DNA of 64,000 nucleotides from contig NZ_CP054051.1 in NCBI RefSeq assembly GCF_013372265.1, positions 124,001-188,000 on the forward strand, read 5' to 3'. Each line of letters starts with the position of its first letter. Position 1 is the first letter of the stretch. Position numbers and translations under genes: made by a program. The notes below the pieces were generated by a model, which worked only from the letters and a program-made list of their open reading frames with translations, made no database searches and was not told where the DNA came from. This DNA comes from Aliarcobacter cibarius. Lineage in GTDB: Bacteria; Campylobacterota; Campylobacteria; Campylobacterales; Arcobacteraceae. Below are positions 1-64,000 of this stretch, piece by piece.

Positions 1-2
1 AA

Positions 3-692
3 ATGAAAAAAATACAAATTATGATAATACTTCTAACAAATATTTTATTTGCTGATGTTTATGCAACTTATGAAGTAAAAGCATTAAATGAAGCCTCTTT
101 AAATGTTTCTACATCTGGTATTGTTTCTAAAATAAATACAGATGTAGGAAACAAAGTAAAAAAAGGTGAAGTTTTACTTTCACTAAATGATTCAGAAGAA
201 AAAGCGAATCTTGAAATATCAAAGAATGAATATAAATTTTTATTAACTCAATATGAAAGATATAAAAAAAGTGCAGAAGTTTTTGATAAAAATAGTTTAG
301 ATAAATTGGAATCAGAGTTAAAAAGTGCAAAAGATTTAATAACTTTAAATGAAGCAAAACTATCAAAAATGAAAATCATTGCTCCATTTTCTGGTGTAAT
401 TTCTGAAAAAAATATAGAAGTTGGTGATATGTCAAGTAATACTGAAAAAGCTTTATTAAAACTTGTTTCAAATGAAAAAAAACTTTTATTAGCATTTGAT
501 TCAAAATTCGCTCAAGATGTGAAAGTTGGAGATGAATTTTGTTTAAACTCAAAAAAAGATGATTATAAAAATTGTGTTGAAATTTACAAAATTTATCCTA
601 CATTAAATAGTGACAAAAAATTAAATGCAGAAGCTTATGGTGTAGATTTAAAAATTGGTAATTTTGGTGATGGATTAATAAAAGGAAACTAA
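3..692 (+). CDS. RND efflux periplasmic adaptor (membrane fusion protein)
   Basis: Periplasmic adaptor that would link the inner-membrane RND pump encoded next to an outer-membrane channel. A hydrophobic export signal covers about residues 1-19. A lipoyl-like half motif (SGIVSKINTDVG) lies near residues 38-50, a helical hairpin region near 70-120, and the second half (APFSGVISEKNIEVGD) near 127-142. At 229 aa it is shorter than typical 350-400 aa adaptors, so the C-terminal membrane-proximal domain is reduced. One base separates its stop from the pump start, so the two are co-transcribed. No TolC-like gene is visible; it may lie upstream of the window. The family call is secure, the substrate unknown. 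Confidence 0.88.
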   Translation: MKKIQIMIILLTNILFADVYATYEVKALNEASLNVSTSGIVSKINTDVGNKVKKGEVLLSLNDSEEKANLEISKNEYKFLLTQYERYKKSAEVFDKNSLDKLESELKSAKDLITLNEAKLSKMKIIAPFSGVISEKNIEVGDMSSNTEKALLKLVSNEKKLLLAFDSKFAQDVKVGDEFCLNSKKDDYKNCVEIYKIYPTLNSDKKLNAEAYGVDLKIGNFGDGLIKGN

Positions 693-693
693 T

Positions 694-3600
694 ATGTACA
701 AATTTGCTATTTCAAGACCAATTACAACTTTTATGTTTGTATTTGCTTTGGTATTCTTTGGATATACTCAAATCCAAAAAATGCCAATTGCATTCTTACC
801 AAATGTTGATTATCCCGTTGTTAGTGTTATAACTAATTATGACCAAGGTTCAACTGAAATTATTGAAAGTAAAATAACTGATAAAATAGAAGAAGCGATA
901 AGTGGTATTTCTGGAATTGATATAATAAGATCAGATACTTCAAAAAATCAATCAGTTGTTATTGCTCAATTTGAGTTAAGTAAACCTGTTGAAGAAGCTG
1001 CAAATGATGTTAGAGATAAGGTTTCAACTGTTGATTTACCAAAAGAAGCTAATAAACCTATAATTGAAAAATTTTCAAGTAGTTCTGCACCTATAATAAC
1101 TCTTTTTTTATCAACAAAACTTGATAATCTTGATAAATTAATGCTTCATGCAAATGAAGTAGTAAAACCTGTTTTACAAAGTATTGAAGGTGTTGGAAAA
1201 GTAGAAATTGCAGGTTTTAGGGATAAAGTACTAAAAATATATCCAGATACTACTCTTTTAAGTAAATATAATCTTGATTTAAATGACTTATCTTCAAAAA
1301 TTGATGAAGAAAATATCAAAAAAGATGGAGGAAGAGTTGTTCAAGAAAAAGAAGAATTAAATATCTCAATTGATTCAGATGCAATAAATGTTGAACAACT
1401 AGAAAATATAAAAATAAAAGATGGTGTTAGATTAAAAGATGTTGCAAAAGTTGAAGAAACAATAGAAGATGAAAGAACATTTGCAAACTATAATGAACAA
1501 AAAGGTGTATTATTACAAGTAAAAAAAATCTCAGGTGCTAATGAGGTAAATATTGCAAAATCAGTAAGGGAAAAAATTCCATATATCAAAGGATTATCAA
1601 ATGATTTTGATATAAATTTATTATTTGATACAACAAATTTTATTGAATCAACTTACAAAAGTGTTCAATTTGACTTGATTTTGGGTTGTTTCTTGGCTTC
1701 TTTAATTGTATTTGTATTTTTAAGAAATTTTACTTTTACAATCATTGCAGCTATCTCTTTACCTATTTCAATCTTAGGTGTTCTAGCAATAATGGGTTGG
1801 AGTGGGCAAACACTAAATATTTTAACACTTACAGCTTTAACATTATCAATAGGAATTATTATTGATGATGCAATTGTTGTAATAGAAAATATTTATAAAA
1901 AACTTGAACTAGGAAAAAGTAGATATGAGGCAGCGTTAGAGGGAGTAAGGGAGATATCTTTTTCTGTTTTAGCTATTTCAGCTATGCTTTTAGCGATTTT
2001 TATACCTATTGCAAATATGAGTGGAATAGTAGGAAAATTCTTTAAAAGTTTTGGTATAACTATTGTTGCTTCGGTAATAATTTCTTATATTGTAGCAATT
2101 ACAGTTATTCCTATGATTAGTTCACTTTTGGTAAATCCAAAACATTCGAAATTTTATTTGATGACTGAATCAATATTTTTATCGATGGATAGAATATATA
2201 AAAATCTTTTAACAAAAGCAATAAAGTTTAAATTTGTAACTTTAATAAGTGGCTTTTCTATATTTGCAATATCTATAATTTTATCTTCAAATCTAGGAAT
2301 GGTATTTATGCCAAAAGAAGATAGAAGTCAGTTTGAAGTAATAATCAAAGCAAATGCAAATATTTCAATGGAAGAGATGAAAAAAACTACAATAAATATT
2401 CAAAAAGAGTTACTTTCAATAAGTGAAGTTGATTACTCTTCTTTGACTATTGGATTAAATGGAAATATTTATGAAAGTTCAATTTATGTTAGATTAGTTC
2501 CAATAGATAAAAGAGCAAAAACTCAACGTCAAATTATGGAAGAGATTAGACATAAATCGAAAACATTTGAAAATATAGAGATAAATGTAAATGAAACAGA
2601 TGATATGAATTCAGGTGCAGAAATTATGACACCATTTCAACTTATATTAAAAGCAAATGATTCAAAACTTGCTGAAGAATCAGCTAATAAATTGATTGAT
2701 TATTTAAAAACAATAAACGGAACAACAAATATTCAAAATAATATTCAGCCTAAAAAAGATGAACTTTCTATTGAGATATTAAAACAAAACTCTTCAAAAT
2801 TTGGAGTAAAAAGTAGTGATATTGCAAATGTAATTGCAATGGCTTATTCAGGAGAAATTACAATAAGTAATTTTAATAAAAATGGTAAAGAATATGATAT
2901 TGTTATGAGATTATCAGATGATTTAAGAACAAATATAGATGTGATAAATCAATTAAATGTAAAAAATGATAAAGAAGAACTTATTCCTTTATCAAGTTTA
3001 ATTAATATAAATACAAAACAGTTAGCTTCTGTAATAAAAAGATATAATAGACAAAAACAAGTTACTGTTGGAACTGATATGAAAGATGGTTTAGCTTTAG
3101 ATACTCTAATCAATCTTGTAGTTGAAAATAAAGATAAATGGCTTTTAGATGGAGTAACTTATACTTTTGAAGGAGATGCTAAAGATATGCAAGATACTTC
3201 TGATGCCTTTGGTGTTGCTATTGTTGCTGCTCTTATAATGATATATTTAATTCTTGCTTCATTATATGAATCTCCACTCCAACCAATTATCATCATGAGT
3301 GCAATGCCACTTAGTTTTACAGGGGCATTTTTAGGACTTTATTTAGCAAATATGAATATGAGTTTATTTAGTATGATGGGATTATTTTTACTTCTTGGTT
3401 TAGTTGGTAAAAACTCAACTTTAATAGTTGATGCTGCAAATAGGAATAGAGAGAATAATACAACTTTAGATGAAGCAATTATTCAAGCAGGGATATCAAG
3501 ACTACGACCAATCTTAATGACAACTATATCTATGTGTTTAGGTATGCTTCCCCTTGCCCTTTCTATTGGTGAGGGATCAAGTATAAAAGCTCCTATGGCT

Positions 3601-3720
3601 ATTAGTGTTATAAGTGGTTTAATAATATCTACAATGTTAAGTCTATTTGTAGTTCCAGCTTTATACAAATTAATAGCTCCACTTGATGATAAAATCAGAA
3701 AACTTTATACTCACAAATAG
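694..3720 (+). CDS. RND-family efflux transporter (AcrB/HAE1-like)
   Basis: Inner-membrane proton-driven efflux pump of 1008 aa, the usual length for the family. The first membrane helix starts at about residue 9. The paired aspartates of the proton relay sit in IGIIIDDAIVVIEN (about 385-398), and the matching lysine is in GLVGKNSTLIVDAA near residue 905. Two large periplasmic loops separate the two six-helix bundles. It follows the adaptor gene directly and is followed by a hairpin terminator, so the pair is a two-gene operon without its own outer-membrane channel. Drug or metabolite specificity cannot be read from the sequence. Confidence 0.95.
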   Translation: MYKFAISRPITTFMFVFALVFFGYTQIQKMPIAFLPNVDYPVVSVITNYDQGSTEIIESKITDKIEEAISGISGIDIIRSDTSKNQSVVIAQFELSKPVEEAANDVRDKVSTVDLPKEANKPIIEKFSSSSAPIITLFLSTKLDNLDKLMLHANEVVKPVLQSIEGVGKVEIAGFRDKVLKIYPDTTLLSKYNLDLNDLSSKIDEENIKKDGGRVVQEKEELNISIDSDAINVEQLENIKIKDGVRLKDVAKVEETIEDERTFANYNEQKGVLLQVKKISGANEVNIAKSVREKIPYIKGLSNDFDINLLFDTTNFIESTYKSVQFDLILGCFLASLIVFVFLRNFTFTIIAAISLPISILGVLAIMGWSGQTLNILTLTALTLSIGIIIDDAIVVIENIYKKLELGKSRYEAALEGVREISFSVLAISAMLLAIFIPIANMSGIVGKFFKSFGITIVASVIISYIVAITVIPMISSLLVNPKHSKFYLMTESIFLSMDRIYKNLLTKAIKFKFVTLISGFSIFAISIILSSNLGMVFMPKEDRSQFEVIIKANANISMEEMKKTTINIQKELLSISEVDYSSLTIGLNGNIYESSIYVRLVPIDKRAKTQRQIMEEIRHKSKTFENIEINVNETDDMNSGAEIMTPFQLILKANDSKLAEESANKLIDYLKTINGTTNIQNNIQPKKDELSIEILKQNSSKFGVKSSDIANVIAMAYSGEITISNFNKNGKEYDIVMRLSDDLRTNIDVINQLNVKNDKEELIPLSSLININTKQLASVIKRYNRQKQVTVGTDMKDGLALDTLINLVVENKDKWLLDGVTYTFEGDAKDMQDTSDAFGVAIVAALIMIYLILASLYESPLQPIIIMSAMPLSFTGAFLGLYLANMNMSLFSMMGLFLLLGLVGKNSTLIVDAANRNRENNTTLDEAIIQAGISRLRPILMTTISMCLGMLPLALSIGEGSSIKAPMAISVISGLIISTMLSLFVVPALYKLIAPLDDKIRKLYTHK

Positions 3721-3750
3721 ATATTTTCCAAGCATTTAGCTTGGAAATAT
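3721..3750 (+). terminator. Hairpin terminator after the RND operon
   Basis: Inverted repeat TTTCCAAGC / GCTTGGAAA with the loop ATTTA, extended by ATAT/ATAT at the base and followed by TTAAAATTATATTTT. It starts right after the pump stop codon. The tail is T-rich rather than a pure T-run. Confidence 0.7.
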
Positions 3751-3839
3751 TTAAAATTATATTTTAAAATCTTTTTAGTTTCACATAACTTCCACACTAA
3801 TTTTTTTTAAAATCTTTTTATTAAAAAATTGGAGGAAAA

Positions 3840-4745
3840 ATGAAAAAAATATTCTTATATATTTTATTAGCAACTATTTTATTTGCTAATGAACAAAATT
3901 ATATAGAAATAGGTGGTGGTAGTGAAAAATTAAAAAATAATTTTTCACCAGAATCAAGAAAAACTATTATTCAATTAAATGAAGCACAAGATGAAAATGA
4001 AAGTTTTCCTTATTTTGAAATGTACTATGGACATAATCTAAATGATACTTTAAATTTATATGTATCCTCAGATATAAATGGAGCTCATATAGGTTCATTA
4101 ATTAATTCAGATTTTGGAGTATTTGATTTTGGATTAAAGTTTAATTTATCTAAAGAGTGGAAAAATCCATTTTTAAAAGAAGTTGATAGAGAAAAAACAG
4201 ATGTAACAGAAATTGGTTTTTACACTGGCTATGGTTTATCACTTTTTGATAATCATGAAGGAATGATTAAATATGAACTTAGCACAATTGAATACAGCAA
4301 GGAAACTATAAATAATGATTTAAAAAGAGAAGGGAATAGGCATCTTTTTCTTTTTGAAAACAAATTTAATTCAAAAATTTTCGATAATGATTTAAGTTAT
4401 ATAACTAATTTATCTTATGAAATATATGATGCTAAAGGGAAATCAAGTTCATATAATAAATATGAATTACTAGTAGGAACAACTATAAATTTAACAGAAA
4501 ATTTTTTATTCTCTATTTTTTCTAATATTGGAAAAAAAGATTATGAAGAAATTAATCTTGAAGTAAATAAAAAGATAAATGCTGATATTTTTGGTATTAA
4601 TACTATATTTAGATGGGATAAACCTTTTTCTTATGAAAATATATATTTAAATATTAAAACTGGATTTGAAAAAGAAGATGCTAATCATAGTTTTTATAAT
4701 AAAGAGAATACTTATTCAATACTATCAATTGGGTATAAATTCTAA
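3840..4745 (+). CDS. Putative outer-membrane beta-barrel protein
   Basis: 301 aa with an export signal at residues 1-17 (MKKIFLYILLATILFAN). Alternating hydrophobic/polar strands run through the protein, and it ends in the aromatic residues YKF; a C-terminal Phe is typical of barrels handled by the Bam machinery. No specific family was recognised. A strong ribosome site (GGAGG) sits 6 nt before the ATG. The gene lies between the RND terminator and the Tn3 transposase and is probably its own transcription unit. Function unknown. Confidence 0.65.
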   Translation: MKKIFLYILLATILFANEQNYIEIGGGSEKLKNNFSPESRKTIIQLNEAQDENESFPYFEMYYGHNLNDTLNLYVSSDINGAHIGSLINSDFGVFDFGLKFNLSKEWKNPFLKEVDREKTDVTEIGFYTGYGLSLFDNHEGMIKYELSTIEYSKETINNDLKREGNRHLFLFENKFNSKIFDNDLSYITNLSYEIYDAKGKSSSYNKYELLVGTTINLTENFLFSIFSNIGKKDYEEINLEVNKKINADIFGINTIFRWDKPFSYENIYLNIKTGFEKEDANHSFYNKENTYSILSIGYKF

Positions 4746-4899
4746 AAATAAAAGCTTTTAAAAGTAGAATTATAGATTATTTAAAACCATATAAAATAAT
4801 TTATAGAAACTATTATTAAATCAATTTCTTTGCTAAATTTAGTTCAAATATGTAAATACAGACATATGTATACAATTTCCTATAATTTAAAGGTTCTTC

Positions 4900-7800
4900 A
4901 TGCCACTTATTAAGATTTTAACATCTATCCAAAAAAAAGAGTTTGAAGAACCACCAATTCTAAATCAAGAGCTAAAAAATGAAATTTTTAAACTGCCAAT
5001 TGAATTAGAACAACAAGTTTATTCATTCAACAACAGTAGTAATCAAATTCATTTTATATTGATGTTTGGATATTTTAAAATAACACATAGATTTTTTAAT
5101 CCAACTTCATATTATGATGAAGATATAAAATACATAGCTTCTAAATTTAAATTTGATGATAATTCATATTCCACTGATATTGGACATAGTTCATTAGCTA
5201 CATATAAAAATACAATAAAAAAACATTTTTCTTGTGTTAAATTTACTTCACATATATATGATATTCTTCAAAAAGAATCAGATTTATTAGTAAAAAAGCT
5301 ATTAAAAACACAAGATATTTTTTATTTGTTAGTAGAAAAATCAATGGAATTAAGAATAGAAGTTCCTAGCTATACTCAAATAACAACTATCATTTCATCA
5401 TCAATAAATGCACAAAACACCTTAGATTATAAAAAAATCAAAAAATATGAAAATCATGAAGCCTTAAAAAATCTTGATTATCTTTTAAAAGAAGATGTTT
5501 CAAACCCTACTAAATATGTTCTTGGTAAATATAAAAGAGTTTTACACTCTGTAAATGCTACTAAAGTTAGACAATCTAATATTGATTTTAGATATTTAAA
5601 TGATTTATCAAAACAACTTGAACCTATTTTAAAAGAGCTTTCATTAGATGATAACACTATTATTCACTATGCAAAATGGGTTGAAAAATCTGATATGCAT
5701 CAAATTAGTAGAAAAGTAAAACATAAACAATATTTTGATTTGATATGTTTTGTGCTACATCAAGTAAAAATAAGAAGTGACTATTTAATTGATATTTTCG
5801 TACAAGTGATGCAATCAATAAAACAAACCACATTAAGAGAACACCAAACAATTTATTATGATCAAAAACATAGCAGAACAAAGAATTTTAAAGACTTAAC
5901 ACAATTCTTACAAACAGAAATTATTCCAAATATATTAAATTTAGAATCAATTATTAAAAATGATTTCTCAAGTGAAGATAAAATATCTTTTATAGAGAAT
6001 ATAATTACAGAATTAACAAAAAATGAAGAGTTTCAAAAAATAAAATCAATAGATTTTAATTCATTAAATGAAGAGACTTCTTTTTATGATATGCTAGAGA
6101 ATAACTCTTCTAAATTACAAATAAGAATAGCTAAGATTATCCAAAATGTTGATTTTGATACAAACAATTCACAAAAATCTTTTATAAAAGCAATAGAACA
6201 TTATAAAAACAATAATGGGAAATTGAATTCATCAACTCCAAAAGATTTTTTAGAGAAAAATATTCAAAGTTTACTATTTCAAAAAGATGAAAATAATACT
6301 AAACATTTTAGAATTTCATTATATAAAATACTATTTTTTATTGAAATATCACAAGCTATTAAATCAGGAAAATTAAACCTTCTAAACTCTTATAGATATA
6401 GAGCATTTGAATCATATTTATTGGATATTAATAAATTCAAAAAAGAAAAGATGGATTTATTGGAACAATACAATCTTTTACATTTTGCTAATTGCAAAAA
6501 AACTACAACCTATTTAAAAGAGCAACTAAACTCATCTTTTAAAGATGTTAATGAAAAAATTTCAAAGGAATTAAATCTATATTTTCATCTAAAAGGTGAA
6601 AATAGTTTTACAATAACTACTCCAAAAGTTGAAAAAGATATATCATTAGATCCATTAACAAAATGGCTTCCAAAAGACAAATTTATTCCATTAATATCAA
6701 TTTTGGAAGAGATTAATAGCTATATTAGTTTTACAAAAGTATTTACACATTACTCTTTAGGAAGGAATAGAAGTAACATAAAGATAGAAGCATTATTTGC
6801 ATCTATTATTGGATATGGTTGTAATATCAACATTTCAAGAATGGCTAAAATTTCAAAAGGTATTTTTGAACATGATATAGAACATGCAAGTAATTGGTAT
6901 TTATCAAATGAAAATTTAATTGAAGCAAATGATAAAATCATAGCTTTTACAGAACAGTTAGACATAGTAAAACTTTTTAAAAATGATAAAGACAAAAATC
7001 ATACAGCAAGTGATGGTCAAAAGTTTAATATTTCAGTTGATTCTTTAAATGCTGGATATTCATTTAAATATTTTGGATTAGGAAGAGGTGTTAGTAGATA
7101 TATGTTTATTGATGAATCACATAGACTATTTTATTCAACTGTAATCAATGCAAATGAAAGAGAAGCTGCTTATGTAATTGATGGTTTAATGCATAATGAC
7201 ACAATTCAGAGTGATATTCATTCGACAGACACTTTTGGCTATAGTGAAGTTGTATTTGCTCTAACACATCTATTAGGTTTTTCATTTGCACCAAGAATTA
7301 AAAATTTTAAAGAACAGCAACTATATGCATTTGAAGCAAAAAAAGAGTATCACAAATTAGGATATAAAGTTTTACCAATAAAACAAATCAATATAGAACT
7401 AATAGAAGAACAATGGGAAAATATTTTAAGATTTGTTCTTACAATAAAAGAGAGAGAAACTACAGCATCACAACTTCTTAAAAGACTTACTTCCTATCCA
7501 AAACAACATAAAACATATTTAGCATTAAGAGAGTTTGGAAGAATAATAAAAACAAAATTTCTCCTTGAATATATTGATGATGTTACGCTTCGTCAACAAA
7601 TTGAAAAGCAATTAAATAAAATAGAAAATGCAAATAAATTTTCTAAAGCAATATTTTTTGGAAATAATGGAGAATACATGTATGCTACAAAAGAAGAACA
7701 AGATATAGCAAGTAATTCCCTAAGATTAATTCAAAATGCTATTATTTGTTGGAATTATTTATATTTCTCTGATAAATTAGCAAAAGAAACTGATGAAAAT

Positions 7801-7962
7801 GAAAAATCATTAATAATTCAATCAATTCAAAATGGTTCTATTGTTCATTGGCAACATATTAATTTTTATGGTGAATATGATTTTACTGGAATAGAAACAA
7901 ATAAAAAAGAATTTGAATTTAATTTAGAGAAAATAATAAATCTAAAAGTAGAAGATAAGTAA
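4900..7962 (+). CDS. tnpA: Tn3-family transposase (TnpA)
   Basis: 1020 aa, close to the usual size for Tn3-family transposases, with an intact frame. The C-terminal catalytic region carries a first Asp in SDGQKF (about 704), a second in HSTDTFGYSE (about 777) and a probable Glu in LREFGRI (about 878). The protein ends in the conserved block SIVHWQHINFYGEYDF. No resolvase, cargo gene or convincing terminal inverted repeats were found nearby, so the transposon limits are not defined. A paralogous C-terminal fragment survives at 23706-23841. TATAAT lies about 18 nt before the ATG; the nearby AGACATATGT does not have the spacing of the element-wide promoter described elsewhere. Confidence 0.93.
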   Translation: MPLIKILTSIQKKEFEEPPILNQELKNEIFKLPIELEQQVYSFNNSSNQIHFILMFGYFKITHRFFNPTSYYDEDIKYIASKFKFDDNSYSTDIGHSSLATYKNTIKKHFSCVKFTSHIYDILQKESDLLVKKLLKTQDIFYLLVEKSMELRIEVPSYTQITTIISSSINAQNTLDYKKIKKYENHEALKNLDYLLKEDVSNPTKYVLGKYKRVLHSVNATKVRQSNIDFRYLNDLSKQLEPILKELSLDDNTIIHYAKWVEKSDMHQISRKVKHKQYFDLICFVLHQVKIRSDYLIDIFVQVMQSIKQTTLREHQTIYYDQKHSRTKNFKDLTQFLQTEIIPNILNLESIIKNDFSSEDKISFIENIITELTKNEEFQKIKSIDFNSLNEETSFYDMLENNSSKLQIRIAKIIQNVDFDTNNSQKSFIKAIEHYKNNNGKLNSSTPKDFLEKNIQSLLFQKDENNTKHFRISLYKILFFIEISQAIKSGKLNLLNSYRYRAFESYLLDINKFKKEKMDLLEQYNLLHFANCKKTTTYLKEQLNSSFKDVNEKISKELNLYFHLKGENSFTITTPKVEKDISLDPLTKWLPKDKFIPLISILEEINSYISFTKVFTHYSLGRNRSNIKIEALFASIIGYGCNINISRMAKISKGIFEHDIEHASNWYLSNENLIEANDKIIAFTEQLDIVKLFKNDKDKNHTASDGQKFNISVDSLNAGYSFKYFGLGRGVSRYMFIDESHRLFYSTVINANEREAAYVIDGLMHNDTIQSDIHSTDTFGYSEVVFALTHLLGFSFAPRIKNFKEQQLYAFEAKKEYHKLGYKVLPIKQINIELIEEQWENILRFVLTIKERETTASQLLKRLTSYPKQHKTYLALREFGRIIKTKFLLEYIDDVTLRQQIEKQLNKIENANKFSKAIFFGNNGEYMYATKEEQDIASNSLRLIQNAIICWNYLYFSDKLAKETDENEKSLIIQSIQNGSIVHWQHINFYGEYDFTGIETNKKEFEFNLEKIINLKVEDK

Positions 7963-8073
7963 AAAAGATAGAAAAGCCATTATATAGGGATTTCCTTATC
8001 ATTTTAAGTTTAGTTTAAATATTGTTGGAAAAAAAATCCCTTTGTAGGTCTATACCCAAAGATTTCTTTTTCA

Positions 8074-9477
8074 TTAATCAACTCTTCTATCAGACTTTAG
8101 TCCATAAGTATTTTTAATTTGTTCAAAGCTTTCTCTTGCTTCTTTTGTTCTTAGAACTACTTTTTTACTTTCTATAAAATCAATTACTATATATTCATCT
8201 TTTGTTGTATCTATGATATTTACAAAGTGATTAAAATCTTTTATTGTTATACCATTTACTTTTGTAACAATGTAAGTGTTTGAATAATAACCTCTATTTA
8301 TCTTATTAGGAAATATTTTTTGTAACCAAACAACTCTTTGAGTTATTTCATTTGTTTTTTTATCTTTATAAAGCATAGTATCTATATCACTAGCTCTTGC
8401 ACCTAATTTTATAAGATAATTTGTAGTTAATGGAGCAAATGTTAATCCTCCTAATACAAAATATTTTGGTTTAGATTGGAATTCATAAGGAATTAATGGT
8501 TTTGAGATCTTTACTTTATAATTAACATCTATTTTTTTCTTATTTCTGATAATTTCATATTTAACAGTTTCGCCTATTTGTTTATTATCTAGTTCATAGT
8601 TAAAACTTACTTTTCCATATTTAGAATCAATTTTTCCATCATTTGATATTTTTTTACCATTTATTGAAATTAATACATCATTTTCTTGTAATTCAACATC
8701 TTCTATATCAACTCTTGTAATTAAAATACCTAAATCATCATGTAATCCTAAATAATCTTTCATATCTTGATTTTCAATATAAGATACTATTGTTTGAGTT
8801 GAAGACAATCCATCTACTTTATTATCTTTTATATCATTTAAGAAAGTATTAATAACAACAGATGGTACAATATAACCAATATTATCAGCATGAGTTAATT
8901 TCATCATAGCAATACCAACTATTTTATTATCTTTATTTATTACAGCTCCACCACTGTTACCTGAGTTTATTGCAGCATCTATTTGAATAGTGAGATAATT
9001 TGCCCAAGGGTTCCATGAATAACTCTTATATTCAATTCTTGATACTATTCCATTTGTTGTTGAAATTGTATTACCACCTATTGGATAACCAATAGCTGTT
9101 ACACTATCTTTTATTTTTACATCTTCAGTTATCTCTAAAGCTTTAGTATTAGCAAAAAAAGTTTTATCATTAATTTCAAGTATTGCTAAATCAACATCAT
9201 TAGAAATATACTTAACAGTTGCATCATATTTTTTACTATCATTTTCTTTTTGCACTTGAACAAAATTTGAACCACTTACAACATGTGCAGATGTTAAAAT
9301 TCTATTATCTTTTATTATTACACCTGAACCAGTAATATCATAAAACTTTGGGTTTTCCCAAGGTTCTAAATAGTTTTGTTCAGTAACTGTTGAAAATATT
9401 TTTACAACAGAATTTATTGGTAAACTTGAAGCAAATGAAAGTATGCTCAGAGTTAATATTAGTAGTAGTTTTTTCAA
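8074..9477 (-). CDS. Exported trypsin-like (HtrA/Do-type) serine protease with PDZ regions
   Basis: 467 aa with a signal peptide (residues 1-18), so periplasmic. The catalytic triad is readable: His65 in LTSAHVV, Asp96 in DVDLAIL and Ser175 in GNSGGAV. One PDZ-like region covers about 240-320, with a second, weaker one after about 370. It would cleave misfolded or specific exported proteins. It is not clearly the chromosomal DegP/HtrA: the sequence after the protease domain is divergent. It is monocistronic and driven by a shared-type promoter just upstream. A second exported trypsin-like protease, of different architecture, is at 48630-49913. Confidence 0.88.
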   Translation of the reverse strand: MKKLLLILTLSILSFASSLPINSVVKIFSTVTEQNYLEPWENPKFYDITGSGVIIKDNRILTSAHVVSGSNFVQVQKENDSKKYDATVKYISNDVDLAILEINDKTFFANTKALEITEDVKIKDSVTAIGYPIGGNTISTTNGIVSRIEYKSYSWNPWANYLTIQIDAAINSGNSGGAVINKDNKIVGIAMMKLTHADNIGYIVPSVVINTFLNDIKDNKVDGLSSTQTIVSYIENQDMKDYLGLHDDLGILITRVDIEDVELQENDVLISINGKKISNDGKIDSKYGKVSFNYELDNKQIGETVKYEIIRNKKKIDVNYKVKISKPLIPYEFQSKPKYFVLGGLTFAPLTTNYLIKLGARASDIDTMLYKDKKTNEITQRVVWLQKIFPNKINRGYYSNTYIVTKVNGITIKDFNHFVNIIDTTKDEYIVIDFIESKKVVLRTKEARESFEQIKNTYGLKSDRRVD

Positions 9478-9504
9478 AAAGTTCCCCTAGTTTTGATTAT
9501 TTAT

Positions 9505-9537
9505 ATTTTAACTAAATAACTATATATATATTGTCTA
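9505..9537 (-). promoter_or_regulatory. Shared-type promoter for the HtrA-like gene (site 1)
   Basis: On the minus strand TAGACA is followed exactly 21 nt later by TAAAAT. The inner half-site is poorly kept here (TATATAG). It lies 28 nt before the start codon. Confidence 0.65.
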
Positions 9538-9562
9538 TTTATATTATCCTTATTAGATAAAA

Positions 9563-10510
9563 TTACATTAAATTACCAGCTAATTGTTCAAGTTGATATT
9601 TTTCTAAAAGATTAAATCTTTTTGCACTATGTGTAATATAATTAAACAAATCATATTTACTCTTTCTTTTTTCCTCAAAATTGTAAAAAAATTTAAATCC
9701 ACTAGATGATCCAATTATATTATTTACTTGATACTTTATATTTGGGAAAAATAATTCAGCTTTAATTTTTTGAGCATTTTTTACTTTTTCATCAAATGTT
9801 TTGCTAATTGATTCACTCTTATCCAAACTATCAATAATAGTATTTAAAACATAGTTTTTATTCATTTTATAGTGATTAAAACTATGATTATCAGTTGAAA
9901 TTCTAGTAGTTGCGCCGTTTGTACAGATATATCTTAGAATAAAATTCTCTGCTGTTACTTGTGAAAAACCTGTTTCAGAATTAGTTATATTAAAAGCATA
10001 TCCAAACATATCCCCAACAATTGGTTCTGAATTTTCTTTTATGGTAGTATAAATTCTCATACTAAAATCATCTCGTGAGATACTATCGATATTATATTTT
10101 TGAGCTAAATTAATAATTTCTAAATCACTAATAGTAGTAAATTTTGAACTTAAAATAGTTACAGCCTCACCATTTTCTATTTTTATTTTTACATAGGAGT
10201 TATATTGATTGTCGGATATTGCTCTTAAATTATCATTACAAATAGCAATAATTGTATCAATATTAAAGTGCTTTATATTATGGTGAGAAATATTAAACCA
10301 TTTTAGCAATTTAAATAAAAATGCTTTTCTAATTGAATAAAAAGCTTTTTGATTAGAAGTTACTTCTAACTTTAATATATCATTATCAGTTTTAATTACT
10401 TTTACACTTCTAGGATCAGTTTCAATAATTTGTACATCTAAATTTTTTAGATAATCAATCATTACTTCTGCTCTAACTGCATCAAATATTTTTCCATCAA
10501 TTAGTTTCAT
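9563..10510 (-). CDS. DUF932-like phage/plasmid protein
   Basis: Resembles the DUF932 family of plasmid and phage proteins of unknown function. The diagnostic part is an aromatic/asparagine stretch followed by FILRYICTNGA near residues 190-200. I place the start at the ATG at 10510 (MKLIDG) rather than at an in-frame TTG 12 nt upstream. The ATG overlaps the stop of the preceding mini-protein gene as ATGA, with GGAG 8 nt before it, so translation is coupled. About 315 aa. No catalytic motif was seen. It forms an operon with the mini-protein behind a shared-type promoter. Confidence 0.72.
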   Translation of the reverse strand: MKLIDGKIFDAVRAEVMIDYLKNLDVQIIETDPRSVKVIKTDNDILKLEVTSNQKAFYSIRKAFLFKLLKWFNISHHNIKHFNIDTIIAICNDNLRAISDNQYNSYVKIKIENGEAVTILSSKFTTISDLEIINLAQKYNIDSISRDDFSMRIYTTIKENSEPIVGDMFGYAFNITNSETGFSQVTAENFILRYICTNGATTRISTDNHSFNHYKMNKNYVLNTIIDSLDKSESISKTFDEKVKNAQKIKAELFFPNIKYQVNNIIGSSSGFKFFYNFEEKRKSKYDLFNYITHSAKRFNLLEKYQLEQLAGNLM

Positions 10511-10629
10511 ATTGTTCTCCAATTTTTTCTTGAATATATTTTTTTACTTTGTTTCACTCTTGTCGTTGGTTTCATATTCCAAACCACTCTTTGTTTAAGT
10601 TTAGGAATATTTATAGTCAGTTTATTCAT
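10507..10629 (-). CDS. Basic 40-aa mini-protein (W-N-x-x-P-x-x-R-V motif)
   Basis: A 40-aa ORF with a good ribosome site (GGAGAT, 5 nt from the ATG). It is rich in Lys/Arg and ends in RVKQSKKIYSRKNW after VVWNMKPTT. A homologue of the same size lies at 33591-33719, sharing W-x-x-x-P-T-x-R-V-K-x-S-K-x-I-Y-x-R-K. The two copies, the ribosome sites, the upstream promoter-like elements and the ATGA overlap with the next gene argue that it is real. The sequence resembles small basic proteins I recall from Firmicutes phages and plasmids, but I cannot name the family. A nucleic-acid or ribosome-binding role is only a guess from charge. Confidence 0.65.
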   Translation of the reverse strand: MNKLTINIPKLKQRVVWNMKPTTRVKQSKKIYSRKNWRTI

Positions 10630-10651
10630 TATTATCTCCAAATTTTTTATA

Positions 10652-10684
10652 ATCATATTATTAAAAAAGGACATATTGTGACTA
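10652..10684 (-). promoter_or_regulatory. Shared-type promoter for the mini-protein/DUF932 operon (site 2)
   Basis: Minus strand TAGTCA-N5-TGTCCT, with TATGAT exactly 21 nt after the first half-site. It overlaps the end of an IS256 transposase remnant. Confidence 0.6.
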
Positions 10685-10880
10685 TATAAGCAAAATATTT
10701 CCAGCCATCTTTGATTTTATAATGTATTGCATCTAACCATAGAAAGGTATAAATAGTTTCAAGAGTTCTTGCTTGCCATCCTTTTACTTTATAAATTATT
10801 TTAATGGCGCCAATAGTCCATCTTTACCAGTAAGATTTTTACCATTTTTAATTGTTCTAAAACTTAATTAAAGTCAAAGT
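10674..10880 (-). pseudogene. IS256 (mutator)-family transposase remnant, internally deleted
   Basis: No open gene, but two blocks of an IS256-type transposase can be translated on the minus strand. An N-terminal block reads NGKNLTGKDGLLAP. It is followed in another frame by a piece of the catalytic region, GWQARTLETIYTFLWLDAIH, with the first catalytic Asp in LDAIHYK. The middle and C-terminus are gone. This fills most of the gap between the mini-protein and the DUF805 gene; the remaining ~90 bases hold nothing I recognise. Confidence 0.7.
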
Positions 10881-10967
10881 TTATTCTCTCTCTTATTGTC
10901 AATCCTTTTTATTATTTTATCAGACTGACACGAATTTTCTAACACTCCCTCTAGAGTAAATCAAATT

Positions 10968-12137
10968 TTACAATAGAATAGTTCTATTACCTTTTTCATC
11001 AGCTTCAGATAGAACACCAGTTTTTTCTAATTGTTCCATTATTGTTAAAGCTCTAAAATTTCCTATTTTAAGTTTTTTTTGAATATGGGAAATTGAAGTT
11101 TTTTTATCTGATAAAACTATTACCTTTGCTTCTTCATATAGTTCATCCAATTCATCATATATACTGAAATCATTATCTAGATTTGAATTATATATTGCAA
11201 TACCTTCATTTTTTAAATCAATTTCATTTACTTTTTTATTAGATTTTGTTATTTCCATATAAATAAACATTACAATTAGAAATGAACATATACTTATGAA
11301 TACTAGACCATCACCACTTATATGTAATAGTTCTTCTGCTATATAAATAATAACTATAGTAATAAATATAATAAGAAAAGGAGCTAAAAAAGTACTTATA
11401 CCAACTTCTTCTATTAATCCTTTATACTTTTTGCTTTCTGTGAAATTACAATTTGATTGAGAAAAATTATTTTCTATTATTTTATTCTGTTTTAAATTTT
11501 CTATGTTTTTTAGGGATTTAGTTTTTTCTTGTTCTAGTCTTATTTTTATATAAATAGATTCTGCTTTATCTTTATTTCCATCACTTTGAGCCAGTGCTTT
11601 TGCCCAAGTTCCTTTTATTTTTCTATCTTCTTCAATTTCTAACATTATTTGTTCATAAATTTCATCTTCATTTATCTCAGAATTTAAATTTGATGATGTT
11701 TGAGTTTCAATCTTTGAAGTTGAATGATTTTGTTTATATTCATCTATTGTTGGCTTTATTTCACTTAGAATATCTTTACTATGATTATAAACTGCTTTTG
11801 ATAATGAAGTAGAATCATATGAATTAGAAACATTTTCCAATTTAGGTTTAGATTTTTTATTTACAATACCATAATACAATGCCAATCCAATATTAGCAAG
11901 CGGAATCATTGCAAAAGCTGAAATCCATGGATTACTCCCATAATCTCTTATTCTATTTGCAAGAACATTCATCCAGGTAATTCCAATAAAAAAAACAAAT
12001 ACATATAAAAATAATGCCTTGTCATATATTTCAGCAGCTTCTAATAGTCTTGCTACTATAACCAAAATCATATCTATCATCAACAAACATATTGACCATA
12101 TCCAAAAGGTTAACCTGCTATATTTTACTCCAAACAT
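10968..12137 (-). CDS. DUF805 membrane protein fused to an FtsK-gamma-like winged helix
   Basis: 389 aa in three parts. Residues 1-95 form a DUF805-like module with hydrophobic helices and the ANRIRDYGSNPW motif. A charged, probably coiled middle (100-240) follows, then two further membrane helices (about 245-290). The last ~65 residues (SISHIQKKLKIGNFRA, then QLEKTGVLS) match the FtsK gamma domain, the winged helix that reads polarised chromosome sequences in FtsK. There is no ATPase domain. The protein would put a DNA-binding winged helix at the membrane. Nothing upstream looks like the shared promoter. Confidence 0.72.
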   Translation of the reverse strand: MFGVKYSRLTFWIWSICLLMIDMILVIVARLLEAAEIYDKALFLYVFVFFIGITWMNVLANRIRDYGSNPWISAFAMIPLANIGLALYYGIVNKKSKPKLENVSNSYDSTSLSKAVYNHSKDILSEIKPTIDEYKQNHSTSKIETQTSSNLNSEINEDEIYEQIMLEIEEDRKIKGTWAKALAQSDGNKDKAESIYIKIRLEQEKTKSLKNIENLKQNKIIENNFSQSNCNFTESKKYKGLIEEVGISTFLAPFLIIFITIVIIYIAEELLHISGDGLVFISICSFLIVMFIYMEITKSNKKVNEIDLKNEGIAIYNSNLDNDFSIYDELDELYEEAKVIVLSDKKTSISHIQKKLKIGNFRALTIMEQLEKTGVLSEADEKGNRTILL

Positions 12138-12291
12138 TTTTGTTTTTCCTTCAATTTGTTTATTTTAAAATTTTCACATTACTTTCATAATTATCAAAAA
12201 TCTCTTTTATTAATATTTGAGTTGTCAATATCAGATAATTTTTCCATAATATTGTTTATCCCATCAAATAGTTATTTTATACTAAAAAGTT

Positions 12292-13677
12292 TTAGATTCC
12301 TATTTTATCTTCAAATGATAACTTAATACATTTTTTATAAGTTAAATCTTTATCATCTATCCATTTTGAATCCTCGCAATATTGAATATTTAAGCTTTTT
12401 ATAAAGTCATCTTCTTTATTAAAAGAACTATGTGCTAGATTAATAGTATTAACATTTTTCATTAAATATTTATTTTGAATTATAAATTCAAAGTGTTGCT
12501 CATCAAAGCTAATTGCACTTAAATTTTCTAATTTTAAAAATTCTACTGGTAATTTTTCAATTAAAGTATTCTCTATATCAAGACTTTCTAGTTTTTTTAA
12601 TTGAGTTATTTCAATTGGAAATTCTTTAATATCATTATTTGAAATTGATAATGTTTTTAGATTTGATAATTTTGAAATTTCAATCGGTATTAAAGTTAAT
12701 CTATTGTTATGTAAATATAAAGATTCCAATTCTACTAATTGGAATAATTCTTTAGGTAATACTTCAATTTTATTATTGCAAAATAATAATGCATTGCAAT
12801 CTCTTGCTAAATTTATTAGTCTAGGAATTGTTGTTATTTGATTATTTGCAAAAGAAACTAAAAATAAATCTCTTCTTACTTCAAATAATTCATCTGGTAT
12901 ATAAGTTATATTAGAATCTGAAAAATCAAATAATGGCTTAGTTTCTAAAAATACACCTCTTTGTCTGATAATTTTAAAATTATCTAAATTAAATTCATCA
13001 GCCCATTTAAAAATATTATTTATTTTTTCAGTAAAATTAATATTTCTTTTCAAAACAAGCTTTTTCAAATAATTAGGATTTACATTATCTATTAATGAAG
13101 CACTAGCTTCATTATCATCTACATTTATAAAAGATTTGTAATTTTCAAATGTTTTATCAAAATGAATGCAAATTTCATTTGCTATTTTAAAACTGTATGA
13201 TGTAACAACTTTTAATAATATGTTAGATGAATACAAAGCTTCATGTAAACCATACTCATCAACAACTTGCATAATAATATATTCTTTATTTTTAGAATTA
13301 TCAATGATTTGTTTTCTATATCTACTAAACTCTAATAAATTATTGATAATTTCAATGTGACTTATTTTTGAAGTTGATTTAACAATAGCATGAAAAGAAA
13401 TAAATCCTATTTTGAATATTTTTCTTACTTGATTAAAATGCCTGAAAATAATTTGTTCATCATCTAGTTCATTGTTTTTAAAATCATTGAAATGTTTTTC
13501 ATTTAAAGATTTCTTAAAATATGAATAAATATCTTTATGTACTGAAATTGTAAAATCATCTTCAGAAATCTTTTCCGTAATTATTTTAAATGCTTCAAAG
13601 CAATTAAACATTTTTGAAATTAATGCTCTTTCAATATTAGCTATATGAGTAATGCTCATAACAATTTTTTTTGACAT
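12292..13677 (-). CDS. Leucine-rich-repeat protein
   Basis: 461 aa. The C-terminal half (about 265-410) holds 5-6 leucine-rich repeats of ~23 residues with the pattern L-x-x-L-x-L-x-x-N-x-I-x-x-I/L-P, e.g. LESLYLHNNRLTLIPIEISK. The N-terminal ~220 residues are helical, with no recognised domain, signal peptide or membrane helix, so it is cytoplasmic. LRRs usually mediate protein binding; the partner is unknown. The gene stands alone, without the shared promoter. Confidence 0.75.
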   Translation of the reverse strand: MSKKIVMSITHIANIERALISKMFNCFEAFKIITEKISEDDFTISVHKDIYSYFKKSLNEKHFNDFKNNELDDEQIIFRHFNQVRKIFKIGFISFHAIVKSTSKISHIEIINNLLEFSRYRKQIIDNSKNKEYIIMQVVDEYGLHEALYSSNILLKVVTSYSFKIANEICIHFDKTFENYKSFINVDDNEASASLIDNVNPNYLKKLVLKRNINFTEKINNIFKWADEFNLDNFKIIRQRGVFLETKPLFDFSDSNITYIPDELFEVRRDLFLVSFANNQITTIPRLINLARDCNALLFCNNKIEVLPKELFQLVELESLYLHNNRLTLIPIEISKLSNLKTLSISNNDIKEFPIEITQLKKLESLDIENTLIEKLPVEFLKLENLSAISFDEQHFEFIIQNKYLMKNVNTINLAHSSFNKEDDFIKSLNIQYCEDSKWIDDKDLTYKKCIKLSFEDKIGI

Positions 13678-13844
13678 AATATAACCTTATTTTTATAAAT
13701 AAATCAAATCTATTTATTAATTTTTTTAAATTCCTAAAAATCAACAACTATGAAAAATTCCATAGTAATTTAATTTTGGGCTTTTTTATTTAGCTCAAAG
13801 AACCTATCTTTTTGGAACTACTTTTACTCTCTAGTTGGATTATT

Positions 13845-15305
13845 CTATAATTTTTCTAATTGCAAAGTATTTAGTAATATAAAATCCATATTCTCAAAAT
13901 ATTTATCAGTATCAAGATTATTGAATTCTATTAACTCTTCGTCAAGTTTTGAAATAAATATTTTTATATCTTTTGAGGCTCTTGTTATAGCCACATAAAT
14001 TAAACGATATTTATCATCGAGAGACATTCTATTTTTTGCCAAATCAAATAAATTGATATAACATTGGTCATAAGTACTACCTTGAAGTTTATGCATTGTT
14101 GATGCAAAAATATATTGAACATTTGCAAACATATCTCTTGTTTGAAAAAAGATTTTCCAAAAATTTTTATTTTCAGGAAATATTGCTCTTTTTGCTAAAT
14201 TAGCAATTGCTGATAGTTTGTCATTATAAACTTTTAGATAATCAGGATCTACTACTCTAAATTTTTGTTGATGTCTAGAGTTTTTCGCTTTTACTTCCCA
14301 ATACCAAATTTGTAGAGCTTCATGATACAGTTTAACAACTGATTCTATTTCAATTTCTTCACCATTATGATATAAAGTTACTCCATTTACTGAATATGAA
14401 TCATTAAATCTCAACCAATCTCCAACTCTTAAAGTATCTAATTCATAAATATTTTGTTGATTCCAATAAGTTTGTCTAACTTGCCTATTAAAAGCATCAA
14501 CATCCTTATTTGTATGAGTAGCAATAATTTTATTTTCTAAATACCATTTTTCATTTTTATAAAAATCATCTAAAAAATCTTTTTCATTATTGAAATATGT
14601 GATTTCATCATAAAAATTCTGATTAAAAAACTCCATAACAGGAATATATGATTTATTTTCAATCATATTTTTAATTTTATCTGCAATTGAAATAATATAA
14701 CTATCTTTTGCTTGTCTTACAATTTCAGTTAATTTAAATTGATTTTTCAACTTATATATTGATGAATTTTCACCATTTATTGGTAATAACTGATTTGGAT
14801 CACCTACAAAAAGTACAGTACCCACTTTTCCTTTTTCAATCTCTTCTAAAATATACTCATAAAGTTCTATTCCAATCATAGAGCTTTCATCTACTATAAG
14901 AACATCAATAGGCAAGCTTTCTTTTTTAGTTTTATCTGGTTTAAATGATTCAATTCCTTTTTCATAATCAATAAATGGCTTAATATTTAGAAAAGAGTGA
15001 ATAGTTCTAGGTGTTGTTTTTAATTTATTTTTTAAAAATAAATCAGAAAGTACGCCTGCTGCTTTATGTGTTGGTGCTGTTACAGCTAATACTATTTTCA
15101 TTGACTCAAGTGTTTTTACTATTTGAGTTGTTAGATAAGTTTTCCCCGTACCTGCTGAACCTGTTAATGATAATTGATAATCCTCTAAATTTGTAGATTT
15201 CAATACATTATTTTTATTATTAATTATAAATTCTATTACTTTATTATGAATTAATTTTTGCGTTTCATTTAAAGTATTACTATTTTCAATAGGTTCAAGT
15301 AACAT
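13845..15305 (-). CDS. SF1 helicase, RecD/Dda-like (3' part of an amber-interrupted gene)
   Basis: ATP-dependent DNA helicase. It has Walker A GSAGTGKT (49-56), TAPTHKAAGVL (motif Ia), the DEAD-type box VLIVDESSMIG, GDPNQLLPI (motif III), IVRQA, and C-terminal HKLQGST and YVAITRA (motifs V/VI). It is related to the helicase at 40412-41833. The same reading frame continues upstream without a frameshift through NGESWIVWKENSLDKFL to a TAG at 15387-15389, then into the 64-aa ORF that carries the promoter and ribosome site. The helicase ATG has no clear ribosome site of its own. The original gene was therefore probably one ~580-aa protein, and expression of this part may need readthrough or weak internal initiation. 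Confidence 0.8.
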   Translation of the reverse strand: MLLEPIENSNTLNETQKLIHNKVIEFIINNKNNVLKSTNLEDYQLSLTGSAGTGKTYLTTQIVKTLESMKIVLAVTAPTHKAAGVLSDLFLKNKLKTTPRTIHSFLNIKPFIDYEKGIESFKPDKTKKESLPIDVLIVDESSMIGIELYEYILEEIEKGKVGTVLFVGDPNQLLPINGENSSIYKLKNQFKLTEIVRQAKDSYIISIADKIKNMIENKSYIPVMEFFNQNFYDEITYFNNEKDFLDDFYKNEKWYLENKIIATHTNKDVDAFNRQVRQTYWNQQNIYELDTLRVGDWLRFNDSYSVNGVTLYHNGEEIEIESVVKLYHEALQIWYWEVKAKNSRHQQKFRVVDPDYLKVYNDKLSAIANLAKRAIFPENKNFWKIFFQTRDMFANVQYIFASTMHKLQGSTYDQCYINLFDLAKNRMSLDDKYRLIYVAITRASKDIKIFISKLDEELIEFNNLDTDKYFENMDFILLNTLQLEKL

Positions 15306-15386
15306 CTCTACATTTTGAGATTTTACAAATTCTAAAAGAAATTTATCTAATGAATTTTCTTTCCATACAATCCAACTCTCTCCATT

Positions 15387-15581
15387 CTAACCTGTTTTAT
15401 ATTTTCCACCTAAATCAAATGCTTCTTGTGTCAATTTTAATTGATTTTCTTTATCTCTATAAATCAAATTTATTTTTTCTAAATATGCTACAAAATCTCT
15501 TGGATTTTTGATACCATAGTTTTTAGCAATCATAGTAGTTGATAAGTAGTTTTCTTCAAAATTTACTGGAATATTTTGCAT
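15387..15581 (-). CDS. Small helix-turn-helix-like ORF, 5' part of the amber-interrupted helicase gene
   Basis: 64 aa (TTMIAKNYGIKNPRDFVAYL near residues 15-34), reminiscent of the winged-helix modules of phage antirepressors (KilAC type), ending LGGKYKTG before a TAG. Past the TAG the frame stays open into the SF1 helicase, and the next residues (NGESWIVW) read as a natural continuation of the module. It has its own ribosome site and a shared-type promoter 32 nt upstream. It is either a free small protein or the N-terminal domain of the helicase cut off by one nonsense codon. Confidence 0.6.
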   Translation of the reverse strand: MQNIPVNFEENYLSTTMIAKNYGIKNPRDFVAYLEKINLIYRDKENQLKLTQEAFDLGGKYKTG

Positions 15582-15612
15582 GATATTAATCCTTGTGTTT
15601 ATTTATACAGGA

Positions 15613-15645
15613 ATTATAAGATAATATATAGACACATATTGTCTA
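15613..15645 (-). promoter_or_regulatory. Shared-type promoter for the split helicase gene (site 3)
   Basis: Minus strand TAGACA-N5-TGTCTA, a perfect dyad, with TATAAT exactly 21 nt after the first half-site. Confidence 0.7.
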
Positions 15646-15714
15646 TATTATTTATTATTTTGTCATTAAATGATTTGTTGATAATTCTTCTAAATTATAC
15701 TTTTTTAATAAATA

Positions 15715-17280
15715 ACTTAACTTTCGCACCTAAAACCAAGTAGTTTTCCAGTCACATCTCTTAATAGATCGATTATTGCTGTAAAATCCTCATTTCTATT
15801 GACAACTTCTTCAATTTTTGCAATCTCATCTAAAATAGCTAAAAATGCTTGCATAGCAATTGCCAAGGTGTGAAGTTCACATTCTAGATCTTTAAACAAT
15901 CCACCAATAGTTTTTGGTTCATTACTGATACGATTTATATAGCTAACAACATTGTATGTAAAAAATGAGAGTGTTATGCGAGCAATAAGTGCTTCATAAA
16001 TTCGATTTTCTTCTTTACCAAACCCAAAGTGTTCACGAAGTTCTTTATACCCTTGTTCTATATCCCATCGTCGTTTGTAAATATCGATAATTTCTTCATC
16101 ACTCAAGTCTAAGTTTGTAGATACAATAGGGATGAGATTCTCTTTGGTTTTTATAAAAACAATTTTTAATTTTCCTGCTTTTTTATGTTCAACTATGACC
16201 CCGAAGTATTCAAACTTTATCTTTTTGCCATATTGACCCATCTTAATAGTTTTAAGCTTTTTAAACTTGTTATAGATACCATCAAGAGTTTTTTTCTCCC
16301 CTGTGAAGTTCCAGATTCTATCATTGTTTACCATTCTTGAAATAACTTGCAATCCTAGCTCATTCATTGTTTCTATAAACACAGGTTTAGAATACCAACT
16401 ATCCACAAGCAGATAATCTGCATATATACCACTAGCTACTGCTCTTTTAATCATCTCTATAGCAATTTGTGATTTCCCTTTTAAGCTTTCCAATCTTCGC
16501 TTATGTGCATTGGTTCGATGATCAATAATATTTGTAAACTCTTCTATCTTTACCCTTGCATAATTATTCATAGCAATTGCAAAGTCCAACATAAAATTTG
16601 AATAACCATCACTATAGTTTAGTGATACAACATTTACACCTCTGATTTTTCTCTTTGCTTTATTGCTCCAAAGGTTGTCACAACTTCCCTCTATATTTTT
16701 ACCAACTTTATCTTCAACAGTATCATCAAGTATAAGAACTCTTACTAGCTTTGCATCTTGTACTTTATGAAGCAGTGATAAAATCTTTAAAGAACTAAGT
16801 GATAATAGTTTTCTCCAGTTGTAGTGAGCATTAGCAAGTAGTCTGTAATAGACATCTTTTTTAAAGCTATCATTACTCTGATCCATAAAAGTTGATATTT
16901 TTTTATTCATAACTAGCATATATACAAAGTGTAATACAACCATATGAACAGCAACTCCCTCTTTTTTAGAAAAATTGCTCTTTGTTAAAATCGTTTTCAT
17001 ATTTAATAGTCGCAATGTTTCATAAATTGGATTCTTTAGTTTGTCGTTTATGATGCTTATTATCTTAGATTCTATCTGCATTCTTACCCTTTAATATAAT
17101 AGATATTATATCTAAAAGTTCCTATTTAAGGGCTTTATTGAGAGTTCAAAATAGAAAAATATCATAGAAAAACAACTAAATTATTTTTATGTCAACAAGG
17201 ATAATATTATTACCTATAGCAGTAATATTTTAGGGAGATTTAGCTACAATTTTAATCAACTTAACGTGCGAAAGTTAAGT
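15715..17280 (-). mobile_element. IS4-family insertion sequence, intact copy
   Basis: Terminal inverted repeats ACTTAACTTTCGCAC / GTGCGAAAGTTAAGT bound an element of about 1.57 kb with one full transposase. The flanks repeat AATAAATAA (15707-15715 and 17282-17290), 8-9 bp, which is consistent with IS4-family target duplication, although the repeat is offset by a base or two from the inverted-repeat ends. Bases 17082-17265 inside the right end are non-coding. It sits against the truncated 5' end of the sensor kinase gene. A decayed relative is at 26904-28385. Confidence 0.88.
15717..17081 (-). CDS. IS4-family DDE transposase
   Basis: 454 aa. Catalytic residues: Asp119/Asp120 in LILDDTVEDK, Asp227 in LLVDSWY and Glu342 in a YREK-like signature, YKRRWDIEQGYK (Y335, R338, E342, K346). 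The stop codon lies within the left terminal inverted repeat. The frame is intact, so the element may be active and could act in trans on the decayed copy at 26904-28385. Confidence 0.92.
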   Translation of the reverse strand: MQIESKIISIINDKLKNPIYETLRLLNMKTILTKSNFSKKEGVAVHMVVLHFVYMLVMNKKISTFMDQSNDSFKKDVYYRLLANAHYNWRKLLSLSSLKILSLLHKVQDAKLVRVLILDDTVEDKVGKNIEGSCDNLWSNKAKRKIRGVNVVSLNYSDGYSNFMLDFAIAMNNYARVKIEEFTNIIDHRTNAHKRRLESLKGKSQIAIEMIKRAVASGIYADYLLVDSWYSKPVFIETMNELGLQVISRMVNNDRIWNFTGEKKTLDGIYNKFKKLKTIKMGQYGKKIKFEYFGVIVEHKKAGKLKIVFIKTKENLIPIVSTNLDLSDEEIIDIYKRRWDIEQGYKELREHFGFGKEENRIYEALIARITLSFFTYNVVSYINRISNEPKTIGGLFKDLECELHTLAIAMQAFLAILDEIAKIEEVVNRNEDFTAIIDLLRDVTGKLLGFRCES

Positions 17281-17351
17281 CAATAAATAATCAACTAGCA
17301 GTTGCAATTTTTGAAAAAGGATTAAACGCTACAACAGCCGATGAAAAAAAA

Positions 17352-19643
17352 TTGTACAAAGGTTTGTTGTATAAAGAGCTATATCCTTTATATCAAAGAT
17401 TAAAAGAAGAGGGAATAAGGCAATTTCACTTTTCTTCTAAAGATAATAAAAGTTATCTTCGATTTCATTCACCAAACAAACACTCAGATGATTTATCAAA
17501 AGATAGAGAAACAATTTTATTAGCAAATTCAACAAATAAAATTGTTTCAAGCTTTGAAATAGGAAAAGTTATGTCAGGTTTTAGAAATATATTTCCTATT
17601 AACTTTGGAGGTGAGCATTTAGGAAGTGTTGAGATTAGTATTTCAACTAAAACGATTATTGACTCTATTACTAATTTAAATAGCACAAGGGAGTACTCTA
17701 TTGTTTTAAATAAAGATGTTGTATATAAAAAATTGTTTGAAAGTCAGAAGTTTTTATACAATGACTCACTTATTAATTCAGACTTTGTAATAGAAGATAT
17801 AAATTCTTCTTTGCCTGATTCTCCAAAAGAGTTAAGCAATACAGCAAAAAAAATTAATCAAAAACTACACAACAACAAAGAGTTAAAAGAGGCTATGAAA
17901 AATGGTGAAACATATGGAGCTTTTGTAAAAATCGATGATATTTATTATGATATTGCACTTATTCCCATGCTTGATGTTAGTAGTAAAGTTGAGGGCTATT
18001 TAATAGGCTATCAAGAGAGCAAAAATATTCCGTTTATGCTTACGCTTGAACTTTATATCTATTTTTTCGTCATTGTAGCGATGATAATTATTATTTCAAT
18101 GTTATTGATAATACAAAAAAAGACGAAGAATTTAGATAGCCAAAGTAGATGGTTTAAATCTATAACAGACAGCATAGGAGAAGGTCTTTATGTTATGGAT
18201 TCCAAGGCTAAAATAAACTATATCAATCCTACGGCTTGCCAAATATTAGGATATACAGAAAAAGAGGTTTTAGGCAAAAATGCTCATAATTTTTTTCATT
18301 CTCACTCTATAAACAACAATATCAAAGCAGAAGATTGTCCTATATTTTTGGGTGTAATGAAAGAGAAATCTTTTGTATCTCAAAAAGAGTATTTTTTAAG
18401 TTCAAAAGGTGAAAATATTCCCGTTGCAATTAACAGTAAATTGATTTTGCACACAAAAGATGATTTTGAAATTGTTACATCTTTTTCCGATATAAGTATC
18501 CAAAAAAAACTTCAAGAAAAAAGCAATCTTTTAATAAAAGCTTTGGAATCGAGTATAAATAGTATAGTAATCACTGATAAAATGGCAAATGTACAATGGG
18601 CAAATCCAGCTTTTGAAGATTTAACAGGTTTTAAAATAGATGAAATTATAGGCAAAAATCCAAGATATTTTATATCTTCAAAAAAACAATCAAAAGAGTT
18701 TTATGCAAATATGTGGAAAACTATTTTAAGCAAAAAACTATGGAAAGGTGAGATTATAAATAAAAAAAGAGATGGCTCTTTGTACAATGAAGAGCTCATC
18801 ATTACTCCTGTTCTTGATGAAGAAGGAGAAATTGCCAATTTTGTCGCAATAAAACAAGATATTACAGAACAAAAACTTATTGCTTTGGAAAAAGAAGAGA
18901 GAGATAAGCTATTTTTCCAGCAAAGTAAAATGGCAGCTATGGGTGAAATGTTGGGAAATATTGCCCATCAATGGAGACAACCCCTATCGGTAATTTCAAC
19001 AGCAGCAACAGGAATAAAACTACAAAAAGATTTAAATATTTTAAATGATAAAGACTTAGATTATGCAATGAGCTCAATTAATAATTCAGCCCAATATCTT
19101 TCTAAAACCATAGATGATTTTAGAAGTTTTTTTGATCCAAAAAACAATAAAGAAAAAGAGTTTTCTCTCTTGGAAATGATTGAAAAATCGCTAAGTATTG
19201 TTAGCTCTCAGTTTGTATCAAAAAATATTGAGATAATAAAAAATATAGAAGATATAAAAATATTATCTTCAGAAAACGAGTTGATTCAAGTTATTTTGAA
19301 TATATTAAATAATGCAAAAGATGCTTTAAATAAGATTGAAAATAGCAAAAAATTAATATTTATTAGCATATATTTAAAAAATGAAGAGATATTTATAGAG
19401 ATAAAAGATAATGCAGGAGGGGTCGATAATGATATTGTAGAGAAAATATTTGACCCATATTTTACAACAAAACACCAATCTCAAGGAACGGGAATTGGCT
19501 TATATATGAGTCAAAATATTATTAAAAATATTTTAAATGGTCATTTAAAAGTCTCTAATGACACTTTTATCTATGAAGGAGTTGAGTACATTGGAGCAAA
19601 GTTCACAATCTCTTTAAAATATGAGATAAAGAAGGAGCTTTAG
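17352..19643 (+). CDS. Sensor histidine kinase, 5'-truncated by the IS
   Basis: Membrane sensor kinase: rest of a periplasmic Cache domain (about 1-220), a membrane helix (about 230-252), PAS (about 270-385), PAS plus PAC (about 395-515), HisKA with the H-box GNIAHQWRQPLS (His near 539) and a HATPase domain ending near 760 (GGVDNDIVEKIF, GTGIGLYM). Coding similarity to the Cache protein at 25292 continues upstream of the listed TTG to the IS edge (NQLAVAIFEKGLNATTADEK), but the first helix and the start are missing. Pre-insertion sequence left of the IS does not supply them. Expression would need a start in or near the IS end. No response-regulator gene is adjacent. Confidence 0.82.
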   Translation: MYKGLLYKELYPLYQRLKEEGIRQFHFSSKDNKSYLRFHSPNKHSDDLSKDRETILLANSTNKIVSSFEIGKVMSGFRNIFPINFGGEHLGSVEISISTKTIIDSITNLNSTREYSIVLNKDVVYKKLFESQKFLYNDSLINSDFVIEDINSSLPDSPKELSNTAKKINQKLHNNKELKEAMKNGETYGAFVKIDDIYYDIALIPMLDVSSKVEGYLIGYQESKNIPFMLTLELYIYFFVIVAMIIIISMLLIIQKKTKNLDSQSRWFKSITDSIGEGLYVMDSKAKINYINPTACQILGYTEKEVLGKNAHNFFHSHSINNNIKAEDCPIFLGVMKEKSFVSQKEYFLSSKGENIPVAINSKLILHTKDDFEIVTSFSDISIQKKLQEKSNLLIKALESSINSIVITDKMANVQWANPAFEDLTGFKIDEIIGKNPRYFISSKKQSKEFYANMWKTILSKKLWKGEIINKKRDGSLYNEELIITPVLDEEGEIANFVAIKQDITEQKLIALEKEERDKLFFQQSKMAAMGEMLGNIAHQWRQPLSVISTAATGIKLQKDLNILNDKDLDYAMSSINNSAQYLSKTIDDFRSFFDPKNNKEKEFSLLEMIEKSLSIVSSQFVSKNIEIIKNIEDIKILSSENELIQVILNILNNAKDALNKIENSKKLIFISIYLKNEEIFIEIKDNAGGVDNDIVEKIFDPYFTTKHQSQGTGIGLYMSQNIIKNILNGHLKVSNDTFIYEGVEYIGAKFTISLKYEIKKEL

Positions 19644-19660
19644 TTTTAGCACTGTTAATA

Positions 19661-21184
19661 GAGCCACTTGCAAATTGCAATAAATAACCCACAATTTAAG
19701 CTAAATCAAATTCAAAAAAAGCCTTTTGAAATCGTGTAAATGGTATAATTTTTTACCACAAAAACAATCCAAAACACCTATCATAAAGGCTTTTATATGA
19801 GTATCTTACCAAATATATCTTTTAAAAACACTTCAATTGGCATATCAAAAATGTGGAATAAGATTTTAAACCTTGAATCCACTTTATTTCCTGCTTTAAA
19901 AGAGGAATTTAGAGTAGAAGAGTTATCACATAAAGAGCAGAAACTCATAAAGATATTGGATTTTGCACAAATTGAAAAAAATGTAACAATAGTATCTATT
20001 ACAAACACTCCTAAAGATAGAGAAGAGTGTGCACGAGCTTTCATAGCTAAGAGTGTTTATAATATCCAAACAACAAGGGATTTAATTAATAGGCTTCATA
20101 GTGATAAAATATTGAGAGTATTGTGTGGATGGAGATACAAGAGTGATATTCCAAGTGAATCAAAATTTAGTAGAGTTTTTAAAGAGCTTAGTATTCATCA
20201 AATTGCCGCAAAGACTCATGAACAGTTTGTTAAAGAGTATTTGAGTGATACAATATTTTTTTATAATGCTAGTGATTCCACTAAGATACCCCTTCGAGAA
20301 AAAGTTATAAAAGTAGAAAAAGAAAAAAAGTCTACAAAGAAAAGAGGTAGATTAAAAAAAGGCGAGATTAAAGAGCCTAAGTTACCAACAATTCTACAAC
20401 AACAAAAAGAAATGACTACCACACAAGAGATGTTAGCTCTTATATCAACAAAATGTGGAGCTGGTATAAAAAAGAACTCAAAAGGTAATAAAGAAGTTTG
20501 GATTGGTGGTAAACTTCATATATCGGCAGTTGATGGAGATATTCCAATAGCAGCATTTTATAGTGGAGCTAATGTACATGACAGCTCTGTTGCTTTGCCA
20601 CTTATAAATGAAACAAGCAAAAGAGTGAATTATTTCTATGACCTACAAGACGCAGGGTACGATAGCAATATCATCAGAGATTTTTCCAAAAAGCTAAATC
20701 ATAGACCACTCATTGATATCAATCCCAAAAACTCTACTGAGTTAAAAACCAAAATAGAACTTCAAAAAGATGAAAAAAAGAAGTTTGAAATGTTAAATCT
20801 TACGGGGAGTTCAGATTACCATCACTATAACCAAAGAAGTATGGTTGAAAGGGTAAATAAATACCTCAAGGAAGATTTCAGATGTAATACAATATATTAT
20901 CAAGGAGCTACAAAAGTAGCTTCTGTTTTAGCATTTGGAATTCTTTGTGTCTGTATCCATCAAAGCTTGAAGCTTGTGATTTGAAATACCATTAAAAATA
21001 GGAAAAATGATGTGAATTTAAAAACTAAAGCATAAAGCACGGTATAAAAATATGATTTTTAGATGAATTTAAATGAAAAGCTAAAAAACTATTTAACACA
21101 TGAAGAAAATGATTTTTTTAAAAGTCAAAAATAGCTACAATAAAAAACTAGTTACTTGGTTGGATTTGAATTTGCAAGTGGCTC
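19661..21184 (+). mobile_element. Insertion sequence (DDE_Tnp_1 type), complete
   Basis: Ends are inverted repeats GAGCCACTTGCAAATT / AATTTGCAAGTGGCTC, extended by ATA/TAT at the outside, enclosing one transposase. The element is about 1.52 kb. The ~200 bases after the transposase stop are non-coding. It lies 18 nt after the sensor-kinase stop and before the group II intron. Only a possible TA duplication is visible at the junctions. The ~220 bases between this element and the intron (21185-21404) hold nothing recognisable. Confidence 0.85.
19797..20984 (+). CDS. IS4/IS5-type DDE transposase
   Basis: 395 aa with an intact frame. Catalytic signatures: Asp in YNASDSTKIPL (near 159), Asp in YFYDLQDAGYDSN (near 285) and Glu in RSMVERVNKYLKEDF (near 350). 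A basic, Lys-rich insert lies between the first two. Not related to the IS4-family copies at 15.7 and 26.9 kb. The subfamily was not settled. Confidence 0.88.
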   Translation: MSILPNISFKNTSIGISKMWNKILNLESTLFPALKEEFRVEELSHKEQKLIKILDFAQIEKNVTIVSITNTPKDREECARAFIAKSVYNIQTTRDLINRLHSDKILRVLCGWRYKSDIPSESKFSRVFKELSIHQIAAKTHEQFVKEYLSDTIFFYNASDSTKIPLREKVIKVEKEKKSTKKRGRLKKGEIKEPKLPTILQQQKEMTTTQEMLALISTKCGAGIKKNSKGNKEVWIGGKLHISAVDGDIPIAAFYSGANVHDSSVALPLINETSKRVNYFYDLQDAGYDSNIIRDFSKKLNHRPLIDINPKNSTELKTKIELQKDEKKKFEMLNLTGSSDYHHYNQRSMVERVNKYLKEDFRCNTIYYQGATKVASVLAFGILCVCIHQSLKLVI

Positions 21185-21404
21185 TATAAATAAATCTTTA
21201 GGCTTAAGATTAAGTTTTAAAATTTTAAATTCTTTAAAAATAGAATATAAGAATTCTAAAATAAAATAAAAATATAATCATTGATTTCTATCAAAGTAAA
21301 CTAGATGTATAAAATCTAAACATAGTTGAATCTTATAAAATATAATATAAAAAAATTAATATTGATGAAAAAAAGTAATTAAATATTGAATTTTTATTAA
21401 CACT

Positions 21405-23546
21405 GTCGGATAAGAACATCACTTCACAGTGACATTCTCTCCTAAGAACCGTACTTGCGACTTTCCCCGCATACGGCTCAAGCACTGAACTAAACTTTTG
21501 TGAGGTTTTTAAGGGCAAAATATCTTTTGATAAAATATTCATCAAAAGATTTATCATATGGGTTAGCTTCGCTTTTAATTTTGATAAACTCTTTAAGTGG
21601 GAGTGTAGCTAGTCTATAAACGAATTGTTTTCCATCTGATAATACATCTGATTTGTAGTTTGGGAATGGTTTAAAATATTGTTTGTAATATTTTATAGTT
21701 TCTTTTCTTTGATGAATCCTTTTCATCCAATTAAGTGACTTTCTCCAAATATAAGTATCAATCTTATCAAATACAACTTTACTATTTACAAATCTGTAAT
21801 AGTTTGCCCATCCTCTTAAAAGAGGATTGAGTTTTGTTATAAGCATTGATAAACTCGATGAATTATACTTTTTAAATATCTCTTTAATTTTAGACTTAAA
21901 AGATTTTATCCCATCTTTAGTGGGTTTAACTATCACTTTATTATTAGGATATTTCCTAAAGTTAAAGCCTAGAAAATTAAATCCATCTCTAATATGTGTA
22001 ATATGCGTTTTCTCTTTTGATAGTTCTAAGCCTCTTTGATTTAAGAAAATTTCAATATCTTTTTGAAGTAATCGTAAATATTTTGGACTATGCCCTGTTA
22101 TGACAAAATCATCGGCGTATCTTATAAAATTTAGACGATTAGTATGACGATATAAGATAACTCCATCTTTCATCTTTTGAAATCTAGCTTTATGCCTTTT
22201 CACAACTTCTTCAATTCCATCTAAAACCATATTAGCTAGTATTGGAGATATAATTCCACCTTGTGGTGTTCCACTATCTGTTGGAAACAAGGTATCATCT
22301 TTAATAAATCCAGATTTTAGCCATTGTTTTAAAAGTCGATTATCAAGTGGAATATTGTCATAAATCCATTGATGGCTTATGTTGTCAAAGCATCCTTTTA
22401 TATCTGCTTCTAATATCCATTCTCCACCATTTCTTTTAGAAGTACAAATCCAAACTTGCTTCATAGCATCTTGAGTGCTTCGTTTTGGACGAAATCCATA
22501 GGAGTTTTTATCTGCAACAACTTCAGCAATAGGTTCAAGAGCTAATTTATATAAAGCTTGAAGGCTTCTATCAAACATAGTAGGAATTCCTAAAGGTCTT
22601 AATTTACCATTTTTCTTGGGAATTTCAATACGTTTTAGTGGCATAGATTTGTAATCGGGCAGTTTTATTTTAAGTTCATCAACACATTTACACTTTTTTA
22701 TACTAGTATCAAGAAGTTTTCCATCAACACCAGCTGTTTTTTTACCTTTATTTTCACTCACTCTTTTTACTGCTAATATTCTAGCATTCAAAGATTTTAC
22801 AAGTAGAGATTGGAGTTTCTTTACCATTCTTGTTCTACCTGTTAGTTTAGCTTTTACAATTCGATTTTGTAATATCTTTACTGATTGCTCTACAACATCA
22901 AAGTCAACGGCTAACCAGTTTATGTGGGTGATATCTTTTTTACAAGACTCTATCACTTTATACCTTTCTATTTAAAAAATTTATTACTACAAATGTCATT
23001 GACATCAGCACCAATAAGAAGTTTGCTATCTTTCAATATAAGGCAAAGTTTGAACCTCTATGTCATACATTACATATAACCATTCGCTTTCTCTTATCTC
23101 CTATACCCACTAAATTATCGCTTCTCATTACTGAAAAGTTTGTTATAATAAAAGTGAAAATAAATTTATCATAACAACTCATTGGGCTTACCAAGTTCCT
23201 CTTAGTTTGTTTAGCTTTGGACTTAGGTTTCATCTATACTCCGAGGGTTTAATTGTCTGTGTATGATGGTTAACCAACATCATATCCTCAACCCTATACT
23301 TTTTAGTTACAGTGTATCAATGCACTTTCACTGTCTTGCTTTGACGGAGCGTCAAACAATGATTCAATTTCTTAACCATATCCAATTTCCCAACCTATAA
23401 ATTCTATTGCATTTAGAATTTATCCAATCATTTCTTTGTTGCTTAGCACACCATCGTTACCAACAATGCACCAACAAAAAGGGAGAAAACAACAGAATAT
23501 TTTATCGGTGCCACCCGACATCAAACTAAGCGACTTCTTGTCGCAC
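21405..23546 (-). mobile_element. Group II intron with maturase ORF
   Basis: On the minus strand the intron starts with the consensus GTGCGACAAGAAGTCG at 23546, carries the maturase ORF in domain IV, and ends with domain V (GAGCCGTATGCGGGGAAAG through GTACGGTTC, about 21444-21480), a domain VI stem, and CCGAC at 21405. Bases 22957-23546 are the structured 5' RNA (domains I-III) and carry no gene. The flanking exons show no recognisable gene, so it sits in intergenic or decayed DNA next to a Tn3 remnant. The exact 3' end is inferred from the AY rule. Confidence 0.85.
21490..22956 (-). CDS. ltrA: Group II intron reverse transcriptase/maturase
   Basis: 488 aa. It promotes intron splicing and retrohoming. 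Reverse-transcriptase blocks are clear: RPLGIPTMFDRSLQ, KNSYGFRPKRSTQDA, GTPQGGIISPILAN and the catalytic YADDF near residue 281. A group II intron maturase (domain X) region follows (LLRGWANYYR, about 390-400). The C-terminus ends in KIKSEANPYDKSFDEYF without an HNH endonuclease, so homing would depend on other routes. The frame is intact. Confidence 0.93.
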   Translation of the reverse strand: MIESCKKDITHINWLAVDFDVVEQSVKILQNRIVKAKLTGRTRMVKKLQSLLVKSLNARILAVKRVSENKGKKTAGVDGKLLDTSIKKCKCVDELKIKLPDYKSMPLKRIEIPKKNGKLRPLGIPTMFDRSLQALYKLALEPIAEVVADKNSYGFRPKRSTQDAMKQVWICTSKRNGGEWILEADIKGCFDNISHQWIYDNIPLDNRLLKQWLKSGFIKDDTLFPTDSGTPQGGIISPILANMVLDGIEEVVKRHKARFQKMKDGVILYRHTNRLNFIRYADDFVITGHSPKYLRLLQKDIEIFLNQRGLELSKEKTHITHIRDGFNFLGFNFRKYPNNKVIVKPTKDGIKSFKSKIKEIFKKYNSSSLSMLITKLNPLLRGWANYYRFVNSKVVFDKIDTYIWRKSLNWMKRIHQRKETIKYYKQYFKPFPNYKSDVLSDGKQFVYRLATLPLKEFIKIKSEANPYDKSFDEYFIKRYFALKNLTKV

Positions 23547-23705
23547 GGCTATATTTACATAAAGGTACAAAATGCGCCACGGTTCTTAAATATGGCTTAA
23601 TTTAATATATCATAATTCTTAGAATAGCCCTAGAAATAGTTTTTCCTTATATTAATACAACTTTCAATCAATAAATCATTCCTCGTTGAAATATAGAGTT
23701 ATATT

Positions 23706-23841
23706 TTAACTTATCATGTCATTTACTTTTTTATCAATTTTTGTAAAATCATATGTTCCATAAAAATTAATATGACTCCAATGAACTATAGAACTATTTT
23801 TTATAGCTTCTATTATTTCATCTTTTTGTGATTGTGATTTT
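23706..23841 (-). pseudogene. C-terminal fragment of a Tn3-family transposase
   Basis: Minus-strand translation gives SIVHWSHINFYGTYDF followed by TKIDKKVNDMIS and a stop. This matches the C-terminus of the intact Tn3 transposase at 4900-7962 (SIVHWQHINFYGEYDF). Only about 44 residues remain, so a second Tn3-type element once sat here and was cut away. The bases between this and the intron (23547-23705) show no gene. Confidence 0.8.
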
Positions 23842-23864
23842 GCTTATTATCTTCAATCCAAATT

Positions 23865-24302
23865 TTAACTTTGATTTCCACTTTTAAGCCCTTTTTTTTC
23901 TCTAAAACATCCTAGTTGGCAATAACTTACTTCAATATCAGAGTTTTTAACAGTTGATCCAACTATTTTTAAAGATGAGTTTTTTGCTTCTTGCCACAAA
24001 TCTATACAAGGAATTCTTTGCTCTTTATAACTATTTTTTAATCTATTATAAATCTCTTCATCTTTAGCTAAGAAATCTAAAAAGCCAAATACACCAAGCT
24101 CACAATCTGTTATTTTAATGCCTAAAGATTTTGTAATCGCACTCATATCTTTAGCTTCAACTTTGATTTTTTTAGCTACTTTAAATGCCTTTAAACAAGA
24201 TAGTTTTTTATTCTCATCAAGATTTTCAAAAACTATTCTTTTTTGCTCATTGCTTAAATTAAAATCTAATTTATCATCAATACTAGACATCAATTCTTCC
24301 AC
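23865..24302 (-). CDS. Conserved protein with two CxLGxF repeats
   Basis: 145 aa built from two related halves, each ending in the same motif: IKITDCELGVFG (near 66-77) and IEVSYCQLGCFRE (near 122-134). Each half reads like a small helical domain (for example CLKAFKVAKKIKVEAKD). I recall similar CQLGCF modules in anaerobe and Campylobacterota proteins sometimes labelled ModE-like, but no function is assigned. It is cytoplasmic. The Tn3 fragment lies downstream and a broken ABC transporter starts on the other strand upstream, so this may be a stranded chromosomal gene. Confidence 0.55.
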   Translation of the reverse strand: MEELMSSIDDKLDFNLSNEQKRIVFENLDENKKLSCLKAFKVAKKIKVEAKDMSAITKSLGIKITDCELGVFGFLDFLAKDEEIYNRLKNSYKEQRIPCIDLWQEAKNSSLKIVGSTVKNSDIEVSYCQLGCFREKKGLKSGNQS

Positions 24303-24357
24303 TATGAGTATAAAGATTCATCTTTTTACCTCTTGCAAATCCAATGAGTGGTTTATT

Positions 24358-25212
24358 ATGTCTCCTGTTCAAGAGATTTTATCTATTCAATACTCACTTG
24401 CAAGTGCAAAAGCAGCAATAGGAAGAATAAATAGTGTTTTAGAGTTATCTTGTGAAAAAGATGGAGATATAAAATTAGATAGTAAAAATGGGGTTGATAT
24501 CTCTTTAAAAAATCTATCTTTTTCATATAATAAAGATAAAAATAATCTATCAAACATAAGTTTTGATATAAAAGCTGGTGAAAAAATTGCAATTATTGGA
24601 GCAAGTGGTAGTGGTAAAACTACAATATCTCAATTAATTGCTGGATTTTATGAAAAAAGCTCAGGCGATATTTTATACAACAATATAAGTATTGATGATA
24701 TAGATAAAAAGAGTTTAAGAAATAGCGTATTTTTGGTTCTTCAAATGCCAATATTATTTAATAACACTCTTAGATTTAATCTAACAATGGGTGAAAATAT
24801 TGATGATAAAAAAATATTTAAAGCTTTAAAAATTGCTCAAATGGATGATGTTTTAAAAAATATGCCAAATGGTCTTGATACAATTGTTGGGAAAATGGGT
24901 GTTAGATTAAGTGGAGGTCAAAGACAAAGATTATCAATAGCTAGAATGATTTTAGCAAACCCAAGCGTTGTAATTTTTGATGAATCAACTTCAGCACTTG
25001 ATGTTCAAACTGAGACAAATCTATTTAAAGAGTTAAAAGAGTTTTTAAAAGATAAAACAGTTATAACAATAGCTCATAGATTAAGTAGTGTTAAAAATGC
25101 CTCTAAAATATATGTTTTAAATGATGGAGAGCTTGTTCAAAGTGGAAGTGCTAATAAGTTAGAGCAAGAAGATGGACACTATTTGGATTTTGTAAAAAAT
25201 CAATTAATATAA
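24358..25212 (+). pseudogene. 5'-truncated ABC exporter (ATPase domain only)
   Basis: The 3' end of an ABC exporter half-transporter. The last turn of the membrane domain (SPVQEILSIQYSLASAKAAI) is followed by a complete ATPase: Walker A GASGSGKTT, signature LSGGQRQRLS, Walker B VVIFDESTSALD and the switch His in IAHRLSS. A full gene would have ~300 more residues of membrane helices upstream. The open frame that continues further upstream is antisense to the 145-aa gene and unrelated to ABC proteins, so the junction lies near 24349. Probably non-functional. Confidence 0.8.
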
Positions 25213-25291
25213 TAAAGTTTACTCTTTTTTAAAAAGCTAAACTTTATTATTATTTAACTATACTTTGAAATTCTTATATTAGGGCAAATTA

Positions 25292-26809
25292 ATGAGAACA
25301 AGAAAAACTATACTCTTTTTCATACTATTTTTAATAGCTATTGAGACTATTTTCTACCTTTCAATAGAGCATTTTAATAAAGTTAAAATAGAAAAAATTA
25401 AAAACTCTCAAATTGAAAAATTAAGTAGTGAATTAAATATTATTTTAAATTTTAATCAAAAATTTGCAACTATGATTGTTGATGAAATTTTGTATCAAGA
25501 AAAAATAAAAAATCTATTAAAAAATTTAAATAGTGCTAATGAAACTGTTAAAAATAGAACTAGAAATGAACTTTTAAACAATCTTTACTCTACATACAAT
25601 AGATTAGTGCAACACGATTTTAGACAACTTCATTTTCATGATAAATATGGAAATAGTTTTTTAAGATTTCATTCACCACAAAATTATGGAGATAATCTTT
25701 TAGAGGTTAGAGCAACTGTAAAAAAAGCCAATGAGACAAAAAAACCACAATTTGGTTTTGAAGAGGGAAAGGTTCAAAATGGATTTAGAAATGTATTTCC
25801 AATTATAATTGATAATGAGTTTTATGGAACAGTTGAACTCTCTAACTCATTTAATGCTATGCATCACTTTTTACATAAAACTTATCCTTATGAGTATAAA
25901 TTAATTATTTCAAAAGATTATGTAAACAAAAGAGCTTTTAAACAAATAGCTGAACGCTACTATATTGGTTCATCTGTAAGCGATAAGTTTTATGAAGAGA
26001 AGATTAAAGAGTGCGAAATTGAAGCTATTGATAAAAAAACAGTATCTTTAATTGATGCAAAAATTAAAGAAAATTTCTCACAAAAACTTGATTCCTTTGA
26101 AGCTTTTGTAGAAGATTTTAAGATTAAAAATGAGTGGTATTTAGTAACTTTTTTACCTATATTTGATTTTGATCAAAGTATAAATACTTATGTATTATCT
26201 TACTCAAAAAATAGTATTATCAATGATACAAAACAAGAAGGTTTTTCTCTTTTTATAACTCTAAATTTAATACTATCTTTGCTTATCATTTTATATATTT
26301 TAAGAGTGAATTATATACAGAAGAATATTTTTATCAAAAAAGCTTATACAGATACACTTACAAAACTTTTTAATAGAAGTAAATTTAATGTTGATTTAGA
26401 CAAGATAATAAAAGAGAAAAGATTTTGTGAATATAGCGTTATTATGTATGATATTGATTTCTTTAAAAAAGTAAATGATACTTATGGGCATGATATTGGA
26501 GATATAGTTTTACAAGAGTTTTCAGATGTTACAAAAAAAGCAATAAGAACTACAGATTTAGTATATAGATGGGGTGGTGAAGAGTTTATTGCAATAATAG
26601 AATCAAACTCTAAAGAGAATTTAATTCTTGTTGCTGAAAAAATGAGAGTTGATGTTGAAAACTTCAATTTTACAAAAATAGGAAAGCTTACAAGTAGTTT
26701 TGGAATTGCAATTCCAAAAAAAGATGATACAAAAGATAGTTTACTAAAAAGAGCAGATGATAACCTTTACAAAGCAAAGCAGACTGGTAGAAACAAAGTT
26801 GTAATTTAA
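25292..26809 (+). CDS. Membrane diguanylate cyclase (Cache-GGDEF)
   Basis: 505 aa. It makes the second messenger c-di-GMP in response to a periplasmic signal. A membrane helix (about 6-27), a periplasmic double-Cache-like domain (about 40-320), a second helix (about 325-345) and a GGDEF domain follow. The active-site loop is GGEEF (near 428-432), preceded five residues earlier by RTTD, an RxxD inhibitory site for product feedback. The sensor domain resembles that of the truncated kinase at 17352 (RQLHFHDKYGNSFLRFHSP versus RQFHFSSKDNKSYLRFHSP), so the two are related insertions into this region. Appears intact. Confidence 0.92.
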   Translation: MRTRKTILFFILFLIAIETIFYLSIEHFNKVKIEKIKNSQIEKLSSELNIILNFNQKFATMIVDEILYQEKIKNLLKNLNSANETVKNRTRNELLNNLYSTYNRLVQHDFRQLHFHDKYGNSFLRFHSPQNYGDNLLEVRATVKKANETKKPQFGFEEGKVQNGFRNVFPIIIDNEFYGTVELSNSFNAMHHFLHKTYPYEYKLIISKDYVNKRAFKQIAERYYIGSSVSDKFYEEKIKECEIEAIDKKTVSLIDAKIKENFSQKLDSFEAFVEDFKIKNEWYLVTFLPIFDFDQSINTYVLSYSKNSIINDTKQEGFSLFITLNLILSLLIILYILRVNYIQKNIFIKKAYTDTLTKLFNRSKFNVDLDKIIKEKRFCEYSVIMYDIDFFKKVNDTYGHDIGDIVLQEFSDVTKKAIRTTDLVYRWGGEEFIAIIESNSKENLILVAEKMRVDVENFNFTKIGKLTSSFGIAIPKKDDTKDSLLKRADDNLYKAKQTGRNKVVI

Positions 26810-26903
26810 ATAAAGCTTTGAGAAGTTTCTACACAGTGCAATTTAATCATAATTAAATAAGTGGGATTTAATTTAATAGTTTCAATTAAAATTAAGATTA
26901 TTA

Positions 26904-28385
26904 ACTCAACTTTCGCACATAAAACCGAGCTGTTTTTTAGTGTAAACCCTGAGCATTAGGATAATCTGTTCCAAATCTTTATTTCTCTTGACAATTTCTT
27001 GGGCTTGAACTAGTTGTTCTAATATTTTTATAAATAGTTCCATCGAAATTGCAAGGGTTTCAAGCTGACACTCTAAATTTCTGAAAAGTTCTCCTAATGT
27101 TTGTGGTTCATTATTGATACGATTGATATAGCTTGTAAGGTTATAAGCAAGGAAAGATAGAGTAATCCTAGCAATGAGTGCTTCGTAAATTCTATTTTCT
27201 TCTTTACCAAATTGGAAATACTCTCGCAAATCTTTATATCCTTGTTCAATATTCCATCGTTTTTTATAGGTATTAATAATTTCAATATCTGATAAATTTA
27301 TATTTGTTGAAACAATTGGAATAAGATTATCTTTTGTTTTTATAAAAACTATTTTAATTCTACCAAGTGTTTTATGTGTAGTTGTAGTTAGGCATAAGAG
27401 TATTTAATAGAATTATAGTTACCTAGTTTAGAAGATTTATGACTTTTTACTCGAGTGTACAGTCTTTCAAGTGTTTTATATTTTCCTATAAATTGCCAAA
27501 TTCTATTTGATTTTGATAATCTTGCAATTACATCAAGATCTTTTTCTTTTATTTCATAAATAAAATTTGGTTTGGCATACCAACTATCAACAAGTAAATA
27601 ATCTGCATATATTCCAGATTTTAATACTCTATTTACCATTTGAAGAGCTAAATTATTTTTACTATTATTACCTTCAACTCTTCGTTTATAAAGCATTACT
27701 TTTATGATGAAAATAGTTTTCATTAACATTTACAATTTGATTTTTGTTGTAGTTAATAGAAAAATCTAACATCATATCAGTATAACAATCACTATAATTT
27801 AGTGATACAATATTCAAACCTTTTACAGTTCTATGTTCCTTATTATTCCAAAGATTTCTACAGCTTCCTTCTATAAATTTTCCTCTTTTAATTTCAACTG
27901 TGTCATCAATAATTAATACTCTAGTATCAGCAGCCTTTTGAAGTATATGAAGTTTTGAGATTAATTTTACAGAACTTAATAGTAATAGTTTTCTCCAATT
28001 GTATTTTTCATTTTTCAAAAGTCTATAATAAACATCTTTTTTGAAACTATCATTACTATACTTCATAAAAGTTGATATTTTTTTATTAATAATAAACATA
28101 TATAAAAATTGAAGTGTTATAAGGTAAGGTGAAACACCAATATCCCTTTTGATAAAGTTGCTTTGTTTCAAGATAGAACTAAAATTTATATCCTTTAGAA
28201 CTGTAAGTATTGGATTTTTTAACACTCTTCTCATAGCAGTTTGGATAAAATTGTCAAGTTCCATAAAAAAGCCTTTTATAATAGTGTTTTGGTAGATACA
28301 ATTATATCAAAAAGTGCCTATTTATGGGATTTAATGAAGCTTTTTTATATAGAAATTTATGATTTACTATGTGCGAAAGTTGAGT
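26904..28385 (-). mobile_element. IS4-family insertion sequence, decayed copy
   Basis: Terminal inverted repeats ACTCAACTTTCGCAC / GTGCGAAAGTTGAGT, two bases different from the intact copy at 15715-17280. It is about 80 bp shorter, and its transposase frame is broken. No flanking duplication was seen (AGATTATTA versus AAATAAAAG). The right-end 120 bases after the transposase start are non-coding. Confidence 0.85.
26906..28264 (-). pseudogene. IS4-family transposase, frameshifted
   Basis: A relative of the intact IS4 transposase in at least three frame segments. The N-terminal part (MELDNFIQTAMRRVLKNP to NENYFHHKSNAL, about 192 aa) shifts frame near 27690 into a middle part (YKRRVEGNN to KYSYA). 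The frame changes again near 27386 into the C-terminal part with YKKRWNIEQGYKDLREYF and the end GFMCES. All catalytic signatures (LIIDDTVE, LLVDSWY, YREK) are recognisable, so decay is recent. Confidence 0.88.
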
Positions 28386-28478
28386 AAATAAAAGCTTTTT
28401 ACCATCTTAACAATTTAAATAAAAAACTTTTTTGAAAAATTTGATTTACTGTAGACATATTTATTTTATTGTGACTTA

Positions 28479-28509
28479 TTAGCTCAAATATTTAAATTAT
28501 TTGAGCTAA
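28479..28509. terminator. Perfect 12-bp hairpin downstream of the lipoprotein operon
   Basis: TTAGCTCAAATA / TATTTGAGCTAA with a 7-nt loop, between the IS4 remnant and the stop of the 115-aa lipoprotein. It lacks a long T-run on the minus strand and has TTTTAAAAAAA on the plus side, so direction is unclear. Confidence 0.6.
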
Positions 28510-28521
28510 TTTTAAAAAAAT

Positions 28522-28869
28522 CTATTTATTTCTAGGATAAGCTGTTGCTGTAAACTTAGTTGTATAAACTGTTCCTACAAAAGCATAAGTCCATGATTCT
28601 GTAACTTTAATATCAGTTATAATATCTCCATTAGCTTGACCTTTTAAAACATCGTAAGCTTGTTTGTGTCTATCATTAACTCCTATTGGAATAAACAATA
28701 ATAATTGAAATCCACTAGCTTCACCAGAAATTGTTCTACCTTCACTTTTTTTATCAGCATAAAGCTTAGGATCTACACTATCAAAAGTTACAGGTTTACC
28801 CGAACAACCAGTAAAATAAACCGCAAATACAAATAGTAATATTACTTTAAAAATTTTATTAAACTTCAT
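28522..28869 (-). CDS. TRL-like lipoprotein, copy B
   Basis: 115 aa lipoprotein with signal and lipobox VYFTGC (modified Cys about 21). The rest (FIPIGVNDRHKQAYDVLKG, then ATAYP at the end) resembles TRL-like small exported lipoproteins of unknown function. It is homologous to the upstream gene; the two overlap by one base (TAATG), so translation is coupled. It is anchored to the inner or outer membrane. Tandem duplication followed by divergence is the simplest origin. Confidence 0.7.
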   Translation of the reverse strand: MKFNKIFKVILLFVFAVYFTGCSGKPVTFDSVDPKLYADKKSEGRTISGEASGFQLLLFIPIGVNDRHKQAYDVLKGQANGDIITDIKVTESWTYAFVGTVYTTKFTATAYPRNK

Positions 28870-29219
28870 TATTTTATCTCCCTAATTGCATCACCTGTAA
28901 TAGTTACACTTCTATTTGTTCCAATTAACCACCAATACCAATCTTCACTATATGTTACGTTTATTAGACCCGTTGCTCCTGGGACACTTCTAATTGCATC
29001 TGCATAAGCTCTTTCTGTTCTATCATTTAATCCAAGTGGAATAAAATAATATGCTGTTGCTAATGCTGCTAATGAACCATTCCCATTACCCTTTGCTTTT
29101 CCTAATATCTCATATTTCTCAGGTTGTTTATTTTCTATTGTTACTTCTTTTGAAGAGCAACCACTTAAAATAAACATACTTAAACCAATTAGAGAAAAAC
29201 TAACAATTTTTTTACTCAT
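28869..29219 (-). CDS. TRL-like lipoprotein, copy A
   Basis: 116 aa lipoprotein with lipobox MFILSGC (Cys about 21). Its core YYFIPLGLNDRTERAYADAI parallels FIPIGVNDRHKQAYDVLKG of the downstream copy, and both end in a short beta-rich tail. First gene of a two-gene operon with a shared-type promoter about 80 nt upstream. Function unknown. Confidence 0.7.
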   Translation of the reverse strand: MSKKIVSFSLIGLSMFILSGCSSKEVTIENKQPEKYEILGKAKGNGNGSLAALATAYYFIPLGLNDRTERAYADAIRSVPGATGLINVTYSEDWYWWLIGTNRSVTITGDAIREIK

Positions 29220-29299
29220 ACTATGTTTCCTTATTTATTTGATTTTTGCTTTTATATTTTTTTGTAGTTAATACAATTCATCCTCCCTTCTAGAATAGA

Positions 29300-29332
29300 A
29301 TCATATTAATTTTATTTCCCACATAATGTCTA
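29300..29332 (-). promoter_or_regulatory. Shared-type promoter for the lipoprotein operon (site 4)
   Basis: Minus strand TAGACA with TATGAT exactly 21 nt later. The inner half is degenerate (TGGGAA). The leader would be about 75 nt, longer than at the other sites. Confidence 0.55.
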
Positions 29333-29356
29333 AATGTTTTTATTAGTCGAAATCTT

Positions 29357-30667
29357 TTAAAAGATTTCAACGAATCTTTTATAAAGATCTTTTAATTTTG
29401 AAACTCCTTTTGGTTGTAGTGGAGTTAGAATCATCTCTTCTTTTGGTGGTTTTGGTTTTTCTTGCTGTTGATTATTATTATTTTGAATAGACCTATTAAT
29501 TAGCAAAGATTTATTTGAGTCTAATTCTATTCTATCATCAAAATTTACAATATAATTTATTGAGCCTATTGAAGAAGAGATAATAGATTCATCAAGATCA
29601 TTAAAGCTATTTTTATCTTCAATTGGGTTTTGAATAACGATAGGAATACCTTCAAATATTTTATTAGCTAACTCTTTAATACCTTTTAGTTTTGATAATC
29701 CACCTGTAATTATTATTCCCTCTTCTAAATCACTAATACATCCAGAGTTTTTGAGTTTATTTTTTAGAATAACTAGTAACTCCTCTACTCTTGCATGAAC
29801 TATTGTTTGTATATTTGAAAGATTTATACTATCAATATTAGATTCAACTTTTAATGTGCAATCTTTATTATCTAATTCATTATAGTTAGTAAGAAGATTA
29901 GAGTATTGAAGTTTAATATTTTCAGCATCACTAGAAGAGATATTAAGCATCATCACTAAATCATTAGTTATATTTTGTGAACCAATAGCTATAAAATCAT
30001 TAAATAAAAAAGTTGCACCTTTTATAGCAATTATTTCACTTGTTTGTGATCCTAAATCTAAAACAGCTATACCTCTCATTCTTTGTTTTAAATTAGTCAA
30101 ACTAAATAGAGATGAATAAGATTTTAAAACAAAGTTTACATTAAATATATCTAATCTTTGAAACATATTTTTAACATTAGCTAATAGATTTTTTTTAACA
30201 ACAATAATATTTACATAAACTTCAAGATTATTTCCAGCTTGACTTAATGGATTAACTGTTTGAACGCCATCAATAATAAATAGTTTAGGAATTAGCTGAA
30301 TCATCTCATAATCATAAGGAATAGATGCGTTATACATACAAATTTGTAAAAGTTGATTTATCTCTCTATTAGTAACTAATCTATCAGGTATATTAATTTT
30401 TCCAGAGCTTTTAATATTCAAAGAGTCTTTACCACACAAAGATACAACTGTTTTATTAATTTCAATTGAGTTATCTTTTTTAACTGTTTCAACAGAGTTT
30501 TTAAGAGCTAAAAATAGATCTTCAATATCAACAATAGTCCCTTTTTTTATACCTAAGCTTTGTGTAGAAGATATATTAATAATATCTACTTGTTTATTGT
30601 TATTTGTTGCAATAACTGATGTGATATTTGAAGATCCCATATCAACAGCTAAAATTGTTTCTTTCAT
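29357..30667 (-). CDS. FtsA-like actin-family protein
   Basis: 436 aa actin-fold protein related to the cell-division protein FtsA, which polymerises on the membrane and tethers FtsZ. It has nucleotide loop AVDMGSSNIT (about 8-17), the 1C-type insert after GTIVDIEDL, second phosphate loop VLDLGSQTSEI, adenosine motif IIITGGLSKLKGI, a flexible QQQEKPKPPKEE linker and a C-terminal amphipathic helix (SKLKDLYKRFVEIF) like the FtsA membrane-targeting sequence. Single gene with a shared-type promoter. No complete FtsZ lies next to it; an FtsZ-like domain is encoded at 50792-51481. It could act on host division or on an element-specific filament. Confidence 0.85.
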   Translation of the reverse strand: MKETILAVDMGSSNITSVIATNNNKQVDIINISSTQSLGIKKGTIVDIEDLFLALKNSVETVKKDNSIEINKTVVSLCGKDSLNIKSSGKINIPDRLVTNREINQLLQICMYNASIPYDYEMIQLIPKLFIIDGVQTVNPLSQAGNNLEVYVNIIVVKKNLLANVKNMFQRLDIFNVNFVLKSYSSLFSLTNLKQRMRGIAVLDLGSQTSEIIAIKGATFLFNDFIAIGSQNITNDLVMMLNISSSDAENIKLQYSNLLTNYNELDNKDCTLKVESNIDSINLSNIQTIVHARVEELLVILKNKLKNSGCISDLEEGIIITGGLSKLKGIKELANKIFEGIPIVIQNPIEDKNSFNDLDESIISSSIGSINYIVNFDDRIELDSNKSLLINRSIQNNNNQQQEKPKPPKEEMILTPLQPKGVSKLKDLYKRFVEIF

Positions 30668-30697
30668 AGTTTTACCTTAATATATTTATAGGGTGAA

Positions 30698-30730
30698 ACT
30701 ATATAGATTTAACTGGTCATATTTTGTCTA
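30698..30730 (-). promoter_or_regulatory. Shared-type promoter for the FtsA-like gene (site 5)
   Basis: Minus strand TAGACA-N5-TGACCA with TATAGT exactly 21 nt after the first half-site, 31 nt before the start codon. Confidence 0.65.
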
Positions 30731-30740
30731 AATACTAATT

Positions 30741-32252
30741 TTAGGTATCTTTTTCTGAATTTTCAGTAGATATTTTCTCTTCAAAATACTCTTTGAACCA
30801 ACCATTTACTAAACTCATCTCTTTATCTTGAAGATCTTGATTATATTTACTTTTAGATTGAAATATTTTATTATCTTGTATTTCAACTGCAAATTTAATT
30901 ACACTATCTTTGAAAAAACCATATACAATTGTTTGTTTCTCTTTAATTATTCTGCAATATCCTGAGAGACAATTTTGAAGTTTATTCGACCAATCATAAA
31001 GCTCTATTCCATTTGTTGGTAGTTTTATCTCATAATCTAAAATATTTGTGCAAGCTTTTAAAAATTTATCATCAAATTCAAATGTTGTATCAAAATCTTT
31101 TTTAGTTAAAAGCATTTGATGATATTTGATTATATCATTATGAATATTTTCTTTTTTACATTTACTAAGTACTAAATCTTCAGCATCATTAGCTATTTCA
31201 AAAAATATCAAAACTGAGTCATTTAACCAAAACATTTCCGCTTGTTTATAAGAAATAAAAAGTTTTTCTATTTGTTTCTCACTAAAGTTTTTAGTTAAGA
31301 ATTTAATAAATTGGCATAAATTTGTTGGATGATTTATGTACTCTCTATGCAAATAAAAATCTAGATTCATCATTCTATTTAAAATATTTATATCTTTTAT
31401 ATTTCTAGTAATCGAGTAAATATAAACCAAATCATAAGATTTATATTCTTTCATCTGAAATTTGTAATTATCAAATACTAATTTCTTTAATGATTTCTCT
31501 TTTCTATAGTTCATAACAAAATCAAGTGCTTTAAGTATGGTAAACTTTTCATCTTTAGGTAGTATTTCTACATTTTTCCATTTAAAGAATTCTAAATCTA
31601 AAAGATTATTATGTTTTATAAAATAACAATACTCTTTTAAATTTGATGTTTTTAAGGCTACTTTAGAATTAAATGCATATTTACAATTTTTTAATTCTTT
31701 TAATATACTTTTTTTATACTCAGTCAAATAAAAATTTCTATTAATTAAATCTTCTTGGGAAACATATTTATAAAACATTATCTCTTTTTCAGTTAATTCA
31801 CCATTTAAATTAAAATTAGTGTGTAGCTGTTCTTTATAGTTTCCAAATTGATCTATTTCTAATTCAAAAATATCTTTATCTGTATAAATTATTTTATTAC
31901 TTGCTAAATCTACTGTTTTTGGGACTTTAATTTGGAAAGCAGCTCTTATTATCTTATTATTTTCATCATAATATACATTTGGCTTTAAATACAAAATAAA
32001 ATCTTCATCAAATAACTCATAAATTGGTTCATACCAACTGTGGTTATTATTATAAAAATTTGCATTACAAAAAAATTCATTTTCACAATGCAAACAAATA
32101 TAATCTAAAATACCCTTTTGTTCTTTAATTATAATTTCATTATGTCCACAACTACAAACATAGCAATCAATCTCATAAGGAAGCTCTATTTGTGAAAATA
32201 GATTTCTCACACTATTTATATTTAGATTTAAATGCCAAGATAGAGTGTTCAT
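30741..32252 (-). CDS. PcfJ-like protein with N-terminal zinc ribbon
   Basis: 503 aa. A likely zinc-binding knuckle near the N-terminus (CYVCSCGHNEI and CLHCENEFFC, about 31-66) is followed by a long helical middle. The C-terminal PcfJ-like domain (about 405-490) shows LYDWSNKLQNCLSGY and then an Ile/Gln-rich strand region (FAVEIQDNKIFQSKSKYNQ). PcfJ-type proteins are common on plasmids and phages and have no settled function. Its start overlaps the stop of the upstream 146-aa gene (ATGA), so the two form an operon. Confidence 0.75.
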   Translation of the reverse strand: MNTLSWHLNLNINSVRNLFSQIELPYEIDCYVCSCGHNEIIIKEQKGILDYICLHCENEFFCNANFYNNNHSWYEPIYELFDEDFILYLKPNVYYDENNKIIRAAFQIKVPKTVDLASNKIIYTDKDIFELEIDQFGNYKEQLHTNFNLNGELTEKEIMFYKYVSQEDLINRNFYLTEYKKSILKELKNCKYAFNSKVALKTSNLKEYCYFIKHNNLLDLEFFKWKNVEILPKDEKFTILKALDFVMNYRKEKSLKKLVFDNYKFQMKEYKSYDLVYIYSITRNIKDINILNRMMNLDFYLHREYINHPTNLCQFIKFLTKNFSEKQIEKLFISYKQAEMFWLNDSVLIFFEIANDAEDLVLSKCKKENIHNDIIKYHQMLLTKKDFDTTFEFDDKFLKACTNILDYEIKLPTNGIELYDWSNKLQNCLSGYCRIIKEKQTIVYGFFKDSVIKFAVEIQDNKIFQSKSKYNQDLQDKEMSLVNGWFKEYFEEKISTENSEKDT

Positions 32253-32689
32253 TTTTGTATTTCTTGTAATTCCCTATTTTTAGTTAATATTTTAAACTGA
32301 TCAATTATTTGATCATTTCTTATAAGTTTAATCCATTTCCAATCTGTAAAAGCGACATCACCTGAATTAACTTGGGTTGAGCAAGTTATTATATCTGCAT
32401 CTTGTTTTTGGCTAAGAAGTTTTCTGTATCTCAATGTTATTTTATTAGTAGTTTCTTCTTCTCTTAACCATCTTTCAAGATCAGAAATATCTATATCTTT
32501 TGTTTCAACTCTTTTAACTTTTGCAGGGTCATTGTGATCCATCTCTGATATTGGAATGTCCATATCAAAAACGTTATATTTTGAATATTTATAGTAATTA
32601 TCCTTAGAAATCATATTAGTGATTTTAGCTTTAGCATTTTCAGCCCACACAAAAGCTATTTTTGGTTTGTGTGATTTTTGATTTTCCAT
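32249..32689 (-). CDS. Hypothetical protein coupled to the PcfJ-like gene
   Basis: 146 aa, charged, with no signal peptide or membrane helix. Patterns noted: IAFVWAENAKAKI near the start and DISDLERWLREEE in the middle. I do not recognise a family. The four-base overlap with the PcfJ-like gene indicates translational coupling and a shared function. No shared-type promoter was found upstream; it may be read through from the MYG1-like gene 31 nt away. Confidence 0.6.
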   Translation of the reverse strand: MENQKSHKPKIAFVWAENAKAKITNMISKDNYYKYSKYNVFDMDIPISEMDHNDPAKVKRVETKDIDISDLERWLREEETTNKITLRYRKLLSQKQDADIITCSTQVNSGDVAFTDWKWIKLIRNDQIIDQFKILTKNRELQEIQK

Positions 32690-32720
32690 AATTTTTACCT
32701 TGTGATTATTTTTAAATTGA

Positions 32721-33500
32721 TCAAATATTCTTAGATAGATATTTAATCATCGTTATCTCATCTTTGGCAATTGCAAAATGTCCATTAGAATGAACAAATT
32801 CCATATTATTATCTTGTTTTAATGCTTTACCATTTAGTTCAAAAGAACCAACAGTTTTTGAAGGTACTTTTACTTTCCATGTATTATCATCTTCATCTTC
32901 CCAAACAACTGCTTTTATAAATGGCATAGTAGTTCCATTTATATAGCTTGTCCAATAGGGTGTAAATTCACTTAATTCAATAATTTTTGGGTTATGATTA
33001 AAACTAAAAGAACTATTTATAATATCTTTTGCTTTTATCATCCCCTCTTCCATATCTTTCATTGATAAAATTACATTTTTTGCAAAATCAACAGCTCTAT
33101 AAAATTGTTGATTTTGTTCTTCTGATAATAAATTTCTAGTGTTATAGCATTTAATTAAAGATGAAAACTCAAATGGTTTTGCCTTCTCAATTCCAACATC
33201 ATTTCTATCAACTAAATCAATAAGTTTAGAAATTTTCGGATATTTTTCACTTAAATCCAAATATTCCCAAATTAAACCAGCTGAACTTTTTCCACCTTTA
33301 AACTGATGATGATCAAAATATTTTATTCCATCATATTTTTTACTAATATCTATTACAAAATCATATTTAGAGAAATCATTAGTATCATGGTCAATTCTTT
33401 CAACTTCTATTTCATAATCAGTAAAAATTTGTAAAAGTGCAATTGCTGTTACTTCATCTGCGTGGAAGATTTTATTGTGAGTAGCTATTAGTTTTTTCAT
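32721..33500 (-). CDS. MYG1-family (UPF0160) DHH-like protein
   Basis: 259 aa matching the MYG1/UPF0160 family, metal-dependent phosphoesterase-like proteins; the eukaryotic member is reported as a 3'-5' RNA exonuclease. Motifs: THNKIFHADEVTAIALL (6-22), FVIDISKK (about 49-56) and FDHHQ (about 62-66), the usual His/Asp metal-binding set. It is shorter than the ~300-350 aa eukaryotic proteins. First gene behind its own shared-type promoter and probably co-transcribed with the 146-aa and PcfJ-like genes. The substrate in this setting is unknown. Confidence 0.82.
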   Translation of the reverse strand: MKKLIATHNKIFHADEVTAIALLQIFTDYEIEVERIDHDTNDFSKYDFVIDISKKYDGIKYFDHHQFKGGKSSAGLIWEYLDLSEKYPKISKLIDLVDRNDVGIEKAKPFEFSSLIKCYNTRNLLSEEQNQQFYRAVDFAKNVILSMKDMEEGMIKAKDIINSSFSFNHNPKIIELSEFTPYWTSYINGTTMPFIKAVVWEDEDDNTWKVKVPSKTVGSFELNGKALKQDNNMEFVHSNGHFAIAKDEITMIKYLSKNI

Positions 33501-33527
33501 ATTATTCCTTTATAAAATTTATGAAGA

Positions 33528-33560
33528 ATAATATTGATAGATTTTGACATATTATGTCAA
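33528..33560 (-). promoter_or_regulatory. Shared-type promoter for the MYG1-like operon (site 6)
   Basis: Minus strand TTGACA-N5-TGTCAA, a perfect dyad with a consensus -35-like first half, and TATTAT exactly 21 nt after it. Confidence 0.65.
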
Positions 33561-33590
33561 TTGTCATATTAAATAAATTTTATAACTGAT

Positions 33591-33719
33591 TTAATATTGA
33601 TTCTTTAATTTTTTCCTATTATAGATTCTCTTACTAGGTTTTACCCTATTAGTAGGATTAAAACCCCATGTAATTCGTTGTTTGATTTGTGATTTTTTTA
33701 GATTTATTTTGATTTTCAT
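33591..33719 (-). CDS. Basic 42-aa mini-protein, homologue of 10507-10629
   Basis: 42 aa, Lys/Arg-rich: ITWGFNPTNRVKPSKRIYNR followed by KKLKNQY. It aligns with the mini-protein at 10507-10629 over its whole length (W-x-x-x-P-T-x-R-V-K-x-S-K-x-I-Y-x-R-K). GAGG lies 8 nt before the ATG, and a weak shared-type promoter lies 28 nt upstream. It is expected to be expressed alone, since the MYG1-like operon has its own promoter after it. Confidence 0.62.
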   Translation of the reverse strand: MKIKINLKKSQIKQRITWGFNPTNRVKPSKRIYNRKKLKNQY

Positions 33720-33746
33720 AAGTAATACCTCTTTAAAATTTTGAGA

Positions 33747-33779
33747 ATATTATCTTATGATTTAGACATAAATTGAGAA
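33747..33779 (-). promoter_or_regulatory. Weak shared-type promoter for the 42-aa mini-protein (site 14)
   Basis: Minus strand TTCTCA-N5-TGTCTA with TAATAT 21 nt after the outer half-site. Only the inner half-site matches the consensus, but its position relative to the -10 is the same. Confidence 0.4.
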
Positions 33780-33780
33780 A

Positions 33781-35073
33781 TTATACTTTTAAATACTCTT
33801 TTAATTCATTTTCAATACTATTTTTTAGACTTAATGGTTCAATTACTTTAACATAAGGTATCCATTTTTTTATCAATTCTACTACCTCTATTTCTTGTGT
33901 AACTGAATATTTTATTAATAAATTTCCATTTTCTTTCTTTTCAATAATCTCTTGTGATGATAAATAATTTTTAGAACTAAAATAAAAAGCTTTTTTACTA
34001 ACTACCTCAATGATAACATCAATCATTTTTGATTTATACCCTTTAACATATCTACTAAAAGGAGTTTGTGAATCTTTAATAAATTGTTCAATTTCTGGAT
34101 CTAGAATAAATCTTTTACCTAATTCTTTTATATCTAGAATTCTTGATATTCTATATGTACTATATAGATATTCATTATCTACTGCACACCCTACATAAAA
34201 GTTATCATTCATAAACAAAATTTTATAAGGTTTTACTTCTATTTTCATTACATTACCACTCATCTCTTCATATTCAAAATATAAAGTTTTTCTATCTTTT
34301 ATATTTTTCTCAATAATATGAAAATACTCCATATCTTTTTCAATATGTTCAAATGGTCTATTTTTAAATTCATAAATTTTATTTTTTTCTTTTGCTTTTT
34401 TATTTAATATAGCTTTATCTTCTTCACTAATATCAAAACTATCAAACATATTACTTCGCTGAGCAATAGTAAAAGTTTGAATCATTAGTGAAAGTGCTTC
34501 AGGATTTAAAAAATTATCAAACATCTTTTTACCCAATGATTTATAACAACCTTTTTCTGTAGTAATTAATTCAAATGCTCTTGGAAAATGAGATTTTATA
34601 ATATCTAAATCTCTTCGAATACTTTTTTCTGACATAGGTTGTGGAATACCCATTTTATTTTTAGTACTTTCATTAAACCATAGCTTGTCTAATTCTGAAC
34701 CATTATAATCATAAGCATCTTGTGCAGCTTTCTGCAATCCTTCAATACAAATTTTTTCGCCATTATTAAATCTGTTAATAAGTTCTAATACTCTTCTTGT
34801 TTGTTTAGTTTCTTCTTTAACTGATTTATTTCGTTTGTATTTTTGTTTAGGATGATCAGGTTTATTTGGAAATCTTTCTAATAAAAGTCCATAATCTACC
34901 ATTTCATCTATAGTCATTTGAAAAGAATCTAAATCATCATCTATATTTAAGTAATCAAATATCTCTTTAGTAGTTTTTAATGTTGTACAAAACTCAAGAA
35001 TTTTTTCTTCTTGTTCATTTGTTTCTCCAAAATCTATATTTTTAAAATCTTCTATATTGTATTTGTATTCCAT
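33781..35073 (-). CDS. WYL-domain regulator (430 aa)
   Basis: Likely transcriptional regulator. The N-terminal part (1-190) contains winged-helix-like segments (TLKTTKEIFDYLNIDDDL and KSIRRDLDIIKSHFPRAFEL). The middle is a WYL domain (about 250-335; KTLYFEYEEMSGNVMKIEVK, then YKILFMNDNFYVGC) and the end is a WCX-like extension. WYL proteins often sense ligands and repress or activate defence genes. Its start overlaps the stop of the receiver-HEPN gene by one base (TAATG), making it the last gene of that operon. It may autoregulate the operon; no operator was identified. Confidence 0.82.
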   Translation of the reverse strand: MEYKYNIEDFKNIDFGETNEQEEKILEFCTTLKTTKEIFDYLNIDDDLDSFQMTIDEMVDYGLLLERFPNKPDHPKQKYKRNKSVKEETKQTRRVLELINRFNNGEKICIEGLQKAAQDAYDYNGSELDKLWFNESTKNKMGIPQPMSEKSIRRDLDIIKSHFPRAFELITTEKGCYKSLGKKMFDNFLNPEALSLMIQTFTIAQRSNMFDSFDISEEDKAILNKKAKEKNKIYEFKNRPFEHIEKDMEYFHIIEKNIKDRKTLYFEYEEMSGNVMKIEVKPYKILFMNDNFYVGCAVDNEYLYSTYRISRILDIKELGKRFILDPEIEQFIKDSQTPFSRYVKGYKSKMIDVIIEVVSKKAFYFSSKNYLSSQEIIEKKENGNLLIKYSVTQEIEVVELIKKWIPYVKVIEPLSLKNSIENELKEYLKV

Positions 35074-36725
35074 TATTTTGATTCCTTTTTATTAATTTCT
35101 TTTAATATTTCTTTTATTGCTTCAAACCATTTAATAATATAGGTATTATTTGGATCTTTAATTGTATTTTTTTGACAATATTTTTGAATTTCCGTCTCAT
35201 CTTCACCATGAGCCTTATAATTTCTAGTGCATATAATTTCACTCAATGAAGTATCTAAAGTATGGATGCCCAATTTATCATTGCAAATATCTTTTATTTG
35301 ACTAAATCCTGATCCATGTGTTCCACCATAATATTTAATTAAAAACTCAATGATGTTATAAAACGACAATATTACTAAATTTATTTTCTTTTCCAGATTA
35401 CTATTCAATAAATTGAAAATACTTTCTACCTGTAATTTTATAGAAATCATATATTCATCTGAGGATCTTTTTATTATGTTGAAATTTAAAATTTCTTTTT
35501 GAGTACTCCAAATATTTTTCATGTAAAAATTTTTTTCAGCATTTATTAATAGTTCAGATAATTTTTCAATATTTTCTTTTGTTGAAAAGAATCTATTTTC
35601 CATATGATCTTTTTGAATATATCCAACTATCTTGTTTTCTTTATAAGCTTGTTCAAGAATATCACTTCTAGTGGTTGCACTTAACATTACTACTTGAATA
35701 CCTGGATTTAACTTTGTATCTAGTGATGTACATTTTATTTTATTTAAAAGTTTTATTCCCGAAATATCTTCAGGATTAGTTTCTTTTTTATGGTCGATAA
35801 CAACTAATCTCATATCCAAAATTATTAGATCTGGTTTTTCTTCAAAAATAATATTTATTATATTTTCTTCTATATCTTCATAATTTTTATTCTTAAACTC
35901 AAAAGGCAGATCTTTAGATATAGTAAAGTTTCTTTTCTTTTTAAAATATTCTTCAAATATATCTTCCCAGCCTTTATCAAGTTCATCATCAATAATCATT
36001 ATCTTTTTTTCTGATGTAGCTTTTTGTTTAACAATTTTTAAACTAGGAGGACACTTGACTTGTTTCTTTTCTTCTAAAATATTAATATCATCTTCAATTT
36101 GATGTAACTGTTGCAAATATTTAAAATATAAATGATTAGATATTTTAGCAATAGTATTGTTGATAGATTGAGAATCAGTTATTCCTAATTCTTTTGCCCA
36201 TTTATAAATTGCCCATTCATTTGCTATACTATGGTTCGTGGAGTTTTCGGGAGATTCAATATTTATTAAATCTAAAAAATCTTTTTTATAATTTATTTCA
36301 TTAAATTTAGAAAAAGTTTTGTTTTTATATTTTTCAATAATTAACAAATTATTTGGCTCTACATATACATTTTTTGTAAAAGTTATTCTGGACATAGGTT
36401 CTATTTTATTTAAACCACAGGTATTTAAATCACTTAATATCACTATAGGAATAAATTTTTTTTCACCTAACTCTTGAGATAATCTAATATGATATGCTAC
36501 TCTAAGACCATATAGCTCAAGATAATTCAATGATAAATTGTCTTTAATAAATATCATATTAAAATTTTTAGTTTTAAGGTCCTCAACTATAACTTTTGAT
36601 ATATAGTCATCTAGTTTATTATAATCACTACTTAAATAATCAAAGTGAATTATATTTTGAGATTCAAATTCTCTACTAACACTTTTAGAAATATTGTCAT
36701 TATGAATTAAAATTTCATTATTCAT
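35073..36725 (-). CDS. Receiver-HEPN effector protein (Detocs DtcC-like architecture)
   Basis: 550 aa. Residues 1-130 look like a degenerate receiver fold (IFIKDN, then YGLRVAYHIRLSQ, IPIVILSD). A second, complete receiver covers about 238-395: acidic pocket Asp246/Asp247 in MIIDDE, phosphoacceptor Asp304 in LIILDMRL, Ser349 in VVMLSATT and Lys372 in YIQKDH. The C-terminal ~150 residues are helical, ending with RNYKAH (Arg501-His506), an RX4H motif typical of HEPN ribonucleases. Phosphorylation of the receiver could switch on RNA cleavage. The start overlaps the short-receiver gene by 8 nt. The HEPN call rests on one motif and the helical context. Confidence 0.68.
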   Translation of the reverse strand: MNNEILIHNDNISKSVSREFESQNIIHFDYLSSDYNKLDDYISKVIVEDLKTKNFNMIFIKDNLSLNYLELYGLRVAYHIRLSQELGEKKFIPIVILSDLNTCGLNKIEPMSRITFTKNVYVEPNNLLIIEKYKNKTFSKFNEINYKKDFLDLINIESPENSTNHSIANEWAIYKWAKELGITDSQSINNTIAKISNHLYFKYLQQLHQIEDDINILEEKKQVKCPPSLKIVKQKATSEKKIMIIDDELDKGWEDIFEEYFKKKRNFTISKDLPFEFKNKNYEDIEENIINIIFEEKPDLIILDMRLVVIDHKKETNPEDISGIKLLNKIKCTSLDTKLNPGIQVVMLSATTRSDILEQAYKENKIVGYIQKDHMENRFFSTKENIEKLSELLINAEKNFYMKNIWSTQKEILNFNIIKRSSDEYMISIKLQVESIFNLLNSNLEKKINLVILSFYNIIEFLIKYYGGTHGSGFSQIKDICNDKLGIHTLDTSLSEIICTRNYKAHGEDETEIQKYCQKNTIKDPNNTYIIKWFEAIKEILKEINKKESK

Positions 36726-37359
36726 AAATAATCCTATTGATAATGTTTAATAGATTATCTTTTATAACTTTTATTTGAGATAAGTTGATTTCATAATTAT
36801 TTATTATAACATCATTAAATATTGATTTGTAATTTTCATGGTTTAAAATTTTTTTTATTTGATGAAAAAAGTCATCTTCAAATTCATCAAAATCCTCTTC
36901 AAAACTTTCATCACTATCTTCAATCAAAATATTAAGTTTTTCAAGGGTATTAAGCAATATATTTAAAGACCAGTTTTCACCATAAGCAAGCATTAAAATA
37001 TGACTATCTTTTGGATACTTTTCTAAAAATATTGAAAGGTTACCATAAAGACTTTTTGCTGTTACCTCTAGCATATTATTTTTAAAAGTGCCAATATCTC
37101 CACCACCAGAAAAAATTACTAAAGACTTATTACTACAATAGTTTTTTAACTGCTGAATAATATTTTTTTCTTCATATTGAATACTCGCATGAATGATGAC
37201 AGTATCAAAAGCATCAAGTTCGTTAAAATTATTCAAATATTTATTGCAGTTATCTTTACCGAAAACTGCTTCTATATTATCGTATTTTGTAAAATCAATG
37301 TTAGACTGTTTTAAACTATCACGATCTATTTTATCTTCTAGTAAAATAACTTTTTTCAT
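36718..37359 (-). CDS. Short pseudo-receiver protein (Detocs DtcB-like position)
   Basis: 213 aa. The N-terminus reads as a receiver fold (KKVILLEDKIDRD, then DTVIIHASI and SLVIFSGGG), but the strand-3 position that should hold the phosphoacceptor Asp has His57, so it is probably not phosphorylated in the usual way. An acidic stretch (SDESFEEDFDEFEDDFF, about 149-165) and a helical end follow. It sits between the kinase-like and receiver-HEPN genes with ATGA overlap on one side and 8-nt overlap on the other. It may act as a buffer or adaptor in the relay. The assignment depends mostly on context. Confidence 0.55.
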   Translation of the reverse strand: MKKVILLEDKIDRDSLKQSNIDFTKYDNIEAVFGKDNCNKYLNNFNELDAFDTVIIHASIQYEEKNIIQQLKNYCSNKSLVIFSGGGDIGTFKNNMLEVTAKSLYGNLSIFLEKYPKDSHILMLAYGENWSLNILLNTLEKLNILIEDSDESFEEDFDEFEDDFFHQIKKILNHENYKSIFNDVIINNYEINLSQIKVIKDNLLNIINRIIYE

Positions 37360-39995
37360 ACATAAAACCTTAAAATATGTGTAAACCCTTCTATTTCATT
37401 TTCAATTGGATAAGAATGTGGTTTATTATTATCGATTTCTTGATATAAGTAATCTATTTTATATCTTTTTTCGTCAGAGCAAAATGTTTCAATACTCCAA
37501 TCACAAACTGATCTCAAATTTTCATAAATTCCTTTAAATCCACTTTTATTAATAGCTTTTACCAAATCATCTACATCACTTTTAGAAGTAGAACCAATAT
37601 GAATAATTTTTAAAACTACTGTATTAGTCTTTTTATCTGGCTCAATAATAACTTTAACTTCATTCCCTCGATCAACTCGATCATTGATTTCTGATAATAT
37701 TGTACTAAGTGCAAATTCTAATCTTTCTACATCAGTAAAAATATTTTCATGATCAACTGTTTTTATTTGTTCTAAATCAAGTTTAAAATCATACATATTT
37801 TCTTTTCTTAATTTAGTAAATTTTTTTAATAGTTTTAGATCTTTACTATCTTGCTTAATTACAAATAGACTTTTAAAATAATCCATAATAATTTTAAAAG
37901 TCTTATCCGTATGAGGTTTATTTCCAATTTTTATAATCTTATCTGAAGACCACCCCTCTGTAAACTTATCATCACCTTTTCCCCAGCAAACAATTTCACC
38001 AGAAGGAGTAACATTTCCAAGATGCTTGTTAAATAGAAAACTTTCAATATTTGAATAAAGCTTACTATTGTTATTTTCATCTTTAGTTAATATCAGAATA
38101 TCGTTTTTAATTTCATTCCATCCATCTCTAGCATCACTTATAAATTTTTCATAGGTTAAATTTGATTGATCCCAATCATGATTAGTGTATTTTAATTTTG
38201 GTTCACTGAATTTTTTTAATTTATTTGATAAAAGCTTTGGATTATGAATCAATTTGTTTGAAGTAGAAATAATATTATTAAATTCATCTACTAAATTAAA
38301 CTTATATATAGCAACTCCTCCTTTTAAGGGTTTTTCAACAAAATAATCGTTAATAATCATTATATATCCACATTTTTTATCATAATATAAGTTCTCATTA
38401 ATGCGTTTATATTCAACTCGAAATCTTTTACCTATGTTTGTTTCAAAATTATGAATTAGGGAGTTTTCATATATATCAACTATAACTTTTCCATCAATTT
38501 GATCTCTTAATATTAATCTGTATAAATATTCATTTTCATATTCATCATGTTTTATATTACTATATTGATCATTACTATATATTCCAAGTAAAAATTGCTG
38601 CATAATGATATTAATATGTTTTTTAAAAAAATCAATTTTGTAGCCCATTAGTATAATTTCAGGGATTCTTTTTTTATTTATTTTTTCTAACATAATCAAT
38701 TCTTCTGTAAGTAATGTTTCAATAAATTCAATAATTTCTTTATTTAAATTATTTTTGTCAATTTTTTTTAAATCAATATCTAACCTATATTCATTTAAAA
38801 AATCTGTTTTTATTTTCTTGCATAATATTATTTCTTTAATCAAATTAAGTGCCACTTCTTTATTTTTGATTAATTCTTTTAGTTTCTCAATAAATTTTTG
38901 AGTCAACATTTGTGAATTATTTTGGATGTCTATTTGCTTTTGATCCAATTTTTTTACTATTGGAATGATTCCTTTTTTAATAAGTAAATTTGACATTTCA
39001 TAATCTAAATTTTCAAGAGAATAATTTAAAGCATTGGTATTAAACTCATTAGATATACTAGCATCTGCTCCAGCATCAAGTAATAAATATGCTATTTCTG
39101 AATTTTGATTCTGAACAGCATTTAATAAGGCTGTCCCTCCCTTGTATCCTTGTAGGTTTAGTTTAATATCCTTTTTAGTTAATAAGAGTTTTACAATATC
39201 TATATAGTTTTCATATGCTGCTTTTGTCAATGCAGTGGAATTATTAATATCCTGTAAATTAACATCAATATTAGTTCCCTCAGTTAACAGTAATTTAGCA
39301 ATTTCTAAATTTTTATCATCTAAAGCAGCTATTAAAGGAGTTACACCATCTATAGATGATTGAAAATTAACATCTGCATGATATTCTAATAATATTTTTA
39401 CATTTTCATAACAACCTTTATCAATTGAAATCAATAATGGAGAAGTTCTAGAACTATTACTTTTATTTGGATTAGCACCATTTGAAAGCAATAGTTTTAG
39501 AATGTTATTATTTTTATATTCACATGCGTATAATATTCCAGTCAAACCACTATTATCTACATCATCAACTTTTGCACCATTATCTAGTGCTAACTTGATT
39601 GTTTTAATATCAAATTTTTTTTTGACAAGTTGAGCAACATTTACATAATAACCTTTTTTAATAAAAATTTTTATAATCTCATCATCATGTCTTTTATCAA
39701 TTAAGTCACTAACTTTTATTTTAGATATATCAGCTCCCTCATCAACTAATTTTTTAAAAGACAGAGCATCACTATTTTTAATGGTATCTTCAAGTGATAA
39801 ATTTTTTTGCTTCGATAAAAAAGCTTTTGCACTTTTAAAATCTAATTCATTAGCCATTTTTTCTATTGTTTTAATATCCTCATTAGCTTTGGCAAGTTTA
39901 AATAACCTATCTTTATTTTGTTTTGTAACTATTCCATCTTTGAAAATTTGGTTATATAATTCTTTAAATGTTAAGTTTTTATAGTCTGATTTCAC
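37356..39995 (-). CDS. Ankyrin-repeat protein with GHKL/histidine-kinase-like C-terminus
   Basis: 879 aa with a GTG start, AAGGA about 12 nt before it. An N-terminal helical region is followed by about seven ankyrin repeats (about 85-345; DNSGLTGILYACEYKNNNIL, GVTPLIAALDDKNLEIAKLL). A long middle contains unknown folds. The last ~130 residues resemble a GHKL ATPase: an N-box-like ERLEFALSTILSEINDR near 765-780, then VVLKIIHIGSTSKSD in place of the usual DxGxG. A phosphorylated His could not be pointed out with confidence. It is cytoplasmic. It would be the sensor of the operon, with ankyrins as the ligand-reading part. Confidence 0.68.
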   Translation of the reverse strand: MKSDYKNLTFKELYNQIFKDGIVTKQNKDRLFKLAKANEDIKTIEKMANELDFKSAKAFLSKQKNLSLEDTIKNSDALSFKKLVDEGADISKIKVSDLIDKRHDDEIIKIFIKKGYYVNVAQLVKKKFDIKTIKLALDNGAKVDDVDNSGLTGILYACEYKNNNILKLLLSNGANPNKSNSSRTSPLLISIDKGCYENVKILLEYHADVNFQSSIDGVTPLIAALDDKNLEIAKLLLTEGTNIDVNLQDINNSTALTKAAYENYIDIVKLLLTKKDIKLNLQGYKGGTALLNAVQNQNSEIAYLLLDAGADASISNEFNTNALNYSLENLDYEMSNLLIKKGIIPIVKKLDQKQIDIQNNSQMLTQKFIEKLKELIKNKEVALNLIKEIILCKKIKTDFLNEYRLDIDLKKIDKNNLNKEIIEFIETLLTEELIMLEKINKKRIPEIILMGYKIDFFKKHINIIMQQFLLGIYSNDQYSNIKHDEYENEYLYRLILRDQIDGKVIVDIYENSLIHNFETNIGKRFRVEYKRINENLYYDKKCGYIMIINDYFVEKPLKGGVAIYKFNLVDEFNNIISTSNKLIHNPKLLSNKLKKFSEPKLKYTNHDWDQSNLTYEKFISDARDGWNEIKNDILILTKDENNNSKLYSNIESFLFNKHLGNVTPSGEIVCWGKGDDKFTEGWSSDKIIKIGNKPHTDKTFKIIMDYFKSLFVIKQDSKDLKLLKKFTKLRKENMYDFKLDLEQIKTVDHENIFTDVERLEFALSTILSEINDRVDRGNEVKVIIEPDKKTNTVVLKIIHIGSTSKSDVDDLVKAINKSGFKGIYENLRSVCDWSIETFCSDEKRYKIDYLYQEIDNNKPHSYPIENEIEGFTHILRFYV

Positions 39996-39996
39996 T

Positions 39997-40341
39997 CTAA
40001 TTTATTCCTTCTTTATATGTTTTAAAAATATATTCGCAACTACTACCACTTCTGCTAGGGGAGGTGTTAACAGTAACAATGCTATTATTTGCATAAAAAA
40101 TGTATGTTTGATAGGCTCTTAAATCATAGTCATTCCTAGTATCTTTACAAATATAATCTAACTCTTCCATTTCTTTCTTACACTTCATTAATTTATCATA
40201 TCCTGCTGTAGAATTTCCATACTTTTTGTATTGCCATCCTCTTTTGCTATATTTTCTATCATTAAAAACTTCTATACTAGGTTGGATGTTTGTTTTTCCT
40301 AAATATTCGTTTAGAATTTTATTTAAATCATTTGAATTCAT
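39997..40341 (-). CDS. Hypothetical protein, first gene of the kinase-receiver operon
   Basis: 114 aa, cytoplasmic, no recognised family. Notable features: YSKRGWQYKKYGNS near 31-44, two cysteines in the middle (KLMKCKKEMEELDYICKD) and a Ser-rich stretch SPSRSGSSC near the end. Its TAG stop ends one base before the GTG start of the ankyrin/GHKL gene, so the two are coupled. A shared-type promoter lies 26 nt upstream and drives the whole operon. It could be an accessory or regulatory part of the system. Confidence 0.6.
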   Translation of the reverse strand: MNSNDLNKILNEYLGKTNIQPSIEVFNDRKYSKRGWQYKKYGNSTAGYDKLMKCKKEMEELDYICKDTRNDYDLRAYQTYIFYANNSIVTVNTSPSRSGSSCEYIFKTYKEGIN

Positions 40342-40366
40342 AACTAATCCTTTTTTATTCTATCTA

Positions 40367-40399
40367 ATTTTATCTTTATAGATGGACATATCATGTCTA
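40367..40399 (-). promoter_or_regulatory. Shared-type promoter for the kinase/receiver operon (site 7)
   Basis: Minus strand TAGACA-N5-TGTCCA with TAAAAT exactly 21 nt after the first half-site. Confidence 0.65.
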
Positions 40400-40411
40400 T
40401 ATAAATATTTA

Positions 40412-41833
40412 TTAAAATTCAATCCCCAACATATCAAGCCTACTATCAAGTGAATTTAAAACATTATTTTGAATATCAATCAATGTTGTATCTTCATTTG
40501 TTGGCAATAATACTTTTATATTAGTAGAGGCTCTTGTGATTGCTACATATAAAAGTCTAAACATCATATCTTTATCTTTCATATTTTCTATTTCGCTTAA
40601 ATCTATATATACAGTTTCATAAGTACTTCCTTGTAATTTATGAATTGTTGACGCATAAGTATATTTTACATCTACAAATAGCTCTTTAAGTTCAAAGAAA
40701 AATTTCCATTTTTTTGTTCGTTCAGTATAATTTTTTTCACTTTTTGCATTTTTTGCTATATCATCTAAAATATTTTTGAATCTAGTTTTTGAATCTGGAT
40801 CTATAACTTTAAATGGTTTATTATTTAAATCCAAACAATCCCAAAAATATATTTTTAATGGTTCAAAATATATTTTCTTAGCACTTGATAACTCTACAAT
40901 ATCACTATTTTGATGAATTATTTTTTCATTGATTACATTTGCTTCTTGAAAAATCACTTTATCACTTTGTAATAATGGTAAAGGACTTATTACATTTTGA
41001 TTTTCCCAATATCTATTTCTAATTATTCTATTGTGAGATTCAACACTTGCATTTGTAAAACTTGCTATTACTTTATCTTTTTTTGCCCAAGTATCAGGTG
41101 TACAAAAATCATTATGAAAATCTTTTTGATTTGTAAAAAATTGCACATTATTTTTAAATGTTTCATCTTCAAAAAACTCTTTTATAGAAATATATTGTTT
41201 TGATTTGATTATATTTCTAGCTTTTGTAGCCATATTGATAATATAACTACCTTGAGCTTGTCTTACTATTTTTTCAAGTCTATATTTATTTTTTACTTCT
41301 AATACTTTGTTTTTATGATTATCCACAGGAAGTAATTGATACTCATCTCCAACATACAATACAGCTTTAATTCTTCCAATTTCAATAGCTTTTATAACAT
41401 AGTCATAAAGATTTCCGCTAACCATAGAACTCTCATCTACGATTAAAATATCTGTATTTGTCTCATCTTTATCTTTTGCTTTTGATGGTTCAAATTTTTG
41501 AATTCCTTTATCATAATCTGTAACGAGTTTTAAATTTAAAAAAGATTGTAATGTTTTTGTTTCAACATTTGTTGTATCTGCATCTTCACCTAAAAGATTT
41601 TGTCTTAAAACTTGCAAAGCTTTATGCGTTGGTGCAGTTATTGTAATATGATACTCTTTTTGAAGTTTTTGTACTAGTTTTGTTGTAAGATATGTTTTTC
41701 CTGTACCAGCTGCTCCACTTAATGAAATTTCATTATCCCAAACCATATTAGTTTTAATCATATTATCTAATTTTGCAAAGATTTCTTCAAAAGCTTTATT
41801 TTGTGTTGTTGAGATATTACTTGCTGTTTCCAT
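40412..41833 (-). CDS. SF1 helicase, RecD/Dda-like (intact paralogue)
   Basis: 473 aa ATP-dependent DNA helicase: Walker A GAAGTGKT (40-47), TAPTHKALQVL, ILIVDESSMVS, GDEYQLLPV, KIVRQAQGSYI, and C-terminal HKLQGST and YVAITRAST. It aligns over its full length with the helicase at 13845-15305 but has no N-terminal helix-turn-helix extension and a normal start. It is monocistronic with a shared-type promoter. The most likely roles are in replication, recombination or repair of the element; two paralogues under the same promoter type suggest duplication within the element. Confidence 0.88.
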   Translation of the reverse strand: METASNISTTQNKAFEEIFAKLDNMIKTNMVWDNEISLSGAAGTGKTYLTTKLVQKLQKEYHITITAPTHKALQVLRQNLLGEDADTTNVETKTLQSFLNLKLVTDYDKGIQKFEPSKAKDKDETNTDILIVDESSMVSGNLYDYVIKAIEIGRIKAVLYVGDEYQLLPVDNHKNKVLEVKNKYRLEKIVRQAQGSYIINMATKARNIIKSKQYISIKEFFEDETFKNNVQFFTNQKDFHNDFCTPDTWAKKDKVIASFTNASVESHNRIIRNRYWENQNVISPLPLLQSDKVIFQEANVINEKIIHQNSDIVELSSAKKIYFEPLKIYFWDCLDLNNKPFKVIDPDSKTRFKNILDDIAKNAKSEKNYTERTKKWKFFFELKELFVDVKYTYASTIHKLQGSTYETVYIDLSEIENMKDKDMMFRLLYVAITRASTNIKVLLPTNEDTTLIDIQNNVLNSLDSRLDMLGIEF

Positions 41834-41869
41834 TTTATTTTATTAATCCTTTTAAGTATTTATTCTGTA

Positions 41870-41902
41870 ATTTTATATAAACATATAGACTTATTTTGTC
41901 TA
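41870..41902 (-). promoter_or_regulatory. Shared-type promoter for the second helicase (site 8)
   Basis: Minus strand TAGACA-N5-AGTCTA with TAAAAT exactly 21 nt after the first half-site, 37 nt before the start codon. Confidence 0.65.
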
Positions 41903-41909
41903 TTATTAA

Positions 41910-42173
41910 TTAGTGTGTTTCATAATAAGCAACTACATCATAATCATATTCTGATAGTTCAGAGTCACTATTTACTCTTAATTGTCTTTTTAAAGCTTCA
42001 ATATTATGAATCCATTTTTTACCATCTTTAATAAAATATCTACCATTATAAGCGTCTTCATCAAAAACAACTTCAAAACCATTTTTGATGGCTAATAGTT
42101 CACTTCTATTAAAATCTGAATTTTTGATATTTTGTAGGAATTGTGATATTTCATTGTAATTGTAAGCACTCAT
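41910..42173 (-). CDS. Hypothetical 87-aa protein
   Basis: Small acidic cytoplasmic protein (NYNEISQFLQNIKNSDFNRS near the start; a strand-rich middle YNGRYFIKDGKKWIHNIEAL). No family recognised. It has its own shared-type promoter, with a perfect dyad, 32 nt upstream and a good ribosome site, so it is an expressed single-gene unit. It lies between the second helicase and the SLOG gene on the same strand. Confidence 0.6.
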   Translation of the reverse strand: MSAYNYNEISQFLQNIKNSDFNRSELLAIKNGFEVVFDEDAYNGRYFIKDGKKWIHNIEALKRQLRVNSDSELSEYDYDVVAYYETH

Positions 42174-42204
42174 AATAAATCCTTTTATGTTTATTTATAA
42201 AAGA

Positions 42205-42237
42205 ATTATATGACTTATTATAGACATATAATGTCTA
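42205..42237 (-). promoter_or_regulatory. Shared-type promoter for the 87-aa gene (site 9)
   Basis: Minus strand TAGACA-N5-TGTCTA, a perfect dyad, with TATAAT exactly 21 nt after the first half-site. Best single example of the shared architecture. Confidence 0.75.
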
Positions 42238-42257
42238 TAATAAGATTTAATTTGATA

Positions 42258-43004
42258 TTAGAATAGTTCACCTTGAACAGGTTTAGATAGGATTTCTTTT
42301 TCAATCCAAGATATAAAATCATTATTGAATTTTATTCCAGAAGGTTTTCCTTTATACATTTCAGTAATTAATAAATTTGAGTATTTCTCAGTAGGTAAAT
42401 AAATTTTATCTTCTTTTTTTATTACATTTTTTTCTAATAAATATTTATTTAAGTCTTGAGTTTTTTTAAATTTTTCAATTCCTTGATTTTGAAGATACTC
42501 CACAACTTCAGAAGCTGTATAGCCATTATGAGTACGATAAATAAACTCTATTTCATTTTTATTGATTTTAGTTTGTTCTAAAAATCTCTCTTCAAAAATA
42601 TAATAAACTTTTGCAAATTTATCAGAATCTATTGCTCTTAAAATATTTGCAAAACTTCCTTTACTTTTTCCATCCCATATTACAAAACTAAAGTCACTAT
42701 CATTTGACATAGCTTCATCTTTATATGTTTGTCTTTCTCTTTCATTTTTTATTTCACTTGAAACATTTATATATTTTGAAAGAAAATTTTTATTTGCTAT
42801 ATATCTAGGTGAACTAAATATTGAATACACTTCAACATTATCATAATTTGATTTTGAAAAAAAATCTTGAATTAAAGTATCTGTTCCAGGTGCATCACCT
42901 ATTAATACTTTATAATTTTTTGAAATTATATTTTCCAAACTTTCAATAATTTCAGAATTAAGCTTTTTTATTGAAATTGAACCTGATATAAATACTTTTT
43001 TCAT
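42258..43004 (-). CDS. SLOG-fold (nucleotide-binding) protein
   Basis: 248 aa. The N-terminal half is a Rossmann-type SLOG/LOG-DprA-like domain: KVFISGSISIKKL (3-15), VLIGDAPGTDTLIQDF (33-48) and VIWDGKSKGSFANI near 108-121, with the glycine/acid positions expected of a nucleotide-binding pocket. The C-terminal half contains a small HTH-like segment (GYTASEVVEYLQNQGI). SLOG domains cut or sense nucleotide derivatives and occur in conflict and signalling systems. It overlaps the phosphoribosyltransferase gene by four bases. Confidence 0.72.
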   Translation of the reverse strand: MKKVFISGSISIKKLNSEIIESLENIISKNYKVLIGDAPGTDTLIQDFFSKSNYDNVEVYSIFSSPRYIANKNFLSKYINVSSEIKNERERQTYKDEAMSNDSDFSFVIWDGKSKGSFANILRAIDSDKFAKVYYIFEERFLEQTKINKNEIEFIYRTHNGYTASEVVEYLQNQGIEKFKKTQDLNKYLLEKNVIKKEDKIYLPTEKYSNLLITEMYKGKPSGIKFNNDFISWIEKEILSKPVQGELF

Positions 43005-43570
43005 CTATTAACCCTTGTTTTTGTCATTGTAATTATATAAACATTTTTTACATTTCCATATTTATATAATACATTTGTTAATTCTTTTAATGTAGTTCCA
43101 GATCTATATAAATCATCAAATAGTAATACATTTTTTCCCTCATATCTATTATCAATTACTCCAAAAGCATTTTTTAAAATTTTTGCTCTATCATCTGGAT
43201 TTTGAATATTTTTTACTTCAGAAGTTGATTTTAATTTTTTAATATAATTAGTATCTACTTTTTTTCCTACTAATTTACCAGCTTCAAGTGCAATTGCAGT
43301 AACGGGTTGTAAACTTCTATCTTTTGAAGGTGGTACAGGAATTATTGCATCAATATAATTAAAGATTCTTCTTGATTTCATAAAAGTAGCTACCATATTA
43401 GATAAATTTGTAATAGTAGTGTTATCTTGTTGATATTTTAATTTATAAACAAGTTCTCCGATTTCAGATCTAACTGTATCAAAACTACCATCACTATTTT
43501 TTGAACAAGAAACAGTATGTAAATCCATAGTCCAACCTGCTGTCCAATTTCCTTTTATAAATTGCTCCAT
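43001..43570 (-). CDS. ComF-like phosphoribosyltransferase
   Basis: 189 aa type I phosphoribosyltransferase. The PRPP-binding loop is VLLFDDLYRSGTTL (about 148-161), with an upstream substrate-side motif DAIIPVPPSKDRS near 77-89 like ComF. It has no zinc finger, unlike full ComF. It would add to or remove from ribose-5-phosphate a base that is not known. Translational coupling to the SLOG gene suggests they act on the same nucleotide. It has its own shared-type promoter. Confidence 0.82.
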   Translation of the reverse strand: MEQFIKGNWTAGWTMDLHTVSCSKNSDGSFDTVRSEIGELVYKLKYQQDNTTITNLSNMVATFMKSRRIFNYIDAIIPVPPSKDRSLQPVTAIALEAGKLVGKKVDTNYIKKLKSTSEVKNIQNPDDRAKILKNAFGVIDNRYEGKNVLLFDDLYRSGTTLKELTNVLYKYGNVKNVYIITMTKTRVNR

Positions 43571-43598
43571 CTTTTTTCCCTTTTGTTTAGATGGAGAA

Positions 43599-43631
43599 AT
43601 TATAAAAGTTTATTTGGTCATATTTTGTCTA
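43599..43631 (-). promoter_or_regulatory. Shared-type promoter for the PRTase-SLOG operon (site 10)
   Basis: Minus strand TAGACA-N5-TGACCA with TATAAT exactly 21 nt after the first half-site, 29 nt before the start codon. Confidence 0.68.
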
Positions 43632-43639
43632 TTAATTAT

Positions 43640-43975
43640 CTAAATTCCATTATTATTTAATAAGTTTTTTTCATAGATTTCATCAATAACATTCAACAAA
43701 GAAGAAGCTATTGCAATAGCTTCTTCTCTACATATTGTACTATCTGAATAGTGAGATGAAATATTTCCATAAACTCTAACTATAGAAATATAATTTTTAG
43801 CAGTATCACTTAATATGCCTTTCTCATGGAGTTCATACACAGCTGTTGATAGAGACATTCGTAATGGTCTTCTTCCTATTTGTTCCTCATAAACTTTAAA
43901 AATGATTTTTTCTGTAACCTTTCTAAATTTAGTTCCTATTGTATCTAGGTCATCAAATAAATTCTGAAATCTCAA
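43640..43975 (-). CDS. DUF4145-like domain, probable frameshifted C-terminus of the next gene
   Basis: 111 aa from a TTG start, with no good ribosome site. The core VRVYGNISSHYSD fits the DUF4145 pattern RxxGNxxxH, an HEPN-like helical fold. The same frame is open upstream to 44122 with coding-like sequence (EIFQEDLKNNLEVQNTSIIK) that overlaps the end of the 220-aa membrane protein in another frame. Removing one A from the AAAAA run at 44102-44106 joins the two into TM-loop-TM-coil-DUF4145, the architecture of the 267-aa protein at 49903-50706. It is probably not an independent gene. Confidence 0.55.
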   Translation of the reverse strand: MRFQNLFDDLDTIGTKFRKVTEKIIFKVYEEQIGRRPLRMSLSTAVYELHEKGILSDTAKNYISIVRVYGNISSHYSDSTICREEAIAIASSLLNVIDEIYEKNLLNNNGI

Positions 43976-44054
43976 TGTATTTATTGGAGGATTTAAAATA
44001 GCATCGTATTTAGTAATTTTATCTTTGATAATAGAAGTATTTTGAACTTCTAAA

Positions 44055-44717
44055 TTATTTTTTAAATCTTCTTGAAATATTTCTTTGATTTTTGAATCTT
44101 CTTTTTCTTGAAAGCCATAGAATCAAATATGTAAAAATTGCAAAACCAATTACAGGTCGACTTCGATACCAATAAGACGTATTAAAACTTTTTAACGCTT
44201 CTTTCAATCCATCTTCATATGTAATGCTAATAATATCCTTAATTGAAAAAGTCATACTTCTAAAAATTGAATCCAGATATAAATATTTATCAAAAATTAC
44301 TTCAGAATGATATTCGTAACCTTCATATCTATTGTTTTGAAGTAAACTAATATTTATATCAGATTTTACTACTTTATCATTCAGTTCTCTTTCTTTTGGG
44401 ATTATTTCTCCATTTATTGTTAATTTGTCATTATAATATGCGTTTTTGCCAAAATTAATTATTGTAAGCTCTAATAATTCATTACATTCATCAACTTTCA
44501 TTCCATTTTTTTTACAATACTGTATTTGTTCTTCTAATATTATTTTTAATTGCCTTACATCTCTTTTACTACTTCTATCAACATGAGAATAGAAGTAATA
44601 ATTATTTATACCTGTTAAAATAGCAATTAAAAAAACAAATATGCTCCAATAAAAATATCTATTTCTTAAACTTAGCTGTTCTTTAATCTTTTTAAATATA
44701 CTTTGCTCATTATTCAT
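44055..44717 (-). CDS. Two-helix membrane protein, probably truncated by a frameshift
   Basis: 220 aa: an N-terminal membrane helix (about 19-40), a ~145-residue periplasmic loop with two cysteines (YCKKNGMKVDECNELL) and a second helix (about 187-207). It ends in a basic tail created after a frameshift in the A-run at 44102-44106. The restored protein would continue into the DUF4145-like domain at 43640-43975. It lies 79 nt after the caspase stop on the same strand and is probably the last gene of the FtsZ-like/protease operon. Confidence 0.62.
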   Translation of the reverse strand: MNNEQSIFKKIKEQLSLRNRYFYWSIFVFLIAILTGINNYYFYSHVDRSSKRDVRQLKIILEEQIQYCKKNGMKVDECNELLELTIINFGKNAYYNDKLTINGEIIPKERELNDKVVKSDINISLLQNNRYEGYEYHSEVIFDKYLYLDSIFRSMTFSIKDIISITYEDGLKEALKSFNTSYWYRSRPVIGFAIFTYLILWLSRKRRFKNQRNISRRFKK

Positions 44718-44796
44718 TGTTTACTGTTTCCTTTATATTAAATATTTTTTTATAATTAAATACTCAATTTACATCTTTTTAATTATAAACTTCTTT

Positions 44797-47700
44797 TTAT
44801 TTATCATCAGACAAAATAAAATTTTGATTCAATTTTACTTGAGGTCTTTGCTCAAAATGAAATTTTTCTTGAGTAATTTTAGGAACTAATTCTGTAACAT
44901 GTTCAGATAATACATTTACTTTAAGTGTTTGATTTTTATCAAAAGCATCTAGTACACTATATGTAAATACTCCATGATTGTTATAACCCTCAAGTGCAAC
45001 TTGTTCTGAACTACTTGCAACTATATAATTTATACTATTGTTATCATGAGATAATCTATTTGTAGTTGCATTATCACTAATATTTTCAATTACTGCTCCA
45101 CTATAACAAGTATCTAACATAACTAATGACTTATTTGTATAATTTGCTATTTTTGCAAGATTTTGTTTAATATTATCTATTGAAATTTTTTCATCAATTT
45201 TATAAGGTATAAATTGATATTTTCCATCTTGAATTGTTCCATGACCTGCTATATAAAGTACAAAAGTGTCATTTATTTTTAACTTTTTAGATATTTCATC
45301 AAAGATTTTATCGATATTATCTTTTGTTACTTCATTATCTTGTAGTTTATATGTAAAAATATTTTCAAAGGTATTTTTACTATTTTTTACAAACTTTTCT
45401 TTTACTGATTCTACATCATTAACAGTATATTTTAAATTATAATTTTTATCTTCATACTCAGCAACTGCAAGTGATAAAAAATAAAGATTTGATTTTTCAA
45501 GTACAATATTGTTGTTTTCAGTTTCTAATTTTTTAATATCATCAATAGACATATTTTTTGATTTTTCTATTATTTTATAATCAGCAGTTACTTCAAGTTT
45601 ATCACTAACATTTGCAATATTCATATCTTTATCATAGGCTTTAAATTCAATTGTACTTTTACCAGGATATAAAGTATGAACACTTTTATAAATCTTACAT
45701 TTATCATTTTGATTATCTATTTGCTCAATTGAAAAACCTCTACTTTGAGGTGGATTTATTGATTGTCCATTGATTATAAGTTTTGCATCTGCAATTCCAT
45801 TACCTGCATCACAAACTTGATAAGTAAGTTCAATATCTTTTGCATTTATCATTTTATTTATTAAAATTTTTAATTCAGGAGGCATAATATTTAATATTAC
45901 AGATTTTACATCCATTGGAATTTCTACTTTTTCACCTGCAAGTATTTTTTTAATTAAATCAGGTCTATAAAATTTTTCAAATAATCTATCATTTTCAATT
46001 ATCTTAGCTTCTTTATATAAGCCTTGATTTTGATGATATTTTAATAAATCTTTTCCATTCCCACCATAAGTAAATAGACCTTCTGGTGTATATATAATCC
46101 AATCATTTTCATTTTGAATGTATAAAGATAATTGAGGATATATTATTTCTTTTTTATGCATAAAAAGTTGAAAAAAGTTTTTAATCTGATCTTGAGTAGG
46201 AGTAAATGATAAATTATAAGTATTTCTTAAATTTTCAAGATCTTCTTCTCCAAAATTTAGGAAATTTTCTATTATAGTATCTTTATCATCACCAAATTGC
46301 TTACTAAAGCCTTCTAATACTTCTTTATCAAATTCATTTTTAACATATTTTAACTTACTTAAAATATCTAAATTAAAAATATGAATAATATTATCTAATC
46401 CTGTATATACTAATTTATTATTCTTAATATCTATATCTTTTGGAAAAGCAGAAAAACCTTGTAAATTTGCGATTATTTCACCCTTATCATTCAATATTGG
46501 CATAAATGTAATATCTGAAGTTATTAATAAAATATATTTATCTTTTATTGGATATGAATTTAATAATTTAGTATCTCCCACTAAAAAATACTCTTTTTTA
46601 TTTTTTGTTTTCATATTTACAAATTCTATAACTTTTCCATCGTATTTTTGATTTATACTTAATGAAGAAGTACTTTTATCATCTGATGTTATTGATTTAT
46701 CTTGTTCATTGAATATTAAATTTTTAAAATCAAACTCTTTAAATTTATTGTTTATTTTTAACTCAAGATTATCTTTAGAATTTATCTTTGCATTTTCAAT
46801 ATTTATATTATTTTTATTCTCGAAAATCTTTTCAGCATGAGTTCCGTTAAATGACCTAAAATTTGTTTGAAAATTAAAATCCTCAATTAATATATTTCTA
46901 CTTAAATTTATAGAAAATTTATATAGTTTTTTATCTGTACTTACTACATTTACAACATAATCATCTTTTTCTTTAATAATATTAGCCGCTAATAAAATAA
47001 TAGGATCCCCTAAATTATAATGCTGAATCTCATTATTTTCAGTATTAATTATATTTATTAAATTATTATTGTTAATCGCAACTATAAATTTACCATCATC
47101 AGAAATTGATAAGTATATATTTTTAAATGCTATAATATTTTTTAATGTTTTAATTATTTTTCCACTTTGTATGTCTATACCATGAATTAAATCATTTTTA
47201 CTCATATCATTTGTACTATTTAGAGTACTAAAATACAGTATGTTTTTATTTTCATCAAAAACAATTTGTAGTGGATTACCCTCTAACCCTGAAGAAATCC
47301 AAGGTCTAAATTCTTTTAAAAGTGATAAATTATTTTTATCATACATTTTTATTGATTTATCATTAACACTGAAAAAGAAATATTTTTTAGTTTCTAAAGC
47401 AGCAATTACTTGTTCTTTTTTTGTAAAATTATTTATTATAGGGAAAACTTTTTCATCTTTTATATCTAATTTTTCAAATAATTTTAATCTATATTTTAAT
47501 TCTTCTTCTTTTTCGTTGATATGTTTTAAATCTTCTTTTTTATCAAACTCATAAGAAATATCTGAAGATTTTTTTCTAATTTCTATAGCTTTATTTAAAT
47601 CTTTTGATAAATAATCTCCTTTTTCATACATATAAGATAAAGTACGATAACAACTACCAAGATTATTAGCTTTTGGATTATTTTCTACTATTTGATTGGC

Positions 47701-48633
47701 TATCTTAAAAGCTTTCTCATAGTCTGGTTTTTCAGTTCGTAAGTTCATTAGATTTAAATAATATGAGCTTAAGTTACATCCCATCTCAAAATTCTTATTT
47801 TCATAATATGCCTTTTCTAAAAATAATTTTAAATTTTTAAAATCTTTTTTTTCCTGATAATACATATAAAGAGGTTGATAAGCTAATTCTAATTTTAATT
47901 CAACTCCTTTTTTCAACCAATCTAAATATTCCTCATCAGAAAGAATATTTCTTATACCTTCTGAATAAATAATACTTAATATTCCATCTTTATCTCCAAA
48001 CTCTACTGATTTAACATAAAATTCATAAGCTTTTTCATAATCACCTATATTTTCATAAGCTGAAGCCATTCTATAATAAATATTACTAGTCATTTTATAA
48101 CCAGATTTCATATAAATATCATAGTATATAATTGCTTCTTTATAATTTTTAATTTCAGTTGATGATAAAAAAAATGCTAATTCAAGAGTTGCATTTAAAT
48201 CACCTAAGTCATGTGCATTATTTAGCCATCTTTTTGCTTCTTCGAAATTTTCTCTCCTAATATAATATGTTGATAAATTCAACATACCTTTTGTATTTTC
48301 TAAATCTACAGATTTTTTAAAGTAATCAAAAGCTTTCATCTCATCATTTCCATTCGCATATATAAGCCCCAAAAGATTAAGTCCAGAAGAATTATTTTTA
48401 TCAGCTGATTTTTTTGCATATTCAAAAGCTTTTTTTAAATCTTTTTCTACACCCATTCCATAAAAATTAGCTTTTCCAATATAATATTGAGCTTCTGCAT
48501 CATCTGGAAATTTCTGAAATATATCAATAGCTTCTTTGTATTGTTGTTTATTATCAAATAAATCTTTTGCAAATTCGATAGTATTACCCAATAAATGGAT
48601 TGTTAATAAAATTAATATAAATATTTTTTTCAT
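44797..48633 (-). CDS. Exported caspase-family (C14) protease with Sel1/TPR and propeller-like regions
   Basis: 1278 aa with signal peptide (1-18), so predicted periplasmic or surface. Residues 20-360 hold Sel1/TPR-type repeats (AQYYIGKANFYGMGVEKDLK, SGLNLLGLIYANGNDEMKAF). Residues 400-770 form a beta-rich, propeller-like region. The last ~230 residues are a caspase domain with the dyad His in YIAGHGT (about 1131) and Cys in LDTCYSGA (about 1175), then a substrate-side strand IVASSSEQVALE. Its start overlaps the trypsin-like gene by ATGA. Bacterial caspases usually act in the cytoplasm, so export is unusual. The substrate is unknown. Confidence 0.85.
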   Translation of the reverse strand: MKKIFILILLTIHLLGNTIEFAKDLFDNKQQYKEAIDIFQKFPDDAEAQYYIGKANFYGMGVEKDLKKAFEYAKKSADKNNSSGLNLLGLIYANGNDEMKAFDYFKKSVDLENTKGMLNLSTYYIRRENFEEAKRWLNNAHDLGDLNATLELAFFLSSTEIKNYKEAIIYYDIYMKSGYKMTSNIYYRMASAYENIGDYEKAYEFYVKSVEFGDKDGILSIIYSEGIRNILSDEEYLDWLKKGVELKLELAYQPLYMYYQEKKDFKNLKLFLEKAYYENKNFEMGCNLSSYYLNLMNLRTEKPDYEKAFKIANQIVENNPKANNLGSCYRTLSYMYEKGDYLSKDLNKAIEIRKKSSDISYEFDKKEDLKHINEKEEELKYRLKLFEKLDIKDEKVFPIINNFTKKEQVIAALETKKYFFFSVNDKSIKMYDKNNLSLLKEFRPWISSGLEGNPLQIVFDENKNILYFSTLNSTNDMSKNDLIHGIDIQSGKIIKTLKNIIAFKNIYLSISDDGKFIVAINNNNLINIINTENNEIQHYNLGDPIILLAANIIKEKDDYVVNVVSTDKKLYKFSINLSRNILIEDFNFQTNFRSFNGTHAEKIFENKNNINIENAKINSKDNLELKINNKFKEFDFKNLIFNEQDKSITSDDKSTSSLSINQKYDGKVIEFVNMKTKNKKEYFLVGDTKLLNSYPIKDKYILLITSDITFMPILNDKGEIIANLQGFSAFPKDIDIKNNKLVYTGLDNIIHIFNLDILSKLKYVKNEFDKEVLEGFSKQFGDDKDTIIENFLNFGEEDLENLRNTYNLSFTPTQDQIKNFFQLFMHKKEIIYPQLSLYIQNENDWIIYTPEGLFTYGGNGKDLLKYHQNQGLYKEAKIIENDRLFEKFYRPDLIKKILAGEKVEIPMDVKSVILNIMPPELKILINKMINAKDIELTYQVCDAGNGIADAKLIINGQSINPPQSRGFSIEQIDNQNDKCKIYKSVHTLYPGKSTIEFKAYDKDMNIANVSDKLEVTADYKIIEKSKNMSIDDIKKLETENNNIVLEKSNLYFLSLAVAEYEDKNYNLKYTVNDVESVKEKFVKNSKNTFENIFTYKLQDNEVTKDNIDKIFDEISKKLKINDTFVLYIAGHGTIQDGKYQFIPYKIDEKISIDNIKQNLAKIANYTNKSLVMLDTCYSGAVIENISDNATTNRLSHDNNSINYIVASSSEQVALEGYNNHGVFTYSVLDAFDKNQTLKVNVLSEHVTELVPKITQEKFHFEQRPQVKLNQNFILSDDK

Positions 48634-49913
48634 CTAAAACTTGTCACCCTTTCATAAGAGCCATCTTCATCTGTATCATAAGCTATAATATCCCAAATAC
48701 CATCATTATCTATATCTTTCATCATAGCATCTGGAATACCATTTTTATTTCTATCAATTTTTGCAAGTTTTATATTTTTATATAAACCTTGCTCTATAAT
48801 TTTATTTTTATATTCATCAGCATTTTTCTTTTTCACTATTACGCTATCTTTTGAATCAATGAAATTTTTTATATCAATTACAGATATTCCAAAATTTAGA
48901 TTTTCTCCTTTTTTATTTGAAAAAGCTCCAATTCCAATCAATTCTAATTTATCATTTACAATTGGACTTCCAGAATTACCTTTATTTGCATTCATAGAGT
49001 ATTGTAGTATGTAATCAGCTTTATATTCATCCCAACTATAATCATTTAAAATATTTGTTAACATCCCATATTCAAATGCAAAATAATATCCAAGAGGATG
49101 TCCCATATTATAAATATTCATTCCTTTTTTTAATGAATCGATATCTGCTAGTTTTAAAGAAATATAGTCATTTTTACTAATCAAATCTTTAGGCATTTCT
49201 AATAATGCTAAATCTTTTGTCATATCTACTTTTACAACTTTAACTTTATAATAATTATTATTCGATGGCTTATTTCCTAGTTTTGGTTTAAATGCGATAT
49301 AAACATTTTCTTTATCTGGTTCTACAACATGATAATTCGTTAAGATATTTTTGCCATCATTTATAACCACACCTGCACCAATGGAATTATCCGATTTATT
49401 GTTAATAACTACCGTTGATGATTCAAGTTTAGGAATGATAATATTTGCTTCTTTTTCACCCCTATCATTTGAAATAATTTTTGATTTATCTACATAAACT
49501 CTTTCATCTTTTTTTATATTTTCTTCATTATTTATTAAAGTTTCATGTTTTGGATTAGTATTTAATATAAATTCTTTTTGATATGATTTAGACTTAATTA
49601 GAAAAGTTAATGTGCCAATCTCATCATCTAAAATAATATATTTGTTAGATTGTGGATAATCTTGAGCAATATCTTTTTTTAATTCAATTTTTTCTAAAAG
49701 CTCCAATTTATTTTTATTAGTTTTATAAAAAATTTCTAAAACTTCGTCTTTATTAGATTTCATACTAAACTTTAATTTGTCATCTTTAAATACTATATCG
49801 TTATTTTCTAATCTATAAATTGAATCATTTTTATTTAATTCTAAATTTACTTCAACTTTTGCAAATAAACTTGAACACAATATAAAAAATAAAATGAATT
49901 GTTTACTTATCAT
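48630..49913 (-). CDS. Exported trypsin-like protease with DUF4384-like and Ca-binding parts
   Basis: 427 aa with signal peptide (1-18). Residues 25-120 resemble DUF4384, a beta domain often found with caspases. A trypsin fold follows with His195 in LTNYHVV, Asp234 in KDLALLE and Ser314 in KGNSGSPI. There is no PDZ. The C-terminus (about 388-423) contains DRNKNGIPD, DIDNDGIWD and DTDEDGSYE, calcium-binding thrombospondin-3-like loops. The start lies inside the upstream DUF4145 gene (11-nt overlap) and the stop overlaps the caspase start. It could activate the caspase by cleavage in the periplasm; this is inference. Confidence 0.85.
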   Translation of the reverse strand: MISKQFILFFILCSSLFAKVEVNLELNKNDSIYRLENNDIVFKDDKLKFSMKSNKDEVLEIFYKTNKNKLELLEKIELKKDIAQDYPQSNKYIILDDEIGTLTFLIKSKSYQKEFILNTNPKHETLINNEENIKKDERVYVDKSKIISNDRGEKEANIIIPKLESSTVVINNKSDNSIGAGVVINDGKNILTNYHVVEPDKENVYIAFKPKLGNKPSNNNYYKVKVVKVDMTKDLALLEMPKDLISKNDYISLKLADIDSLKKGMNIYNMGHPLGYYFAFEYGMLTNILNDYSWDEYKADYILQYSMNANKGNSGSPIVNDKLELIGIGAFSNKKGENLNFGISVIDIKNFIDSKDSVIVKKKNADEYKNKIIEQGLYKNIKLAKIDRNKNGIPDAMMKDIDNDGIWDIIAYDTDEDGSYERVTSFR

Positions 49914-50706
49914 TATTTAATCCTACCAAAAGATTTTGAGTTTTAAATATTTCTAATAGTGCAACTAAAGTACTTAATACTAATAAGGCATCTTTTGAAG
50001 TAAATATGATTGGTTGTTTTATACTTGGATGAGCTACCCTATTTCCAAAAGCTTTTATAGTGTGTGCATAGCTTTTTGTTTGGTGAGTTAAAATCTCTTT
50101 TTTGAATAATAAATAAATCATTTTATTTAAAGATTCTTCTTCGATTTCATTTACTTTGCAAATATTTAAAAGTATTTTTTCTAAAACAACTCTAGCATTA
50201 AATAATACATAATTTGTATCTGTATCAATTCTTTTATCTAAATTTTCTAATTTTATTTCAGGATTAATTATATTTTCATATTTTTTGAGTTCAACTTCAA
50301 TATCTTCAAATATATTTATTTTTGATTGAATTCTTTCTTTTTCTATTTTCAATTTTTCATCTAACATCTCTTTTGAGATTCTACTTTTCTCTCTATATGT
50401 AAAAAGCATAGATAATCCAATTGAATATATAAGTAAAAATATCATCAAAATATTTGTGTCTTTTGAAAATAAATTTGAGATAATGTTATTCTTTTCAGGT
50501 TCTAACTTTGCATTTATATCTGGGAATTCATAAGTATCTAGTTTTTTTTCACCATTTTGATAACTATATTTTTCAAAGGTATTTGTATTTTCTTTTTTTT
50601 CTACATATATTTCTTTTGTATTATTAAAAAGAAATGAAAATATTAATATTGAAATAATAATAACAGTCCAATAAACGAATGGATTTGAGAAGTTGATTTT
50701 AAACAT
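49903..50706 (-). CDS. Membrane protein with cytoplasmic DUF4145-like domain
   Basis: 267 aa: a membrane helix (about 12-28), a short periplasmic part with PxxNAKLEPEKNN, a second helix (about 85-103), a charged coiled coil (105-150) and a C-terminal DUF4145-like helical domain (about 160-255) with IKAFGNRVAHPSI. The usual Arg of RxxGN is Lys here. DUF4145 is HEPN-related, but RNase activity is not clear. Same architecture as the frameshifted pair at 43640-44717. Second gene of the operon after the FtsZ-like gene. Confidence 0.72.
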   Translation of the reverse strand: MFKINFSNPFVYWTVIIISILIFSFLFNNTKEIYVEKKENTNTFEKYSYQNGEKKLDTYEFPDINAKLEPEKNNIISNLFSKDTNILMIFLLIYSIGLSMLFTYREKSRISKEMLDEKLKIEKERIQSKINIFEDIEVELKKYENIINPEIKLENLDKRIDTDTNYVLFNARVVLEKILLNICKVNEIEEESLNKMIYLLFKKEILTHQTKSYAHTIKAFGNRVAHPSIKQPIIFTSKDALLVLSTLVALLEIFKTQNLLVGLNNDK

Positions 50707-50791
50707 ACATACCCTAAAAATAATTAAATATAAAGTTATCTATTGTATCGATATTCTTCTTATTTTCAATTTTTTGTTAAAGTAATATTTA

Positions 50792-51481
50792 CTAAATCAT
50801 CAAATTTATCTTGTTATTAAGCAAGTTAAATGACTCTTTCATACTCAAATGCTCAAAACTTTTTAACTCATCATTTTCTATTTCTATAATTGATACATTT
50901 TTTAGTTGCTTTAAAAAATCTATTGTTTCATTTGCTCTATTACTTTTTTTAGAACCTTCCCAAGAAAATGGTTTTACTAAAATACATTTAACTATGATAT
51001 TTTTATTTGATAAATATTCTGCTATTGCTTTTGTAGAACCACTACCAACTCCACCACCTAGAGTTGCTATTAAAGTTATTGATAAATTTTCATTTATAAA
51101 ATTATCAATTTGATTTAATACATCCTCTGTAATTAAAGAAAATCCACATTTTTCATTAGAACCACAACCTAGATTATCAGGTTTTTTAAGATATATTTTA
51201 TTTTTTACTTTTTTTTGTTCTAAGGCTCTTTTATCGCTATTTATAATTAAGCTTTCATATTGATTTGCCAGATATTCAACTATATTAGAACCTCCACCAC
51301 CAATACCTATGATTTTTTTCTTTTCACTGTATTGTTCTTGCTTTTTCTTAATGAAATAATTTTTGATTTTAAAATAATAGATATTTTTAAAATCTTGATA
51401 AACAGATTTTAGACCTTTATATAATAGATACAAAAATATAACAACTGTAAAAGTAATTATAATAATTGATAGATTATCCAC
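50792..51481 (-). CDS. Membrane-anchored FtsZ-like GTP-binding domain lacking T7
   Basis: 229 aa with a GTG start (GGA 9 nt before). A membrane helix (5-23) and a basic linker precede an FtsZ/tubulin-type nucleotide domain: IGIGGGGSNIVEY (58-70), IINSDKRALE (79-88), NLGCGSNEKCGFS (103-115), tubulin signature GGGVGSGS (142-149), VKPFSWEGSK (169-178) and IENDEL (201-206). The protein stops at the end of helix H7, so the T7 loop and the C-terminal domain that complete the GTPase between FtsZ subunits are absent. A +1 reading near 50800 would change only the last ~10 residues. First gene of a long same-strand run to 44055. Confidence 0.85.
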   Translation of the reverse strand: MDNLSIIIITFTVVIFLYLLYKGLKSVYQDFKNIYYFKIKNYFIKKKQEQYSEKKKIIGIGGGGSNIVEYLANQYESLIINSDKRALEQKKVKNKIYLKKPDNLGCGSNEKCGFSLITEDVLNQIDNFINENLSITLIATLGGGVGSGSTKAIAEYLSNKNIIVKCILVKPFSWEGSKKSNRANETIDFLKQLKNVSIIEIENDELKSFEHLSMKESFNLLNNKINLMI

Positions 51482-51508
51482 ATTTATTCCAATAATTAAA
51501 ATATAAAT

Positions 51509-51531
51509 AAGTACAGTAAAATACTGTACTT
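51509..51531 (-). terminator. Hairpin between the repeat-peptide gene and the FtsZ-like gene
   Basis: Perfect inverted repeat AAGTACAGTA / TACTGTACTT with a 3-nt loop, 12 nt after the repeat-peptide stop and 28 nt before the FtsZ-like start, followed on the minus strand by a T-rich tail. It could end the first transcript or be an operator for the FtsZ-like operon. Confidence 0.55.
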
Positions 51532-51543
51532 AAATATTATGTT

Positions 51544-51858
51544 TTATCTTCCTATATATTCACCATTTGGAGCTAAACTAGAAGAACTACCACTTTGATA
51601 ACTTCCATCTGGTGCCATATGATATGAACTTCCACCCACATAGCTTCCATCAGGTGTCATAGTTGAAGTGCTACCACTATTATACGAACCATCAGGAGCC
51701 ATATTATAAGTGCTACCACCAACATAATTTCCGTCTGGTGTCATTGAATATGTACTTCCACCAACATAATTACCATCGGGGGTCATAGTATAATCACTTG
51801 CATTTGCACCTAAACATAATCCTATTGAGATTAAACTCATACTTACTATTTTTTTCAT
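51544..51858 (-). CDS. Exported peptide of six TPDGxY repeats
   Basis: 104 aa: signal peptide (1-20), then six tandem repeats of 14 residues with core Y-x-M-x-P-D-G-x-Y-x-x-G-S-x (for example MTPDGNYVGGSTY). The repeats are near-identical at the protein level. It resembles short-repeat exported proteins found across Proteobacteria whose function is not settled. It is small enough to be a surface or matrix peptide. It has a shared-type promoter and stands next to, but separate from, the FtsZ-like operon. Confidence 0.75.
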   Translation of the reverse strand: MKKIVSMSLISIGLCLGANASDYTMTPDGNYVGGSTYSMTPDGNYVGGSTYNMAPDGSYNSGSTSTMTPDGSYVGGSSYHMAPDGSYQSGSSSSLAPNGEYIGR

Positions 51859-51887
51859 TTTATTTACTCCTTTTAAAATGTGAAATT

Positions 51888-51920
51888 ATTTTATCAATCC
51901 ATTTAGTCATATTTTGTCTT
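51888..51920 (-). promoter_or_regulatory. Shared-type promoter for the repeat peptide (site 11)
   Basis: Minus strand AAGACA-N5-TGACTA with TAAAAT exactly 21 nt after the first half-site. Faces away from site 12. Confidence 0.6.
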
Positions 51921-51957
51921 TACTTATTTATTCCTTGTATTTTTAATCCTATTTATT

Positions 51958-51990
51958 TAGACAATATATGTCTATATATCTCTTTATAAT
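51958..51990 (+). promoter_or_regulatory. Shared-type promoter for the 75-aa gene (site 12)
   Basis: Plus strand TAGACA-N5-TGTCTA, a perfect dyad, with TATAAT exactly 21 nt after the first half-site, divergent from site 11. Confidence 0.72.
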
Positions 51991-52020
51991 TCTCCTATCA
52001 AAACAATCAAGGAGAATAAA

Positions 52021-52248
52021 ATGATTATCACATTACACGCTGCAAAAAGGTTTTTAGAAAGAGTTATTGGAAAAACTGAATTTACAAATAAAGATTTAGA
52101 ATTAGCAAATGCATATCTAACAAAAGTTTTAAAAAATGTAGTTCCAACAAGTGTTGCAAAAAGTTTTGCATTACCAGGGTTTGAGAATCAATTTTATGTG
52201 GTTCATAAACATAATGCGATTATTACAATTATTCCAAAAAGAGATTAA
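52021..52248 (+). CDS. Hypothetical 75-aa protein
   Basis: Small protein beginning with MIITLHAAKRFLERVIGK and ending in a strand-rich part (FYVVHKHNAIITIIPKRD). No membrane helix. Similar short HAAKRFLERV proteins occur on plasmids and phages as far as I recall, without a function. It has a strong ribosome site (AAGGAG) and a perfect shared-type promoter, so it is expressed alone; the next gene has its own promoter overlapping its end. Confidence 0.65.
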   Translation: MIITLHAAKRFLERVIGKTEFTNKDLELANAYLTKVLKNVVPTSVAKSFALPGFENQFYVVHKHNAIITIIPKRD

Positions 52249-52254
52249 ATTAAA

Positions 52255-52287
52255 TAGACAAAATGTGTACATTTTTAATAATAGTAT
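52255..52287 (+). promoter_or_regulatory. Shared-type promoter for the small-membrane/nuclease operon (site 13)
   Basis: Plus strand TAGACA-N5-TGTACA with TAGTAT exactly 21 nt after the first half-site. Confidence 0.62.
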
Positions 52288-52320
52288 TTCAATATAAAAT
52301 ATAAACAAAAAGGAAACAAA

Positions 52321-52551
52321 ATGCTAGATTCAATCCAAACTGAATTAAACCAAGGTGTAAGAAATATGGCTAAAAGCTCTTTAATTAAAAAGCTAAATGA
52401 ACAAGGAATTAATAAAAATGACTTAGAGAATGAGAAATTTGAAGAGTTACTTTTATTAGAAATTGAGATTATAAAAAATGATGGTAAAAAAGTTGCTGCT
52501 GGAATTGCAGTTGGTATTGGAATCAGTCTTTTGACTGGTGGATTAATATAA
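52321..52551 (+). CDS. Small protein with a C-terminal glycine-rich membrane segment
   Basis: 76 aa. A charged helical N-terminus is followed by a hydrophobic, glycine-rich end (KVAAGIAVGIGISLLTGGLI) able to insert into a membrane. It has AAGGAA before the ATG. Similar layout to the 91-aa protein two genes downstream (N-terminal charged helix, VEQIQ/KNDLENEKFEELL-type spacing, hydrophobic end). First gene of a five-gene run ending in endonuclease I. Confidence 0.65.
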   Translation: MLDSIQTELNQGVRNMAKSSLIKKLNEQGINKNDLENEKFEELLLLEIEIIKNDGKKVAAGIAVGIGISLLTGGLI

Positions 52552-52563
52552 AAGAATTTTGCT

Positions 52564-52842
52564 ATGAACACAAAAGAGTTAGAACTAATTTTAAAGGGAA
52601 AATCTAAGAAATCAACTGCTGGTCAAGTTTGGACAATTACAAAATGTTTATCAATTTTTACATGGTGTGTTGGCAAATTTATTATAAAAAATACACCAAC
52701 TGTTTTAGGTGTTGCTTGGCAAGTAAAAAAAGAAATTTCAAATGAAATAGCACAAAGTATCCATGAATACAAACAAGAACAAAGACAATTGGCTTTAGAA
52801 GAAAAAATTAAAGCTCTAACATTACCTAATAAAAAATCTTAA
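52564..52842 (+). CDS. Hypothetical small membrane-associated protein
   Basis: 92 aa. A central hydrophobic region (LSIFTWCVGKFIIKNTPTVL, about 30-49) is followed by a charged helix (SIHEYKQEQRQLALEEKIKA). Starts 13 nt after the preceding stop, so same transcript. No family recognised. It could be a peripheral or single-span membrane protein. Confidence 0.6.
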   Translation: MNTKELELILKGKSKKSTAGQVWTITKCLSIFTWCVGKFIIKNTPTVLGVAWQVKKEISNEIAQSIHEYKQEQRQLALEEKIKALTLPNKKS

Positions 52843-52855
52843 ATAGGAAAAAATT

Positions 52856-53131
52856 ATGAGACCAGAAGATATTTTAAATAATGCTATTGAATCTATTAAA
52901 AGTGGGATTGATAAAGTTGATGATACTTATGAATCACATATAAGAGAAAAAGCTATTAAAGAAGTAAATGAAAAAATAGAAGAAAAAGGTTTAAGTGTTG
53001 AACAAATTCAAAATGATGATTATGAATCAATGATTAGTGATTTATCAAAGGATATAAAAGCAGATTATGCAAAAAAAACTGCACAAGGTTTATTGGCTTT
53101 TATTGGTTTAGATATGCTTTTAGGGATATAA
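52856..53131 (+). CDS. Small protein with a C-terminal hydrophobic segment
   Basis: 91 aa, Glu/Lys-rich helical body (REKAIKEVNEKIEEKGLSVE) with a short hydrophobic end (GLLAFIGLDMLLGI). Layout and spacing match the 76-aa protein at 52321, so they are probably distant duplicates. 14 nt after the preceding gene and 4 nt before the next. Function unknown. Confidence 0.6.
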   Translation: MRPEDILNNAIESIKSGIDKVDDTYESHIREKAIKEVNEKIEEKGLSVEQIQNDDYESMISDLSKDIKADYAKKTAQGLLAFIGLDMLLGI

Positions 53132-53134
53132 AAT

Positions 53135-53515
53135 ATGATGAATTTTTTATTTAAAACTGGAACTTATCTTTTTATTTGGAAAAAGTTTAAAACTCAAATT
53201 ATTTCACTATTAGCTTCTATTGTTTTAATATGGTTAATATTTGGAATATATGATGATTTAATAAAAATATTTGAATTAGAAGATACAAGCACTTTACTTT
53301 ATTTATTATTAGGGAAATGGTTAATTGTGAGTTTTATTATTTTATATAATATTTTGTTAATCAAATCTATTAAAACTGCATCGAAAGATAAGATTATAGA
53401 AAAAGAAGAAATTATCTTACCTAAAAAATCACAAGAGATTTTAAATAAAAAAGATATATTAACAACAACTGATTTAATATTAAAAAAGTATAGAAGTAAT
53501 AATGACAACTCATAA
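53135..53515 (+). CDS. Two-helix membrane protein
   Basis: 126 aa with two clear membrane helices (about 20-45: IISLLASIVLIWLIFGIY; and 57-80: LYLLLGKWLIVSFIILYNIL) and a charged cytoplasmic tail (KDKIIEKEEIILPKKSQEIL). The last 14 nt overlap the nuclease gene, linking them in one operon. No family recognised. Confidence 0.65.
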   Translation: MMNFLFKTGTYLFIWKKFKTQIISLLASIVLIWLIFGIYDDLIKIFELEDTSTLLYLLLGKWLIVSFIILYNILLIKSIKTASKDKIIEKEEIILPKKSQEILNKKDILTTTDLILKKYRSNNDNS

Positions 53516-54224
53516 TTTAAAAATATTTAGTTTATTGCTTATGATATATTTTATTTCATTATCAAATCTAAATGCAAATTCATATTCAAAAACTAAAAAA
53601 ATCCTATTAAAAAAAGTATATTTTGATAACCAATTTACTTTTTATTGTGGAAATCCTTATGAAATAAAGCAGATAAAAGGTAAACAGAGAACAGTTATTA
53701 TTGAAGATAAAAAATATTATTCCCCAAAAAATAGCTCTTTTTTTAACTTTTTTGCAAATAGTAATAATGAAAGATCAAAAGTTGTTGAATGGGAACATGT
53801 AGTGCCAATTCAAGTTCTTGCACAAAATTTACCTTGTTGGAAAGATGGTGGAAGAAAAGCTTGTAATAAAGATAACACTTTTAGAGCTATGGAATCTGAT
53901 ATGTACAATCTTGTTCCTGCTATAGGAGAAATTAACAACGATAGAAGCAATTATAAATTTGGTGATAAATTACCAAAAAAACAGCAATATGGAAAATGTG
54001 AATTTGAAGTTGATTCTAAAAATAAAATAGCTTATCCAAAAAAAGAGATTAGAGGAGATATTGCTAGAATCTATTTTTATATGTCAAATAAATATAATTT
54101 TAAAATCTCAAAACAAGAAAAAATAATGTTTGAGAAATGGAATCAAGAAGACCCTATTTCACAATGGGAGAAAACAAAAATTAAGAGAATTGAAGAGTTT
54201 ATCTCATTTGATTCAGAGATTTGA
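53502..54224 (+). CDS. Secreted endonuclease I (EndA/NucM family)
   Basis: 240 aa with a hydrophobic signal (about 7-25). A beta-beta-alpha-metal nuclease of the endonuclease I family, which degrades DNA outside the cytoplasm. The catalytic block is VEWEHVVPIQVLA (about 89-101; His in EHVVP) and the second metal-binding block is MYNLVPAIGEINNDRSN (about 131-147). It has internal cysteines (YCGNP, LPCWKDGGRKACN, GKCEF) that fit an oxidised periplasmic protein. Last gene of the small-membrane-protein operon, overlapping the preceding gene by 14 nt. Confidence 0.88.
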   Translation: MTTHNLKIFSLLLMIYFISLSNLNANSYSKTKKILLKKVYFDNQFTFYCGNPYEIKQIKGKQRTVIIEDKKYYSPKNSSFFNFFANSNNERSKVVEWEHVVPIQVLAQNLPCWKDGGRKACNKDNTFRAMESDMYNLVPAIGEINNDRSNYKFGDKLPKKQQYGKCEFEVDSKNKIAYPKKEIRGDIARIYFYMSNKYNFKISKQEKIMFEKWNQEDPISQWEKTKIKRIEEFISFDSEI

Positions 54225-54391
54225 ATATCATCTATTTATTTTCAAATTTTATATTTAGACTAAGGTTGATTAAAAATTATTTACAAATATAACAATTCAA
54301 TTTTATAGTATTTATTTAATAAAATATTTTTCCAATAAAAACGAAAAACAATCAAGGGTTTTTCCAGTCCCTGATATGAAAATCTATTTTT

Positions 54392-55378
54392 TTATTCTAC
54401 TAATCCTTCAAGTGGTGGAATAAACCTAATATCTGTTGTTCCACAATATTCAAATACCTGAGAACCTGGATAGTATTTGATATGAAATTTTGCGAGTTCT
54501 TTTTCATACTCTTTTAAATATTGTTTAGCAGATGTTACTTGCCTTGGTGTTTCACATGGATAATTTATAGTTTCAAGAAGCTGCATTAACTTTATTCTTT
54601 GAATATTATCAGCACTAGCATCATGAGTAATAAAAAACTCAATTATTGACCTAATAAATGCACTACCCTTGCCTCTTATACTGATCAAATCATCAAATCG
54701 TTTATTATAATTTATTGACATTGTTTTATTAAAATATTCTGAATATAATGAAGATAAAATAATAACATATGATTGTTCTTTTGAACTATATTTCATCTCT
54801 TGAATAATATTGTAGCTAGAGCTTACTCCTGAACCATTATTATCGCTTCTTACAATTACAACGTCTTTTATATATTCTATTGCTTCTTGAATGTTTTTTT
54901 GAGTTTTACCACTCCATTCCAATCCCAACTTTTGGGCAATTTCATATATACTAAAATAAATAGCTATATTTCCTTTATAAAGAACTGATCTTGCAATATT
55001 ATTAATCATTATACAATCTAATATCATTTTATGATACTGTGTAAGTAGCCTATTTCTAATTTCTACAGTTCCAAAAGCTGTTTCTCTTCTTAAAATATTT
55101 TTATTTGCAACAAACTCTTTAGCTAGAGCACTATTATGAGATATTTTATCAACAGGCATAAATGGACTAACTCTTAAATCCATAAGAGTCGCTGTTGATT
55201 CATTTATCTTTTGTTTTGTATCAAAGAGGCTGTATTGAATTTGACTCTCATCAGGTAAAAAACCTACTTTTTCTTTAGGTACCATCTTCTTAATAAATTT
55301 TGGTTTTATTTCATCATTTTTTTGTACAGCCATGATTTTCCCTTGTTGTATATTTGTAAAACTTTTATCATAATTCAT
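54392..55378 (-). CDS. Probable plasmid replication initiator
   Basis: 328 aa. Composition and spacing fit a winged-helix initiator: IYFSIYEIAQKLGLEWSGKT (about 143-162), then YVIILSSLYSEYFNKTMSIN and ISIRGKGSAFIRSIIEFFI, as in initiators that bind iterons. It overlaps the downstream helicase gene by 11 nt and lies in the same operon as ParB and ParA, 3.5 kb from the iteron cluster. The family (RepC/TrfA-like versus Rep_3) is not settled from sequence alone. Confidence 0.7.
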   Translation of the reverse strand: MNYDKSFTNIQQGKIMAVQKNDEIKPKFIKKMVPKEKVGFLPDESQIQYSLFDTKQKINESTATLMDLRVSPFMPVDKISHNSALAKEFVANKNILRRETAFGTVEIRNRLLTQYHKMILDCIMINNIARSVLYKGNIAIYFSIYEIAQKLGLEWSGKTQKNIQEAIEYIKDVVIVRSDNNGSGVSSSYNIIQEMKYSSKEQSYVIILSSLYSEYFNKTMSINYNKRFDDLISIRGKGSAFIRSIIEFFITHDASADNIQRIKLMQLLETINYPCETPRQVTSAKQYLKEYEKELAKFHIKYYPGSQVFEYCGTTDIRFIPPLEGLVE

Positions 55379-56585
55379 CTACTTCTGTTGCTTCAATATC
55401 CCCAAGCAGTGGTACTGAATATTTTTTAGGCACTCTTTTTTCAGTTTCTTTGTAAGGAATAACTTCAACTTTTACATCAAAAAGCTTAATAATATAATCT
55501 TTTTTGTCATTAGAAAAATGATTTGTCTTATCTATAACTACTTTTCTACTTCTTGAATCATTTTCAACTTTTTCAATCACATAATGCATTCTACAAGCAT
55601 CAATAAAAGCACTTGCTCCTCTTGCAGTAGTTTTACTTGTTCCACTTGCCTTTGAATGATGGTGTATTAAAATAATTGTTTTATTCTCGTCTACACACCA
55701 TTTATTTAATAAACTCATAAAAAATCTTGCATCTGCATTTGAATTTTCATCAGCACCAAAGAAAGCTATAAGTGGATCTATCACAATTAATGAAAAATCT
55801 TTTAATTGCTGTTTCATTTCTTCAAATTTTGTATTAATATTCAAATTTTTATCAACAAAATGAAATACTTGCGTCTCTTTTCCTAAAACAGAAATTCTTT
55901 GATTAATAGTTAAATTATGATGGACTTTACAAAGACTTAGTGCTCTTTTTTTTGATACCCCTATTTCATCTTCACTTAGCCATAAAAATGCCCTATTCTC
56001 TTTATATTTTGAAATGTAGTTCAAAGCTAAATATAATGAAAGATAACTTTTTCCACTTCCACCAGCAGCACTTATGATATTTATCTCATTTTCTTGAATT
56101 GGCAAAACATCTTCTAATAGAAAGTTTGGTGTTTTTTCTTTTACATTTGAAAAATCTACAAGATTAAATAGTTCTTGTCTTTTAAAATCTCTACTTCTTA
56201 TTATTAAATCTTGTAGTTCATTTATTTTATCAATACTATTTGAATCTGAACTAGCTATCTTTCTTAATTGATCCTGCAAAAATATTTTATAATTATTTTC
56301 TTGTAATTCATTGTAAATAGATTTTATTTGAGTTAGTGGATTAGTTGTTATGATATTTATTAATGTTTGTTCATAGCTATTCCCTAGCTTTGCAACTATT
56401 GCTTCTTCATTAATTGGGAAATTATTTTTATTTAACTCTTGCATAACATCAAATATATTTTTATATTGTTGATTTGAAAATATATTTTCTTTTACATCTT
56501 TGATAGTATTATTATCAAATAAAATTGTAGAGAGAATCCCTCTCTCCATACTATCTATAAAAGTTAAATCTAATTTATTAAACAT
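55368..56585 (-). CDS. RepA/DnaB-type replicative helicase (AAA_25)
   Basis: 405 aa. An N-terminal DnaB-N-like part (RGILSTILFDNNTIKDV, about 15-31) is followed by a RecA-fold ATPase: Walker A ISAAGGSGKSYLS (about 170-182), Walker B LIVIDPLIAFF and a conserved LIHHHSKASGTSKTTARGAS block like RSF1010 RepA. It would unwind the origin after loading by the initiator. The gene order initiator-helicase-ParB-ParA supports a self-contained replicon. Confidence 0.82.
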   Translation of the reverse strand: MFNKLDLTFIDSMERGILSTILFDNNTIKDVKENIFSNQQYKNIFDVMQELNKNNFPINEEAIVAKLGNSYEQTLINIITTNPLTQIKSIYNELQENNYKIFLQDQLRKIASSDSNSIDKINELQDLIIRSRDFKRQELFNLVDFSNVKEKTPNFLLEDVLPIQENEINIISAAGGSGKSYLSLYLALNYISKYKENRAFLWLSEDEIGVSKKRALSLCKVHHNLTINQRISVLGKETQVFHFVDKNLNINTKFEEMKQQLKDFSLIVIDPLIAFFGADENSNADARFFMSLLNKWCVDENKTIILIHHHSKASGTSKTTARGASAFIDACRMHYVIEKVENDSRSRKVVIDKTNHFSNDKKDYIIKLFDVKVEVIPYKETEKRVPKKYSVPLLGDIEATEVDEL

Positions 56586-56596
56586 ATGCCCTACTT

Positions 56597-57484
56597 CTAG
56601 TTACTATTACTTAATATGATTTTTTTAATATACTCTTCTATATTTTTAGAATCATCTAATTTAAAAACACTCATATCAATCTCTATTTTTAGCTTATTTT
56701 TTTTACTTTCTATATCAACACCTGTAATAAGTGGTAATTCAAATGGATAAGTTTTTATTTTTTGAGTTTTATTTTTTTTACTATTTTCTTTATTTTTATT
56801 TTCTGTGAACTCTTGAAGTTTATCTTTTATCTCTTTGTGTGTTAAATCATTTTCGATTAATCTTAAAATCAATTCATAATGTTCTAGAGTAGGGCACTTT
56901 AAAATATTGTTTAATATAGCTGTATTTTTTAGTTTATTCTCTTGAATTAACAATTGGCATTCTTCGGAAAAATTACTCAGATTAATTATATCTGCAATTG
57001 TTGTTTTTGATTTTCCACTTAGTGCAGCTATATCTCTATAACTTTTATTGTACTCTTCATTTAATTTTTTAAAAGCATTCGCTTCCTCAATCAGTGTTAA
57101 ATCTTCTCTTTGTAAATTTTCTATTAAAGATAATTCTCTTAATTTTTCATCTGTTATATTGTATAAAAGATTTGCATCTATATATTCTAATCCTGCTATT
57201 TGGTGAGCTCTTAATCTTCTCTCTCCTGCTATTAAAATCAGTTCATCATTTATTTGTGCAACTGTAATAGCTTGAATTAGGCCATTTTGTTTTATTGATT
57301 CTGCTAAATCATTTAATTTTTGCTCATCAAAATATTTTCTAGGTTGAAAAGGGTTTAATTTTATTTCAGAAACTTTCAATCTACTCTCTTTTACATTTGC
57401 TTGTGCAATGTTTTTATTTGATTGTGCAGCTGCTGCTAATTTAATTTGTTCCAACTTAGATAAAGGTTTGTTTTGGTTACTCAT
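56597..57484 (-). CDS. parB: ParB-family partition protein
   Basis: 295 aa. ParB/Srx N-terminal region with LKVSEIKLNPFQPRKYFDE (30-48) and the CTP-binding block LIAGERRLRAHQ (about 88-99), then the helix-turn-helix KSYRDIAALSGKSKTTIADI (about 141-160) that binds parS. The C-terminus is a charged dimerisation part. It forms an operon with ParA, 41 nt apart, the gap holding one TGTCCG/CGGACA dyad. It partitions the element at cell division. Confidence 0.9.
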   Translation of the reverse strand: MSNQNKPLSKLEQIKLAAAAQSNKNIAQANVKESRLKVSEIKLNPFQPRKYFDEQKLNDLAESIKQNGLIQAITVAQINDELILIAGERRLRAHQIAGLEYIDANLLYNITDEKLRELSLIENLQREDLTLIEEANAFKKLNEEYNKSYRDIAALSGKSKTTIADIINLSNFSEECQLLIQENKLKNTAILNNILKCPTLEHYELILRLIENDLTHKEIKDKLQEFTENKNKENSKKNKTQKIKTYPFELPLITGVDIESKKNKLKIEIDMSVFKLDDSKNIEEYIKKIILSNSN

Positions 57485-57500
57485 AAATTCCTCTTTTTAC

Positions 57501-57517
57501 TGTCCGGAGAACGGACA
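57501..57517. promoter_or_regulatory. TGTCCG-N5-CGGACA dyad, candidate parS or ParA operator (site B)
   Basis: Palindrome TGTCCGGAGAACGGACA in the 41-nt gap between ParA and ParB, identical in both arms to the dyad upstream of ParA. Confidence 0.6.
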
Positions 57518-57525
57518 AAATATTT

Positions 57526-58593
57526 TTATTGTTCTTTTAATGCTTCTTTTTCTAATATTTTTGTAACTATTTCATTTGTTAAAAGCATATAAGCTTTAGT
57601 TGAATCATGTTTAAAATCTGTAAAAATCATTGCGCCTAAACCTAATTGCGATTCTCCAACTTTTTCATAGTGAGATATTTGAGTATCAAATATTTTTGCA
57701 GTATTGTTTGTTATTTGCATAAGATTTAAATTATCTTGCTCTATTATTGCTTTATGAAGTGATGAAGTTCCAATATCTCCAACAATACCACCTAATACAA
57801 ATAAATCTTTATTTTTTCTCATTCGATAGCTTCTACTTATTGCTTTAATTGGAGCAAAAACATCAGGTACTCCAATTGAAGAGTAGGGCTCTGGTTTTAA
57901 TGAAATAATGAAATAGTCACTTGCCATTAAACAAGTTCTTAATATTGTATCTGTTCTTGGAGGAGTATCAATTATTATAAAATCATAATCATTTTTGATA
58001 AATGATAATATATATTCTAAACTATCTTCTGTATTTGCTAAATCATCTAAGTATCTAATTTTGTCAATCATTTTTGGATCGTTTGGTAAAATATCTAACT
58101 TTCCTGTAATTTCTGGTCTTTGTACATTTACAATTGATTCTCTAATATTTTTTTCAAATTCAACATCTGATAAATCTTCTTTTATGTTCAACATCAGTTG
58201 TATAGTATTATTTTCAACTAAATCATATTGATTTTGAAAAATTCCAAACCCTTTTGTAGCATTTCCTTGTGGATCAGCATCAATCAAAAGAACTTTGTAT
58301 CCATAAAATGCCAAAGTTGCACTAATATTTTGAGTATTAGTAGTTTTTAATACTCCACCTTTATGATTTCCTATTGATATAACAATACAACCAGGAGCAA
58401 GCTCTTTTTTTGCTTCAACTAGTTCTAAAGTATCTCTTAAACAACTTGGAATGTAATACTTTTTTGTAGATTGAAAATGTGGTAATTTTCCTTCATCTAA
58501 AAGTTGTTTAATTTTTGTTTCAGATATACCAGCGAACTCACTATATTTTTGTTTACTTAGATATTCTACAGAAGATATATTTTCAATTGACAT
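57526..58593 (-). CDS. parA: ParA-family partition ATPase with N-terminal HTH
   Basis: 355 aa. The N-terminal ~60 residues are a MerR/phage-type helix-turn-helix (KYSEFAGISETKIKQLLDEG), as in type Ia ParA proteins that repress their own operon. The deviant Walker A is GNHKGGVLKTT (about 77-87), followed by DADPQGNATKG and FIIIDTPPRTD. It moves ParB-bound DNA along a nucleoid gradient. A TGTCCG/CGGACA dyad lies 17 nt before the start and is the likely autoregulatory operator. Confidence 0.93.
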   Translation of the reverse strand: MSIENISSVEYLSKQKYSEFAGISETKIKQLLDEGKLPHFQSTKKYYIPSCLRDTLELVEAKKELAPGCIVISIGNHKGGVLKTTNTQNISATLAFYGYKVLLIDADPQGNATKGFGIFQNQYDLVENNTIQLMLNIKEDLSDVEFEKNIRESIVNVQRPEITGKLDILPNDPKMIDKIRYLDDLANTEDSLEYILSFIKNDYDFIIIDTPPRTDTILRTCLMASDYFIISLKPEPYSSIGVPDVFAPIKAISRSYRMRKNKDLFVLGGIVGDIGTSSLHKAIIEQDNLNLMQITNNTAKIFDTQISHYEKVGESQLGLGAMIFTDFKHDSTKAYMLLTNEIVTKILEKEALKEQ

Positions 58594-58610
58594 TATCTAC
58601 CTTTATTTTC

Positions 58611-58627
58611 TGTCCGTAGAACGGACA
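58611..58627. promoter_or_regulatory. TGTCCG-N5-CGGACA dyad, candidate parS or ParA operator (site A)
   Basis: Palindrome TGTCCGTAGAACGGACA upstream of ParA; differs from site B in one of the five central bases. Confidence 0.6.
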
Positions 58628-58876
58628 ATATGTTTTAGTGATTTTAACATATTTTTTTTAAAATGACTCAAAATATATCATATTTTTTGATAATTTTACT
58701 ATTTTTTTAAGTGATTATCTTTTTTTAAAACTAAAATTACTTAAAACCAAAAATATTAAAAAAATATTTTTAACTAAAAAACAACTTCAAAAATATTAAA
58801 AAAAATATAATTCAAGGTAAAAAATTTCTATCTGAAATATATTTTTAATTATTGAACTACCTATTTATAGAGATTT
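58628..58876. other. AT-rich non-coding stretch upstream of the repeats
   Basis: About 250 bases of very AT-rich sequence with A- and T-tracts and no gene. It lies between the ParA operator and the 267-bp repeats. Composition fits a DNA-unwinding element, but no DnaA box was recognised. Confidence 0.4.
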
Positions 58877-59547
58877 GTTTACACCCAAAGTACATAAGCT
58901 GTTTAATGAAGTTCAAACTGAATTATATTTTTTTTATTATAATTCAAGTGCCCATTTTAGGGGAGTTTTATACTCCTTTCTAGTTATAAAGTGCCTATTT
59001 GCCAACATTTGTTTACACCCAAAGTACATAAGCTATTCAACAAAATCAAAATTGAATAATATTAAAAAAAATATAATTCAAGATACGAATTTTAGGACAA
59101 ATCAGAATTTTTTTATTTGTGAAGTACCTATTTCTCAACATTCGTTTACACCCAAAGTACATAAGCTGTTTAATGAAGTTCAAACTGAATTATATTTTTT
59201 TTATTATAATTCAAGTGCCCATTTTAGGGGAGTTTTATACTCCTTTCTAGTTATAAAGTGCCTATTTGCCAACATTTGTTTACACCCAAAGTACATAAGC
59301 TATTCAACAAAATCAAAATTGAATAATATTAAAAAAAATATAATTCAAGATACGAATTTTAGGACAAATCAGAATTTTTTTATTTGTGAAGTACCTATTT
59401 CTCAACATTCGTTTACACCCAAAGTACATAAGCTGTTTAATGAAGTTCAAACTGAATTATATTTTTTTTATTATAATTCAAGTGCCCATTTTAGGGGAGT
59501 TTTATACTCCTTTCTAGTTATAAAGTGCCTATTTGCCAACATTTGTT
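58877..59547. repeat. 267-bp tandem repeat (2.5 copies) built from 133/134-bp half units
   Basis: The unit starts with GTTTACACCCAAAGTACATA at 58877, 59144 and 59411, an exact 267-nt period. Each unit contains a second diverged half starting at 59011 and 59278. Every half begins with the iteron-like TACACCCAAAGTACATAAG. The period is 89 codons, so a plus-strand frame stays open by arithmetic; I do not regard it as a gene. Confidence 0.85.
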
Positions 59548-59841
59548 TACACCCATAGTACATCAAGTTACACCCATAGTACATCAAATACACCCATAGT
59601 ACATTATTTTAGAGCAAGAAAATTTTTTCTTAAACAAATTTTTACACCCATAGTACATCAAAAAAAATAAGGATTTTTTATCTTACTTGAAGAAAAATGC
59701 CTATTTTAGGGCTAGTACACTAAAAAATACACCCATAGTACATCAAATACACCCATAGTACACCTATGTTCCACCCAAAGTACACTAAAAACAACAAATT
59801 TTACACCCATAGTACATCAAAATACACCCATAGTACACTAG
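59548..59841. repeat. oriV: Iteron cluster (likely replication origin)
   Basis: Nine copies of TACACCCATAGTACATCAA or close variants starting at 59548, 59569, 59589, 59643, 59728, 59748, 59770 (diverged), 59802 and 59823. Most neighbours are 20-22 nt apart, about two helical turns. The same core opens each half unit of the adjacent 267-bp repeat (with AAAG for ATAG). Direct repeats of this kind next to initiator, helicase and par genes mark an iteron origin. There is no gene inside. Confidence 0.82.
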
Positions 59842-59856
59842 CTCTTAAAGACTATT

Positions 59857-59904
59857 AAAGACTTATTAAAGAAGTCTTTTTAATAACTTTTTTCAGAAGT
59901 TATT
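59857..59904. other. Two adjacent 8-bp hairpins at the iteron edge
   Basis: AAAGACTT / AAGTCTTT (loop 7 nt) followed directly by AATAACTT / AAGTTATT (loop 7 nt). The two stems share the sequence ACTT...AAGT. Perhaps a terminator or a replication-related structure. The ~280 bases that follow (59905-60181) are AT-rich with a short GATTACGACCGATTG repeat and no gene. Confidence 0.5.
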
Positions 59905-60181
59905 AAAAATGTATAAAACAAAAGGAATTAGCACCTAAAATGAGAAAAGTAGGGCAAAAATACATTTTTAAAAATATAGAACCTCTATTTTATCGATATT
60001 CTCAATAATTAAATAAATTTTTTTTTATATAATATATATAAATTTCTCAATTTATGTGTTAATGTTTATTTTAAATAATAGAGTTTATACAGCCAAAAAT
60101 TTCAAAAGAAAAAATATTAAATGTTGAAGAACAAAATATCTTTCCGACCGATTACGACCGATTGTGGCTGATTACGACCGA

Positions 60182-60403
60182 TTGCAAATAGAAGATAAAA
60201 AGATTTTAATATATCTTCTTGACAATGAAAAGATTACAAAAAAACACTAAATCTTACGGGATATAGCGAAACAAAAAACAAAAGAGACACTTAATAGCCT
60301 TATAGAAAAAAATTTAATAGTGAGAGTAGGGCAGAGTAGAAGCACATATTATAAACTTTCAAAGAGATATAAGTTTATACAGATATATAAATCACCAACT
60401 TAA
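60182..60403 (+). pseudogene. Winged-helix C-terminal fragment with internal stop
   Basis: A frame reading LQIEDKKILIYLLDNEKITK then a TAA, then ILRDIAKQKTKETLNSLIEK, NLIVRVGQSRSTYYKLSKRY and a final stop. The pattern (helix, helix, wing with GQSRSTYYKL) is that of the winged helix at the C-terminus of Fic- and RecG/AlbA-type proteins. The N-terminal part is missing, so it is a decayed gene end. Confidence 0.55.
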
Positions 60404-60455
60404 GTAAATCACTCGTGCTACAATTTATTTATAAACTTATCACAAGGATTAAAAA

Positions 60456-60788
60456 ATGGAAAATAAAAACAATGATCTTAATGAAGAGGATTATCAAGTA
60501 ATTCTTTCTAAAACTGGAAAAATAAAAAGTGAAGTAAGATTTTTTAGTGTTAATGAAAATATGTGGCAAATATTAGCTGATGATTATACTAATGAAACAT
60601 CTGTTGCAAAAGGTTTATTGGTTAAAGTTGAGTTTAATTCTACAGTGAATGCTAATAGTTTTAAAGATTCAATGATTTTAGTCGATGCTTTAACTGAAGA
60701 TTGTGATCTGATTTTTGAATCATCTATAAATGAAGATATTCCAAATGAGACAATCAAGTGTACAATGTTATTTTCAGGTATAGAGTAA
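60456..60788 (+). CDS. Hypothetical 110-aa protein
   Basis: Acidic, cytoplasmic, mixed strands and helices (ILSKTGKIKSEVRFFSVNEN, GLLVKVEFNSTVNANSFKDS). No family recognised. It has its own ribosome site (CACAAGGA, 11 nt before the ATG) and lies 83 nt before the WYL gene on the same strand. Could be part of the accessory cargo that starts here. Confidence 0.6.
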   Translation: MENKNNDLNEEDYQVILSKTGKIKSEVRFFSVNENMWQILADDYTNETSVAKGLLVKVEFNSTVNANSFKDSMILVDALTEDCDLIFESSINEDIPNETIKCTMLFSGIE

Positions 60789-60871
60789 ATTTGTATAAAA
60801 ATATAATTTTATTTTGTGATGAAAAATAAAAATCTTACATAAATCTTACAACTATTAGCTAATATAATTAT

Positions 60872-61798
60872 ATGAACTTAAACAATAGAGTAGAAAGAAT
60901 AAAAGCTATATTAGATTTGTTAAATCAAGGATATAATCTTTCAACACCTAGTCTTGTTGAAAGATTTAATATTTCTAAAAAAATCATTCAAACTGATTTT
61001 AAAGATTTTATTCTTCCTTTACTACCTAATGAAACAATCTATTATGATTACTCTTCAAAAACATATAAAGCTAAAAACAATTTTTTATCTAAAACTCTTT
61101 TTAACTCAAAAGAGTTAGCAATTATTGCTGTATTAAAAAATAAATCTACTGATAAATATAGTGATCATGATTTAAAAGCTAATGTTGATAAACTATTTTT
61201 TAAATTTGAAAAAGAACTATCTAATCAACTTTACTCTAAATCTTCTGTTGAAAAAATAGATAAGTTTCAAAATGAATTAATACAATTAGAAAATGCTATC
61301 GAGAATAAAAACATTGTTAAATGTTTTTATAATAATAAATATAGAGAAATATACCCTCTTAAAATCTTAAATCTTGAAGGATATTGGTATTTAATAGTTT
61401 TTGAACCTCAAGATAAAAAGATAAAAACATTTCACCTTAACACTATCAAAAAGATTGAAGTATTAAATGCAAACTACAAGTTTGATAAAGAGATAGTAAA
61501 AACATTTGACAATGCTATTACAGCTTACTATAAACCTGAGAATGAACCAATAACTGTAGAACTATTTATAGATGCAACCGTGTCACGGTATTTTTTACGA
61601 AAACCTCTTAATCCTACTCAAAGAGTTATCAAAAAATATGATCATGGTTCACTTGAACTTGAAATCATCATAACAGACTTGATGGAGATAATTCCTACGA
61701 TACAAAGATACATACCTTTTGTTGGAATAATCACTCCTGATGAGCTAAAAATTGAGGTTAAAAACAACATTGATTTGTATCTCAAAAGGTTTGAGTGA
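60872..61798 (+). CDS. WYL-domain transcriptional regulator (308 aa)
   Basis: N-terminal winged helix (NRVERIKAILDLLNQGYNLS, then FNISKKIIQTDFKDFI) followed by a WYL domain (about 145-205; NIVKCFYNNKYREIYPLKIL, then GYWYLIVFE) and a WCX extension with PITVELFIDATVSRYFLRK. The layout is that of WYL regulators that control defence and mobile genes. It precedes a two-gene coupled operon and is its likely regulator. About 79 nt separate it from the next gene. Distinct from the 430-aa WYL protein at 33781. Confidence 0.85.
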   Translation: MNLNNRVERIKAILDLLNQGYNLSTPSLVERFNISKKIIQTDFKDFILPLLPNETIYYDYSSKTYKAKNNFLSKTLFNSKELAIIAVLKNKSTDKYSDHDLKANVDKLFFKFEKELSNQLYSKSSVEKIDKFQNELIQLENAIENKNIVKCFYNNKYREIYPLKILNLEGYWYLIVFEPQDKKIKTFHLNTIKKIEVLNANYKFDKEIVKTFDNAITAYYKPENEPITVELFIDATVSRYFLRKPLNPTQRVIKKYDHGSLELEIIITDLMEIIPTIQRYIPFVGIITPDELKIEVKNNIDLYLKRFE

Positions 61799-61877
61799 TA
61801 AAGTTTGGTAATTTATTTATTATACAATTTCAATTAAGAATATGGAATATTTGAGATATGATTTAGGAGTGTAGAAT

Positions 61878-62528
61878 ATGTCTATTGTTGAATACTATCA
61901 ACAGCAGTTTTCAAAGGATTTAATTAACTTAATGAATTCTCATGAATTCGCAAAAGAGAGGATTTCGATTGTTAGTTTAGTTGATGATATGTCTGCACCG
62001 GACCATTATGGTGTAGTAAGAGATGAATTCAATAGAATTCAGAAAAAGCAATTTTTTCTTTTTAGCTTCTTTTTTTCTGTTTTAATAGATCAAGCCATTC
62101 ATAGTGCTGCAAGACATTTACATCAAGATTTCCAAAATATTGCTCAATATCCTAAGTTGGTTGGTATTTTATCTAGCTACTGGTCGAATCTTCATCCTTC
62201 ATTATTGCTAATCGCTTCAATAAAACATACTGAGAATTTAGAAACTACAGAAAATTACTTTGAAGATTTAGCGAAATTTATTTTAAATGATTACCAAAAA
62301 TTCTTTTATTGTCAATTTCCAAAATATACCAAATTATTGTATTCAAATGAGGAAATAAAGTTTAATTTAAACAATATTTTTAATGAAATTAGTAGAGCAA
62401 TGATATGGACTGATGTTCCAAAGTCTATATGGGCTTATCAATTAAATACAAATGAATTACATTCATATAAAACTATGATAGATATGTTAAATACTGAGTT
62501 AAAAAAAGTTGCAGAGGGGTTAGTATGA
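61878..62528 (+). CDS. Hypothetical 216-aa protein upstream of the repeat protein
   Basis: Helical, probably cytoplasmic, with aromatic-rich segments (KKQFFLFSFFFSVLIDQAIH, about 55-74) and the pattern IHSAARHLHQDFQNI that could bind a metal or nucleic acid. No family recognised. Its TGA overlaps the ATG of the next gene as ATGA, so the two proteins are made together. With the WYL gene upstream this looks like a small defence-type module. Confidence 0.6.
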   Translation: MSIVEYYQQQFSKDLINLMNSHEFAKERISIVSLVDDMSAPDHYGVVRDEFNRIQKKQFFLFSFFFSVLIDQAIHSAARHLHQDFQNIAQYPKLVGILSSYWSNLHPSLLLIASIKHTENLETTENYFEDLAKFILNDYQKFFYCQFPKYTKLLYSNEEIKFNLNNIFNEISRAMIWTDVPKSIWAYQLNTNELHSYKTMIDMLNTELKKVAEGLV

Positions 62529-64000
62529 GTAATTTATCTAAGTATTTATCATTTGATGAAGCAAGAAATTATGTTAGAAATCAAAATTTAGAAAACACTA
62601 GAGCTTGGAAAAAATGGTCAAATGGTACATTAGAAGGAAAGGAAAGACGCCCTGATTTTATACCTTCTAATCCTGATATAGTTTATAGAAATGATGGATG
62701 GATAAGTTGGAGTGATTGGATAAGTGAAAATATTGAAATAGAATATTTACCATTTGAAGAGGCAAGAGACTTTGTAAGAAGTTTAAATTTAGTAAATGCT
62801 GAACAATGGCAAAGATATTATCAAGGGAAAATAGATGGGTTAGTAAAACCTGATAATATTCCTTGGAATCCACAAAAAATTTATGCTGAACAGTGGAACG
62901 GAATAAAAGATTGGATAGGTACAGATTGGAAAAACTTTGAGGAAGCTAGAGAATTTGTTAGAAATTTAGGTTTAAATGGACAAGTTGAATGGCGATTATA
63001 TTGTAAAAATGAACTAAATGGCTATGAATCTAAACCTCTTGATATTCCAACAGATCCCAAAAGAGTTTATGAAGATAACGGTTGGATTGATATGTCTGAT
63101 TGGCTAGGCACTGAGAGAAAGAGAAGAACAACTCATGGTGAAGTTGACGATACATGGTTGTCATATGAAGATGCAAAGGAGTATGTTCACTCTTTAAAAT
63201 TATCATCATATGATGAATGGAAAGCATATATAGATAATAGAATCGAAAATTTGCCATTAAGACCTATGGATTTACCAAAATCACCACAATATGTATATAA
63301 AAATGATGGATGGACAAATTGGAGTGATTGGTTAGGAAATACAATTGATGAAGTGGCAGAACAAAAACACATAATTCATGAAAAACATTCAAATAAAGAA
63401 GTTCATGAGCATACAACAGTTGTTAGTTTTACTTTAGATCAACTAATAAAAGAGTATCAACGCAATGCAACAATAACTAAAATATTGCTATTTCTTAACA
63501 ATGAAAGTAGCTTTAAATCGATAATAGAGTTAGATTTAACTGTAAATGATATAAATGAAATTGAGGAGTTATTTTTCCATTTTAGAGGAGAACCAGGTAA
63601 GCTAACTCACACAAAAAAAGCATTTGTTGGATTAGTGTTTTTAACTTACGTAATTTATAAGCTTGAATCAAAACTTAGTTATTCATCACTTTGGAAAGCT
63701 ATTACAAGTGACTTGGAACATTATTCTTCAGTTACAAGACATTTTTTAGATTCATATTTTACAAGTCAAAATTATCCAAATTTCTTTTTAAAAGAGTCAA
63801 TAGAGTATGCATGTAATCTATTTCATCTTAGAAATAATTTTGATGCAAAAGATGAGCAGCAATATGTAAGAAATACTATATTGTTACAAATAGGGCTTTT
63901 AAATAAGAGCTTCGATCATTTAAAACTTTGGCTATCAAATTACAACCTACCGGTTATTGTTTCAGAATTGTTAGATGTAGATTCTCAAAATTACTCAAAA
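62525..64000 (+). CDS. Large protein with four integrase-type (INT_rpt) repeats, partial
   Basis: The frame starts at the ATG overlapping the preceding stop and is open to the window end (at least 492 aa). The first ~280 residues hold four repeats of ~65-70 aa with the pattern eeAr-fVRsLnL ... W ... P-D-iP-x-x-P ... Y-x-x-xGWxxWsDWLG (for example FEEAREFVRNLGLNGQVEW, then GWIDMSDWLG), which match the phage-integrase repeat unit seen in proteins of mobile and defence loci. The rest is helical and not recognised. No catalytic motif is visible in the part available; the 3' end lies outside. Confidence 0.75.
   Translation, partial: MSNLSKYLSFDEARNYVRNQNLENTRAWKKWSNGTLEGKERRPDFIPSNPDIVYRNDGWISWSDWISENIEIEYLPFEEARDFVRSLNLVNAEQWQRYYQGKIDGLVKPDNIPWNPQKIYAEQWNGIKDWIGTDWKNFEEAREFVRNLGLNGQVEWRLYCKNELNGYESKPLDIPTDPKRVYEDNGWIDMSDWLGTERKRRTTHGEVDDTWLSYEDAKEYVHSLKLSSYDEWKAYIDNRIENLPLRPMDLPKSPQYVYKNDGWTNWSDWLGNTIDEVAEQKHIIHEKHSNKEVHEHTTVVSFTLDQLIKEYQRNATITKILLFLNNESSFKSIIELDLTVNDINEIEELFFHFRGEPGKLTHTKKAFVGLVFLTYVIYKLESKLSYSSLWKAITSDLEHYSSVTRHFLDSYFTSQNYPNFFLKESIEYACNLFHLRNNFDAKDEQQYVRNTILLQIGLLNKSFDHLKLWLSNYNLPVIVSELLDVDSQNYSK

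Follow-up and report, generated by a model that had tools for sequence, protein, structure and literature searches.

Lone FtsZ domains, one of them beside a WYL regulator, and a separate trypsin-caspase cassette on a plasmid-like island of Aliarcobacter cibarius

We analysed a 64,000-nt stretch of Aliarcobacter cibarius DNA (NZ_CP054051.1, 124,001-188,000; hereafter the window, to whose positions all coordinates refer). The region 43640-51481 contains six ORFs on the minus strand, and this gene group sits in a mobile, plasmid-like island that holds two separate units. The genes considered here are:

29357-30667, minus: second FtsA gene, full-length, on the same element as ftsZL (PF14450, E 1e-21)
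43640-43975, minus: second DUF4145 domain, in another frame than tmB (PF13643, E 4.3e-5; 23.9 bits, cut-off 23.1)
44055-44717, minus: tmB, membrane protein, possible front of a frameshifted TM-DUF4145 gene (relative L116:8679-9539)
44797-48633, minus: 1278-aa caspase with export-type N-terminus and Sel1/TPR repeats (PF00656, E 2.5e-17; PF08238)
48630-49913, minus: trypsin-like protease with export-type N-terminus (PF13365, E 4.7e-23)
49903-50706, minus: DUF4145a, first gene of the trio, two hydrophobic stretches and a DUF4145 domain (PF13643, E 9.5e-9)
50792-51481, minus: ftsZL, 229 aa, one N-terminal membrane helix and the FtsZ GTP-binding domain only (PF00091, E 6.2e-18)
51544-51858, minus: small exported-looking repeat protein (rep104), upstream of ftsZL (90% identical counterpart in L033)
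54392-58593, minus: plasmid-type backbone, with DnaB-like/AAA_25, ParB, ParA and one further gene (Pfam)
60456-60788, plus: free-standing FtsZ C-terminal domain, 110 aa, from about the T7 loop onwards (relatives by sequence comparison)
60872-61798, plus: HTH regulator with a WYL domain, starting 83 nt after the FtsZ C-terminal half (PF13280, E 2.7e-8)
61878-62528, plus: 216-aa protein between the WYL and Druantia-type genes (no Pfam or PADLOC match)
62525-64000, plus: start of a large Druantia-type protein that continues past the window end (86% over 488 aa to L037:11040-14612)

The backbone gene at 54392-55378 had no match in the Pfam scan and looks replication-related by eye. The second FtsA copy is found in 2 of the 104 family genomes.

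A protease cassette separate from ftsZL

The same-strand group of genes with FtsZ, DUF4145, trypsin and caspase domains, as described in a sequence-only reading of this DNA, is borne out by the six minus-strand ORFs and their Pfam matches. The ORF overlaps it listed are present (11 nt at 49903-49913 and 4 nt at 48630-48633), and so are the catalytic residues of both proteases, as motif strings in the window and in the L097 relatives. The trypsin and the caspase have hydrophobic, signal-peptide-like N-termini in a hydropathy profile (19-residue window), in agreement with the claim that both are exported, export itself being predicted. The same profile gives DUF4145a a third, borderline stretch at 232, and the caspase protein includes a beta-propeller-like region with a weak Pfam match. 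By eye, the C-terminus of the trypsin is Asp-rich and calcium-site-like. DUF4145 is kin to HEPN, for which the ribonuclease motif is R-x4-6-H; a HEPN-type active motif was rejected for DUF4145a, which like its L097 orthologue has G-N-x3-H and no Arg at the R-x4-6-H site. The second DUF4145 gene had been called broken by a frameshift, and a frameshift is likely: its two parts lie in two frames (43640-43975 and 44055-44717), but a relative of the front part, L116:8679-9539, is complete without a DUF4145 match.

The trio of DUF4145a, trypsin and caspase recurs in L097, an element of Sulfurimonas whose backbone is related to that of the window. The orthologue of DUF4145a is L097:7831-8631, and the trypsin and the caspase have orthologues in both L097 and L091 (48% and 47% identity, respectively, for the caspase); the recurrence amounts to one complete relative (L097) and one that is ended by a contig edge. 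A match to the trypsin was obtained in 26 of 31 genus genomes, the matches listed besides the window gene being 28-32% identical proteases of about 475-512 aa that look like DegP. DUF4145a found, besides the window's own copy, weak matches in 4 of 398 order genomes, all to longer proteins. The plasmid records that match the trypsin (11), the caspase (5) and DUF4145a (0) include none that covers 80% of the query.

The sequence-only reading had placed ftsZL in one operon with these genes and proposed that an FtsZ-like scaffold on the membrane, in its GTP-bound state, governs a trypsin-caspase cascade in the periplasm. The shared strand and tight spacing in the window genome speak for such an operon, but there is an 85-nt gap between ftsZL and the trio, an 11-bp terminator-like hairpin (51508-51532) lies before ftsZL, between it and the repeat-protein gene, and the units are separate on comparison. 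The neighbours of ftsZL, which had been expected to recur with it, do not, an outcome that the sequence-only reading had named as refuting: within the fetched stretches, 0 of the 7 other N-terminal-half loci have homologues of the trio (one of the seven, L108, is a 4.2-kb contig only). L097 has the trio and no half-FtsZ match in its 23.9 kb, and in L033, where the copy of the repeat protein is likewise upstream of the half-FtsZ, the rep104-ftsZL pair stands apart from the trio. Moreover, ftsZL is a lone N-terminal domain and lacks the T7 half, which is required for a canonical FtsZ filament. Because the trio is absent from the fetched stretches of the seven other N-terminal-half loci and occurs without a half in the 23.9 kb of L097, ftsZL does not belong to the protease unit, and we consider the one-operon reading largely refuted and highly improbable. 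What stands of the proposed unit is the recurring trypsin, caspase and DUF4145 genes; a place for ftsZL in it and control of the proteases by ftsZL are not supported. A promoter scan of the region was uninformative (66 sites versus a mean of 80 in shuffles), and the hairpin before ftsZL alone was used.

The trio is thus an independent protease cassette with export signals. DUF4145a would sit in the membrane, its DUF4145 domain presumably on the inner side; the trypsin and the Sel1/propeller caspase would both be periplasmic, and the former probably processes the latter. On this view the trio is a small and tidy example of what may be a periplasmic protease cascade in bacteria. Trypsin-like and caspase proteases are likewise known in defence contexts from caspase/trypsin conflict systems and canu, the caspase-nuclease (PMC7159879, PMC12799240). 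Unlike in these systems, the window trypsin and caspase both have export-type N-termini and the trio has no nuclease (the L097 trio is the same by BLAST); the main text of PMC7159879 contains the term DUF4145 0 times.

FtsZ halves as a recurrent mobile family

ftsZL is a truncated bona fide FtsZ, i.e., half of an FtsZ with a predicted membrane anchor. The FtsZ-type domain and its N-terminal membrane helix, both noted earlier, are confirmed by PF00091, by Foldseek and by hydropathy (19-residue window), which gives a single hydrophobic N-terminal stretch. The single-sequence model has the tubulin/FtsZ fold anticipated for it, with FtsZ entries making up 50 of the 50 Foldseek matches listed (best E 1.5e-10, TM-score by query 0.53-0.61 among them). 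By sequence and motif comparison, ftsZL retains T1 (GIGGGGSN), T4 (GGGVGSGS) and T6 (ND) and stops in helix H7, so that of the features of a canonical FtsZ the GTPase domain with T1, T4 and T6 is present and the T7 loop and C-terminal domain are absent from the same protein. With these motifs, ftsZL is a putative GTP-binding protein. The missing C-terminal half and the separate C-terminal domain at 60456-60788 had been overlooked in the sequence-only reading.

That reading had also pointed to the divergent FtsZ-like families of Makarova and Koonin (2010). Like ftsZL, FtsZl1 and FtsZl2 are FtsZ-superfamily paralogues beside a normal FtsZ, with membrane themes, and as far as the account in PMC2875224 goes, they have C-terminal regions of their own (a coiled-coil in FtsZl1, about 300 aa in FtsZl2), FtsZl1 being found mostly in vWA operons and lacking a recognisable T6-H7. 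Judged by that account, ftsZL is neither: for FtsZl1, the scanned proteins of the window gave no vWA match and ftsZL has no C-terminal region, and for FtsZl2 the end in H7 leaves no region of about 300 aa. A closer kinship with TubZ/PhuZ than with FtsZ was rejected on the 50 structural matches listed, all FtsZ, and on the empty phage and plasmid tblastn. These tblastn searches with ftsZL returned no relatives at E 1e-3 in phages and at E 1e-5 in plasmids, and IMG/VR scans with ftsZL and caspase profiles gave pattern matches of which none was confirmed as a relative, the short patterns limiting the search.

The window's C-terminal half lies about 9 kb from ftsZL in the same island. It is 29% identical over 109 aa (E 3e-15) to L117:1172-1540, which is itself a PF12327 match (E 5e-8), and it matches the proteins of L128-L132 at E 1e-15 to 2e-20. 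When 12 C-terminal-half proteins were scanned with PF12327, 4 were above the cut-off, 4 sub-threshold and 4 unmatched, the window copy among the last. A profile built from 14 C-terminal halves matches host FtsZ at E 1.4e-21 and aligns with residues 219-332 of the L109 FtsZ. The 14 aligned sequences are 101-124 aa long and retain the first T7 Asp in 11 and the second in 13 cases (the window copy has Asn instead of the first); the residues of the FtsZ contact are for the most part conserved. The single-sequence model of the window copy was poor (pLDDT 58) and was not used for a fold search.

C-terminal halves are present in 13 of the 104 family genomes (the window's and 12 others), a figure obtained from 16 short-ORF matches minus two that inspection showed not to be true cases. 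Not counted as C-terminal halves are L138, where a further C-terminal FtsZ piece adjoins an IS-like gene beside the host FtsZ, and L140 (226 aa, 42.7 bits). Beyond these 13, L154 of another family has an additional C-terminal half; it was taken from a profile search of 218 order genomes, where the matches listed are mostly true FtsZ and give no count of halves outside the family. N-terminal halves were searched in 398 order genomes with a cut-off of E 1e-22, which excludes true FtsZ and which diverged halves would escape. The L037 and L108 halves comprise an incomplete domain and no membrane helix, and the L033 half has an internal duplication. Taken together, the FtsZ halves are a recurrent mobile family in Campylobacterota. 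Like bacterial FtsZ (PF00091 and PF12327), they have T1, T4, T6 and the fold in the N-terminal half and a C-terminal profile that aligns to FtsZ; unlike it, each is one domain, split at about H7, some N-terminal halves have an extra membrane helix, and the halves are found on mobile islands, WYL-linked.

The halves could be functionless, decaying fragments of plasmid-borne FtsZ paralogues. The G049 element carries a complete FtsZ and FtsA (with PBP and FtsW/RodA by eye), and in L154 the gene immediately before the C-terminal half encodes an FtsZ paralogue of 337 aa to which both half profiles match; L035 and L038 are decayed loci with fragments, and the C-terminal pieces of L106 lie in different frames. 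Against decay, dN/dS is 0.16 to 0.47 over 7 pairs of halves (ftsZL with L033, 0.16, and with L034, 0.47; the five C-terminal pairs all lie within L128-L132, the window's C-terminal half not being among them), indicating purifying selection in the tested pairs. The similar length and near-constant T7 residues of the 14 sequences, as well as the repeated position beside WYL genes, also argue against it, and we regard decay as decidedly improbable.

WYL regulators next to the halves

The WYL protein of the window has a WYL match above the Pfam cut-off and an HTH match below it, and is 78% identical to its L037 counterpart, whose gene stands behind that of an FtsZ N-terminal half. In these related WYL-Druantia modules, the same place is thus taken by a C-terminal half in the window and by an N-terminal half in L037; the modules are not identical, as L037 has no counterpart of the 216-aa gene between the WYL and Druantia-type genes. 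The gene after that of the large Druantia-type protein encodes, in the L037 copy, the DruE helicase (PADLOC DruE3, E 4e-207); for the copy of the window genome (L114:2099-6985) the comparison covered the opening residues. PADLOC gave no match for the 1190-aa and 216-aa partners at the Druantia locus.

Of 22 half loci, 10 have a WYL gene as an immediate same-strand neighbour, as compared to 1.2 expected from draws of other genes of the same loci, where 10/22 was reached in 0 of 200,000 draws. Counting L128-L132 once gives 6/18 (1.03 expected, p 1.6e-4). The test covers 22 of the 23 halves: the L035 fragment was omitted, the window's two halves were counted apart, and the decayed L038 and L106 were kept. 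The other 12 halves have no directly adjoining WYL gene, and the nearest one to ftsZL in the window is 9.4 kb away. Where the two adjoin, the order is half first and regulator second in 9 of 10 cases, L139 being the exception, and the cargo behind the pair of C-terminal half and WYL gene differs, e.g., a SNF2-type helicase in L128 and a PD-(D/E)XK nuclease in L129. With a WYL-HTH gene next to defence cargo that varies and is Druantia-type in the window, the loci resemble those of the BrxR/CapW-type regulators (PMC9122601), a likeness at the WYL-HTH level; unlike in our loci, no FtsZ half is described with those regulators, FtsZ being named 0 times in the main text of that account.

A possible link between division and defence

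As the leading explanation, which we hold tentatively and with slightly less than even confidence, we propose that mobile half-FtsZ proteins dock on host FtsZ and tie division to WYL-controlled defence, the proteases forming a separate exported cassette. An N-terminal half would expose the GTP face and a C-terminal half the T7 face, so each may bind host FtsZ, either at one filament end or as monomers. A docked half might then read, or brake, the Z-ring state; by way of its WYL partner it could connect division trouble (phage FtsZ inhibitors, DNA damage) to the expression of downstream defence genes. In its broader form, in which lone split-FtsZ domains serve mobile, WYL-controlled defence islands as interchangeable modules for sensing or braking and the Z-ring is a checkpoint of anti-phage immunity, the proposal is possible but on balance doubtful.

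Division inhibitors that act on FtsZ, such as the toxin CbtA and phage Kil, are precedents for another role, in which the halves are effectors that, once freed from WYL repression, cap host FtsZ filaments and halt division during infection. The placement in a WYL-linked unit and the single longitudinal-contact face exposed by every half agree with this, and Gp0.4 is a phage inhibitor acting on FtsZ (PMC13423816). Because the half precedes the regulator in 9/10 adjacent cases and persists while the cargo changes, a sensor or regulator is preferred, and we consider the effector role unlikely. The halves may also be decoys for phage-encoded FtsZ inhibitors that guard the WYL switch; PMC13423816 names FtsZ as a common target among diverse phages and, together with Gp0.4, as a known trigger of defence. 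The different domains that occupy the same place in L037 and in the window fit FtsZ binding better than a single decoy surface, and decoys seem distinctly unlikely to us.

A precedent is CapRel-Ebc, which senses T7 Gp0.4 bound to FtsZ and thus uses FtsZ as a sensing platform for immunity; as described in PMC13423816, it differs in sensing on host FtsZ without a mobile half and in having a fused toxin-antitoxin as effector. If the docking proposal is true, the recently discovered connection of FtsZ with phage immunity would come to include a mobile module, present as C-terminal halves in 13/104 family genomes, and halves that bind host FtsZ would be ready-made, evolution-tested probes of both filament ends. 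Rare FtsZ/tubulin domains are also described in MoxR-vWA conflict systems (PMC7159879), and we found a similar case in L036, a 1604-aa protein with a vWA-like region and a complete FtsZ in fusion, not a free half, beside an AAA+ gene (FtsZ by profiles, the rest by eye).

An FtsZ half and a separable protease unit

The sequence-only reading had joined an FtsZ-like gene (ftsZL), an exported trypsin, an exported caspase and DUF4145 genes in one operon. The six ORFs do have the order, strand and overlaps described, and the FtsZ-type GTPase domain, DUF4145, trypsin and caspase all give Pfam matches above curated cut-offs. By hydropathy, ftsZL has one N-terminal membrane helix, DUF4145a has two, and both proteases have signal-peptide-like, export-type starts. 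The genes concerned are:

51544-51858 (-), rep104, small repeat protein gene
50792-51481 (-), ftsZL, membrane helix and FtsZ N-terminal domain
49903-50706 (-), DUF4145a
48630-49913 (-), trypsin
44797-48633 (-), caspase

The expected FtsZ fold is borne out by a single-sequence model of ftsZL (mean pLDDT 75), for which the 50 matches listed in a structure search are all FtsZ (best E 1.5e-10; TM-score by query 0.53-0.61). Aligned with host FtsZ, ftsZL keeps T1 (GIGGGGSN), T4 (GGGVGSGS) and the T6 Asn-Asp, and ends inside H7, without T7 and the C-terminal domain; by its sequence, then, ftsZL is half an FtsZ. Among stretches fetched from other genomes (L numbers; G numbers denote genomes), the same plan is found in L034 (50% identical), in L106 (38%, from another family) and in L033, whose copy is 88% identical and carries an internal duplication. 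Shorter halves that lack the helix are present in L037 (158 aa) and L108 (170 aa). Short ORFs of the N-terminal half occur in 7 of 104 family genomes, two of them (G001, G015) as fragments.

The proteases had been expected to recur with ftsZL; none of the 7 other N-terminal halves has a trypsin, caspase or DUF4145a homologue in its fetched stretch (only 4.2 kb for L108). The two units are found apart: L033 has the rep104-ftsZL pair followed by a WYL regulator in place of the protease trio, and L097, from a Sulfurimonas sp. MAG, has the trio in the same order without ftsZL (DUF4145 30%, trypsin 34% and caspase 48% identical; DUF4145/trypsin overlap of 8 or 11 nt, depending on the start codon). 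The joint operon is therefore rejected and the earlier observation only partly confirmed. L097 also shares with the window a WYL gene (45%), a PcfJ-like gene (34%), a 134-aa membrane protein (39%), an 89-aa protein (63%) and two small lipoprotein-like genes.

The caspase profile, whose reach is restricted by two short patterns, found 2 loci in 84,980 species genomes, L097 and L091. At E 1e-12, caspase matches were seen in 17 of 298 order genomes, near full length only in the window's own copy and in G277, where trypsin and caspase reach the contig ends (L091, on the same contig as L098). Given the export-type N-termini and the catalytic motifs that both proteases keep in L097, the simplest reading is a periplasmic trypsin that would process the caspase, partnered by the DUF4145 membrane protein. 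The HEPN motif includes an Arg; in the alignment, DUF4145 has G-N-x3-H without it. No description of the DUF4145-trypsin-caspase unit, and no paper with all three, was found among the open-access matches listed. A further variant of caspase locus was also seen: at L095:8990-12004 and L096:6365-9955, exported-looking caspases are accompanied by a CHASE2-like membrane protein (by eye) in place of a trypsin.

Of more interest than the proteases is what the FtsZ-like gene points to, mobile FtsZ halves beside defence regulators.

Free-standing C-terminal halves

The ORF at 60456-60788 (+) of the window aligns with L117:1172-1540 from the G049 element (29% over 109 aa, E 3e-15), which is FtsZ_C by Pfam (PF12327, E 5e-8). 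A two-sequence profile gave 16 short ORFs amid the true FtsZ matches of the 104 family genomes, of which 14 loci in 13 genomes (two in G008) were kept after inspection; here the missing FtsZ half is present as a separate gene. Of 12 C-terminal halves scanned, 4 pass the PF12327 cut-off, 4 match below it and 4, including the window copy, give no match. The 14-sequence profile matches host FtsZ (E 1.4e-21) and, in the complete FtsZ of L109, residues 219-332 (E 3.8e-22). The halves start around the T7 loop, whose second Asp is kept in 13/14 and whose first is kept in 11/14; the window copy has Asn in place of the first. Another family has the following arrangement (FtsZ and WYL aside, the genes are named for their resemblance to those of L034 and L129):

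L154 (G292), FtsZ paralogue of 337 aa that both half profiles match; 5 nt on, a 143-aa C-terminal half
L154, after this half, a DUF2779-type gene and a second nuclease-like gene; WYL gene 4.3 kb from the half

In G001 (L138:5576-9018), an IS-like gene (by eye) comes after an FtsZ gene beside FtsA, and after it a separate C-terminal FtsZ fragment; this shows one route by which a free C-terminal piece can arise.

WYL regulators, cargo and a possible mechanism

60872-61798 (+), WYL gene
61878-62528 (+), 216-aa gene
from 62525 (+), large Druantia-type protein

At 10 of 22 loci, which were picked by the half, independent of WYL, the FtsZ half lies directly next to a WYL gene (WYL profile) on the same strand; 1.2 are expected from the other genes of the same loci, and 10 was reached in 0 of 200,000 draws. 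With L128-L132 counted once, adjacency is 6/18 vs 1.03 expected (p 1.6e-4). No directly adjacent WYL gene is found for 7/15 C-terminal and 5/7 N-terminal halves, L134, L137 and L108 being near contig ends. The half precedes the WYL gene in 9 of the 10 adjacent cases (reverse order in L139), and the cargo behind the pair varies: an SNF2-type helicase in L128, a PD-(D/E)XK nuclease in L129 and a Druantia-type locus in the window. This order and the changing cargo speak for a sensing or regulatory function rather than an effector one.

Between the window and L037, the WYL genes are 78% identical and the large proteins behind them 86% identical over 488 aa, with the 216-aa gene between them in the window, not in L037; the halves in front differ, C-terminal in the window and N-terminal in L037. 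Both halves at the same place in related modules favour a shared partner, FtsZ, over a shared surface. The L037 gene after the large protein is DruE by PADLOC (E 4e-207), and in the window's genome it is matched at this place by the ORF L114:2099-6985, equal in length and nearly identical in its opening.

dN/dS is 0.16-0.47 in 7 pairs of halves, two with the window's N-terminal half and five among the L128-L132 C-terminal halves; the window's C-terminal half is outside these pairs. The two FtsZ halves are complementary, under purifying selection in the tested pairs and recurrent beside WYL regulators of defence genes. By sequence comparison, residues of both longitudinal FtsZ contact faces are largely kept, and each half may dock on host FtsZ via its own face. 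The whole mechanism, docking on host FtsZ tied to WYL-controlled defence, is put forward tentatively, at slightly below an even chance; what the two units consist of, and their independence, stand on much firmer ground.

The published case of CapRel-Ebc, activated by the T7 Gp0.4-FtsZ complex, shows that FtsZ can serve immunity as a platform (PMC13423816). Lone FtsZ domains with WYL regulators had no description among the open-access matches listed. Rare FtsZ/tubulin domains in conflict systems are reported by Kaur et al. 2020 (PMC7159879); the FtsZ fusion of L036 fits the systems described there, whereas the free halves do not. This fusion (L036:7213-12027, 1604 aa) carries a complete FtsZ, matched by both half profiles, between vWA-like and uracil-DNA-glycosylase-like regions and adjoins an AAA+ (MoxR-like) gene (labels other than FtsZ by eye).

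An AAA+ ATPase of ~700 aa is repeatedly near FtsZ halves (L106:7835-9940, L111:13794-15884, L135:2-1399, cut, and L136:213-2345). The L106 gene overlaps the start of the half by one base and is IetA-like by PADLOC.

The surrounding element

The window (G000:C1:124001-188000) lies in a 2.34 Mb genome of one contig. Besides WYL regulators, the region has conflict-type genes (histidine kinase PF22561 and iREC), a second FtsA and a plasmid-type backbone:

29357-30667 (-), second FtsA, full length, 43% identical to host FtsA
33781-39995, ankyrin-conflict histidine kinase and iREC receiver genes, a pair with relatives in L033 and L110
within 55368-58593, ParA, ParB and DnaB-like ATPase, plasmid-type backbone

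Two of the 104 family genomes (G000 and G049) have a second FtsA copy, in both cases on an element that also has FtsZ-derived genes. The G049 element has PcfJ- and MYG1-like genes related to those of the window. It also carries, on G049:C1, an accessory division gene set (PBP and FtsW/RodA by eye):

L110:17905-19227, FtsA
L109:6886-8037, PBP-like
L109:8165-9430, complete FtsZ
L110:19273 onwards, FtsW/RodA-like

Near ParA in the window, the ORF at 58875-59558 is built of a long repeated unit and, by eye, resembles plasmid iterons more than a gene.
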